A stretch of 64,000 bases of DNA from Haematococcus lacustris (lineage: Eukaryota > Chlorophyta > Chlorophyceae > Chlamydomonadales > Haematococcaceae). The DNA lies in NCBI GenBank assembly GCA_030144725.1, contig JASKMD010000029.1:6247538-6311537 (forward strand), given 5' to 3'. Below, piece after piece: positions 1-64,000 of the stretch. The position numbers and the translations under genes are program-made. The notes below the pieces were generated by a model that was not told where the DNA came from, did not search any database, and was given only the letters and a program-made list of their open reading frames with translations. The first letter of the stretch is position 1. Every line of letters begins with the position of its first letter.

Positions 1-1950
1 ACTGGCAGCTGCGGATTACTCCGCATCTACTGGCAATCGGCGCTTTAATCCTTGCATCAGAGTCCATGCCGGCGCAAGCGAGCGCGGACACACCTCAGCT
101 GCTCACAACCGGTTGTTCTAGTGGTATGTAGCGGCATCAGTGATGGAGCTGCGCCTGCTATCGAGCCAGAAGTACAATCTAAATTCAGCCCGCCAGGCTT
201 GCTCCGCGAGCCTTTCATTGATGCAGGCGGTGTCGGAAGACCGTCGTGGGGCTAGTAATGACCGGACATTGCATCAAACGCGCAGGGTTATGTGGGAGGT
301 GCGTTCCTCTCTCTAGCCAGTCACACAGAAAAGTACCTCCTTGCACAAATCGGCATGTTGTAAGCTGACCACTGCGACTTTTTTAAATTTCGAGTCATTA
401 CTCTGTTCGTAGCTCTACGACACAGCTGCTGGAAAAGAAAGCACGGCAATTCATCAATCAGGCCCGCCGTAATTGACTTTGGCGTGACCCGACTCTGCCT
501 TGCAGAGTTGACTTGCCTACCCTTGCAGCCCCACCACCTCCCAGCACCCGCAGAAGCCTCCCAGCCCCCCCCACCCCCTCCCAGCCCTCTCACTGCCCCG
601 CCACCCCCTCCCACCCCCTCCCACCCCTTCCCACCCCTTCCCAGCCCCTCCCACCCCCCACCCACCCCCTCCCACCTCCTCTCAGCCCCTCCCACCCCCT
701 CCTGAGCCCCTTACTGCCCCGCCAACCCTTCCCACCCCCTCCCAGCCCCTCCCACCTCCCAGCCCCTCCCACCCCTGCATGGCGATGAGCTGGAGGCAGC
801 AACAGGTGCCGGTGTTGGTGCCGCCCCTGACCTTCTACCCCCTCGTGCTGCACCCCCCTGGCAGGAGCAGGCAGCTGGTGCTGGTGCCGCCCCTGACATG
901 CCCCCCCCTCCTGCTGCACCCCCCTGGCAGCAGCAGGCAGCTGGTGCTGGTGCTGCCCCTGACCTGCCCCCCCCTCCTGCTGCACCCCCCTGGCAGCAGC
1001 AGGCAGCTGGTGCTGGTGCTGCCCCTGGGCTGCCCACCCCTCCAGCTGAGCAGCAGGGGGTCAGGGCGGAGCTGGACGCAAGCTCGACACGCAAGCGGAG
1101 GGCGGGCGGGAGGGATCGGACCCAACATGTCGAGCAAGGTAACGTAGCAATGGCCTACACACCTTGAGTGGCCTTACCGAGTGGCCAGGTAGTAGGTACT
1201 ACCCACGAAGCGGTCAAGCAATGCAGCAGCCTTGTATACTCCCGAGCATGGGTGGAGGGGCGTCGTTACATCGGTTTGGCGTGCCATGTGAATTGTTTTG
1301 ACTGCGGCGACTGTCCCTGACTGTTTGCAGAGGCTACTGGGCCACGTCGGTCGCGGCGAGGCCCGCATGAGCAGAACTGGCATGAATTTGAAAGTCAAGA
1401 TTTGAGCCGTCATAGCACTCAGCACAGTGCACAATAGTTAATGTTACAAGCTGCACCGCATAGCTGACAGAGTCCTCTATCCAGGGATGTGCGAAACATA
1501 AATAGAAACCACGTGGCTGAGACGCGGCGTCGTTTTGATTACCAGGGGTCGGATTCCTATCATTTCCTGTCATTTTTTGTTAGTTGGGGTCGCCTGACTG
1601 CGACACGGCAATGCACCCAGCGACACGATGCAGGCTAAAGTGGCCAGTGCGGTGCAGTCCCAGGGTAGCAAAACGGGTATGTTAAAGATTTGTTAAAGCT
1701 GTTGTTAAACCCAAAACATCAGGATGTTAAATTAATCGGTCGTGCTCTACTGGTGATTGCTGGTCTACTGTTACCCTGCCATCCCTGCTCAGCTTCTACT
1801 CATCCTATAAGATGGAACACCTATCGAACCTATCGAATTTGTGACGTCGATAACAATCAAGAGGACATCTCATCTCACGCATCGATGGAATGGATATCAC
1901 GGACCACATACCGTAATGATACGCCATACCGTAATGATACGCCTTGTTGG
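1..1950. repeat. Long direct repeat, copy 1 (identical to 18983-20932)
   Basis: Every stretch I compared with 18983-20932 was identical, at a constant offset of 18,982. The block starts at the window edge, so its left end is unknown. It stops at the N gap at 1951. It holds a (CCCCTCCCA)n-like pyrimidine tract at about 545-775, a 66-bp minisatellite and no gene I recognise. The copies are either a very recent duplication or one contig end placed twice in the scaffold. Confidence 0.9.
829..1029 (+). repeat. 66-bp minisatellite, about 3 units
   Basis: Units begin at 829, 895 and 961 with an exact 66-bp period. On the plus strand one frame encodes a 22-residue repeat containing PPPPAAPPWQQQAAGAGAAP, followed by an Arg/Lys-rich stretch that ends at a possible splice donor (gtaacg, near 1139). 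It could be part of a low-complexity coding region of a mobile element. The same array recurs at 19811-20011 in the second copy of the block. Confidence 0.75.
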
Positions 1951-2450
1951 NNNNNNNNNNNNNNNNNNNNNNNNNNNNNNNNNNNNNNNNNNNNNNNNNN
2001 NNNNNNNNNNNNNNNNNNNNNNNNNNNNNNNNNNNNNNNNNNNNNNNNNNNNNNNNNNNNNNNNNNNNNNNNNNNNNNNNNNNNNNNNNNNNNNNNNNNN
2101 NNNNNNNNNNNNNNNNNNNNNNNNNNNNNNNNNNNNNNNNNNNNNNNNNNNNNNNNNNNNNNNNNNNNNNNNNNNNNNNNNNNNNNNNNNNNNNNNNNNN
2201 NNNNNNNNNNNNNNNNNNNNNNNNNNNNNNNNNNNNNNNNNNNNNNNNNNNNNNNNNNNNNNNNNNNNNNNNNNNNNNNNNNNNNNNNNNNNNNNNNNNN
2301 NNNNNNNNNNNNNNNNNNNNNNNNNNNNNNNNNNNNNNNNNNNNNNNNNNNNNNNNNNNNNNNNNNNNNNNNNNNNNNNNNNNNNNNNNNNNNNNNNNNN
2401 NNNNNNNNNNNNNNNNNNNNNNNNNNNNNNNNNNNNNNNNNNNNNNNNNN
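1951..2450. other. Assembly gap (500 N)
   Basis: Exactly 500 undetermined bases, the same length as the other two gaps, so this is a placeholder and not a measured distance. Apparent open frames crossing it are not real. Confidence 0.99.
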
Positions 2451-2650
2451 ATGGCGCTCACTGGAGTTGTGCTGGTGGCTGGACGTGCTTGAGCTGCCAG
2501 CCAAGGGCAAGGAGTACCTGGAGCTGGGGTACAAGCGGCTGCGAGACCGCCCACCCAAGACCCAGCAGCAGCACCACCCTGTGGCACAGTAGTGTGACCC
2601 CTCTTGAGCTGTCATCAGCTTACAATTAGTGCATGCATGTCATGCCAACT
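2451..2650 (+). pseudogene. Fanzor-like C-terminal fragment F1 (family B) with 3' tail
   Basis: The segment encodes the end of a Fanzor-like protein. It starts in the gap just after the RuvC-III region, reads through LELPAKGKEYLELGYKRLRD and stops at a TAG near 2590. It is close to the end of F3 at 9230-9371. The 3' tail keeps the family A/B motif GCATG-N5-CATGC followed by CAAC (2631-2649). The upstream part is hidden by the gap, so whether a longer copy exists is unknown. Confidence 0.7.
2631..2645 (+). other. Conserved small hairpin in Fanzor A/B 3' tail
   Basis: GCATG and CATGC can pair around a 5-nt loop. The same 15-nt arrangement, with a different loop, occurs after the stop codons of F3 (9410-9424), F5 (11744-11758) and F9 (63673-63687, minus strand). 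It is a candidate piece of the guide RNA (omega-RNA-like) that Fanzor/TnpB loci encode at their 3' ends. That function is inferred from position and conservation only. Confidence 0.45.
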
Positions 2651-3377
2651 CTTCACAATAGCCCTCAGTGACCAGGGCCACTGACAAGTGAATGCTGATG
2701 ATCATGGCCAGAGTGTGTGCACCTACTGCAGCCATAAGTCAGTTGAAACCAGGGCAAGACAATGTTGGCAGAGCTGGCACAGAAGGGATAGACATGAGAG
2801 TAGGGCAGTGGCTGACAAAGTGCTTGCACAGCTGGGTATGAAGTATGTTGAATATATGAGCCTCAGGAGTTTGGATGGGAACAGACTGTTTGCCACAGGG
2901 AAGCTACATAGCCAGCATGTCCACACATAGGAGTCGGCAGACTTGCACTTGCAGCAGTGATGGCCACAGAGGTGCAGCAGCCAGCCGCACTGAAGGGCCA
3001 GGCCAGGACTGAAGGGCCAGGACTGATGGGGCATGTTTGTTGTCCAGGGAGTCAGCACCTTGGCAATTACATTGTACGGGTCATGACGTTTCTCTTCACA
3101 AAAACAGCAGCCTTCACTCCCGCATACTCCCATCAGCACCCAAGTCCAGATCACTTATGTCCAAACACAGGCCAAATCACGGACCATGCAGAGAATTAGC
3201 CCACATGCACAGGATGCTTCCAAGCAGCTCTCAGTCAATGCATGTCTGGCAAGTTGTATACGCAAGCCATATACACTCTCAATGGCACCCCCCAACATAT
3301 ACCACCAGCTATGTGCAGTAAAAGCGTCGACACTGTGTACAGGTGTATGCGCATAGGCATACATGTAGTACAACTGC
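2651..3377. other. Intergenic, nothing recognised
   Basis: No frame has recognisable homology or a convincing exon structure. The right part is presumably the 3' UTR of the expansin-like gene on the minus strand. Confidence 0.5.
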
Positions 3378-4349
3378 TTAGCTCTGGAACACTTTGGAGA
3401 CGAAGTTGCTGACGCCCTGCTTGACAGCTGAGCCCCAAGCCGTACGAGGCTGCCAGAATGGGCCAGAGGGCTGCGAGGTGGTAGCAGCAGGATTGGAAGA
3501 AGGGGTGGAAGATGGTGTTGATGAGGGGCTGGAGGCAGAGGAGGGAGTGGGGGAAGAGGTGGATGGGGAGGAGCCATAGGACACGCCAGTGCCGCTCTTC
3601 ACGATGCTGCAGTCCACCGTGCGCCACTGCAGCCCGATGACACCCACGCTAGTGTCCGCCAGCTGGGCGAAGGCACTCTGGGTGATGTCGATGTGCTGGC
3701 GGCTGGAGTCATCACCACAGCACCACCGCTTGTTGGAGTGATGGTTGTTGGGGTAGTTGCAGGGGCAGGCATCAGCAATGGTCAGGTAGATGGACTTGTT
3801 AGGGTCCTTGCATGCCCGGTTGCGGTCCATGGTCTGACCGTAGCCATCCTTGAACACCGCGTTCTGCAGCACAAGCAAACAGGCGCGTCAGCAAGGGCGC
3901 GAGGCCGCACCGCCGAGGGCCGCGCTAGGTGGCGCCAGCTGGTGGGCTGTCATACTACAGCTGTCGCCGTGTGCAGTGCGGCCCCGCACCTGGCAGCGAA
4001 CCTCGATGCACATCCCACAGCTCTTAGCGAAGAGTGGATTGGAGTCCGAGAATGCGGCGATGTAACTGCCCGTCTTCACCTGGTCCCACCGGAAATGGCA
4101 GTTAGCCCTGCGCAGGCAGTGAGACCACTAGTGAGTGGGATGCGGCGACAGAAGGTTACTGAGTGGGCAACGACAGCTGGCCGGGCCTCGGACAACAAAA
4201 GCGTGGTGGCTGGTCGCTCACGTCTTCAGGTCGTTGTCTTGCACGTCGAACCAGGTACTGCGGCCATCCTGCCAGCCAGGGTCAGCTGCAAGGGCTGAGC
4301 TGGCCAGGGCTGACAGGCCCAGGGCGACAATATGAAACATCGTTGGCAT
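3378..4349 (-). CDS. Secreted expansin-like (double-psi beta-barrel) protein
   Basis: Three exons join in phase: 4222-4349, 3990-4107 and 3378-3863, giving 243 aa. The N-terminus (MPTMFHIVALGLSALASSAL) is a clear signal peptide ending near ALA-A. The body has the expansin/RlpA-like domain-1 pattern: cysteine-spaced CGMCIEVRC, then CPCNYPNN, then the H-I/F-D-x-T/S-Q-x-A-F segment (HIDITQSAFAQLA) before WRTVDC. This fold loosens or binds cell-wall polysaccharide. Many algal members lack the domain-2 carbohydrate-binding module, and here the C-terminus is a Ser/Pro/Thr-rich linker and a short tail. Secretion to the wall or extracellular matrix is inferred from the signal peptide. The gene lies upstream of SNM1's 3' end on the same strand and appears unrelated to it. 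Confidence 0.82.
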
Positions 4350-5586
4350 TGTGAGGTTGTTGCTGTGCAGCGTCCGAGGTGCAGACTAAGGAGATATCGC
4401 TCAATGTGCGGGCTGTCGCTATTTGGACCGAACATCACTCGTTCCACACTCCTTTTGGCACCTGTCCTCAATGTTCCTCCTAGGTTGAGGAGCACCCATC
4501 CAGGCTGCTGATGTCAATGCGTTGTGACTCAATGCAGTCCCTGATGTGCGCCCTCTGATCACCATACACGAAGTAGCCGGCACCGAGCTGCTGCGACCTC
4601 AAAGGCACAGCATCCAACCCGGCAGCTCATCTCAGCATAAGGGTGGACCTGTTTTGTCCCATCCTCCCAGGGAAGGTGGCTAAGAGGCGGGAAAGGCGAC
4701 AGGCAGATTCTAGGAAAGCTGGCTCATGCTGCATTGTTCAAGCATATGGCAACGCATCTGCTGGTCAGGCATCTGTCACCACAGGGCTGCCCAAGCATGA
4801 CCGGGTTCAGGCTGGGCAGCAGTGGTCCTTGGTTTTGAGAATGCTGAGGGTCCACTTTTTATGATGCACAGAGGGGTAGTCATCCCGTCAAGAATGTCAT
4901 CCGTAGCACTCGTTTACAAGCTTCTTAAGGAAGCGGCATCAGTTAGTGTCAAGCAATGGAAACCATAACCAGATCTGACACGTCTGTCTTCAGTCCGTGT
5001 GCAAGTTCGTTGCGCACCTATTCATGAAGTGCGTGAAGAAATGAGGGAGGGGCAGCCTAGTAATCCGTATCATACATCTGAGCTTCTTCACTCGAGGCAT
5101 CCAGCCCAGCCTTACAGTGCCTGTCAACCCAATACAACCCGCATGCCACAAGAGCTGGCCATGGACCTCCATGGCGCAGTAAGCACCTTGCAGCCTCCTC
5201 ACCCACCATGAGAGGTGCAACCAGTGGCGTGACTGCATGTTGGCTAACCCCTGCTAGTGCTCTGTGGTGTAGTGTTCTATCGACCTCCTTGTGGCAGGCA
5301 TCTTCCCTTGGCCTCTGTCAAGGCATGGTACATGACCAATGGGGTAATGCTGCCTGGCTGCCCGCCTGCCCGCCTGTGGTCTCTTTCATTGTTTAGTCAT
5401 GCTGAGCTTAGGGGTCGTGGCCCCAGTGCAACACACAGCTGTGCTTGATCATGAGTGTCTGAAGGTGGCTGGCTTCACCCCCCGACTGTCCTGACTGTGT
5501 CACCCACCAAGCACACATCGCTCCAGTTTGTCGCACCATGCCAAGCTCAAGGCTGATGACCCCTAAGCGCGCAATCGCACCACAAC
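4350..5586. other. Intergenic between SNM1 3' end and expansin-like gene
   Basis: No coding exon or RNA gene recognised. It must hold the SNM1 3' UTR and the promoter of the expansin-like gene, both minus strand. I saw no convincing TATA box or poly(A) signal. Confidence 0.4.
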
Positions 5587-8500
5587 CTATGCGTCGCCCC
5601 CTGTTCGCTGCCGTTTATCCAGCCTGGCACCACCTGTAGCACCTCGAGGCCCAGCAGTCTGTGCGGCGCCCTGTCCTGCCTTTAGCCCTCGCCCTCCCAC
5701 ATTTCCCCTGCCTCGTCTACCAAAACCCCGCGCACCCCCCCTGCCGCCACGTTTCACAGTGCTGGTGCTTGCCTCAGCGCCGTGGCGCGGCTCTGTTGTG
5801 TTGTTTCGCCCCATGAAGCTGCTGATGGGGAGCATCCCCAGGGCAGCAGGTCCGTGGTCCATGGCAGAGCGAGGCAGTGGGTTCTGGAGGGCGGCCAGCA
5901 TAGCTGCCAGCTTCGGCCCCTGTGCATGCAGCCGCAAGCAGAAGAGCTGGCACCTGCATGGTCAGCTCAGACTTTAGTGCTCCAACACTCAAATGCTCGA
6001 AGTCATACCCAACTGCCTGACTAGCGTAGGCTTGCCTTGCCCCTGGCTGTTGTCTGCCTCACCTGGTCATTGGACACAGAGGGCAAGATTTCGCCGGGCT
6101 GCAGCCAGCTCACAAAGTCGTGTAGCTGTACAAGCATGTGGAGGCACAGCAGGCAAGTGGGACGAAGGCCAGTCAGTCACAGCGACGAGCCCTGCAAGGC
6201 CATAGGGTGACGTAGCCCTACCCCTGAGCAGTCCTCCTCCCTTCCTTTGTCCACACCCTCACCCTGTTGCTCCCCATCCCCTCGTCTCACCCCCTCTCTC
6301 CCATGCCTCCCCTTTCCTCAATAACTTTCGCACGGTCTTCTCTGGCCCCCTTACTTGGGTCCCCTTCTCACCTCCCTGAAGCTGCTGTGCTCAGAGTAGG
6401 GCACCTTGTGCAGAACCACGCTGCCCTTGGCCACCCTACGCCCCCCCGCCACTGGTCCTTGGCCTTTGGACCTTTCCATTGCCCAGCCAGTTGGCTGCAG
6501 CCAGGCAGACCAGGCACTGGACGCAGGAAAAAACTAGACAGACAAGCACCGCCAACAAAGCTTGCAGACCCGGAGGCGGTTGAGGAAGCTGGGTGTCAGG
6601 ATTTGAGCCGTTGTAGGCATCGTGTGGACCACACCACGTGATGGTGGATGTGATGGGTGCGCGCAGGAAGGGTAGGTGTGCAGCCACAGGTCCAGACTGG
6701 GTGGGCTGCACAGAAGGACATGATCTAGCCTGGCTGCAGCTGGCTGGCTGGCCCACGGGATGGCTGACGGCTGGCTGATCGAGCCTGGCTGAGGCCACGT
6801 CAGGCTGGTGTCAGAGTGGAGTGCCAGGTCCGCCTGCATCTTCCTAGGCCTGGGTCTCACCTGCACGCCCACCACAGTGCTGTAGCGGCCGTTGTAGCCT
6901 GCCATGATGGCGCCAAGCCCCTCCATGTTGACTTTGAAGAGTGGAACCTGGGACCATCTCAGGCCATGAAACATGGAACAAGGTGAGCTGTAGCAGGTGA
7001 AGTGGCAGGGGAAGCAGTGATGCAACAGGCAGCAAGGGTGGCTAGGAGCCAGGCGCCAGCATGACGTCAGATGACCTAACAGGAATGCGGCCAACCTCTG
7101 ACTTAGCTCACCGCATGCAAATTAGTTTCCATGTGGTTTGTTGTGAGCAGGCGCATGTAGTCCGGTGCCAGGTTGCAGCAGGAAAGGATCTGCATTGGTG
7201 CAAGTACATGGCAGACGCCTTGGATTGGGTCGGGGCAGGGGGAGGGGGAGGGGGCAGGGGGGAAGGAGACTACATCACACCCACCTGCATCTTTTCCTTG
7301 TTCACGTACACCTTCTTATTCAACGCACGAGCCACCTGTGCACGGAAGGCAATCACCTCCAGTGGCCACGAGCAACATCTCCTCGCGGTCAAGCCCTGAG
7401 TCTTAATGGCTGTCGAGGCATCTGAGAGAGGTGGTAGGCCCCTCCTCGCTTGGACCCTCTTTGCCATTGCCTTTTGCACGCGGCTGCCCTAGCTGGTCGC
7501 TTTGCTGACGTTATCAACTGGATGTAACAAGTAAACTGCCAGAGCCAGGTGCATGCGCCGGTGGCTGATGAAGAGGGTGTTGAGGGGGCCAGGTGCATGA
7601 AGGTGTTCAGACAGTGGGATGTGGGTGGGGCTACATGTTGTGTTCATGTTGTGTTCATGATTTGTTCATGGTGTGCCTAGAGTATCAGTCAAACGAAATT
7701 CATTCAACATGGAATAACATGTTTGACTCTGGGCAATATCACTCAGCTACTCCAATCAAGTTCAAGCATCCTCGGTCGCACCCTTGATGACTACAGACCC
7801 CATCCCGGTGGCATTTCCGCCCTAAACCACTGGGCACCACGTCAACACTAACAGCTTGATGCTTGAAAGGCCAACAGCCTGTCAAAACTACCTGGCCCTA
7901 TGGGTTGTTGCGGGCCCGACCAACAATGCCCCGCCAGTACTCTGCAGCCCGGTGCCCAGAGTATCAGTCCAGGGCCGTGAGTCCCAGTCTAGCCTAGCCA
8001 CACAGTCCAGGCCTTGCAGCCAGAGCATACCTCCAGGAACAGACGTTCTTTGCCGATGGTGTAGGTGCCAAACACAAACAGGCAGCGTGGGTTGAACGCC
8101 TCTGCCTTCACTGCCTCCAGTGTGTAGCGCAGTGTCTCCTCCTGACTGGGGAAGCAGTACTGCACATGCACAGGTCAAAGTTGGCATCAGTGGCCAGACC
8201 TACATGGCTGTGCTGTTGTGTGACATGTGTTCGTGACTGCAGCTGGAGGAGGAGATGGCAGAGGTGGCCATGGAGTGCCGCATGCGTGTCAAGCAGCTGA
8301 TACTCTTTTTTAGCGCAGCTGGCATCGGCACCCGGGATTGGTGGGGTGCAGGTGCGTTACTGCAAGCCTGCTGCAAGAGGGTGTCTCGCTCTCGCAACAG
8401 CAGCAACAGGTGAGGGCAACAGCAGCAATGTAACCCTGAAGCGCTGCCGGCCATCACCAAGCTGCCACTGCACCGTTGGATCCTGTACGCAGTCTACGTC

Positions 8501-11500
8501 AACCGGTGCCTTGAGGAGTGGCAGGACCCAAACCCCCAGCACCCCCACCCAAAGGCAAAGGCAAGGGCAGGGGCAAGGGCAAGGGTTAGTCTGCTGGGCT
8601 TAGCCCGATTGGGCAGCAGCCCCAGGAGACCCAGCAGACTCAGAGGAGCATGCAAACAGACCGGATTACAGCCCACAATAGTTGGGGAAACATGCGACTG
8701 CAAGAGGGTGTGCAGGCCCAGAGTCACAGACCAGTGGCGGGGCAGGGTGGTGCTAGTGGATGAGCACCGCATTAGCCGCGTCAGCTCAGCAGTGAATGGC
8801 CAGCAGCCTTGTGAGAGCCAGCTAAACAAACACGAGGCAACCAGGCCTGAAGACTGAAAGCCCCCAGCAGGGCAGGTGGACCATCGCCTGCTGCGCCCAG
8901 CCTGGAGCCAGCAGCATGACCAGCCAGTGCGGGCCTGGTGTGGTGCCCGGTAGTGGCCCCACACACCCTGCCACAGGCCCCACGTAGCAGCCAGGCAGCC
9001 ACACAGGCAGCAGCCTCAGAGCCAGGTCCCAGCACTCCCCAGCCAGCCAAGTGCAGCAAGCGCGCACCAAGGCTTACAAGGCAGCTGAGCCTACCCAGCC
9101 CACCAAGGCCACAGGCAAAGGCAAGGCCAAGAGACAGGCTGCCAAAGCCAAGCCAGCACCACAGCCAGGCAGGTGGGTAGACTGGGACTGCAATGCAGCG
9201 CTGAACATGCAGCGCATTGGGGAGGCCAAATGGCGCTCACTGGAGCTGTGATGGTGACCAGACCTGCTTGAGCTGCCAGCCAAGGGCAAGGAGTACCCGG
9301 GCCTAGGGTACAAGCGGCTGCGAGACCGCCCACCCAAGACCCAGCAGCAGCACCACCCTGTGGCACAGTAGTGTGCCCCCTCTTGAGCTGTCATCAGCTT
9401 ACAATTAGTGCATGTATGTCATGCCAACTCTAGACTATAGCTCTGTCACAGGGGTCAGGCAATAGTGCAGGTGGAAGGCGCCCGTGCCATGTGCATGGAA
9501 ACATAATTCCACGCAGACAAGACACCACCCCTTATGAGGGGACCTGAACCTGCCCAAACAGGCTGATGAGGCATATGTCATTGTTACAATGTTGAGGTGC
9601 TTGTCATTGTTACACCTGGGGGTCACAGTAGGTGGTGTCCAGCACCAAGCGGCAGCGACTGCCTCGCAGCGCCTGCAGCTCCGGCTGCTCAAACACGTGC
9701 GAGGACAGCCTGCAGGCCAGAGCCAGGGCCAAGGGGGCTGGCTGGAAGCTGCAATTTAGGCCAGGGCTCAGGCAACCAGCCATGCCCTAGCCGCCAGTGA
9801 TGGCAACAAGTCAGGAAAATGAAACCTGATGAAAAGGTGGCGTTCATGATCATGATGATGGCAGCACACACTGCAATGTCAGCTTGAGCCTGCCTGCCTG
9901 TCACCTCTTTCAGTAGTAGCTGAGTGAGCTAGCCCACAGTCAGACATGTTGTTCCTTGTTGAATAAGTTTTGTTTGCCTGTCACCTCCTTCGCTCATGTC
10001 AAGCTGCTTGTGTCCCCAACTGTGGCTCAGGCCCTGGGCGCTCCTCACCCCTGGCCCGTGCCTGACCTGCAGTCACCGGTGTGCAACACTGGCCTCATGC
10101 CGGGTGCCGTGGCTATGACCATTGCTGCTCCTGGGCAGTGGTTGGCGTCCACCAGGGTGAGGTTGACACCATCTGCCACCTCTACAGCCTGGTTCATAGG
10201 CAGCACCAGCAGGTTGGACATGGGCACCTGCAGGTCGCAGCGACAGGCCAGGGTTGTGGTGGGAGAGGCCCGGGACTGAAGCAGGGGCAGGGGGGCAGGA
10301 ACAGGGCAGAAGTGGGAACAGGGCCAGTGGGCAAAGGGGCAGGCAGCTGGCAGGTGTTTGTGTGTGCGGCTGCAGGGGAAGAGGCAGGTGCAGCGTGGGG
10401 CAAGGGCGGCAGCTCGGGGCAGGTAATGAAGCGAGGCAGGGCAGACGGACCCGCCCCTCCCAGTCTGCCCTGTTGCCCTGCGCCTCACCCTGAGCTTGGT
10501 GGACACCAGCTGTGCCGTGACGGCAGAGCACACCACCTTGCCCAGGCTGAAGGACTTGGTAAGGCCGCGGTAATGGTCAGCGTGGAAGTGCGTGAGGACC
10601 CAGTGCCTGTTGTGGCCACGCACCTGAAACAGGGGGCGGGCAGACGGGGAGGGCGTGTGTGTGTGAATACACAGACAAGCACCTAAGTTGGGTCATTTTG
10701 CCACGGGGGGAGACGTAGCTCGACACTGGCTTTGATTCCAGTGATGCAACTCATATTCCCATAAAGTCAATTGGCTCCCTACTTGCCGATGCTGTAACTG
10801 AGCCTGCAGGAGCAGGGCTGGGAGCCAAGGCGTGTGAGGTAAGAGCAGGGCAGTGCGGGCAGGAGCGAGGGCCTGGCCAGAGTTGGGCTGAAGGGTGAGA
10901 GCGGATGTTGCCAATGTAACTGTTGTCAATGTAACTGTTGCCAATGCGCTATGAAGGGCAAGATGCGCAATGGCGCGGATGAGCCCAAACAGCCCAATCC
11001 CAAGGTCCCCAAGCCAAAGCGCAAGGGACAGCCTGGCACAGTGGGCTGGATAGGCCCCGTCTTGCCACAAGGGAAGGCGCTTAAGGAGAGACTGGAGAAG
11101 CGGGCCAAGTCGAGGTGCTACCTGGAGGGCCTCAACAGGACTTCATCCGCAGCCGCATCCGCATCCGCAGCCGGGGTGGGTGGGGGGCCGAGGCCGTGCT
11201 GCAGGCCTGCCGCAAGGTGGTGGAGAGGCCCAACAGCGGCAAGCCAACCGACAGGGTGCCAGGCAGGGTGGTGACAGCGGATGAGTTCCGCACCAGCAGG
11301 GTCAGCTCAATCTTGAACAGCCCCCAGCTCTGTGAGGAGGAGCTGGACAGCAGCAAGCCCACCAGGCCTGAGGACTGGAAGCCCAAGCCGGGTCAGGTGC
11401 AGAACCGCTTGTTGCGGTCAGCCTGGAGCCAGCGGTTTGAGGCGCCAGTGCGGGGGCTCATGTGGTGCCCTTGGCTGGCCCAGGCCACCCCCGGGGACCT

Positions 11501-14500
11501 TGGCAAATGGGTGGACAGGGATTGCAACGCAGCCCTCAACCTCCAGCGGGCAGGGGAGAGCAAGTGGCGCCCACTGGAGCTGTGCAGGTGGCCAAACCGA
11601 GGAAGGCTTCCTGCCCAGGGCAAGGAATACCCAGCATTGGGCTTCAAGAAGCTGCAAGACCGAGCACCCAAGGCCCTAGCTCAGCAGCCTGTAGCCCAGT
11701 AGCATGTCCACTAGGCAATGCTTAAGCTGTTGCTCACATCAGAGCATGTGTTTCATGCCAACATAGATTTCCCGGCCTTCGGGTTGGGGTAGTGAATCAG
11801 GTATTGATGCCGGATGCTTGCTGCATGCAAACAGACCGGATTACAGATTACGCAGCCCCTGCCCATAATAGTAGGGGAAACATGCGGCTGACGAGAGAGG
11901 TGCAAATCTTACTATTCCATTCCATACCCAGGATGTAGCCTGACACGCTTCCTTATTATAGACATTGCAGCGTGGGTGCATTCATTTGGAGTGGGTGGGG
12001 TGGAGAGGAATGCAGTGGTGTGCATCCTAGCCGTGATCTCCCCCTGCAATGCCCATCCCCATGGCTCTGCTTGGCACTGGCAGCTGCTACCTGCAAGACA
12101 TGCCTAGCACATGCTCTGCCACACCTCTGTCTGGCCGCTCTGCAGCTAGAAGCCTGTCTGATCTGCACTGAACACCTGGTCAGGCCGATGCAAGCACGTC
12201 TGCCCTCTTGCACACCTCTTCAGCGTGGGCATCAGCTCAGAGTCCTACCATTCCTCTAGTGCTGCCCACTTTTGAGGAGCAGCCTGACGCGCCGTGGTGC
12301 GGGGTGAGGCTGTGCCTAGTGAGAGCCTATGCCAAGCCATGGAGGCAGAAAACCAGTTCTTGCTAGAGGTGGCACCAGCAAGGGGTGGCGTCTCATCCCT
12401 GCGCTCACGGGCCTTCACTGTGGCGCCCACAGCAGCCAGCAGTTCCGGCTTTGTCACCCCCTGCCCCTGCTCCTGTGCCCTCCTCACTAGGCTCACCAGC
12501 CACTGACCCTCAGTCGGCACCAGATCTGTGGGCTGGACCTGCTTGGCAAATGCTTGGCGAATGGCCAAGTCATGTTGCGTTACAATGGATAAGATGTAAC
12601 CCTATCAAAACCACCTTCACCAGCAGCGCGTGGGGCACGAGTGACGGGCGCGAGGAACGGGGCCTAGGGCGGAGGGATCGTGATTGTGTCTCTGGTGCAA
12701 TGTGACTGTGATGTTGGCATCAACTGATTGTTCGTCAAGGTCAGTAGGACACGGGTAGGGCTGAGTCATGAGCAGGTGGACAGTTGAGGGTGTGGATGAG
12801 GTTAAGCAGGCCCTTAAGTGCAGGAGTATGTACGTAAAGTGTATGATTAGGACAGCAGGTTGGTGAGGGGCTATTCGTGAAGTTGCACGCCATGTGCAAC
12901 CTTGCCAAGCGTGTGCCTAGCCACAGTAGTGGGCTACTTGAGCATGCGTGGCACCTAGGTTGGTATTTGATACAAGACATGTGAGTGTGATTTTAATGAG
13001 AAGCCCATGGCCTTTGCATGCCTTCGCCTCACCTTAAGGGCTTGCACGGCAGTAACTGCAAGCTGGCCATGACATGAAGGCAACAACCACACTGCATGTA
13101 TCGTCCATGCAATGGAGGGGGCGGATGCTTGGACCCACCTTCTGGCAGCCAGGCCCGAAGTAGTCGACAGGGAAGCGTGTGCCAGGCAGGCTGTGCCAGC
13201 GGGGCAGGCAGGACAGCTGACGGCCAGCTGCTGGGCACCCCAACCCACTCCCCACCCCATTGCCTACAACTCCAGAACCCCCAGCTGCTGACCCTTGCTT
13301 TGGCTGGCCTACCCACCCCACTCTGCCTGCCTCTTCAGTGCTTGGTGCTCTGGGCTGGGCTGCCATCAGGGTGGGACCAGCAGCAGCAGCAGGAGCTGCT
13401 GAGCCAACGCATGGCCTGCCTGGCTGTTCTTGAGGTGTTGGTGCTGAGGGTTTGACTAGTTGAGGGCCGATGCCAGGCGCTGGCTGCAGCAGTTCAATAG
13501 GTGAAGCTGCTGCGCCCATCAGGTAAATGGTGATGAGAGGCAGTCTCTTGGGAGCTGAGTTGAACATGGAGGAGAAGGGCTGGCATGCAGTCACGAGGTG
13601 GCTGGGGTGGGACAGTGCCGGGTGGCCACTGGCGGGGCCCCTGACAGCCCCAAGGGCTGCTGGGGCTGCAGGGCAGGCTGGAGCCCAGACTGAGCCTGCA
13701 GGAGCAGGGCTGGGAGCCAAGGCGTGTGAGGTAAGAGCAGGGGCAGTGCGGGCAGGAGCGAGGGCCTGGCCAGAGTTGGGCTGAAGGGTGAAAGCGGGGT
13801 CGCAGCTGCTGTTCGTCCTTGGCCATAGAGATACGGTGGATGCCCAGTTATGGCTGTTGCTTGCATGGGACACAGGGTGCATGAGGGCAGCAGCGGCGGC
13901 TGGCTTCAAGGCAACCTGATGCCACTGCTGCAGGGGATGTTGGGCCTCAGGCTGAGGCTGGGATTGAGGCTGGGGAAGCTTGTCATACTTGGTTGCTGTG
14001 GGGTGCTGGCATGGCTGCTCCAGCGTCCTCTGCCGCTCCACTACCTTGTGCGCTGCAGCCAGACAGTGGCTGCGCAGCTCTGGGTCAGGCAGGGGGCCGC
14101 ACAGCATTGCTAGGGACCCCTGCAGCTGCTGCCGCTCAGACTCGCTCTCCACACCCATACCCTGAGATGAGGGCAGCAGCAGTAAGAGTGCTACCAGCAG
14201 CAGCAGCGGCACAAGCAGCCAGACTTGAAGCAGCCTCACAACCTGATGGGGCGGAGTTTTGTTTGACTGGAAGGGCGGAGCAATTGTAAGAGTATTAAGC
14301 AAGAGACATGCACGACTGTTGCCTGCAGCATGCAGTTAAGTAGCAGGAAGGACGTGTGGAGAGCCCAGCTGTAGCTTGGAGCCGTCCTCATGGCCTGATT
14401 GGCTTGAGCTGCCAAGGGCAAGTAGCCAAGGGCAAGTAGCTGGGCCACAAGCTGGGCCACAAGCGTCTGTGAGGCCGCTTACCCCAAGGCCCCGCAGCAA

Positions 14501-17500
14501 CAGCAGTTGTAGCACCCTGCCGCGCAGTAATGCATGCTAGTGGCTCCTCTTGCAGCTAACAGCAGTGCGTGTCAGCCATGTCAGTTCTAATTCCATACAG
14601 ACAAGACACCAACCCTAGCGACAGCCCCGTCGTTCTGTCTTTGTGTCGGTATTAGTTGTACTCTGGGCTGATGAGGGAGGTGTGTCTGTGTGAACAGCCA
14701 TAGGGAGGATGGAAAGGGGCTGGTCTGTGCATGGATCAGGAGGCAGCGCGGCCTGATCGCAGCCCAGCTCAAGTTGACGTTGTTGTGGCAGAGGTCAACA
14801 AGCGCATGACCATGGGCAGCAAGCAGTGTGTCCTGGCAGCAGTCCTGTGCCTGTTTGTGCTGCTGCAGTCCTTCCTAGGCAAGCCACCTCCAGGGTTCCC
14901 AGCAGCAGGTCCAGCCCCAGGCCCCCATCCCCCACCTGACCCAGCCTGCCCTCCCTATGCCCACCCCCGCCTTGCCACACGCAGCTCACCCCGCGATGCA
15001 GCCGCCCCAGCCCAGCTGCCTCCCCCAGTGCAGCTGAACATCTGGGACCCACAGCTGTTGGCACAGATCAAGGATGCCATGGAGCTGCTCACCAAAGCTA
15101 GTGTGCTGGAACATCTGATGCGTGGCCCCCACCACCGTGGCATCAGGCTGCTGCCCGGTGAGGTGGCAGTGTTTGAGCAGCCCAGCAGCGCCTGGCTTGT
15201 GGCCATGCTCAAGGAGCTAAACGAGGTGCACCTGCTAGGGGACCTCAACTCCCTCAACGCAAACGCAACGAAGATCATCACCAACATCCAGGAGTACTAC
15301 CGGCACCCGGGGCGCTTCATCAGTTGGTGGTGCAAGGCGGTTGGGGTGGTGCAGAGGGGGTTCAGTCGGGCAATGAGAAAGCACTTTCCCCAGATGGTAC
15401 TAGGACGCCTAGACTGCAGCCTGCCTGACAGGGAGGACAAGTGGCGCTTGCTGCGGCAGCCTAGGTGGGTGGCAGAAATGGCAAAGCATCGTAGGCTGTT
15501 GAGGCTGCCGGCCCAGTGGCGGGAGGGAATGGACTCCATAGGGAAGGGGGGGGCAGGCAGGCTGCCCCTAGAGAAGAGGGTGCGTCATGCGCTGTTCGTC
15601 AACCGCAACTCAGAGGGCTGGCAGACACCCCATGGCACGTGCCCGCGCCCCTTCACCATGCTCCCCATGGTGGGGGTGCAGGCCCGCCACTTTGTCATTG
15701 ATGACAGGGTACTGCATGGGCTGCTGACCGACCTCGGCATCACCGACCTGACACGGTTGCAGTTTGCCAGTTTGCCGCTGAAAGCCTGCCCCATTGGCAG
15801 AAGTTCATCCAGTACAGCCAGCTGCAGAACAGCGGTTGGGACTTTGCGCGCAGGGTAGAGACGGATGGTGTCAGTATCAGTGCTGTTGGGGTGGACCCAG
15901 GTGTCGCCCAGGCCATCAAGGCAGGGCATGCACAGCGGCACCCAGTCACGGGTCTGGTGCTCAGGTAGTGGGAGTGGAAGTTGAGCAAGGGGCAGCTGAA
16001 GCATGACAGCGGGCTTACCAAAGCCAAGCAGGACACAGCCCGCTGGTCAACTGCCATCCAGCCACAGCTGCTGCAACTGGCAGCTGCCACCCCAGCTGGC
16101 ACCACCCTGGGAGGCCTCCAGGCCCACATCCTGGCCCTCAAGGCCACCTGGGACGCACAGTGGGAGGAGTACCTCAAGCCCCGCTGGCGCAAGCAGCGGT
16201 TGGCGCTGCACCATGCCCAGGATCGCGTCATTGAGCATTTCTGCAAGAAGGTATGACCTGACCTGACCTTGAACCCTGACCCTGCAGGTGGTGAATGGGA
16301 TGAAGTGGGTCACGCCACCACTACCACCAGGAGAGGGGAGTGGCTGTGTTCCTGGGAGCGAGCAACTTCAGCCAGGGTGGGTGGAAGGCGGGGGCGGTGT
16401 GGGAGGGGTGTCGCAGGGTGGTGCAGCAGCCCAGCAGGCCCAGCACAGATCCCAGGCCTGACAGGCTGGTGATCGTGGATGAGTTCCGCACCAGCCGTGT
16501 CAGCTCGTCAGTGCATGCCCGCCAGCCTTGTGAGCTGCACCTGCCACCTGACCAGCCTAGGCCTGCAAACTGGGTACCCCCAGCAGGCCAGGTCAACCCG
16601 CGGCTGGTGCGCCCAGCCTGGAGCCTGCGGCATGCTAAGTATGTGCGGGGCCTGTCATGGTGCCATCAGGTGCCGCCCAACCCCCCCCCAGCCCAGGCCC
16701 CCCCCGCCCAGGCCCCATCACCTCCCCCAGCGCAGGCCCAGACCCTCCCTGCAGCACCTGGCCCAGTGCAACGACCCCAGGCCCCCCCAGGGGGCAGGTG
16801 GCTGGACCGGGACACCAACGGGTGCCTGAACATGCAGCGCATTGGGGAGAGCATGCAGCGCCCCATAGAGTTGTGTCAATGGAAGGACCTGGAGGCTCTG
16901 CCTCCCAATGGCGAGGAGTACCAGCAGCGCTACAAGCTGGTCAATGACCCACGGTCAGGCAGCGGCTGCACCGGGCTGCAGAGTACCAGCGAGGCATTGA
17001 TGGCCGGGCCCGCAACAATGCATAGGGCCTGGTAGTTTGCACAGGCTGTTAGCTTTACAGAGCATAAAGCTGTTAGTTTTGATGAGGTGCCCAGTGGTCC
17101 CCAGTTGGCTCGGTTGGAACGTGCCACCGGTGTGGGGTCTGTAGTCATCAAGGGTGCGACCGAGGATGCTACAACTTGCTTACCCACAGTCAGACATGCT
17201 GTTCCTTGTCGAATGAGTTTTGTTTGACTGTGCATAGATCACAGACTAGGCTTGATGGGCAGTACCAGCACCATGCAGGACCCTCTCACCACCAGGTCCT
17301 GCTCAGTAAGCCAGGGCAGGGTCAGCTCATCCATCCCTTCGCGCATGAAGAGGGGTAGCAGGTGAGCCAGTCCCAGGCCTGACAACCTGCAACAAGCCAG
17401 GTCAGGCCACACTATCTTAGGTCAGATGAGACCAGAGTGCGTCAGGTCAAGACACAGTAAACTACGCTGCAACTGCTGGCCCTTGACCCAGATGCCTCAC

Positions 17501-18451
17501 CCTCCCCTCCCTGCCAGCCCCTACTAGGTGAAGTCAGATGCATAGCCAGCAGGATGGGAGGAGCAGCAGCATCGCTTTGCTGTGAGCCAGTCCATTGGCT
17601 GCTGGGCTAAATGACTGCCAAGGGTCAGCCAGGTGCTGTTGTCGGAACTTATAAGCCTGTTACCTACATGGTGATGAGACACAGCCTGATGCTGAATGGT
17701 GATGCGTGGTGGCATGGTGATGACCACTTGCACCCACGCTCCTGTCCCACCTCACCATTCCCCGCAGGTCACAGGGCAGCAGCGCAGCCGGCCTGTCAGC
17801 AACTCAAACAGCCCCTGTGCAAGGGAGCCCTCTGCCAGGTGGGGGACCTTCTGCTCCCCAAGCTCTGGGTGGGAGTCTCTGGGATCATGCTGGGGGCTGG
17901 GGACTTGAGCTATGCAGCCTGACACAGCTGCATGTGTCTCAACTGTTGAGGTTGATGGCTGTTCCTGCAGATGTATTTGAGCAGGACATGCGATAAGCTG
18001 TGCCAGCTCATCGTTCGGGCGCTGCGCCACCTGGACTAGTATTGGTGGGGCCATCCCAAAGCCCACTGGCTATGCGCACTCCTGCGGTATTTGCTGTTTG
18101 TACTACGGCAGTCGTCACCTTAACTGTCTCCCTGTGCTCAATTTCAACCGCAGGCTCCTCCTCCAGCATGTGCCCGTCGTCATGCTCAGCTTGCATTGCA
18201 GCTTGACTAGGGCGTGGTGCTTGGGTGCAGATGTGAGCATAGGGGTCGCTGTCATCTTCTTCGCAGCTGTTGCATTTCTCGTCAACGGCATCCTCTTCCC
18301 CTTCTGACAACTGCGTGTTTCCCATCAACGCTTCAATACATCGCTCAACGTGTTGCTCGCGTTGCTCCAAATGATCCAGTGCTATGCCGCATGCTGGACA
18401 CATGTCCGTCTGAACATGGCCGGTGTCCCAGGCGACCTCGGCGTGCGGCAT
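5587..18451 (-). CDS. SNM1: SNM1/DCLRE1A-type DNA crosslink repair nuclease (beta-CASP)
   Basis: Fourteen exons keep phase to 1000 aa: 18080-18451, 17756-17964, 17290-17386, 13139-14161, 10489-10623, 10067-10227, 9616-9709, 8031-8159, 7285-7356, 7112-7189, 6861-6947, 6372-6494, 6063-6125, 5587-5946. Domains in order are a UBZ-like zinc finger (C18, C21, H34, C38), a SAM domain (about 194-245, WLSGLGLAHL...WLTEQDLV), a 280-residue Ala/Pro-rich linker, then a metallo-beta-lactamase/beta-CASP nuclease. The nuclease has HFHADH (579-584), DANHCPG (H642), HTGD (D664), LDTTY (D690), GTYTIGKE, PTGW and PYSEHSSF (H855), so all key residues are present. The family trims DNA 5' ends at interstrand crosslinks in the nucleus; plant SNM1 also carries a SAM domain. 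The C-terminal tail is Arg/Gly-rich. Start: the first in-frame ATG. Five introns contain Fanzor fragments. The first and last exons are the least certain. Confidence 0.85.
7679..7690. repeat. 12-bp target-site duplication flanking F2
   Basis: AGAGTATCAGTC at 7679-7690 recurs exactly at 7958-7969. The two copies bracket the 267-bp Fanzor 3' fragment between them. Confidence 0.85.
7691..7957 (-). mobile_element. 5'-truncated Fanzor-family-C 3' end (F2), 267 bp
   Basis: Read on the minus strand, this matches the 3' end of the Fanzor copies F6 and F8. It begins in the last codons (GCACCGGGCTGC...CGGGCCCGCAACAA), runs through the 3' noncoding tail with GTCATCAAGGGTGCGACCGA, and ends at the shared terminus GAATGAATTTCGTTT. 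It lies in an SNM1 intron between exons 8 and 9, sense to that gene. The exact 12-bp duplication at both ends marks a real insertion. It is truncated at the 5' side only. Confidence 0.85.
8636..9430 (+). pseudogene. Fanzor-like fragment F3 (family B), RuvC-II to C-terminus
   Basis: The reading contains VLVDEHRISRVSSAVNG (RuvC-II region), LLRPAWSQQHDQPV, a Lys/Ala/Pro linker, WVDWDCNAALNMQRIGEAKW (RuvC-III region) and LELPAKGKEYPGLGYKRLRD before the stop near 9371. It is broken: TGA after RPED, a frameshift in the RGLMWCP segment, and TGA after RSLEL. At 8648-8702 it begins with a piece otherwise seen downstream of family-A ORFs (CAAACAGACCGGATTACAG...), so it is chimeric. It lies antisense in the SNM1 intron between exons 7 and 8. 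Family-B 3' tail follows with the GCATG-N5-CATGC hairpin. Confidence 0.75.
9896..9907. repeat. 12-bp target-site duplication flanking F4
   Basis: GCCTGTCACCTC at 9896-9907 recurs at 9976-9987; the match extends to 13 bp with the preceding T. It brackets the short F4 fragment. Confidence 0.75.
9908..9975 (+). mobile_element. Very short 5'-truncated Fanzor-family-C 3' end (F4), about 68 bp
   Basis: The sequence TAGTAGCTGAGTGAG, CCCACAGTCAGACATG, GTTCCTTGTTGAATAAG, TTTTGTTT is the last ~65 bp of the F6/F8 element. It sits in an SNM1 intron between exons 6 and 7 and is flanked by an exact 12-bp direct repeat. It is an insertion that kept only the 3' terminus. Confidence 0.8.
10798..10904. repeat. 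107-bp repeat shared with SNM1 coding exon (13690-13797)
   Basis: This intronic segment matches 13690-13797 almost base for base, with a one-base length difference in a G run. The second copy lies inside SNM1 exon 4 and is translated there as part of the low-complexity linker (TLQPNSGQALAPARTA). Either a repeat was exonised or coding sequence was copied into the intron. Confidence 0.8.
10951..11886 (+). pseudogene. Fanzor-like fragment F5 (family A) with structured 3' tail
   Basis: A 3' half of a Fanzor-like gene. After a basic stretch (KVPKPKRKG) and a frameshift near 11115-11160 it reads GGWGAEAVLQACRKVVERP, VVTADEFRTSRVSS (RuvC-II Glu), RGLMWCPW, KWVDRDCNAALNLQRAGESK (RuvC-III Asp) and ends at TAG 11700-11702. 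It lies antisense in the 2.5-kb SNM1 intron between exons 4 and 5. The 3' tail carries the 15-nt hairpin (11744-11758) and a second hairpin with a TTCG loop (11771-11788), both also found after F9. The RuvC-I half is missing, so it cannot encode a full nuclease. Confidence 0.78.
11771..11788 (+). other. Stem-loop with UUCG-type loop in Fanzor A 3' tail
   Basis: CCCGGCC and GGTTGGG pair (two G-U pairs) around TTCG. In F9 the homologous position (63636-63660, minus strand) has a different sequence that also folds: CCCT/ACCC pairs with GGGT/AGGG around TCGGAAGG. Conserved pairing despite base changes suggests a functional RNA, plausibly the Fanzor guide-RNA scaffold. Confidence 0.4.
12245..12568 (-). 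pseudogene. Fragment of pogo/CENP-B-type transposase (HTH domain)
   Basis: One minus-strand frame reads QWLVSLVRRAQEQGQGVTKP, then KNWFSASMAWH and TTARQAAPQKW. This is the pattern of the CENP-B-type helix-turn-helix domain (E/QxxLVxWI...G.PVTK...KWFxxFLxRHPELS) at the N-terminus of pogo-like DDE transposases. The catalytic part is absent here. It lies in the SNM1 intron between exons 4 and 5, in the same orientation as SNM1. The family assignment rests on pattern recognition alone. Confidence 0.5.
12590..13570. repeat. Segmental duplication, SNM1 copy (partner 25400-26290)
   Basis: Part of SNM1 intron 4 and the 3' part of exon 4 recur at 25400-26290. The central ~350 bp (13021-13380 vs 25746-26105), covering the exon end with LPRWHSLPGTRFPVDYFGPG and its splice donor, is almost identical. 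The flanks are clearly more diverged and contain indels. Confidence 0.85.
14725..14738. repeat. 14-bp target-site duplication flanking F6 (one mismatch)
   Basis: CTGTGCATGGATCA at 14725-14738 matches CTGTGCATAGATCA at 17228-17241 (13 of 14). The ATG at 14731 that opens the visible Fanzor frame lies inside this duplication, so the element copy is itself probably 5'-truncated. Confidence 0.75.
14731..17035 (+). pseudogene. Fanzor1-like TnpB-family RuvC nuclease, nearly complete but broken (F6)
   Basis: Fanzors are eukaryotic relatives of TnpB, RNA-guided DNA nucleases carried by transposons. In order: an N-terminal region to about 15780 with the Fanzor pattern FTMLPMVGVQARHFVIDD; RuvC-I SAVGVDPGVAQAIKA (catalytic Asp); LSKGQLKHDSGLTKAK; KPRWRKQRLALHHAQDRV; a 37-nt intron (16251-16287); then VIVDEFRTSRVSS (RuvC-II Glu), LSWCHQ, a short Pro-rich linker, and WLDRDTNGCLNMQRIGESM (RuvC-III Asp). 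The DED triad is present. Lesions are a frameshift near 15790, TAG at 15966-15968, and a 2-nt deletion near 16308 relative to F8. The CxxC zinc finger usual after RuvC-II is replaced by RVSS. Function is lost in this copy. Confidence 0.85.
14739..17227 (+). mobile_element. Fanzor-family-C insertion F6, about 2.5 kb, no terminal inverted repeats seen
   Basis: This is the longest Fanzor element in the window. It contains the ORF described separately and a ~190-bp 3' tail ending GAATGAGTTTTGTTT. I see no inverted repeats at its ends. The near-exact direct repeat at both ends and the shared 3' terminus with F2, F4 and F8 define the boundaries. It sits antisense in the SNM1 intron that splits the SAM domain (exons 3-4). 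Confidence 0.8.
16251..16287 (+). other. 37-nt intron in Fanzor F6 containing CCTGA units
   Basis: GTATGACCTGACCTGACC opens it and CCCTGACCCTGCAG closes it. Splicing joins CKK to VVNGMKW in frame. In copy F8 the same exon is preceded by the multi-kilobase (CCTGA)n array, which ends CCTACAG at the same acceptor. Confidence 0.75.
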
Positions 18452-18982
18452 CTCGGTCCGACGTCGGCGACCTCCTGACACGCCGGGTGTCCCGTGGACA
18501 TGCCCGTCTGTCCAAGGTATTATTTGAATCTGAAAATGTCTGTCAACAAAACAAATTTGAAACGTCGGTCTATTTGCGAGAGAAACCACACACGTTCGAC
18601 TCAATTACAAGCTCTGTTCAACACGCCATCAACCACGCCGTTTGGCTCCTTCAGCACCATGCCTGCCGAACGCTACTTATCCATGCATGTCACCATGGCT
18701 ACAGCACAGCACAATTAAGCGTCGAAGCGCAACATCTATCGCGCTCAGCTTCGCATTGCGATGGCGGAGAAAATGGTACACCGAGGCCTGCTGGTGATTA
18801 GAGAGCGACCGGACGTGTTAATGTTAATGTTAAACCGTTTTGTTGAAGTTGACCGCTTGGCCGTAATACATGTCATCTTTTGCTGTCGTTCTGGCTGCGA
18901 GTCAGGATGTCCCAACATGGGGTTGGTAATCTTCATGCAAGTACTCTTTCAATACTGAACCGTTTTCGATAGCGCTCATCAC
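18452..18982. other. Region upstream of SNM1, nothing coding recognised
   Basis: It should contain the SNM1 promoter on the minus strand. No clear TATA box or other gene seen. It ends where the long direct repeat begins. Confidence 0.4.
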
Positions 18983-20932
18983 ACTGGCAGCTGCGGATTA
19001 CTCCGCATCTACTGGCAATCGGCGCTTTAATCCTTGCATCAGAGTCCATGCCGGCGCAAGCGAGCGCGGACACACCTCAGCTGCTCACAACCGGTTGTTC
19101 TAGTGGTATGTAGCGGCATCAGTGATGGAGCTGCGCCTGCTATCGAGCCAGAAGTACAATCTAAATTCAGCCCGCCAGGCTTGCTCCGCGAGCCTTTCAT
19201 TGATGCAGGCGGTGTCGGAAGACCGTCGTGGGGCTAGTAATGACCGGACATTGCATCAAACGCGCAGGGTTATGTGGGAGGTGCGTTCCTCTCTCTAGCC
19301 AGTCACACAGAAAAGTACCTCCTTGCACAAATCGGCATGTTGTAAGCTGACCACTGCGACTTTTTTAAATTTCGAGTCATTACTCTGTTCGTAGCTCTAC
19401 GACACAGCTGCTGGAAAAGAAAGCACGGCAATTCATCAATCAGGCCCGCCGTAATTGACTTTGGCGTGACCCGACTCTGCCTTGCAGAGTTGACTTGCCT
19501 ACCCTTGCAGCCCCACCACCTCCCAGCACCCGCAGAAGCCTCCCAGCCCCCCCCACCCCCTCCCAGCCCTCTCACTGCCCCGCCACCCCCTCCCACCCCC
19601 TCCCACCCCTTCCCACCCCTTCCCAGCCCCTCCCACCCCCCACCCACCCCCTCCCACCTCCTCTCAGCCCCTCCCACCCCCTCCTGAGCCCCTTACTGCC
19701 CCGCCAACCCTTCCCACCCCCTCCCAGCCCCTCCCACCTCCCAGCCCCTCCCACCCCTGCATGGCGATGAGCTGGAGGCAGCAACAGGTGCCGGTGTTGG
19801 TGCCGCCCCTGACCTTCTACCCCCTCGTGCTGCACCCCCCTGGCAGGAGCAGGCAGCTGGTGCTGGTGCCGCCCCTGACATGCCCCCCCCTCCTGCTGCA
19901 CCCCCCTGGCAGCAGCAGGCAGCTGGTGCTGGTGCTGCCCCTGACCTGCCCCCCCCTCCTGCTGCACCCCCCTGGCAGCAGCAGGCAGCTGGTGCTGGTG
20001 CTGCCCCTGGGCTGCCCACCCCTCCAGCTGAGCAGCAGGGGGTCAGGGCGGAGCTGGACGCAAGCTCGACACGCAAGCGGAGGGCGGGCGGGAGGGATCG
20101 GACCCAACATGTCGAGCAAGGTAACGTAGCAATGGCCTACACACCTTGAGTGGCCTTACCGAGTGGCCAGGTAGTAGGTACTACCCACGAAGCGGTCAAG
20201 CAATGCAGCAGCCTTGTATACTCCCGAGCATGGGTGGAGGGGCGTCGTTACATCGGTTTGGCGTGCCATGTGAATTGTTTTGACTGCGGCGACTGTCCCT
20301 GACTGTTTGCAGAGGCTACTGGGCCACGTCGGTCGCGGCGAGGCCCGCATGAGCAGAACTGGCATGAATTTGAAAGTCAAGATTTGAGCCGTCATAGCAC
20401 TCAGCACAGTGCACAATAGTTAATGTTACAAGCTGCACCGCATAGCTGACAGAGTCCTCTATCCAGGGATGTGCGAAACATAAATAGAAACCACGTGGCT
20501 GAGACGCGGCGTCGTTTTGATTACCAGGGGTCGGATTCCTATCATTTCCTGTCATTTTTTGTTAGTTGGGGTCGCCTGACTGCGACACGGCAATGCACCC
20601 AGCGACACGATGCAGGCTAAAGTGGCCAGTGCGGTGCAGTCCCAGGGTAGCAAAACGGGTATGTTAAAGATTTGTTAAAGCTGTTGTTAAACCCAAAACA
20701 TCAGGATGTTAAATTAATCGGTCGTGCTCTACTGGTGATTGCTGGTCTACTGTTACCCTGCCATCCCTGCTCAGCTTCTACTCATCCTATAAGATGGAAC
20801 ACCTATCGAACCTATCGAATTTGTGACGTCGATAACAATCAAGAGGACATCTCATCTCACGCATCGATGGAATGGATATCACGGACCACATACCGTAATG
20901 ATACGCCATACCGTAATGATACGCCTTGTTGG
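18983..20932. repeat. Long direct repeat, copy 2 (identical to 1-1950)
   Basis: Same content as copy 1, including the pyrimidine tract and the 66-bp minisatellite (19811-20011). Here the sequence continues past the point where copy 1 meets the gap, into AT-rich DNA. Confidence 0.9.
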
Positions 20933-21246
20933 TGATACGATGATGTGGTGAAAACCCAAATCTCATGCTCACACAATGCTCAAATAAATCCTATGCCACA
21001 GCAGTTGGTGATCCAATTTGGTGACGAATTGACTTGGTGCAAATCCCATGCTAAAGCAGTTAGTGATTCAATTTGGTGAAATCACCAACATGTATATCAG
21101 TTCCACCAACATGTAAATCACCAATGAATGTATATTAAATACACGTAATAAATAACGTACATGACGTAATACACTAAACTAGTCGCAAAATTACCCGTTT
21201 TCCACGAGTATTCTTCACGGGCATTACCCATCACTTCCTTTGTTCA
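20933..21246. other. AT-rich tract with imperfect short direct repeats
   Basis: Phrases such as CAAATCCCATGC, AAAGCAGTT and GTGATCCAATTTGGTG recur in varied form, and CACCAACATGTA appears twice. The tract is markedly AT-richer than its surroundings and lies just downstream of U2 gene 1. No gene recognised. Confidence 0.5.
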
Positions 21247-21436
21247 GTGAGGTGCTCAACCTCGGCAGGAGTGCAACGCCGAGGTCAAGCTGTGCACCTG
21301 CAGAGCAAGCCCTGCATTGGGTGCACCCTCAGAAAAATAAGTTAGATAGCATTGGTCCAATGGACCAAGAGTTAGCTATCAAACTAACTAGAACAGAAAC
21401 TACACTTGATCTTAGCCAAAAGGCCGAGAAAGGTAT
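21247..21436 (-). ncRNA. U2: U2 snRNA gene 1
   Basis: The minus strand reads ATACCTTTCTCGGCCTTTTG at the 5' end, as in plant U2, then GATCAAGTGTAGTTTCTGTT with the branch-site recognition region. Stem IIa (AGTTAG/CTAACT), stem IIb (TTGGTCC/GGACCAA), an ATTTTTCTG Sm-type site, stem III and stem IV (ACCTCGGC/GCCGAGGT) all fold. Length about 190 nt, as usual for U2. Compared with the other copies it has one G-to-A change in stem III and a different 3' flank (CTGAACAAAG), so it may be a weaker or variant copy. U2 pairs with the intron branch point in the spliceosome. Confidence 0.95.
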
Positions 21437-21497
21437 GTTTGTAAAGAGGGACGACCGGGGGTGGGGCGGGTGCACCAGGCATGGTACGACAGCCGAC

Positions 21498-21508
21498 CGA
21501 TGGTGGGT
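21498..21508 (-). promoter_or_regulatory. USE-like snRNA promoter element of U2 gene 1
   Basis: ACCCACCATCG on the minus strand, at -62 to -72 from the RNA start. It resembles the plant upstream sequence element RTCCCACATCG, which sits near -70. The spacing is the same at all four U2 genes. Confidence 0.65.
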
Positions 21509-22839
21509 CAGCGAGCGAGTGAGCGGAGCTGCTCAACAACTGGCGGACAGGCCACATTTGCTATGGTAGTTGAGCATTGTGGTATATGCCGCACCTAGTG
21601 CAGCAGCATGCCTAGTCCATATACGAGTAGCAATGACCCTGACATCATCTGCTCAATGCCAGTCCATTATTTTGCTAACTATGCAAGCTAAGCATAGTCA
21701 ATGCTTTGCTTTAGGACCAACTTGGACTAGTACATGCCACAGACTACATCCAAGCTAACAGCAAGCATGCGGGTTCCAAGGCATGGCACATTGCCTCATG
21801 AACCTCCACCCACCCCTTCGAGACAAAACTCCTACCCTAGGAATCTTGCTGCAACACTCAACCTTGGCAATACAGGTGGTTCACTCCTTTCTCTACTAAC
21901 ACTAGCTCTTGTCCGCCGCTATACACAGTTTGTGCACATGCATATGCCTCTGCCTGCCTACCCGGCTGCTCTGGAGCATGCCAAGTTATACTCGCGCACA
22001 TTCCATGTTCCAGAAGCAAAACAATCCCTGCGCCCACTTCATTGGCGGCATCAAACGAAGGCATGCACATTCAAACTGTTGCAACCTCCGCTACAACTGT
22101 CCGCCAACCTTGTAAACAGGCCTAGCAAGCAGCTTGACGGGTGTGCTGCACTGTGGGCTGTACTCTGACGCCATCAGTGACGGCGGCTGGTACGCACCTT
22201 CTCACTCGCGGTCCCCTTGGCCATGCCTGACCTTCACGCCGCAACCAAGCAGCATGACCAGCGACACTCGTGCCTAACGCAAAGCAATTACGCCTTGCGC
22301 AGCTGTCTTCACTGCTCCTAGCTCCCAAGCCCCCTTATCACCTGACCCTTATCTTCGCAGATGACACTTAACCTCCATTGCGCACACGGTTGGCTGCATG
22401 GAGACGCATGGTGCGGGTGGCTGAGTGGATGGGTGGTTGGGTGGGGACAAACAGAGGCCCACACTCTGCCTGACACCCCCGACAGCAGCGGTGAGTACAT
22501 GCGCAACACTCAAATTGAGCAAGGAGGGCTACTGAACCCGAACGAGAGCGATGGTGGAGATCTGCCGACTACGGAATCTGCTCCAGCCAGCTCCAACAGA
22601 GGACACCTGCTAGCTGCTCAGGGTCCGAGACTGTCGATGCTACTGGTCAGGCGCTGCTACACCGGCCCCTCCATCCACCAGGCCAGGCAATTCTTTGCCG
22701 CCTTCCAGGCCGTGCAACACTGCGCAAGGCCTGCTGGCAGCTGCTCCGCCCCTCTGCTCCGCCTGCTGTCAGCCACAGCAGCAGAACATGCCCTCAGGCC
22801 CTCCAGTGGCCTGTTGAGTAGGCTGGCAGAAGAACTGGC
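21509..22839. other. Intergenic, nothing recognised
   Basis: No frame shows a recognisable domain or a convincing exon chain. The right end is the 3' flank of the secreted-protein gene on the minus strand. Confidence 0.4.
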
Positions 22840-25263
22840 TCACGTACGCGCTGCAGCAAGTGGAGGGCAAGGCAGGGCAGAGGCAGCAGCGTCGGTGGCA
22901 AACCAGGATGAGGTCCAGTGTGCAGCAGCAGCACCGGGCAGTGAGCTGGGGAGTTTAGAACTTTCAACCCCTTCCCACCCGCCCCTGCTTCCCCCTTCCC
23001 CGGCTGCTGCGCAACCCCCTGCCCACTTCCACAGTCCACCCCCCCTGCCCCACCCCCCTGCCCCACCCCCTGCCCACCACCCTGCCTTGTGCCCTGCTCC
23101 ATCCCCCACTGACCAGGTACAGGTGCGACCGCCAATCTGCAGGGTGCGCGCACCGGTGGTCACGCTGGCAAAGGCGTTGGCATTGGCAGCACCCACACCC
23201 GCCCCAGTGGCTGCGCTAGCTCCAGCAGCAGCCCCTGCCGCGCCCGGGTTGAAGCTGCCTGGAATCTGCGGCACAGCAGGCCAGACAATACCAACCGTTT
23301 CAACACTATGCCATTACCACCACTATGCCATTACCTCCATGGTACGGCATGAACACACAACATCGTGACAGGCCACACGCATGGGCTAGGTCGTGCCCCT
23401 GGCACCGACAAAGCACTACTTTCAGAGTAACAGGGCTCCTTCATCAGGCGCCAGCCGTCCCCCTGCTCCACACAAACCTACCGCTAGGGTCCTGTCACCA
23501 ACTCACTGCCCACCTCAGCCACCAGCCACCTAGCAGCCCCAGTGCTTCCCATCCCCACACTCACCGGCAGCAGCTGGGTCAGGCTGCGGGCATGCACCCC
23601 CTGGCTGGCCACCAACGCAGTTGCCTCGTGAGCAAGAGCCTGGTGCAGCTGCGCCATGGCCAGGCGAGAGGGCGGTGGTTGCCCCTCACCCGCCCACTCC
23701 TCCCTGCCGCCCCACATGGCGCCACTCCGCAGCAGCTGCCTGTTCCATCAGCAGCCACCCAAGACGGTTGCTTGGCGATGGACCAATGCAGGCACACAGC
23801 CAGCATGCACCTGGTCCCCGCATCCATGGAACCCAACTGCCCCTACAGAATATTCCTCCCTGCCACACTGAGCCCTCAGCACACAACAGGACTGGACACG
23901 GCCTGCCCACTGCACTTAACTGACCACGCATTTGCCACCCGCCTACCTGCCTGCCTTTGCCTGCAAGACCCTAGCTACCGCCCACATACCCCTACCTGCT
24001 CCCTCCAACCGCTGTCTCTGCCGCTCCCTTCAGCTGCTGCAGCCGCCGCCCAAAGCCTGGCAGCACCAGCAACAGCGGGCAGGAGTTGAAGCCCACCACA
24101 AACTCAACCTTGTGTCTCATGCCACATCAGTCTTGCGTGCTGTGCACCCACAAGAAGGAGGCGGCTGAGCTACCATGACTTGCATGTTAAGCATGGTATA
24201 ACTAGCTTCCTTTATGCCATTGGTGCACACAACAGTGGCAAGGATCACATCAGCGCAGCCCCGGCAGCATGCTGCATCTTAGGCTTGCACAGGCTGGGAC
24301 AGGGCCACTCACTGGGCAGCTGGGTGATGCCTGCAGGCGTCAAGGTGGTCACGCCGGTTGGGGTGCTGACTGCCCCTGCCACCACAGGCCCGCTGCCAGG
24401 AGTGCCCACCGCATCTGCCGTGACTGGGACACCCCCTCGGTTCACAGCAATGCTGCTGACAGCATTAGGGGCAGCTTTGCTGGTCGCAGCAGGGGGCAGG
24501 GCTGGGGTAGGGGCCGTGGCAAGGCCCGTGACGGGAGCTGGGGCAGAGCTCAAGGATGGGGTAGGAGCTGCAGCAGCAGCTGGGGTCGACACCGAAATTG
24601 GGATTACAGCTGGAGCTGCACGCAAAGAGGGTGGGGGTACGGGCTTAGCAGCAGGGGCTGGCACAGGGGCGGGGGCGATCGCAGCAATTGAGGGTGCGAG
24701 TCTGGCGGCAGGCAGCTGGGTGACGCCCGCAGGGGTCAAGGTGGTCACACCAGTTGGGGTGCTGACAGCCCCTGCCACGACAGGCCCGCTGCTGGGGGTG
24801 CCCACAGCGTTGGCAGTCACAGGGGCTCCCCCTCGGTTCACGGCTATGCTGTTGACAACACTGGGAGCAGAAGACGGCTGTGCTGCGCCTAGAACTGATC
24901 CTGGAAGACCGGCCGACGATGGCGCTGGGGTTGTCGAAGTGATTGGAACGGCGGCAGGTGCAGAACGCAAAGAAGCAGGGGGCGCGGCAGCGACAGGGGG
25001 CAACTGAGGGTTCAGGGGGCCCAACGTTGCACCCAGAGCGTTCCCGTCGCCTGGAGGACTTGGCGAGGCTGCGGATAAACGAGCAACGCCGCACGCATGG
25101 TGAGAGGTTGCGAATCTGCCGCGGGCCTCCGGAGATGGGCCATAACTGATGGGTCCGCAAAGTTACCTCGGCCGAGAGCTTGGCCAGAAGCAAGGCCCAG
25201 CGCCAGCAGCCCGAAGGACAACAACCGCAGCAAGCAGGGAAGCGTGGACCGAGGACCACTCAT
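22840..25263 (-). CDS. Unrecognised secreted or surface protein, Ala/Pro-rich
   Basis: A six-exon model keeps phase to about 453 aa: 25167-25263, 24313-25068, 23947-24058, 23565-23703, 23114-23265, 22840-22945. The N-terminus has a strong signal peptide (MSGPRSTLPCLLRLLSFGLL then ALGLASGQALG). The second exon encodes two copies, about 140 residues apart, of a segment with SIAVNRGG.PVTA.AVGTP and STPTGVTTLTPAG.TQLP. Later exons are rich in Ala and Gly, with MAQLHQALAHEATALVASQG and a few Cys near the end. I do not recognise the family. Wall or matrix location is inferred from signal peptide and composition. Exon 3's donor is the weakest choice. Confidence 0.55.
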
Positions 25264-25399
25264 CGACGACAGGAGTTACTGATGCTTGAGAGTCTTAAGA
25301 ATGCTTACACGCGTTGACGCCCAGTATGTGCAGCTTGTGGCCCGAGTTCTAGGTCTCACTTGGCCTCTCACTCACAACGTCTTCGCGGCAGCCCCACCA

Positions 25400-26290
25400 T
25401 CGAATTGCACACGCAGTACCTCGGCGCCATGGCGTACATAAGCGATCGCGGCCGAGGGCAGAGGAACGTGACTGTGCCTCTGGGGCAGCGTGACTATGTA
25501 ATGTCGGCCCCAACTGGCTTGTTCATGGAGACTGGTAGGACACTGGAAGGGGCTGATTGGATGAGGAGGTGGGCAGTTAAGAGTGTGGATAAGGTTCAGC
25601 AGGCCCGTAGGTGCAGGAGTATGTACGTAGGACAGCAGGTTGGTGAGGGGCTATTTGTGAAATTGCACGCCATGTGCAACCTCGCCAAGCATGTGTACAG
25701 CCGCAATAGTTGGCCACTTGCGCATGTGTGCTACCTAGTTGCATGCCTGCGCCTCACCTTAAGGGCTTGCACGGCAGTAACTGCAAGCTGGCCATGACAT
25801 GAAGGCAACAACCACACTGCATGTATCGTCCATGCAATGGAGGGGGCGGATGCTTGGACCCACCTTCTGGCAGCCAGGCCCGAAGTAGTCGACAGGGAAG
25901 CGTGTGCCAGGCAGGCTGTGCCAGCGGGGCAGGCAGAACAGCTGACGGCCAGCTGCTGGGCACCCCAACCCACTCCCCACCCCATTGCCTACAACTCCAG
26001 AACCCCCAGCTGCTGACCCTTGCTTTGGCTGGCCTACCCACCCCACTCTGCCTGCCTCTTCAGTGCTTGGTGCTCTGGGCTGGGCTGCCATCAGGGTGGA
26101 ACCAGCAGTAGCAGCTGGAGCTGCTAAGCCAACGCATGGCCTGCCTGGCTGTTGGTGAGGTGCTGGTGCTGTGGGTTTGACAGGCTGGGGGCCGATGCCA
26201 GGCGTTGGCTGCAACACTTCAGTAGCTGAAGCTGCTGCGCCCGTCAAGTGAGTGGTGATGAGAGGCAGTCTCTTGGGAGCAGAGTTGGGC
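25400..26290. repeat. Segmental duplication of SNM1 exon 4 region (partner 12590-13570)
   Basis: On the minus strand it repeats the SNM1 segment ending LPRWHSLPGTRFPVDYFGPG with its splice donor, but no downstream nuclease exons follow. It is therefore a pseudo-exon. It lies just left of U2 gene 2, between host genes. Confidence 0.85.
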
Positions 26291-26471
26291 CCAGACGTAG
26301 ACAACCGAATAAGGATACATTTGAGTGTACATAAAGGCGCATATTCAATACTATAAGTACATGTAAAGCTCCATCAATATTTTTGGTATACAATCTCACA
26401 ACAGTAATCCACTGCCCGATTATCTACTACATCATCTGTTGATGCACAGACACAGCCAATACATTTGTTTG

Positions 26472-26661
26472 GTGAGGTGCTCAACCTCGGCAGGAGTGCA
26501 ACGCCGAGGTCAAGCTGTGCACCCGCAGAGCAAGCCCTACATTGGGTGCACCCTCAGAAAAATAAGTTAGATAGCATTGGTCCAATGGACCAAGAGTTAG
26601 CTATCAAACTAACTAGAACAGAAACTACACTTGATCTTAGCCAAAAGGCCGAGAAAGGTAT
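26472..26661 (-). ncRNA. U2: U2 snRNA gene 2
   Basis: 190 nt with the same 5' end, branch-site region, stems and Sm-type site as the other copies. One C-to-U change in stem III turns a C-G pair into U-G, which should be tolerated. The 3' flank AAACAAATG is shared with genes 3 and 4. Promoter element at the conserved distance. Confidence 0.95.
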
Positions 26662-26722
26662 GCTTGTGAAGAGGGACCACCAGGGGTGGGGCGGGTGCAC
26701 AAGGTATGGTGTGACAACTGAC

Positions 26723-26733
26723 CGATGGTGGGT
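26723..26733 (-). promoter_or_regulatory. USE-like element of U2 gene 2
   Basis: ACCCACCATCG on the minus strand at -62 to -72. Between it and the RNA start lies a conserved GC-rich block (CCCGCCCCACCCC). No TATA box is visible at -30. Confidence 0.65.
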
Positions 26734-28119
26734 TATGCTAGACGCCTTCTTGATTCTCGTTCTGGTAAACAAGCTCAAGGCTGGTAACCCCTGTGAAACA
26801 CACAGCTGTGCTTAATCATGTGTGCCAGAAGGCGGCTGGCCGCCGGCCAACCTGACAGTGAAGGCAGGGCCCTATGGCAGCTGCATGTAGCCCATTGCCC
26901 ATTGCCCACTGCACAGCCTGTTTGTTGGCCAGCCTCAGCACCTTCAATGGCACCAGACTGGCCAGTTAGGGGGTGCAGTGTCCGTGCAAGTCCATTGTCA
27001 GGCTGCCGCAGCGAAGGTGACCCATTCCTATCAGGGCTGCAGAGCCTGCTGTCAGTATTTCCAAGCCTGGCCCTAATCAGCCCTGGCTCAATCTGAAGTT
27101 GAGCACAGCCTCACACTGCGCACCCACCACTGCTCCCAGTGTAGCCGCTCGTCCTTGGCACCAAACCAGGCCTGCCGCTGCCTGCGCGCGTAAAATGACA
27201 GCTGCACCTGCGCCCAGGTGTGAAGGCCAGGCCTTGGCTGGGTTGCCTGGCTGAGTGAGGGCAGGTGCCGCTACTGCATAGAGCTAGGCCACAAAGGCCA
27301 GTGAGGTAGCCAGGTGGGTGACTTTTGGGCACTGTTGTACCAGGGCCTGGCACCTAGCTGTTGGTGGGTGGTCACACCTGGCTGTGAATGTGGTTGAACA
27401 ATGAGCTGGGCCATGCCGTTTGACACTCGTGCCACCTCAGCAGGAGGGCACCACTCTACTGCGCAGCACAGCTCAGAAATGCGCAGCTCAAATGCTGCCT
27501 GCAGTCAGACCCTCCCAACTCTGATAAAACCTTTTACACAACCATGTCATGGACATTCCGGCGCCGGGAAGTGTGCGATTGGCGTAACACCGTGCGGCAT
27601 GCGATGAACGCTTAGTCTGCTATACGCCCGTAATGCCAGGAACCCCGTAAACGAAAAAAGTGCGCCCACCAATCAGCCGGTCGCTCTCACGACATCGCGC
27701 AGCGCAAGTGCATTGTGGAGGTGCTTCGCAATGACGTGGTGGACTCCTGACGCTGTAAGGGCAAGTACAGCCGGCGGTACTAATTCCTCCCGGCTCAATG
27801 AACCCGACGTTGTTTCCTTAATGTAGGCGCGCTCATAGTCTTACATCTGTGAGGGCATGGTCTGAGATAGTACAAAATCAGCATCGCACCTCTCAGTGCG
27901 AGGTAAGGACTGACATGTACATGTGCACGAAGCTTGCTATGTTGCTTGTGAAGAACACATTGCATAGAGTAGAATGACCCGCCCTTGGTGCCGCTGTCAA
28001 TGTAGGGGAAAGCATATGTTATCAGAACGTAATTGACCTCGTGCATACTAGTACTCAACAACACCATGCTTGACAATTGTTGCAGGATCTGGCCGCCACC
28101 ACCACCACCACCATCACCT
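26734..28119. other. Intergenic, nothing recognised
   Basis: No convincing gene. Open frames here are short and have no family signature. Confidence 0.4.
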
Positions 28120-28215
28120 CCTAGCCTACCCCCAGCCCTGCCCCCAGCCCTGCCCCCAGCCCTGCCCCCACCCCTGCCCCCAGCCCTGCCCCCAGCCTTG
28201 CCCCCACCCCTGCCC
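28120..28215 (+). repeat. 12-bp minisatellite (CCCTGCCCCCAG)n
   Basis: About eight units, some with CA replaced by CC. They give proline/leucine/alanine-rich open frames on both strands that I do not regard as genes. Confidence 0.8.
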
Positions 28216-28271
28216 CCAGCCCCCAGCCCATCTTGTGTCGCTTTGTGGCTTTGCACCTCAGCAGCCACCCT

Positions 28272-29232
28272 ATGGGTCGTCTCAGCAAACGCACCAAGGC
28301 CAACAGGGCCAACCTTGCTCGTGGGCATGCAGCAGTGGCAGCAACAACAGCGGCAGCAGCAGCAGCAGCATCAACAGCAACAGCTGCCACAGAGGCAGAA
28401 GGGGCCAGATCTGCCGCTGCCTTGCAAGTGTGCGAAGCAGAACTGCAACGGTGTCTGCAAGCGCTGCAGCGGTCAGAGAACGAGGTGCAGGCTGTGCAAG
28501 TGGCTTTGCACCGCAGCCAAGCAGAACTTGCATGNNNNNNNNNNNNNNNNNNNNNNNNNNNNNNNNNNNNNNNNNNNNNNNNNNNNNNNNNNNNNNNNNN
28601 NNNNNNNNNNNNNNNNNNNNNNNNNNNNNNNNNNNNNNNNNNNNNNNNNNNNNNNNNNNNNNNNNNNNNNNNNNNNNNNNNNNNNNNNNNNNNNNNNNNN
28701 NNNNNNNNNNNNNNNNNNNNNNNNNNNNNNNNNNNNNNNNNNNNNNNNNNNNNNNNNNNNNNNNNNNNNNNNNNNNNNNNNNNNNNNNNNNNNNNNNNNN
28801 NNNNNNNNNNNNNNNNNNNNNNNNNNNNNNNNNNNNNNNNNNNNNNNNNNNNNNNNNNNNNNNNNNNNNNNNNNNNNNNNNNNNNNNNNNNNNNNNNNNN
28901 NNNNNNNNNNNNNNNNNNNNNNNNNNNNNNNNNNNNNNNNNNNNNNNNNNNNNNNNNNNNNNNNNNNNNNNNNNNNNNNNNNNNNNNNNNNNNNNNNNNN
29001 NNNNNNNNNNNNNNNNNNNNNNNNNNNNNNNNNNCGTTACATTGCAGCTATCAAACAAGAGCTGTCAGCATGCCAAGCAGAGCGTGCAGCTACAAAACAA
29101 GAGCTGACAGCATCCCAAAGTAAGGTCAGAAGCATGGCAACCCAGCTGGCAGCCATGCGGGCCCAGCTAGCAACAGCGAAGTGGGCCATGCCCAAGGACG
29201 TCCGTGACCAAATGTCCTGGCTGCAACTCTAA
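28272..29232 (+). CDS. Coiled-coil protein, interrupted by an assembly gap
   Basis: Starting at the ATG of MGRLSKRTKANRANLARG, the frame passes an Ala/Thr-rich stretch and then a heptad-like helix (VCEAELQRCLQALQRSENEV). After the gap a different frame of the same kind (QELSACQAERAATKQELTAS) runs to the stop at 29230-29232. The two parts look like one alpha-helical coiled coil rich in Gln, Glu and Ala. They are in different frames only because the gap size is arbitrary. No family recognised. The upstream minisatellite could belong to its 5' UTR or an earlier exon. Confidence 0.5.
28535..29034. other. Assembly gap (500 N)
   Basis: Exactly 500 N inside the coiled-coil gene. Confidence 0.99.
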
Positions 29233-30421
29233 CCATGCTAGTACAGGGACGTCTAAATGAGAGGGCAAGGGGTTTGGCAGTGGCACCTGGGCCATGGCAT
29301 CTTGGTACAGGCAGCGCATGCAAATGGTCAACGTGGATGTGAAAAGTGGTGTTGCTTTGCTATGGAGTGTAGAGGCCTTGCCTTGCCATGGGGAGCGAGT
29401 CGGGCCAGGTGGGAGGGCATGGTGGGCGAGGGAGTGCATTTGGTGTTAGCACCGTGGACCGAACCACATGTCTCGGTGGTGATGTCCGAAATCGCTTTAG
29501 CGACAGAACGAAGAATGTGCATCTGCACACATGCTCTAGCTACAACGACTACGGGGCGTAGACAGCGAAACGAGCAGAAAAGGCGTGAGTATGAAGGGTC
29601 CCGCGGTCAGTTTGACTATCAGGCCAGATAGTCTACTGTAATCAAAGGTGAAGGGGGCACATAGTGTCTTGTTGAACCGCTAGAGCATACAACTACTCCG
29701 TCTTACGCGTGACAGCGCGAGCGACACAAAAGACGAGTGAAAGCTAATTGATGCTAAGAAGTATGCAGCTGTCCTAATCGCAGCATTAGTAGTGGTGTGG
29801 GTGCGTTAAAGAAGCATTTCAGCTTCTTAGGTTTCAAACTCGCAGTTCCGGCCATCGCAACACAAAGCGCGGTTGCACACATACTTGCGTTTGCGTCATC
29901 ACGGCATCATTAAGAAGGTCGAGAGTGGAGGAGGCGTGCATGGTGATATCTGCCCACAAAATGTATGCCAGGTTCACGCCCAGGTAGTGCATCATGTACA
30001 CATTCAATAGAGCTTAGGACAGGCATCCCGTGTAGCCAAGCGAGTCCTCTACACAGTGGTGTGCTTCGATGCTTAATCGGCAACCTGAGCGAGAAATAAA
30101 CCTCGTGTAAAGGACACACCCTCTTTTCATGAGAGTTGGGAGGCTCTGACCTGCAGCTCTGGCTCGCCCACAGTGACCTGGCAGGTCAGGCAAGGTGCAG
30201 ATGCTAGCAACTCAAAGGAGTCAACGAGGCTTGCAGCAGGAGGTCTGTTGATGTCTTGAAGTCCCACGTGCGTCAAATCAGGGCTTCAACTGTGCAACCC
30301 TCGCATCTAAGCACTGGCTGACAGATAATTACAGTGATCTATGATTAACGGTGTCCAAGGATTGAGCTTTAAGTTGCGCGCAAACGCGCGGGACTCGTCG
30401 CTGCAACGTAGAGGGACAGCG
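29233..30421. other. Intergenic upstream of YIP1, nothing recognised
   Basis: No gene seen. The right end must hold the YIP1 promoter and 5' UTR. An in-frame upstream ATG at 30341 could extend YIP1 by 27 residues. Confidence 0.4.
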
Positions 30422-32036
30422 ATGGCCGAGTTCGGCATGGGTCACGGCTCGGCGAGCCACGGTAACCTGCATAGCTACAGGGAACCTACAGTGGAGTGGT
30501 ACAGCCAAAACTCCAGTGCAGCATACGGCGCGTACACGAACTATGCGGGTCCTAGCCAGTACAGCTTCACACCTCAGGCAGGCGCTGGCCCCAGCTTTGA
30601 GGACGAGCCACCATTACTAGAAGGTAGGCAAGTCTGGGAGCTTGCACTCTTAGCTAACCTCTAGTGGTGTGGCAAGGCTTGGCCCATACAACCCCTTACC
30701 AGAGCTGGGTATCGACCTTGGGGGCATCTTCAAGAAAACCAGGTCCATCCTCCTGCACCGTCTGAACAACAAGACAATAGAAGAACTGGACATGGGAGGG
30801 GCACTTGTTTTTCTGCTGTTGCTTGGCGGTTTGCACTTGCTGGTGGGTGCAATGTCCTCACCGTATAAATGCACCCGCAGGTCCATGTGCATGCAGCTTA
30901 CAGCTTACAGCTGATAGCCTATAGCTGATAGCCTTTGAGTGAGTGCAGCCCTGGCGTGGTGTTGCATGCAGATGGGTAAGCTGCACTTTGGCGTCATCCT
31001 TGGCTGGAGCGTGGTACTGTCAGCGCTTTTGTGGTTCATTGTAAACCAGGTAATCCTGTTCCACATGCAGCCCAGGGTCAGACGCTAGATGCCCAAGCTC
31101 CCATGTGCTAGCAATGGGCAGCAGATTGGTCACACCTGCCACACATGTGCTTCACTCCCCTCCACCACTTGTCCGCTTCACTGCCTTCCTTATTGGAGCA
31201 GAGCCCCCACATCACTACCCCTGCTGCTGGCCTCGCTGCTGCTGCCCCTCACAGCTTGCTGGGCTGGATGCGTCAGAAGGCAAGGGTTTGGACCTGTACA
31301 GCTGCTGCTGTGTAGTTGGCTACTGCCAGGTGCCCATCACCCTCCTCAGCGCTGCAGTGCTCCTGGCACCAAAGTGGGTGTGCAGATACTGGGTACCCTG
31401 ACCCATAGATAGCCATAGATGGCCAGTGCGGGCAAGAGGCAAGCAAGGGTGTGAGCAAGGGCAGGGGAGGCAGGAGGAGCGCAGGGACAACAGATGACAT
31501 CCTGTGTAGCGCAAGGACACAGCAGGCAGCAGGGGTCGGGAGGCCAAGTGACAGGCAGGGCAGGCAGAGGCATGTCGTTGAGGCAGGTTGGAGAGCGAAC
31601 AGTAGCAGCAGGTGGATGTAGACGTCAGTAGCTCTGGAGTCGCAGCAACTGCAGCATGCCATGCACTGAATACGTGGCTCGGGCATATCAGGTGGGTGCT
31701 GAAGCAGCAGTCACGCCTTGCTCCATGGTTGGGAAGCCTAAGTGCTAGGCTAGGCCTCGTCCCCGCTCAGGATGTTGAAGTAGGTGGTAAATCAGGTAGG
31801 GTGCTTGGACCTGTGTTGCGCTGACCCGGCCCCTGCGCTGACGTGGTCTGACATGGCCTGTGCTGTGCAGGGGCCTTGCGCTGAATGTGATGGGCGTGCT
31901 GTGCACCTTGTGGTCCGCCCTGACTGCATCCAAGATCATCGTCCGCCGAAGTCCCTCCTTGGTGGACATGCGGGGCCTTCTCTTCTTGCCCTGCACGCTC
32001 CTGTTTTCCTCGTTTTCAATGCTGACCCTCTACTGA
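30422..32036 (+). CDS. YIP1: YIP1-family (YIPF5-like) ER-Golgi membrane protein
   Basis: Five exons join in phase: 30422-30623, 30703-30842, 30972-31049, 31255-31373, 31871-32036, giving 234 aa. A short polar N-terminus leads to the family signature EDEPPLLE-ELGIDLGGIFKK, as in YIPF5 (DDEPPLLEELGI). About five membrane segments follow, including FGVILGWSVVLSALLWFIV, GLDLYSCCCVVGYC and the conserved WSALTASKI. YIP1 proteins bind Rab/Ypt GTPases through their N-terminus and act in ER-to-Golgi vesicle traffic. The length matches the family. An upstream in-frame ATG (30341) is possible but adds sequence unlike the family. The stop lies 181 bp before the DHODH start, on the same strand. Confidence 0.88.
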
Positions 32037-32217
32037 CAGAGTGGAAGTTGACAGCCGCCAACATACACATGGAAGTGCTGTGTTTTCATTGACCTTGGGT
32101 GCAGCAATATAGGGGAGTAAGATTATAGCGCCGACATGGACAGTATTCGCCATGCAGGCATGCAAGTCTCTGCTGGTACTAGGGCACATTTCTGTTGACA
32201 GTGGCTGGTCGAGGGAA

Positions 32218-35200
32218 ATGGCAGTGTTGTCGGTGAGCTTAATCAGCTTCTGCACCTTGTGTTCTTCAATACTGCTGTCTGATTTCCGGTAAAGATTTTT
32301 GCAGAAGTTCACCGTCTACACCGCCTTGGCTGTCGGAGGCGCGCTCGTCTATTACGACAGGGTGGCCAGCGAAGCTACCAAGTTTCACCTTTTGAGCAGT
32401 GCTGGCCCCCTGCTACGATTGCTTGATCCCGAAACCACGCACATCCTCGGCATTGAAGCTGCGAAGCTGGGCCTGTTCCCGAAAGAAAACCGCCCGGATC
32501 ACCCCGTGCTGCACACCAGTGTGTGGGGCCGGCAGCTGAACAACCCCATTGGTGTGCAGACTTCCCCACAGTGGCGTGTGCTCTAGGCAGCCGCATCACC
32601 TCCCTAACATTCAGTCTGCCACCGCCGCTGGCAGGGCTTGCTGCTGGCTTTGACAAGCATGGAGAAATTGTGGAGCCCATGCTGGGCCTGGGGTTTGGAT
32701 TTGTGGAGATAGGTGCGTTGTGATCCCACCCACCGTACCAGCCCCACCCACCTGCCAGCCTGCTAGCCATGCCAGCCATGCCCTGCCTATTAGTTTGACC
32801 ACCTGAACAGCCATGAGCTGCAGCTTGTCAGCCCCCCGCAGCTGGAAAACGAGGCACAGCTGCTCGAGGCCACAGAGGGTCAGGGCAGTGCATGGTCCAG
32901 GAGTGAATCCCATCACACTGAACCTGTGGGAGGGTATCCCTCAGGGCTGCCCTCTCACAGCCTGCCTTCCTCTGAGCACATACGCTGGCAGGAGCCCAGT
33001 AGTCATCCCTTAGGTTGGGTTGTGGCTGGCTGGCCCTCAGGCTCTGTCACCCCCAAGCCTCAACCGGGCAACAGCAAGCCGCGGGTGTTCCGGATCCCTG
33101 ACCTGCAGTGAGTCCTGGCAGCTGTGAGCCAGGGGCCAGGGGCCAGGGCTAGGCGTCCTGGGTCCTGGGTGCCAGGCAGCAGCAGCAGCAGCAGCAGCAG
33201 GGGTGCAGCCGTGCCTGTTGCAGCTATGGTAACAGCAGCAGCAGCAGCAGGGGTGGCAGCAGAATGAGTGGCAGCAAGGGGCGGCGCCTGCCTGCTTGCC
33301 AGCCCACCTGTGCTATGGTCTGGTGGCTCGGTGTTTGTGGTGTGCGGCCACAGAGCTACCATCAACCGCTATGGCTTCAACAGCCTGGGGGCGGACGCAG
33401 TGGCTGACAACCTGCTCATGTTCCATAAGAAGGCGCGGGAAGAGCCTCACATCAAGTCAGGTAAGGGTTGCGACTTGATGTGAGTCAACCAAGGGTCTTA
33501 ACCCCACTCAGCCCTTTTCCTTGCCGCTCCCCCTGATCCTGACCCTTTCCTTGCCCCTGACCCTGACCCTGACCCTGACCCTGACCCTGACCCTGACCCT
33601 GACCCTGACCCTGACCCTGACCCTGACCCTGACCCTGACCCTGACCCTGACCCTGACCCTGACCCCGACCCCGACCCCGACCGCCTACTGCCACATGCTA
33701 CCCTGCCAATGCTGACCCTGACTGCTGGTGTAAGGGCCCAGGCACAGTACAGTGTTGGCCCCAGGCAAGGGTATGGCAGGCGCAGGGGGAGGAGGGCTGC
33801 TGCAGGCCGTCCAGTCATGGCCATAGGTCATCCAGGCTGAATCACCTGGGAGGGAGCCACACAGAAGCAGCCTGGCACCGTGGGTGGAGGGCGCAGGGCC
33901 AGTGCCCAGTCAGGCCAGATGAGAGAGGTCTGAGCCAGGCTGTTGTCGCAGGCAGCTGCTGCCGTGCCTGTCCACTGCCTTGACCCCATCCACCTCCAGC
34001 CCCTGCCTCTCACTGTTTCACTTGTTATCGTACTGGGCTGATCAATAGCAATCAACCCATGCCCCACGTCCAGGCTTGCTCGGCGTGAACCTGGGCAAGA
34101 ACAAGAGCAGCAAGGACGCAGGCACGGACTACTCACTGGGTGCGTCAACACCAGGCCAGGCCACACTGCGCTCTACCCTGCCTCACCCGCTCACACTCGC
34201 CAGGCCCCGCCATGCCTTCCACACCGCTCCCGTCCCTTCCTCCTAAACTCTCTTCCACCTAAAGTCCTGGCCCTGACCCCTGACCCCTGACCCCTGACCC
34301 CTGCTCCCTGCCGCGTGTCAGGCTTGAACAAGCTGGGGGAGCTGGGTGACTATTGTGTAATCAACATCAGCAGCCCCAACACCCCTGGCCTGAGGGCCTT
34401 GCAGAGCCGCAAGGCCCTGGAGGAGCTGGTCACACAAGTCAAGGTGTGAGGAGCAGGTGTGAGGGAGAGGCTCACTCTGCCAGGGGAGGCCTTAAGACAG
34501 AAAGCAGGGAAAGTCAGGTAGCAGGGAGGCTGCAAGGGCGCCCAGACTGTCCCCAGCTCAGCTGCTTTGGTGGGTGCAGCTCTTGTCGCTGCAGCAAGTA
34601 GCTGCTGTGGTGCTGCTGCGGCAGTGCCGTGCTGAGGCCAGCTGCTGTCATAGAAGAGTGGGAGCAGCTTGCTTGGGTCCACAGCTGGGTTAGCTGCAGC
34701 AGGGGGGTGTCCTCCTTGCCTGGCCCCAGCCCTGGCCCTGGTAGGCCTGCCCGCAGCTGAGCCTGGCTGCTGGCTGCAGGGCACACGGGACCGCATGCGC
34801 TGGGGCCCGGCTGGCCCCCCGCCCCTGCTCATCAAGATCGCCCCTGACCTCACAGATCAAGACAAGCAGGTGTGCGGGGCTGCACCACGGTCCGCGGCAT
34901 TGAGTCATGCCAGCCTGCAGAGCCCTGCACCCTCCTCACCCTGCTCCCACCACACGCCACCTGGGCCTCAAGCTGATCGGCCATGCTAAGCTCATTTCTT
35001 CAACAACACCGTTACCCCCCAAATCACACCCCCCAACTGACAAACTCCCAGCCCAGCCAAATCCCCGCAGCCACTGGTGTCCCCCCCCTTCCCCTCCCCC
35101 TCCCCCTCCCCCTCCCCCTCCCCCTCCCCCTCCCCCTCCCCCTCCCCCTCCCCCTCCCCCTCCCCCTCCCCCTCCCCCTCCCCCTCCCCCTCCCCCTCCC

Positions 35201-36476
35201 CCTCCCCCTCCCCCTCCCCCTCCCCCTCCCCCTCCCCCTCCCCCTCCCCCTCCCCCTCCCCCTCCCTGTTGGCACTCTTCCTTTCTGCCCTCCCTTCCTT
35301 GCAGGACATTGCCAGTGTGGCCCTGAAGCACCAGGTAGACGGCCTCATCGTGTCAAACACCACAATCACCCGCCCAGGTACTGCCACACCCATCACACCA
35401 TGGCAAGGGCACACCACTGCCGCCTCTATCTGGGTCATGGCGGTACAGAGGTTCAGATGGCCTGGCCGTGGCCCTTCCGTTGCTAGCCTATGGCAGAGCC
35501 GCCCATGGCTCTGAACATAGGCTGACGCATGGCAGCATGCAAGCAAAGAGCTTGATAAGAAGCTGATAGCCCATGCTTGGCTTCCTCATGGCAGCCAGGC
35601 AGCCAGACTTGCACACTGCTGTAACTGGTGGCAGGCTCGAAGCCATTGCTGTCCTAGTCTGGCTCCATTCAGTGTGACGGGTGGTGTGATGTGTTGCCTA
35701 TTGTGATGATGTGGTGTGCAGGGGCTGTGGGGGACTACCCTGAAGCCAGTGAGACTGGAGGGCTGAGTGGGCCACCCCTCATGGCTCTCTCCACTGAGGT
35801 GCTCGCTGACATGTACCGCCTCACCGGCAGGGGTGAGTGGCTGGGTGCTGCTGCAGCCCCATGGGCCTGCTGCTGGCTGCACTGTGTGTTCGTCCCTCAT
35901 CGCCTCTTCACCCTGCACAGGGTGGATGTGTCTCACCCACACTCATGCAGCCATCCATGTGTTGTGCCACACCCACCACCCACACTGAACAGGGAGTGCC
36001 GTGGCTCTGATAGAGCTGTGCTTCTTGCTGGTTGCAAGCCGACGCTGACAGCGATGCTGTCAATTTGCCCTCACGAAGGACAGTTTTTGCCGGTTGTCTT
36101 TGTTTGCAGGCAAGATCACGCTGATTGGGTGCGGAGGTGTGAGTTCCGGAGAGGATGCGTACGCCAAGATTCGGGCGGGTGGGTGCCGTGCGACTGCGCC
36201 ATGCAGCTTGCGCGGGAAGGCTCGCACGTCCTTGGCTGACAGCGCCACACCCGGCGTGCTGCCCCTGCAGGAGCGAGCCTGGTGCAATTGTACACCGCGC
36301 TGGCATACCAAGGCCCTGTGGTCGTGCCTCGGATCAAGGCCGAGCTGGCTGCCCTGTTGCAACGTGACGGCTTTAGCAGCGTGGCGGACGCAGTCGGAGT
36401 CGACCACGAGCCGGGTGGCGTGTACGCACGACCAGATGATGAGAAACAAGCCACGCGACGCTGGTGGATGTGGTAG
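32218..36476 (+). CDS. DHODH: Dihydroorotate dehydrogenase, class 2 (mitochondrial)
   Basis: Twelve exons join in phase to 416 aa: 32218-32232, 32305-32551, 32635-32712, 33041-33107, 33354-33460, 34074-34139, 34322-34443, 34780-34869, 35305-35377, 35722-35832, 36110-36178, 36271-36476. The enzyme oxidises dihydroorotate to orotate with FMN and passes electrons to ubiquinone at the inner mitochondrial membrane (pyrimidine synthesis). Visible motifs are a single membrane helix ([15 protein letters not shown]), [46 protein letters not shown] (class-2 catalytic Ser), [19 protein letters not shown] and [11 protein letters not shown]. The tiny first exon (MAVLS) is a guess, and a longer targeting sequence may be missed. 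Two introns carry CCCTGA and CCCCCT arrays. Confidence 0.9.
33555..33682 (+). repeat. (CCCTGA)n hexanucleotide array in a DHODH intron
   Basis: About 18 perfect units that pass into (CCCCGA) at the right end. The motif is one C longer than the CCTGA unit of the giant array at 51-61 kb. Confidence 0.95.
35090..35266 (+). repeat. (CCCCCT)n hexanucleotide array in a DHODH intron
   Basis: About 29 near-perfect units, ending ~40 bp before the exon at 35305. It sits in the polypyrimidine region upstream of that 3' splice site. Proline- and glycine-rich open frames over it are artefacts. Confidence 0.95.
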
Positions 36477-36659
36477 CAAAGGAGCAGCCAGGTTGTTTGG
36501 GAACACACCAACAAGCGACACAGTTGTACACTTCATAGCCAGCATTAAACTTGCAGCATTACTAGTCAATGTGTTCGATCGTGACGAAGGGTTTGCAAAT
36601 GATACACGCTGGAACAAAAATAACACCTGTACCTCAGTTTGCCATTTCCATTTTTCATT

Positions 36660-38095
36660 CAACCCAGTGCAAACACGCTCAGCTTTCTCAGGTTTGCTGC
36701 CAGGGTACGTAGCTCAGTGTCAGGCCTGATGGTGCTGCATGAGTTGGGGCAGCTGCCCCTCCAACTTTACTGGCTTAGGGCTGCATGCAAGTTCTGGAAC
36801 ACTGCCAAACTATCCCACAGTGACCTGCTAATGAGGGTCATCAAGGCAGATGTGGAGTTAGGCAGGGGTTGCCAGGCCAGCTGGAGTGCTCAGTTCCAGC
36901 TTGCCGCCAGAGAGCTGATGGGGGTGAGTTCACCTTGAGCCCGGACATGGTCCTAGGCACCAAGGCTATGGAAGTGAAGTGGCTCGAGAGGTGGGGGAGG
37001 CGTTGGGTTGGGTTTGAGGGAGACCCTAGATTGCCTCACACACGCAAATTAGTGCACAACTATCGATTTTGAGGGGGTGTTTTTTGTACACGGTTCGCCT
37101 CGGAATGAGACTAATGGCCCATGCCCACCAACATCGTGAAAAATCTCTTAGTAATCAGCGAAACTCGTGAATTATATAACTAATATTTAGTTACCCTTTT
37201 TTAAAGCTACTCCTTCTAGTGCAGTACTGCACCATATCTAATGCCGCAACAATGCATAAAACCTCATCGTGAAAAACTGCACCATATACAGTCTAGTAGT
37301 TTTGTGATGTAATAAAGTAGTTATGTTGGTAAATCATTGGTATTTTACTGGTTTGGAGATTGTTGTTCCTTTAAATCACATTGGTTCTCATGGTGTAGTA
37401 CTGCACCTGTCACTAGTGCACTACTACAATGCACCCAATTGTGCTACACTGCACCACACAGTGGTACAACACATCACCTTAGCGATATCTCACCAACCAT
37501 GCATATTTATGAATTTTCGTTCAAACCCCAATCTTACAACCACGTCATATGGCTATGTGCAAAATCTCAAGCCGCGATTCTGAAAAATGCTGTTACTAAT
37601 TTGCTTGAGTGCTGAGACGGTGCATCGGGAGAGATGTTCGTATGCTGCATGGTTCAAGCATGGGGACGGCATTGGCATCAATCACATGGCACCACACCTG
37701 CTTAACAGACAGCTATCTACAGAAGTTCGCACGAGCTTGACTAGGTTCAGGTTAGGCAACAGCGGTCTGGGGGTGGAGAAGGCTCGGTGTGAGGGGGTAA
37801 CTTTCATTGATCGCACATGCACCAGATGCACAGAGGGGGTAGTGGATGACGCCATGCATTTCATCTTTGAGTGCACTGCCACGAGTTCCATCAGGGAGCA
37901 GCCGGAGTTTGCCATGACTTTACAGAACAATAATGAGAATTTGCATGACTTCATGTTGAGCCCATGTGCACCTTTGTTTGTGCACCTTGCTTTGAAGTGC
38001 GTTACAGAAAGTCCCGAACCCCTAGAGGGGGAGGGCGGCCTAGCAGCCTAACGGCTGACGGCTTAAGCGGTGTAAGCCACATCATCATCACCATT
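36660..38095 (+). mobile_element. 5'-truncated LINE 3' end
   Basis: From CCAGTGCAAACACG it matches 62350-63195 closely. It carries the C-terminal part of the LINE ORF, including the CTRCTEGVVDDAMHFIFEC (CX2CX9HX4C) finger, and ends in a short (ATC)n tail. It lies between the convergent DHODH and DDX41 genes. The frame breaks near 36920, and an AT-rich insertion splits it at 37031. Possible short target duplication: TTTCATT on both sides, too short to trust. Confidence 0.85.
37031..37610. mobile_element. AT-rich MITE-like insertion in the LINE copy
   Basis: The intact LINE at 62710 reads AGACCCTAGA directly followed by CTGAGACGGTGC. Here about 580 bp of AT-rich DNA separate these. GCAAATTAGT (37044-37053) and its reverse complement (37595-37604) lie near the two ends and act as candidate inverted repeats. 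No coding capacity and no clear target duplication seen. Confidence 0.6.
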
Positions 38096-38207
38096 TCATT
38101 ACCATCTGCCAAAGGCTCGAGTGTATATTGACTGCTGATGTACTCGTGTGATCGCACTGGACAGCAGTGCTGCTGCGCGCAAGCCACACATCGCATGTAG
38201 AGGACAG

Positions 38208-48493
<10,286 letters not shown>

Positions 48494-48890
48494 AGCGCAA
48501 GACCCTTCCCCTTCCACGACCAAACCCCTTAGGAGCCGTCCATCGACGCGCAAATAGTGTCCTCACCCTATGCTATCGGCCTGTCGGTAGATTGAGTCGG
48601 TCAGGAAGCACTGTGTGTTCACCACTCTTGTGTTTTGTCGTGCATGATGTGTAAGAACTATAATCATCACTAATATCCAGAGTGCTCCCAGCTTGGAGGA
48701 CACACACCCAGAGTGCTTCCTAGCTGGAAGGGTGCTGAAAACGGACCCCTCCATGTCAGCACAAGAGGCTTATGAAGGGGTTCAGGGGTATAAGGCAAGT
48801 CTGGCCACACCCTCTAGGGCGCTGAAGTAGGCCAGGGTGGCAGCAGGATTACACAGCCCTGACACAGCTTCTGTGAGCAGATCTCTTCAG
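48494..48890. other. DDX41 upstream region, nothing else recognised
   Basis: Must contain the DDX41 promoter and 5' UTR on the minus strand. CCCAGAGTGCT- and CAGAGTGCT-like words repeat at about 48680-48720. No TATA box seen. Confidence 0.4.
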
Positions 48891-48899
48891 TCTGGGGAG

Positions 48900-49318
48900 C
48901 CTCTGGGTGCAGGGTGTGATGTGGCATCATGTGCTGACACATCCATCCTGGGTGCGCTTGCTGCGCTTGGCCGGCGGGGCAGTGCTGGGCCCAGGCTCTG
49001 AGGCTGCTGCTGGTGTGGCCTCGTGGCTGCTGCGTGGGGCCTGTGGGGGCTTGCGGGGGGCCACTACCGGGCACCACATCAGGCCCCTCATTGGCTGGTC
49101 ACGCTGCTGGCTCCAGGCTGGGCGCAACAGGCGGTGGTGCACCTGCCCTGCTGGTGGCTTCCAGCCTGCACGCCTGGCGGGTCCAGCTCCTCCTCACATG
49201 GCTGCTTGCCATTCACTGCTGAGCTGACCCGGGTGGTGCGGTGCTCATCCACCATACAGTCGGCTAGGGACACAAACCCTTACTTTCTTTGGCGCTGCCC
49301 TTCCGCTTCTTCTTAACC
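48900..49318 (-). pseudogene. Fanzor-like fragment F7 (family B), RuvC-II region
   Basis: Minus strand: MVKKKRKGSAKESKG (nuclear-localisation-like basic run), a stop, then CMVDEHRTTRVSSAVNG, PCEEELD, a frameshift, LLRPAWSQQRDQPMRGLMWC and the Pro/Ala/Lys linker, ending before the RuvC-III region. It matches F3 closely. The LINE at 49333-63195 is inserted exactly at the start of this fragment, so the missing upstream part may lie right of 63211. Confidence 0.7.
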
Positions 49319-49332
49319 ATAACGCGATGTGC
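49318..49332. repeat. 15-bp target-site duplication of the 13.9-kb LINE insertion
   Basis: CATAACGCGATGTGC at 49318-49332 recurs exactly at 63196-63210. The left copy precedes the truncated LINE 5' end; the right copy directly follows its (ATC)n tail. Confidence 0.9.
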
Positions 49333-50975
49333 CTAGGATCGGCTCAGCCAAGTCTAACACAGCGGGCAGGGAGCTGGTTGACGTGCTATCAGCTACAGGC
49401 CTTGTTGCCACCACCGGCAGGGGACATGGGGACATGGGACAGCGCACCTGCAGAGCTAGCACTCGCACGGAGCACATCGTCATGAGTGAGTCAGTGTACT
49501 CTTTGAGCCACTCATCTTCCTTCCCTGACGCTTGCCACGAGTTTGACCACTCCCCCATTACCCTGTCATTCAAGGCACCGGCACAAGCCACTACACCCAT
49601 CCACACCTGCAATGCTGACTGCCACACTGGCCCACAGTTCCAATGGAAGCCAGATCATGTTGCTCGGTATGTGGGTGCCCTTCTTGCTTTGGAAGAGGAG
49701 GTCATGGCTGTCAAGCAGGCTGTTGAGCAAGGCACACACCCTGACTCCATCAACCGCTTTGTGCATGACATCATATCACGGGCTGCGGGCAGTGCGGGGA
49801 TGCTCAAGCCAAGGCTCTGCCCACTGGCACGTGTAGACAAGCACACCACATTCACGCCTGCCTGGTTTGACCGGTCATGCAAGGAGGCTAAAGCCGCACT
49901 CTGGCAGGCTCTGCGTAGCGGGGAGGCCTTGCATCTTTATAGGGCTAGAAAGCAGGCCTATAGGAGGCTGGTTGCTAGAGCTAAGTCTGCGTGGTCCAGG
50001 CACAGAGCTGCCAAGCTCCTAGACATGCTTAAACACAACCCTGGGGATGCCCTCAAGATGCTCCAAGTCAAGCACGCACGCCAGCAGTCCATGGTTCCCA
50101 TTGACAAGTGGCATCAGCATCTGCAGGCCTACTTCACAACCACCATTGCGGCACATGCAGCACCTTGAGCCAGCCTGGACCAGGCAAGGCTCATTTGCAA
50201 GCCGTCCCTCTTGGGAGAGGCAGACCTCACTCTGTCCCTGCCCCTGCCCCTGTCACAACAGATCCACCTGCCTATGAGCTGCCCCATCTTGACAACATCA
50301 CATCCATTGTACAAGCACAACTACGTGAGCTCAACAATGACACAGCACCTGGCCTGGATGGGCTCCCAGCCCCCTTCATCAAGCACGCCCGCACAGTTGA
50401 GGAGGGTGTTACCACATACTTGTTGCTCCCTCTGCTTACCACATGGTTTCACAGCCCCCAGCGGCTTGGAAGGTAGCTAGAATCAGCCCCCTCTTCAAGG
50501 ACACAGACCCCACAGACCCCAACAAGTACAGAATGCTTGCTGTGAGTAGTGTGTTGTACCGCCTGTATGCTAACGTCTTGCGGCACGTGCTGACTGCCTG
50601 GTGCATGACACACAAAGTGTTGCCAGCTGAGCAGTTTGGGTTCATCCCGGGACGCAGCACCATGCAACCCATGTTCATTCTCCGCCATCTTGTCCACGCT
50701 CAAAAGGCCAACATAGATGCCAAGCACCGCAAGCTTTTCACTGCCTTCATTGACTTCAAACAGGCCTATGACCACATACCTCGACAACAATTGTGGGAGC
50801 ACTTGCGGGTTGGGGTCAAGCTGCCACAGCCCTTGCTTGCCTGCCTGGAGGGTCTGTATAGGGATGATAGCTATGTGCTGATAGATGGCCCCCACCGCAC
50901 CCCCCCAGTGACTCCGGACCAACGTGTCAAGCAAGGCTGCCCCATCAGCCCACTCCTGTTTGCTCTCTATGTTCA
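49333..50975 (+). pseudogene. LINE endonuclease C-terminus and reverse transcriptase N-half
   Basis: Frame 1 has NTAGRELVDVLSATGLVATT and FDHSPITLSF, the last motifs of an APE-type endonuclease, then a linker ending at TGA 50166-50168. A second frame continues the RT (TAPGLDGLPAPFIKHA). A third has AWKVARISPLFKD, NKYRMLAVSSVLYRLYANVL, FIDFKQAYDHI (first catalytic Asp region) and QGCPISPLLFALYV, where the satellite begins. Two frameshifts (near 50160 and 50450) and the truncation make it non-functional. Confidence 0.85.
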
Positions 50976-53900
50976 CCTGACCTGACCTGACCTGACCTGA
51001 CCTGACCTGACCTGACCTGACCTGACCTGACCTGACCTGACCTGACCTGACCTGACCTGACCTGACCTGACCTGACCTGACCTGACCTGACCTGACCTGA
51101 CCTGACCTGACCTGACCTGACCTGACCTGACCTGACCTGACCTGACCTGACCTGACCTGACCTGACCTGACCTGACCTGACCTGACCTGACCTGACCTGA
51201 CCTGACCTGACCTGACCTGACCTGACCTGACCTGACCTGACCTGACCTGACCTGACCTGACCTGACCTGACCTGACCTGACCTGACCTGACCTGACCTGA
51301 CCTGACCTGACCTGACCTGACCTGACCTGACCTGACCTGACCTGACCTGACCTGACCTGACCTGACCTGACCTGACCTGACCTGACCTGACCTGACCTGA
51401 CCTGACCTGACCTGACCTGACCTGACCTGACCTGACCTGACCTGACCTGACCTGACCTGACCTGACCTGACCTGACCTGACCTGACCTGACCTGACCTGA
51501 CCTGACCTGACCTGACCTGACCTGACCTGACCTGACCTGACCTGACCTGACCTGACCTGACCTGACCTGACCTGACCTGACCTGACCTGACCTGACCTGA
51601 CCTGACCTGACCTGACCTGACCTGACCTGACCTGACCTGACCTGACCTGACCTGACCTGACCTGACCTGACCTGACCTGACCTGACCTGACCTGACCTGA
51701 CCTGACCTGACCTGACCTGACCTGACCTGACCTGACCTGACCTGACCTGACCTGACCTGACCTGACCTGACCTGACCTGACCTGACCTGACCTGACCTGA
51801 CCTGACCTGACCTGACCTGACCTGACCTGACCTGACCTGACCTGACCTGACCTGACCTGACCTGACCTGACCTGACCTGACCTGACCTGACCTGACCTGA
51901 CCTGACCTGACCTGACCTGACCTGACCTGACCTGACCTGACCTGACCTGACCTGACCTGACCTGACCTGACCTGACCTGACCTGACCTGACCTGACCTGA
52001 CCTGACCTGACCTGACCTGACCTGACCTGACCTGACCTGACCTGACCTGACCTGACCTGACCTGACCTGACCTGACCTGACCTGACCTGACCTGACCTGA
52101 CCTGACCTGACCTGACCTGACCTGACCTGACCTGACCTGACCTGACCTGACCTGACCTGACCTGACCTGACCTGACCTGACCTGACCTGACCTGACCTGA
52201 CCTGACCTGACCTGACCTGACCTGACCTGACCTGACCTGACCTGACCTGACCTGACCTGACCTGACCTGACCTGACCTGACCTGACCTGACCTGACCTGA
52301 CCTGACCTGACCTGACCTGACCTGACCTGACCTGACCTGACCTGACCTGACCTGACCTGACCTGACCTGACCTGACCTGACCTGACCTGACCTGACCTGA
52401 CCTGACCTGACCTGACCTGACCTGACCTGACCTGACCTGACCTGACCTGACCTGACCTGACCTGACCTGACCTGACCTGACCTGACCTGACCTGACCTGA
52501 CCTGACCTGACCTGACCTGACCTGACCTGACCTGACCTGACCTGACCTGACCTGACCTGACCTGACCTGACCTGACCTGACCTGACCTGACCTGACCTGA
52601 CCTGACCTGACCTGACCTGACCTGACCTGACCTGACCTGACCTGACCTGACCTGACCTGACCTGACCTGACCTGACCTGACCTGACCTGACCTGACCTGA
52701 CCTGACCTGACCTGACCTGACCTGACCTGACCTGACCTGACCTGACCTGACCTGACCTGACCTGACCTGACCTGACCTGACCTGACCTGACCTGACCTGA
52801 CCTGACCTGACCTGACCTGACCTGACCTGACCTGACCTGACCTGACCTGACCTGACCTGACCTGACCTGACCTGACCTGACCTGACCTGACCTGACCTGA
52901 CCTGACCTGACCTGACCTGACCTGACCTGACCTGACCTGACCTGACCTGACCTGACCTGACCTGACCTGACCTGACCTGACCTGACCTGACCTGACCTGA
53001 CCTGACCTGACCTGACCTGACCTGACCTGACCTGACCTGACCTGACCTGACCTGACCTGACCTGACCTGACCTGACCTGACCTGACCTGACCTGACCTGA
53101 CCTGACCTGACCTGACCTGACCTGACCTGACCTGACCTGACCTGACCTGACCTGACCTGACCTGACCTGACCTGACCTGACCTGACCTGACCTGACCTGA
53201 CCTGACCTGACCTGACCTGACCTGACCTGACCTGACCTGACCTGACCTGACCTGACCTGACCTGACCTGACCTGACCTGACCTGACCTGACCTGACCTGA
53301 CCTGACCTGACCTGACCTGACCTGACCTGACCTGACCTGACCTGACCTGACCTGACCTGACCTGACCTGACCTGACCTGACCTGACCTGACCTGACCTGA
53401 CCTGACCTGACCTGACCTGACCTGACCTGACCTGACCTGACCTGACCTGACCTGACCTGACCTGACCTGACCTGACCTGACCTGACCTGACCTGACCTGA
53501 CCTGACCTGACCTGACCTGACCTGACCTGACCTGACCTGACCTGACCTGACCTGACCTGACCTGACCTGACCTGACCTGACCTGACCTGACCTGACCTGA
53601 CCTGACCTGACCTGACCTGACCTGACCTGACCTGACCTGACCTGACCTGACCTGACCTGACCTGACCTGACCTGACCTGACCTGACCTGACCTGACCTGA
53701 CCTGACCTGACCTGACCTGACCTGACCTGACCTGACCTGACCTGACCTGACCTGACCTGACCTGACCTGACCTGACCTGACCTGACCTGACCTGACCTGA
53801 CCTGACCTGACCTGACCTGACCTGACCTGACCTGACCTGACCTGACCTGACCTGACCTGACCTGACCTGACCTGACCTGACCTGACCTGACCTGACCTGA

Positions 53901-55973
53901 CCTGACCTGACCTGACCTGACCTGACCTGACCTGACCTGACCTGACCTGACCTGACCTGACCTGACCTGACCTGACCTGACCTGACCTGACCTGACCTGA
54001 CCTGACCTGACCTGACCTGACCTGACCTGACCTGACCTGACCTGACCTGACCTGACCTGACCTGACCTGACCTGACCTGACCTGACCTGACCTGACCTGA
54101 CCTGACCTGACCTGACCTGACCTGACCTGACCTGACCTGACCTGACCTGACCTGACCTGACCTGACCTGACCTGACCTGACCTGACCTGACCTGACCTGA
54201 CCTGACCTGACCTGACCTGACCTGACCTGACCTGACCTGACCTGACCTGACCTGACCTGACCTGACCTGACCTGACCTGACCTGACCTGACCTGACCTGA
54301 CCTGACCTGACCTGACCTGACCTGACCTGACCTGACCTGACCTGACCTGACCTGACCTGACCTGACCTGACCTGACCTGACCTGACCTGACCTGACCTGA
54401 CCTGACCTGACCTGACCTGACCTGACCTGACCTGACCTGACCTGACCTGACCTGACCTGACCTGACCTGACCTGACCTGACCTGACCTGACCTGACCTGA
54501 CCTGACCTGACCTGACCTGACCTGACCTGACCTGACCTGACCTGACCTGACCTGACCTGACCTGACCTGACCTGACCTGACCTGACCTGACCTGACCTGA
54601 CCTGACCTGACCTGACCTGACCTGACCTGACCTGACCTGACCTGACCTGACCTGACCTGACCTGACCTGACCTGACCTGACCTGACCTGACCTGACCTGA
54701 CCTGACCTGACCTGACCTGACCTGACCTGACCTGACCTGACCTGACCTGACCTGACCTGACCTGACCTGACCTGACCTGACCTGACCTGACCTGACCTGA
54801 CCTGACCTGACCTGACCTGACCTGACCTGACCTGACCTGACCTGACCTGACCTGACCTGACCTGACCTGACCTGACCTGACCTGACCTGACCTGACCTGA
54901 CCTGACCTGACCTGACCTGACCTGACCTGACCTGACCTGACCTGACCTGACCTGACCTGACCTGACCTGACCTGACCTGACCTGACCTGACCTGACCTGA
55001 CCTGACCTGACCTGACCTGACCTGACCTGACCTGACCTGACCTGACCTGACCTGACCTGACCTGACCTGACCTGACCTGACCTGACCTGACCTGACCTGA
55101 CCTGACCTGACCTGACCTGACCTGACCTGACCTGACCTGACCTGACCTGACCTGACCTGACCTGACCTGACCTGACCTGACCTGACCTGACCTGACCTGA
55201 CCTGACCTGACCTGACCTGACCTGACCTGACCTGACCTGACCTGACCTGACCTGACCTGACCTGACCTGACCTGACCTGACCTGACCTGACCTGACCTGA
55301 CCTGACCTGACCTGACCTGACCTGACCTGACCTGACCTGACCTGACCTGACCTGACCTGACCTGACCTGACCTGACCTGACCTGACCTGACCTGACCTGA
55401 CCTGACCTGACCTGACCTGACCTGACCTGACCTGACCTGACCTGACCTGACCTGACCTGACCTGACCTGACCTGACCTGACCTGACCTGACCTGACCTGA
55501 CCTGACCTGACCTGACCTGACCTGACCTGACCTGACCTGACCTGACCTGACCTGACCTGACCTGACCTGACCTGACCTGACCTGACCTGACCTGACCTGA
55601 CCTGACCTGACCTGACCTGACCTGACCTGACCTGACCTGACCTGACCTGACCTGACCTGACCTGACCTGACCTGACCTGACCTGACCTGACCTGACCTGA
55701 CCTGACCTGACCTGACCTGACCTGACCTGACCTGACCTGACCTGACCTGACCTGACCTGACCTGACCTGACCTGACCTGACCTGACCTGACCTGACCTGA
55801 CCTGACCTGACCTGACCTGACCTGACCTGACCTGACCTGACCTGACCTGACCTGACCTGACCTGACCTGACCTGACCTGACCTGACCTGACCTGACCTGA
55901 CCTGACCTGACCTGACCTGACCTGACCTGACCTGACCTGACCTGACCTGACCTGACCTGACCTGACCTGACCT
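50976..55973 (+). repeat. (CCTGA)n pentanucleotide satellite, left part
   Basis: About 1,000 tandem CCTGA units with no variant that I could find. It begins directly after the LINE RT codons for LLFALYV and runs to the gap. The minus strand (TCAGG)n has no stop in any frame, which creates artificial open frames of 3,000+ codons reading VRSGQ. Confidence 0.99.
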
Positions 55974-56473
55974 NNNNNNNNNNNNNNNNNNNNNNNNNNN
56001 NNNNNNNNNNNNNNNNNNNNNNNNNNNNNNNNNNNNNNNNNNNNNNNNNNNNNNNNNNNNNNNNNNNNNNNNNNNNNNNNNNNNNNNNNNNNNNNNNNNN
56101 NNNNNNNNNNNNNNNNNNNNNNNNNNNNNNNNNNNNNNNNNNNNNNNNNNNNNNNNNNNNNNNNNNNNNNNNNNNNNNNNNNNNNNNNNNNNNNNNNNNN
56201 NNNNNNNNNNNNNNNNNNNNNNNNNNNNNNNNNNNNNNNNNNNNNNNNNNNNNNNNNNNNNNNNNNNNNNNNNNNNNNNNNNNNNNNNNNNNNNNNNNNN
56301 NNNNNNNNNNNNNNNNNNNNNNNNNNNNNNNNNNNNNNNNNNNNNNNNNNNNNNNNNNNNNNNNNNNNNNNNNNNNNNNNNNNNNNNNNNNNNNNNNNNN
56401 NNNNNNNNNNNNNNNNNNNNNNNNNNNNNNNNNNNNNNNNNNNNNNNNNNNNNNNNNNNNNNNNNNNNNNNNN
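55974..56473. other. Assembly gap (500 N) inside the satellite
   Basis: Placeholder gap. The true array length, and anything else hidden in it, is unknown. Confidence 0.99.
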
Positions 56474-59400
56474 CTGACCTGACCTGACCTGACCTGACCT
56501 GACCTGACCTGACCTGACCTGACCTGACCTGACCTGACCTGACCTGACCTGACCTGACCTGACCTGACCTGACCTGACCTGACCTGACCTGACCTGACCT
56601 GACCTGACCTGACCTGACCTGACCTGACCTGACCTGACCTGACCTGACCTGACCTGACCTGACCTGACCTGACCTGACCTGACCTGACCTGACCTGACCT
56701 GACCTGACCTGACCTGACCTGACCTGACCTGACCTGACCTGACCTGACCTGACCTGACCTGACCTGACCTGACCTGACCTGACCTGACCTGACCTGACCT
56801 GACCTGACCTGACCTGACCTGACCTGACCTGACCTGACCTGACCTGACCTGACCTGACCTGACCTGACCTGACCTGACCTGACCTGACCTGACCTGACCT
56901 GACCTGACCTGACCTGACCTGACCTGACCTGACCTGACCTGACCTGACCTGACCTGACCTGACCTGACCTGACCTGACCTGACCTGACCTGACCTGACCT
57001 GACCTGACCTGACCTGACCTGACCTGACCTGACCTGACCTGACCTGACCTGACCTGACCTGACCTGACCTGACCTGACCTGACCTGACCTGACCTGACCT
57101 GACCTGACCTGACCTGACCTGACCTGACCTGACCTGACCTGACCTGACCTGACCTGACCTGACCTGACCTGACCTGACCTGACCTGACCTGACCTGACCT
57201 GACCTGACCTGACCTGACCTGACCTGACCTGACCTGACCTGACCTGACCTGACCTGACCTGACCTGACCTGACCTGACCTGACCTGACCTGACCTGACCT
57301 GACCTGACCTGACCTGACCTGACCTGACCTGACCTGACCTGACCTGACCTGACCTGACCTGACCTGACCTGACCTGACCTGACCTGACCTGACCTGACCT
57401 GACCTGACCTGACCTGACCTGACCTGACCTGACCTGACCTGACCTGACCTGACCTGACCTGACCTGACCTGACCTGACCTGACCTGACCTGACCTGACCT
57501 GACCTGACCTGACCTGACCTGACCTGACCTGACCTGACCTGACCTGACCTGACCTGACCTGACCTGACCTGACCTGACCTGACCTGACCTGACCTGACCT
57601 GACCTGACCTGACCTGACCTGACCTGACCTGACCTGACCTGACCTGACCTGACCTGACCTGACCTGACCTGACCTGACCTGACCTGACCTGACCTGACCT
57701 GACCTGACCTGACCTGACCTGACCTGACCTGACCTGACCTGACCTGACCTGACCTGACCTGACCTGACCTGACCTGACCTGACCTGACCTGACCTGACCT
57801 GACCTGACCTGACCTGACCTGACCTGACCTGACCTGACCTGACCTGACCTGACCTGACCTGACCTGACCTGACCTGACCTGACCTGACCTGACCTGACCT
57901 GACCTGACCTGACCTGACCTGACCTGACCTGACCTGACCTGACCTGACCTGACCTGACCTGACCTGACCTGACCTGACCTGACCTGACCTGACCTGACCT
58001 GACCTGACCTGACCTGACCTGACCTGACCTGACCTGACCTGACCTGACCTGACCTGACCTGACCTGACCTGACCTGACCTGACCTGACCTGACCTGACCT
58101 GACCTGACCTGACCTGACCTGACCTGACCTGACCTGACCTGACCTGACCTGACCTGACCTGACCTGACCTGACCTGACCTGACCTGACCTGACCTGACCT
58201 GACCTGACCTGACCTGACCTGACCTGACCTGACCTGACCTGACCTGACCTGACCTGACCTGACCTGACCTGACCTGACCTGACCTGACCTGACCTGACCT
58301 GACCTGACCTGACCTGACCTGACCTGACCTGACCTGACCTGACCTGACCTGACCTGACCTGACCTGACCTGACCTGACCTGACCTGACCTGACCTGACCT
58401 GACCTGACCTGACCTGACCTGACCTGACCTGACCTGACCTGACCTGACCTGACCTGACCTGACCTGACCTGACCTGACCTGACCTGACCTGACCTGACCT
58501 GACCTGACCTGACCTGACCTGACCTGACCTGACCTGACCTGACCTGACCTGACCTGACCTGACCTGACCTGACCTGACCTGACCTGACCTGACCTGACCT
58601 GACCTGACCTGACCTGACCTGACCTGACCTGACCTGACCTGACCTGACCTGACCTGACCTGACCTGACCTGACCTGACCTGACCTGACCTGACCTGACCT
58701 GACCTGACCTGACCTGACCTGACCTGACCTGACCTGACCTGACCTGACCTGACCTGACCTGACCTGACCTGACCTGACCTGACCTGACCTGACCTGACCT
58801 GACCTGACCTGACCTGACCTGACCTGACCTGACCTGACCTGACCTGACCTGACCTGACCTGACCTGACCTGACCTGACCTGACCTGACCTGACCTGACCT
58901 GACCTGACCTGACCTGACCTGACCTGACCTGACCTGACCTGACCTGACCTGACCTGACCTGACCTGACCTGACCTGACCTGACCTGACCTGACCTGACCT
59001 GACCTGACCTGACCTGACCTGACCTGACCTGACCTGACCTGACCTGACCTGACCTGACCTGACCTGACCTGACCTGACCTGACCTGACCTGACCTGACCT
59101 GACCTGACCTGACCTGACCTGACCTGACCTGACCTGACCTGACCTGACCTGACCTGACCTGACCTGACCTGACCTGACCTGACCTGACCTGACCTGACCT
59201 GACCTGACCTGACCTGACCTGACCTGACCTGACCTGACCTGACCTGACCTGACCTGACCTGACCTGACCTGACCTGACCTGACCTGACCTGACCTGACCT
59301 GACCTGACCTGACCTGACCTGACCTGACCTGACCTGACCTGACCTGACCTGACCTGACCTGACCTGACCTGACCTGACCTGACCTGACCTGACCTGACCT

Positions 59401-60902
59401 GACCTGACCTGACCTGACCTGACCTGACCTGACCTGACCTGACCTGACCTGACCTGACCTGACCTGACCTGACCTGACCTGACCTGACCTGACCTGACCT
59501 GACCTGACCTGACCTGACCTGACCTGACCTGACCTGACCTGACCTGACCTGACCTGACCTGACCTGACCTGACCTGACCTGACCTGACCTGACCTGACCT
59601 GACCTGACCTGACCTGACCTGACCTGACCTGACCTGACCTGACCTGACCTGACCTGACCTGACCTGACCTGACCTGACCTGACCTGACCTGACCTGACCT
59701 GACCTGACCTGACCTGACCTGACCTGACCTGACCTGACCTGACCTGACCTGACCTGACCTGACCTGACCTGACCTGACCTGACCTGACCTGACCTGACCT
59801 GACCTGACCTGACCTGACCTGACCTGACCTGACCTGACCTGACCTGACCTGACCTGACCTGACCTGACCTGACCTGACCTGACCTGACCTGACCTGACCT
59901 GACCTGACCTGACCTGACCTGACCTGACCTGACCTGACCTGACCTGACCTGACCTGACCTGACCTGACCTGACCTGACCTGACCTGACCTGACCTGACCT
60001 GACCTGACCTGACCTGACCTGACCTGACCTGACCTGACCTGACCTGACCTGACCTGACCTGACCTGACCTGACCTGACCTGACCTGACCTGACCTGACCT
60101 GACCTGACCTGACCTGACCTGACCTGACCTGACCTGACCTGACCTGACCTGACCTGACCTGACCTGACCTGACCTGACCTGACCTGACCTGACCTGACCT
60201 GACCTGACCTGACCTGACCTGACCTGACCTGACCTGACCTGACCTGACCTGACCTGACCTGACCTGACCTGACCTGACCTGACCTGACCTGACCTGACCT
60301 GACCTGACCTGACCTGACCTGACCTGACCTGACCTGACCTGACCTGACCTGACCTGACCTGACCTGACCTGACCTGACCTGACCTGACCTGACCTGACCT
60401 GACCTGACCTGACCTGACCTGACCTGACCTGACCTGACCTGACCTGACCTGACCTGACCTGACCTGACCTGACCTGACCTGACCTGACCTGACCTGACCT
60501 GACCTGACCTGACCTGACCTGACCTGACCTGACCTGACCTGACCTGACCTGACCTGACCTGACCTGACCTGACCTGACCTGACCTGACCTGACCTGACCT
60601 GACCTGACCTGACCTGACCTGACCTGACCTGACCTGACCTGACCTGACCTGACCTGACCTGACCTGACCTGACCTGACCTGACCTGACCTGACCTGACCT
60701 GACCTGACCTGACCTGACCTGACCTGACCTGACCTGACCTGACCTGACCTGACCTGACCTGACCTGACCTGACCTGACCTGACCTGACCTGACCTGACCT
60801 GACCTGACCTGACCTGACCTGACCTGACCTGACCTGACCTGACCTGACCTGACCTGACACTGAACTGACCTGACCTGACCTGACCTGACCTGACCTGACC
60901 TA
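56474..60902 (+). repeat. (CCTGA)n pentanucleotide satellite, right part
   Basis: About 885 units. The only irregularity is at 60855-60866 (CCTGACACTGAACTGACC), near the right edge. It ends CCTACAG, a consensus splice acceptor, directly before the Fanzor exon at 60906. Confidence 0.99.
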
Positions 60903-60905
60903 CAG

Positions 60906-61847
60906 GTGGTGAATGGGATGAAGTGGGTGTCACGCCACTACTACCACCAGGAGAGGGGAGTGGCTGTGTTCCTGGGAGCGGGCAACTTCAGCCAGGGTGG
61001 GTGGAAGGCGGGGGCGGTGCGGGAGGGGTTTCGCAAGGTGGTGGAGCAGCCCAGCAGGCCCAGCGCAGATCCCAGACCTGACCGGCTGGTGATTGTGGAT
61101 GAGTTCCGCACCAGCCGTGTCAGCTCCTCAGTGCATGCCCGCCAGCCTTGTGAGCTGCACCTGCCGCCTAACCAGCCCAGGCCAGCAGACTGGGTACCCC
61201 CAGCAGGCCTGGTCAACCCGCGGCTGGTGCGCCCAGCCTGGAGCCTGCGGCATGCGAAGTATGTGCGGGGCCTGTCGTGGTGCCATCAGGTGCCGCCCAA
61301 CCCTCCGCCCCCTGCCCTAGCCCAGGGCCCCCCTGCCCCTGCCCAGGGACCCCCTGCCCCAGCCCAGGACCCCCCTGCCCCTGCCCAGCCCCCCCATCCT
61401 CCCCCAGCCCAGGCCCCACCTCCCCCTGCCCCAGCCCAGGCCCCCCCCCCTCCCCCAGCCCAGGACCCCCCTGCCCCAGCCCAGGCCCCACCTCCCCCTC
61501 CCCATGCCCAGGCCCCCCCCGCCCAGGCCCAGCCCCCTCCCCCAGCCCAGGCCCAGCCCCCCCCTGCTGCACCTGGCCCAGCCCCACGACCCCAGGCCCC
61601 CCCAGGGGGCAGGTGGCTGGACCGGGACACCAACGGGTGCCTGAACTTGCAGCGCATTGGGGAGAGCATGCAGCGCCCCCTGGAGCTGTGCCAATGGAAG
61701 GACCTTGAGGCTCTGCCCCCCATTGGCAAGGAGTACCAGCAAGGCTACAAGCTGGTCAATGACCTGCTGCCCAAAGGCAGGCATTGGTTGCACCGGGCTG
61801 CTGAGTACCGGCGGGGCATTGATGGTCGGGCCCGCAACAATGCATAA
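60906..61847 (+). pseudogene. Fanzor-like 3' exon F8 (family C): RuvC-II and RuvC-III halves, open frame
   Basis: A 313-codon open exon starting VVNGMKWVSRHYYHQERGVA after the ACAG acceptor. It holds GNFSQGGWKAG, VIVDEFRTSRVSS (RuvC-II Glu), RGLSWCHQ, a ~100-residue Pro/Ala/Gln repeat linker, RWLDRDTNGCLNLQRIGESM (RuvC-III Asp) and LELCQWKDLEALPP. The frame is uninterrupted, unlike F6. The linker is several times longer than in F6. The 5' half with RuvC-I is not present: upstream is the satellite, then LINE. The element's 3' tail follows to 62053 and ends GAATAAGTTTTGTT, where LINE sequence resumes. Confidence 0.82.
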
Positions 61848-62053
61848 GGCCCTAGTAGTTTCACACAGGCTGTTAGCCTTTCAAGCATTAAGCTGTTAGT
61901 TTTGATGAGGAGCCCAGTGGTCTATCCCGGGAAAGTGCCATCTTCGTGGGGTTTGCAGTCATCAAGGGTGCGACCGAGGATGCTACAAATTGATTGTAGT
62001 AGCTGAGTGAGATTACCCACAGTCCAACATGTTATTCCTTGTTGAATAAGTTT

Positions 62054-63164
62054 TGTTGGAACTGCAGCACCTACGGTACAAGCATGAGATCCTGCCTGTG
62101 GTGAGAGAGTTCAAGTACTTAGGCATGCATTTTAATCCCAGCGCCACCCCTGCTTTTGCTGCCACTCACATGAGGGCTGGCATGTTCCTCGCCATGCGCC
62201 AGGCGTGCAAGCGTGCCAGAGAGTATGGGGTGCTGCATGATCCATATGCCCTGTGTCACCTCATTAGAGCGTTCGTGCTCCCTTTGGGGCTGTATGGCAG
62301 CCAGGTATGGGGCACTGCATTCCTTGGGCATGGTGTGCAACTCTCCAACCCAGTGCAAACACGCATGCTTAGCTTTCTCAGGTTTGCTGCCAGGGTACGT
62401 AGCTCAGTGTCAGGCCTGATGGTGCTGCATGAGTTGGGGCAGCTGCCCCTCCAGCTTTACTGGCTTAGGGCTGCTTGCAAGTTCTGGAACACTGCCAAAC
62501 TATCCCACAGCGACCTGCTAATGAGGGTCATCAAGGCAGATGTGGAGTTAGGCAGGAGGTGTCAGGCCAGCTGGAGTGCTCAGTTCCAGCTTGCCGCCAG
62601 AGAGCTGATGGGGGGTGAGTTCACCTTGAGCCCGGACATGGTCCTAGGCACCAAGGCTATGGAAGTCAAGTGGCTCGAGAGGTGGGGGAGGCGTTGGGTT
62701 GGGTTTGAGGGAGACCCTAGACTGAGACGGTGCATCGGGAGAGATGCTCGTATGTTGCATGGTTCAAGCATGGGGACGGCATTGGCATCAACCACATGGC
62801 ACCTCACCTGCTTAACAGACAGCTCTCTACAGAAGTTCGCACGAGCTTGACTAGGTTCAGGTTAGGCAACAGCGGTCTGGGGGTGGAGAAGGCTCGGTTT
62901 GAGGGGGTAACTTTCATTGATCGCACATGCACCAGATGCACAGAGGGGGTAGTGGATGACGCCATGCATTTCATCTTTAAGTGCACTGCCACGAGTTCCA
63001 TCAGGGAGCAGCCGGAGTTTGCCATGACCTTACAGAACAATAATGAGAACTTGCATGACTTCATGTTGAGCCCATGTGCACCTTTGTTTGTGCACCTTGC
63101 TTTGAAGTGCGTTACAGAAAGTCCCGAACCCCTAGAGGGGGAGGGCGGCCTAGCAGCCTAACGG
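62054..63164 (+). pseudogene. LINE reverse-transcriptase C-terminal half with CCHC finger
   Basis: From LELQHLRYKHEILPVVREFK it continues as the typical post-YADD region (YLGMHFNPSATPAFAATHMR...), LFSLR-like helices, then after a 1-nt frame break near 62724, WFKHGDGIGINHMAPHLLNR and the CTRCTEGVVDDAMHFIFKC finger. It stops at 63159-63161. It matches 36660-38060 closely. The 3' tail GTGTAAGGCACATCATC ends at the target duplication. Confidence 0.85.
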
Positions 63165-63210
63165 CTGACGGCTTAAGCGGTGTAAGGCACATCATCATAA
63201 CGCGATGTGC

Positions 63211-63539
63211 TGTCCAGCCCTAGGATTCGCAACGTACACAATTGCACCCCCGGAGCCATGCAGGTCAGGATTATCTAACTATCTAACTAGCTAGAGGGCT
63301 CCACAACACAGCGCAACACCCGTTGACAACTAGCAGCAGTGCAGCCTCAGCTCGTTGAAGCAGTCAGCAAGCACTTCATGCATTCACAAGGCTCAACAAC
63401 AAGCCCATCTTTCCTGCTCCACAACAAGAGGACTTTGCCACTGTGTCCGGTGTGCTACTTACAGCAAAAGCACCTTGGGCAATGTGCAAGGTGGTGGGGT
63501 CATGGCACAGCACACGGAACGTGTATGGCAGCCAAGGGC
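63211..63539. other. Flank of the LINE insertion, nothing firmly recognised
   Basis: A plus-strand frame with LCPVCYLQQKHLGQC resembles a zinc knuckle but has no context. The segment may continue element F7 on the minus strand, since the LINE split that locus. Confidence 0.3.
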
Positions 63540-64000
63540 CCCCTGATAGTTGCACCATGTGCTACACCAGTCATCCACGGCGCATAATTCCCCTACTACT
63601 AGGAGATGCGTTATCTGTAATCCGAACTGTCGGTACCCTCACCCCCTTCCGAGGGTAGGGCGATAGATGTTGGCATGAAACACATGCTCTAATGTAAGCA
63701 ACAGCTTAATCATTGCTACTGTGCTACAGGCTGCCGAGCTTGGGCCTTTGGGGCCTCCGTTTCGCTGCTTCTTGAAGCCCAATGCTGGGTACCCCTTGCC
63801 TTGGGCTGGAGCCCTTGCCCGGTGTTGCTACCTGCACAGCTCCAGTGGGCGCCATGGGGCCTCCCAATGCGCTGGAGGTTGAGAGCTGCGTTGCAATCCT
63901 GTCCGCCCGTTTGCCAATGTCCCCAGGGGTGGCTTGGTCCTGCTTGGGGCACCTCATGAGCGCCCGCACCGGCGTCTCAAACCGCTTGCTCCTGGCTGAC
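63540..64000 (-). pseudogene. Fanzor-like C-terminal fragment F9 (family A), runs off the window
   Basis: Minus strand from the window edge: KRFETPVRALMRCPKQDQAT, then DCNAALNLQRI (the RuvC-III motif, in a shifted frame), LQEAAKR and a stop near 63716. The 3' tail to 63540 matches the F5 tail, with the 15-nt hairpin (63673-63687), the covarying second hairpin (63636-63660) and GGATTACAGATAACGCA. It has frameshifts relative to F5. Confidence 0.72.

Follow-up and report, generated by a model that had tools for sequence, protein, structure and literature searches.

The DNA we examined is a 64,000-nt window from Haematococcus lacustris (GCA_030144725.1, contig JASKMD010000029.1, 6,247,538-6,311,537, forward strand), and all coordinates below refer to this whole stretch. 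The window holds copies of one Fanzor family: three insertions, designated F2, F4 and F6, and a fourth copy whose 3′ end lies at ~62058. The three insertions, with the intron and the element end that matter below, are as follows:

7691-7957, minus strand: F2 insert, between exact 12-bp repeats AGAGTATCAGTC at 7679-7690 and 7958-7969
9908-9975, plus strand: F4 insert, between exact 12-bp repeats GCCTGTCACCTC at 9896-9907 and 9976-9987
14739-17227, plus strand: F6 insert, between repeats CTGTGCAT[G/A]GATCA at 14725-14738 and 17228-17241 (13/14 match)
16251-16287, plus strand: intron 2, 37 nt, GT..AG, CCTGA-rich
17183-17227, plus strand: Fanzor 3′ end, with CCCACAGT (3′ asymmetric inverted repeat), a weak hairpin and GAATGAGTTTTGTTTGA

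F2 is a 5′-truncated insert of 267 bp, corresponding to approximately the last 267 bp of the family in minus orientation, and the same insertion recurs at L002 (identical) and at L003-L005. The F4 insert is a 68-bp Fanzor 3′ end, while F6 is a 5′-truncated insert of 2489 bp with interrupted open frames, whose left boundary was placed at 14739 by alignment to other copies. The first-pass annotation had described these copies as carrying footprints of retrotransposition, and the footprints themselves are real, with a common 3′ end, differing internal start points and flanking repeats of 12–14 bp in all three. The shared 3′ terminus is near-fixed, holding only to within a few bases, and the flanking repeats are exact over 12 bp in F2 and F4 but not in F6. 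Duplication scores were 15–18 for the F2 group, 12 for F4 and 11 for F6; F6 has the weakest duplication, both because of its score and because another copy, L061, has the same 5′ flank, CTGTGCATGGATCA included, and a different 3′ flank. L061 looks recombinant. F2 and F6 are also duplicated together with their surroundings, 18,982 bp apart.

The Fanzor-carrying element is very abundant in H. lacustris. Across the 308-Mb genome, a 20-mer from the tail, allowing at most one mismatch, occurs 2130 times, compared with 0 for the reversed control, while a 5′ marker of the family is found, in near-exact form, only 376 times. Full-length copies are ~3 kb and contain a spliced Fanzor gene, and internally deleted copies that keep both ends also occur. 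A check for the Fanzor1/TnpB motif series (D, [TS][TS], a C4 zinc finger and RD) found GVD-[PL]-G, DEFRTSRVSS and WLDRD, with a zinc finger showing two clear cysteines only. Among 25 relatives, PF07282 gave a match in 10, with a best E of 0.001. A Pfam search of the window proteins gave no match, a search for Fanzor identity via solved structures in the PDB gave no Fanzor match, and an NCBIfam search gave nothing useful. This multicopy element is apparently a non-autonomous Fanzor1-type transposon, the H. lacustris counterpart of CRe-1/2/3 in Chlamydomonas, a green alga of the same order as Haematococcus. The Fanzor1 elements CRe-1/2/3 of Chlamydomonas reinhardtii are reported to show the same pattern, which was assigned to one-ended Helitron2 transposition (Bao & Jurka 2013, PMC3627910). 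The pattern has thus been on record since 2013 and is no novelty.

Target duplications were counted in 43 copies whose 3′ end was usable, which became 36 distinct by 3′ flank once near-identical flanks were merged; of 20 joined copies, 10 had been removed beforehand because they showed no clear tail. Scores of at least 13 were reached by 9 of the 36 copies versus 8 of 210 control placements, and scores of at least 11 by 12/36 versus 14/210, where the copy counts are lower bounds wherever 5′ flanks fall outside the fetched stretches and shared repeats push the control counts up. In eight of the nine best duplications (all except that of F2), ~57–677 bp of other sequence separates the 5′ repeat from the matched element, and six of these eight reach the family's 5′ end; insertions that reach this end and carry duplications are L019, L038, L039, L041, L045 and L052 (n=6). 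Five copies close to the 5′ end (L009, L022, L026, L043 and L060) show no duplication in the sequence read, with best scores of 6–9, and old age could also explain the loss. The 5′ filler at L045 was copied from flanking sequence ~0.9 kb away, that at L052 repeats the copy's own 5′ region in inverted orientation, and that at L020 is a 54-bp palindrome. The idea that the filler is a structured RNA was dropped, as an Rfam search of 10 loci returned 9 chance-like matches, all below gathering scores. The insertion target is NCTG, and 23 of 36 insertions have CTG at their 3′ junction, compared with 255/1440 in the background.

At the 3′ terminus, TG or GG comes after GTTTTGTT in most cases, and NCTG often comes next. 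Helitron2 elements are defined by asymmetric inverted repeats, the 5′ one at the end and the 3′ one upstream of the 3′ hairpin. In the Fanzor element, ACTGTGGG (5′) and CCCACAGT (3′) occupy these defining places, with exact CCCACAGT within the last 60 bp in 26/36 copies and a 3′ repeat spacing of 36 bp versus the 20–30 described for Helitron2. TGTGGGG was found near the 5′ end in only 9 of 20 copies examined, and 5′ starts are ragged; ten of 30 copies (L031-L034, L036, L037, L046, L049, L053 and L055) were excluded from the 5′ alignment and the 5′ count. Folding of three 5′ ends gave the 5′ hairpin expected of Helitron2, at −2.7 to −10.7 kcal/mol and with GTGGGG or TGGGG paired to CCTCAC, CCCCA or CCCCAC, and folding of two 3′ ends gave a weak hairpin (−4.9 and −0.3 kcal/mol). 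Rep-helicase Helitrons are present in the genome, with 18 matches to the PF14214 profile among 23 scored candidates. The long loci L071 and L072 were considered as an autonomous partner and rejected, as neither matches the Fanzor ends, though L072 consists of N on its 5′ side; no autonomous element with Fanzor ends was found among these two and L063-L070, the latter covered with 1.5-kb flanks only, so that their ends mostly lie outside. One of these loci, the short Rep fragment L070, has an oppositely oriented, truncated Fanzor copy ~20 bp away.

Copies lacking introns had been named beforehand as the proof of an RNA intermediate. Intron 2 is present in every copy with both exon edges recognised, and the annotated protein P0007 spans it (FCKK/VVNGMKW). 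Intron 1 was kept in 24 of 24 entries and intron 2 in 13 of 13 (a few places were counted twice), and genome-wide, allowing up to 3 mismatches, the unspliced exon–intron junction of intron 2 occurs at 34 places and the spliced junction at 0, so that no intron-less copy was found by either approach. Since the introns are retained, the outcome speaks against an RNA intermediate that had been spliced. Of the marks of a LINE-mobilised retrocopy, the family shows 5′ truncation with variable duplications but not intron removal. A linked reverse transcriptase (RT) frame, also anticipated, is absent from the ordinary copies read.

The fourth copy in the window has a different context, as it is nested within a LINE:

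49318-63210, plus strand: 5′-truncated LINE whose RT gene harbours a 3′ piece of Fanzor, bounded by an exact 15-bp target duplication CATAACGCGATGTGC at 49318-49332 and 63196-63210
50443-50985, plus strand: palm part of the LINE RT (RVT_1, E 1.9e-17), running into the (ACCTG)n array
50975-60901, plus strand: (ACCTG)n array of ~10 kb with N runs, adjoining Fanzor intron 2 at its 3′ splice site
60906-62058, plus strand: Fanzor exon 3 to 3′ end
62061-63195, plus strand: remaining LINE RT ORF (EFKYLG...) and LINE 3′ end with a (CAT)n tail

The array would represent an expanded Fanzor intron 2. The RT beside the 60.9–62.06 kb copy, considered as a driver of the Fanzor, belongs to the host LINE and so is no reading frame of the Fanzor itself. 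The exact LINE–Fanzor junction was found at 8 places on 8 contigs, two of which were read, the window and L008, and each has the LINE 3′ end and its own target duplication, of 15 bp in the window and of 13 bp and different sequence at L008. The LINE family is young, with four further copies 98.0–98.8% identical to the window copy over 345 bp. Spread of the composite by segmental duplication without retrotransposition is unlikely: although just two of the eight places have been read, these differ in their LINE-end duplications, 5′ start points and flanks, and the remaining junctions lie on separate contigs. The Fanzor piece inside the LINE thus probably travelled as LINE RNA. The notion of Fanzor as a LINE passenger survives in this narrow form, while in the ordinary copies examined the introns are kept and no RT was seen. 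A search of open-licence literature listings showed no earlier report of a LINE carrying a Fanzor fragment, and such a composite would be a route for a retrotransposon to carry a fragment of an RNA-guided nuclease.

For the ordinary copies we favour DNA-level, one-ended copying of a Helitron2-like kind, to which we assign a probability of about one half, because introns are kept, the inverted repeats and 5′ hairpin are Helitron2-like, internal deletions and extra 5′ sequence occur as in CRe-1/2/3, some copies close to the 5′ end show no duplication, 5′ fillers such as those at L045, L052 and L020 are present, and the genome contains Rep-helicase Helitrons. The anatomy of the copies, their duplications, the kept introns and the two composite insertions with differing LINE duplications are observed; that DNA is the intermediate, that a rolling-circle enzyme acts, which way copying runs, how the end is repaired and that RNA carried the composite are parts that we infer. 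Helitron2-like rolling-circle machinery, acting in trans, would initiate at the Fanzor 3′ end beside an NCTG target and copy DNA toward the 5′ end of the element. Copying would often stop early, giving 5′ truncation, or overrun the 5′ end, giving foreign 5′ sequence, and repair joining the unfinished end would create the 11–18 bp duplications, sometimes with local or fold-back filler. Separately, a truncated Fanzor copy would have landed in the LINE RT gene, and the composite would have spread by LINE retrotransposition. Several observations sit poorly with Helitron2-like copying, namely the ends of L071 and L072, which are unlike those of the Fanzor, the polarity opposite to that of the one Helitron tested in cells, the NCTG rather than TTTT target, the duplications in copies that reach the 5′ end, the presence of TGTGGGG in only 9 of 20 copies, the ragged 5′ starts and the weak 3′ hairpin.

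The retrotransposition reading keeps its ragged 5′ ends, near-fixed 3′ end and long variable duplications, though with introns kept it is not established. In its surviving version, which we regard as possible but less likely than DNA-level copying, a LINE enzyme would copy unspliced, intron-containing Fanzor RNA in a SINE-like manner by target-primed reverse transcription, priming at CAG/N opposite CUG near the RNA 3′ end. The near-fixed 3′ end, the excess of tails over 5′ markers, the target duplications, the CTG enrichment at the 3′ junction, the presence of a young LINE family and the fold-back or inverted pieces with which certain 5′ ends are furnished all suit it, as does a constant 3′ end, which is the polarity opposite to that of the Helitron tested in cells. 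Set against this are the intron counts and the LINE 3′ end, whose (CAT)n is unrelated to the Fanzor tail GTTTTGTTTG in the one LINE family read. A wider version, in which the Fanzor families of volvocalean algae multiply from unspliced RNA by target-primed reverse transcription and one lineage became a LINE passenger between RT palm and thumb, is doubtful; if true, CRe-1/2/3 would be misassigned to Helitrons, and the unspliced RNA would possibly also be the guide scaffold, whose region would be the over-represented 3′ end. With around two thousand marked 3′ ends in this genome, one-ended DNA copying and RNA copying predict differently. Spread mainly through copying as a passive by-product of segmental duplication and of repair by recombination (microhomology-mediated capture), with little active transposition, could account for the duplicated surroundings of F2 and F6, for the 7 of 43 copies that collapse onto others by flank and for the seemingly recombinant L061, but it is very improbable, since 36 distinct 3′ flanks, one 3′ end, the NCTG preference and the duplications require a specific integration step.

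Non-LTR retrotransposons (LINEs) and SINEs show 5′ truncation, a fixed 3′ end, long variable duplications and 5′ rearrangements. The Fanzor copies resemble them in all of these, with a near-fixed 3′ end, and differ in that the copies read lack an RT, retain introns and have a tail unlike that of the one LINE family read. CRe-1/2/3 share with the H. lacustris element a multi-exon Fanzor gene, an intact 3′ end, 5′ truncation, internal deletions, asymmetric inverted repeats and a 5′ hairpin, and their 7–19 bp duplications are likewise accompanied in some copies by foreign sequence after the 5′ duplication (PMC3627910). CRe ends match autonomous Helitrons, whereas no matching autonomous element was found here; CRe elements insert after TTTT rather than at NCTG; and complete CRe copies lack duplications, which several 5′-reaching copies here possess, although the five copies close to the 5′ end without one resemble the complete CRe copies, age again being possible (PMC3627910). 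Helraiser, a Helitron1 tested in cells, is a rolling-circle element with a 3′ hairpin, which in the Fanzor ends is weak, and in it, too, truncation and read-through create new ends. Its 5′ end is essential, truncation or read-through alters its 3′ end and no target duplication is made, whereas in the Fanzor element it is the 3′ end that stays constant (PMC4778049).

The first-pass annotation had described three insertions of one Fanzor family with flanking direct repeats, and these were confirmed on the sequence at the positions claimed. They are listed here with the parts of a LINE in which a piece of the same family is nested.

7691-7957, minus strand: Fanzor insertion F2
9908-9975, plus strand: Fanzor insertion F4
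14739-17227, plus strand: Fanzor insertion F6
49318-63210, plus strand: composite, a LINE with an exact 15-bp duplication, whose RT gene contains a 3′ piece of Fanzor
50443-50985, plus strand: RT palm part of the composite LINE, preceding the (ACCTG)n array
50975-60901: (ACCTG)n array of ∼10 kb, interrupted by N runs; it looks like intron 2 of Fanzor in expanded form

Full-length copies start ∼440 bp upstream of the F6 start, near TGTGGGGACAACACCATG. The gene begins with MPPKRKRKR and holds a first intron of 65–138 nt and, further downstream, intron 2 of 37–625 nt, mostly CCTGA repeats; both splices are spanned by the annotated protein P0007, which is annotation and not RNA evidence. The protein has TnpB-like motifs, with weak matches to the TnpB zinc-binding family in 10 of 25 relatives (best E 0.001). 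Other copies show smaller intron 2 expansions (L044, L062), and five are internally deleted, their 5′ part fused straight to the 3′ part (L009, L013, L016, L019, L022). Across the 308-Mb assembly, a 20-mer from the 3′ end was matched at 2130 places at up to one mismatch (reversed control 0) and a 22-mer ∼55 bp from the 5′ end at 376 (control 0), so 3′ ends are several-fold commoner than 5′ ends, a rough ratio given that the two patterns are unlike in length and conservation. A segmental duplication with an offset of 18,982 bp takes in F2 and F6 (530-1943 and 19512-20925; other pairs, on C166, the contig of the window, at G000:C166:6236246 and 6255228, and at 6243293 and 6262275). A second, diverged Fanzor family, with a different conserved stretch (GGATTACAG...GGGGAAACATGC), has its own pieces at 8200-9400, 10900-11890 and 63580-64000.

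Target duplications were scored in the 43 copies whose 3′ end was usable (36 once copies sharing a flank are collapsed), by comparing the 3′ flank of each copy with all of the upstream sequence covered. Scores of at least 13 were reached by 9/36 insertions versus 8/210 controls, and of at least 11 by 12/36 versus 14/210, while the remaining 24 scored 10 or less, the same as controls. F4 (12) and F6 (11) fall under the stricter line, yet look convincing from their position. The duplication abuts the element directly in F2, F4 and F6; in the nine best duplications, all but that of F2 have additional sequence, ∼57 bp long at the least and 677 bp at the most, separating the 5′ repeat from the matched element, whose 5′ end is reached in six (L019, L038/L050, L039, L041, L045/L059, L052) and truncated in L011 and L018. 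Five copies extending close to the 5′ end (L009, L022, L026, L043, L060) had no duplication in the sequence covered (best scores 6–9). Since the copy L061 has at least 139 bp of the F6 5′ flank in common, repeat included, and a different 3′ flank, the F6 duplication is not to be counted as clean; recombination between copies would be the simplest reading.

At the 3′ junction, the bases after GTTTTGTT are mostly TG or GG, in many cases with NCTG next; CTG falls within a fixed 8-nt window for 23 of the 36 insertions, versus 255 of 1440 random positions. Two separate groups of loci have upstream sequence in common that ends in CTCGGCCAC or nearly so (L038, L040, L047, L050, L054, L093; and L035, L042, L051, L052), and the 5′ end of the element is therefore not fixed. 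Among the fillers, the first ∼86 bp in L045 match a stretch 0.9 kb downstream at the same locus (94%), the first 57 bp in L052 repeat the 5′ region of the element itself in inverted orientation (93%), and the filler of L020, with a duplication score of just 10, contains a 54-bp palindrome. L045 and L059 have the same flanks and duplication and differ in the 35–50 bp immediately before TGTGGGG.

In the composite, the array is followed by Fanzor exon 3 to the tail and then by the RT thumb. Given the N runs in the array, the join across it might stem from the assembly; no N occurs at the 3′ junction. On its minus strand the array gives a spurious 3494-aa ORF. A second composite on another contig, L008, has the same inner 3′ junction and 92.5–94.9% identity over both parts, with a different start and a different duplication (13 bp, TTAATGCTTTGTA); its palm (RVT_1 positions 147–193, under the curated cut-off) runs in frame into Fanzor. 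A 24-mer across the junction, at up to three mismatches, gave 24 matches: eight exact, on eight contigs, three with one mismatch, three with two and ten with three. GGCCCTG is read in ten of the two- and three-mismatch matches, which may be other insertions. Among open-licence papers on Fanzor with retrotransposons, LINEs included, Haematococcus, Chlamydomonas and Helitron2, neither titles nor abstracts described a Fanzor inside a LINE; the literature consulted also included PMC10711439, PMC10432273, PMC12633428 and PMC6338049. The same LINE recurs at 36660-38085 with a (CAT)n tail, its 3′ 345 bp 98.6% identical to the 63-kb copy; a target duplication was looked for there and not found. Given the common inner junction, the different starts and duplications in the two composites examined of the eight exact junctions (window and L008), and the exact junction on eight contigs, the Fanzor piece was likely carried by the LINE, as a multiplied accident. 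The suggestion that Fanzor travels as a LINE passenger thus probably holds for this nested 3′ piece and not for the main family's way of moving.

For the main family, an RNA intermediate had been proposed. Reverse transcription of mRNA is expected to leave copies without introns, and none was found: intron 1 is kept in 24/24 locus entries and intron 2 in 13/13 with both exon edges recognised (some entries are one place or insertion counted twice), and genome-wide the spliced intron 2 junction had 0 matches versus 34 for the exon–intron junction at an equal mismatch limit. These data argue strongly against copying via spliced RNA. Retrotransposition from unspliced Fanzor RNA would keep the introns as well, though we regard such a template as somewhat less likely than DNA. 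A DNA intermediate is favored by Helitron2-type inverted repeats, a 5′ hairpin and a close match to the Chlamydomonas Fanzor1 elements CRe-1/2/3, while the missing autonomous partner, the ragged 5′ ends and the opposite polarity speak against a Helitron. No partner with Fanzor ends was seen in two long and eight short Helitron loci, the short ones covered with 1.5-kb flanks and at few of their ends. The long loci, L071 and L072, are low-copy Helitrons whose Rep is of a diverged type and whose helicase is Pif1-like, with ∼160-bp repeated units in their 3′ parts; the 5′ side of L072 reads as N. At L070 (605-1605), a short Rep fragment and a truncated Fanzor copy lie in opposite orientations, ∼20 bp apart.

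The Haematococcus element closely resembles CRe-1/2/3, which were assigned to one-ended Helitron2 transposition (PMC3627910), and its polarity is opposite to that of the Helitron Helraiser, in which the 5′ end is essential and the 3′ end varies (PMC4778049).
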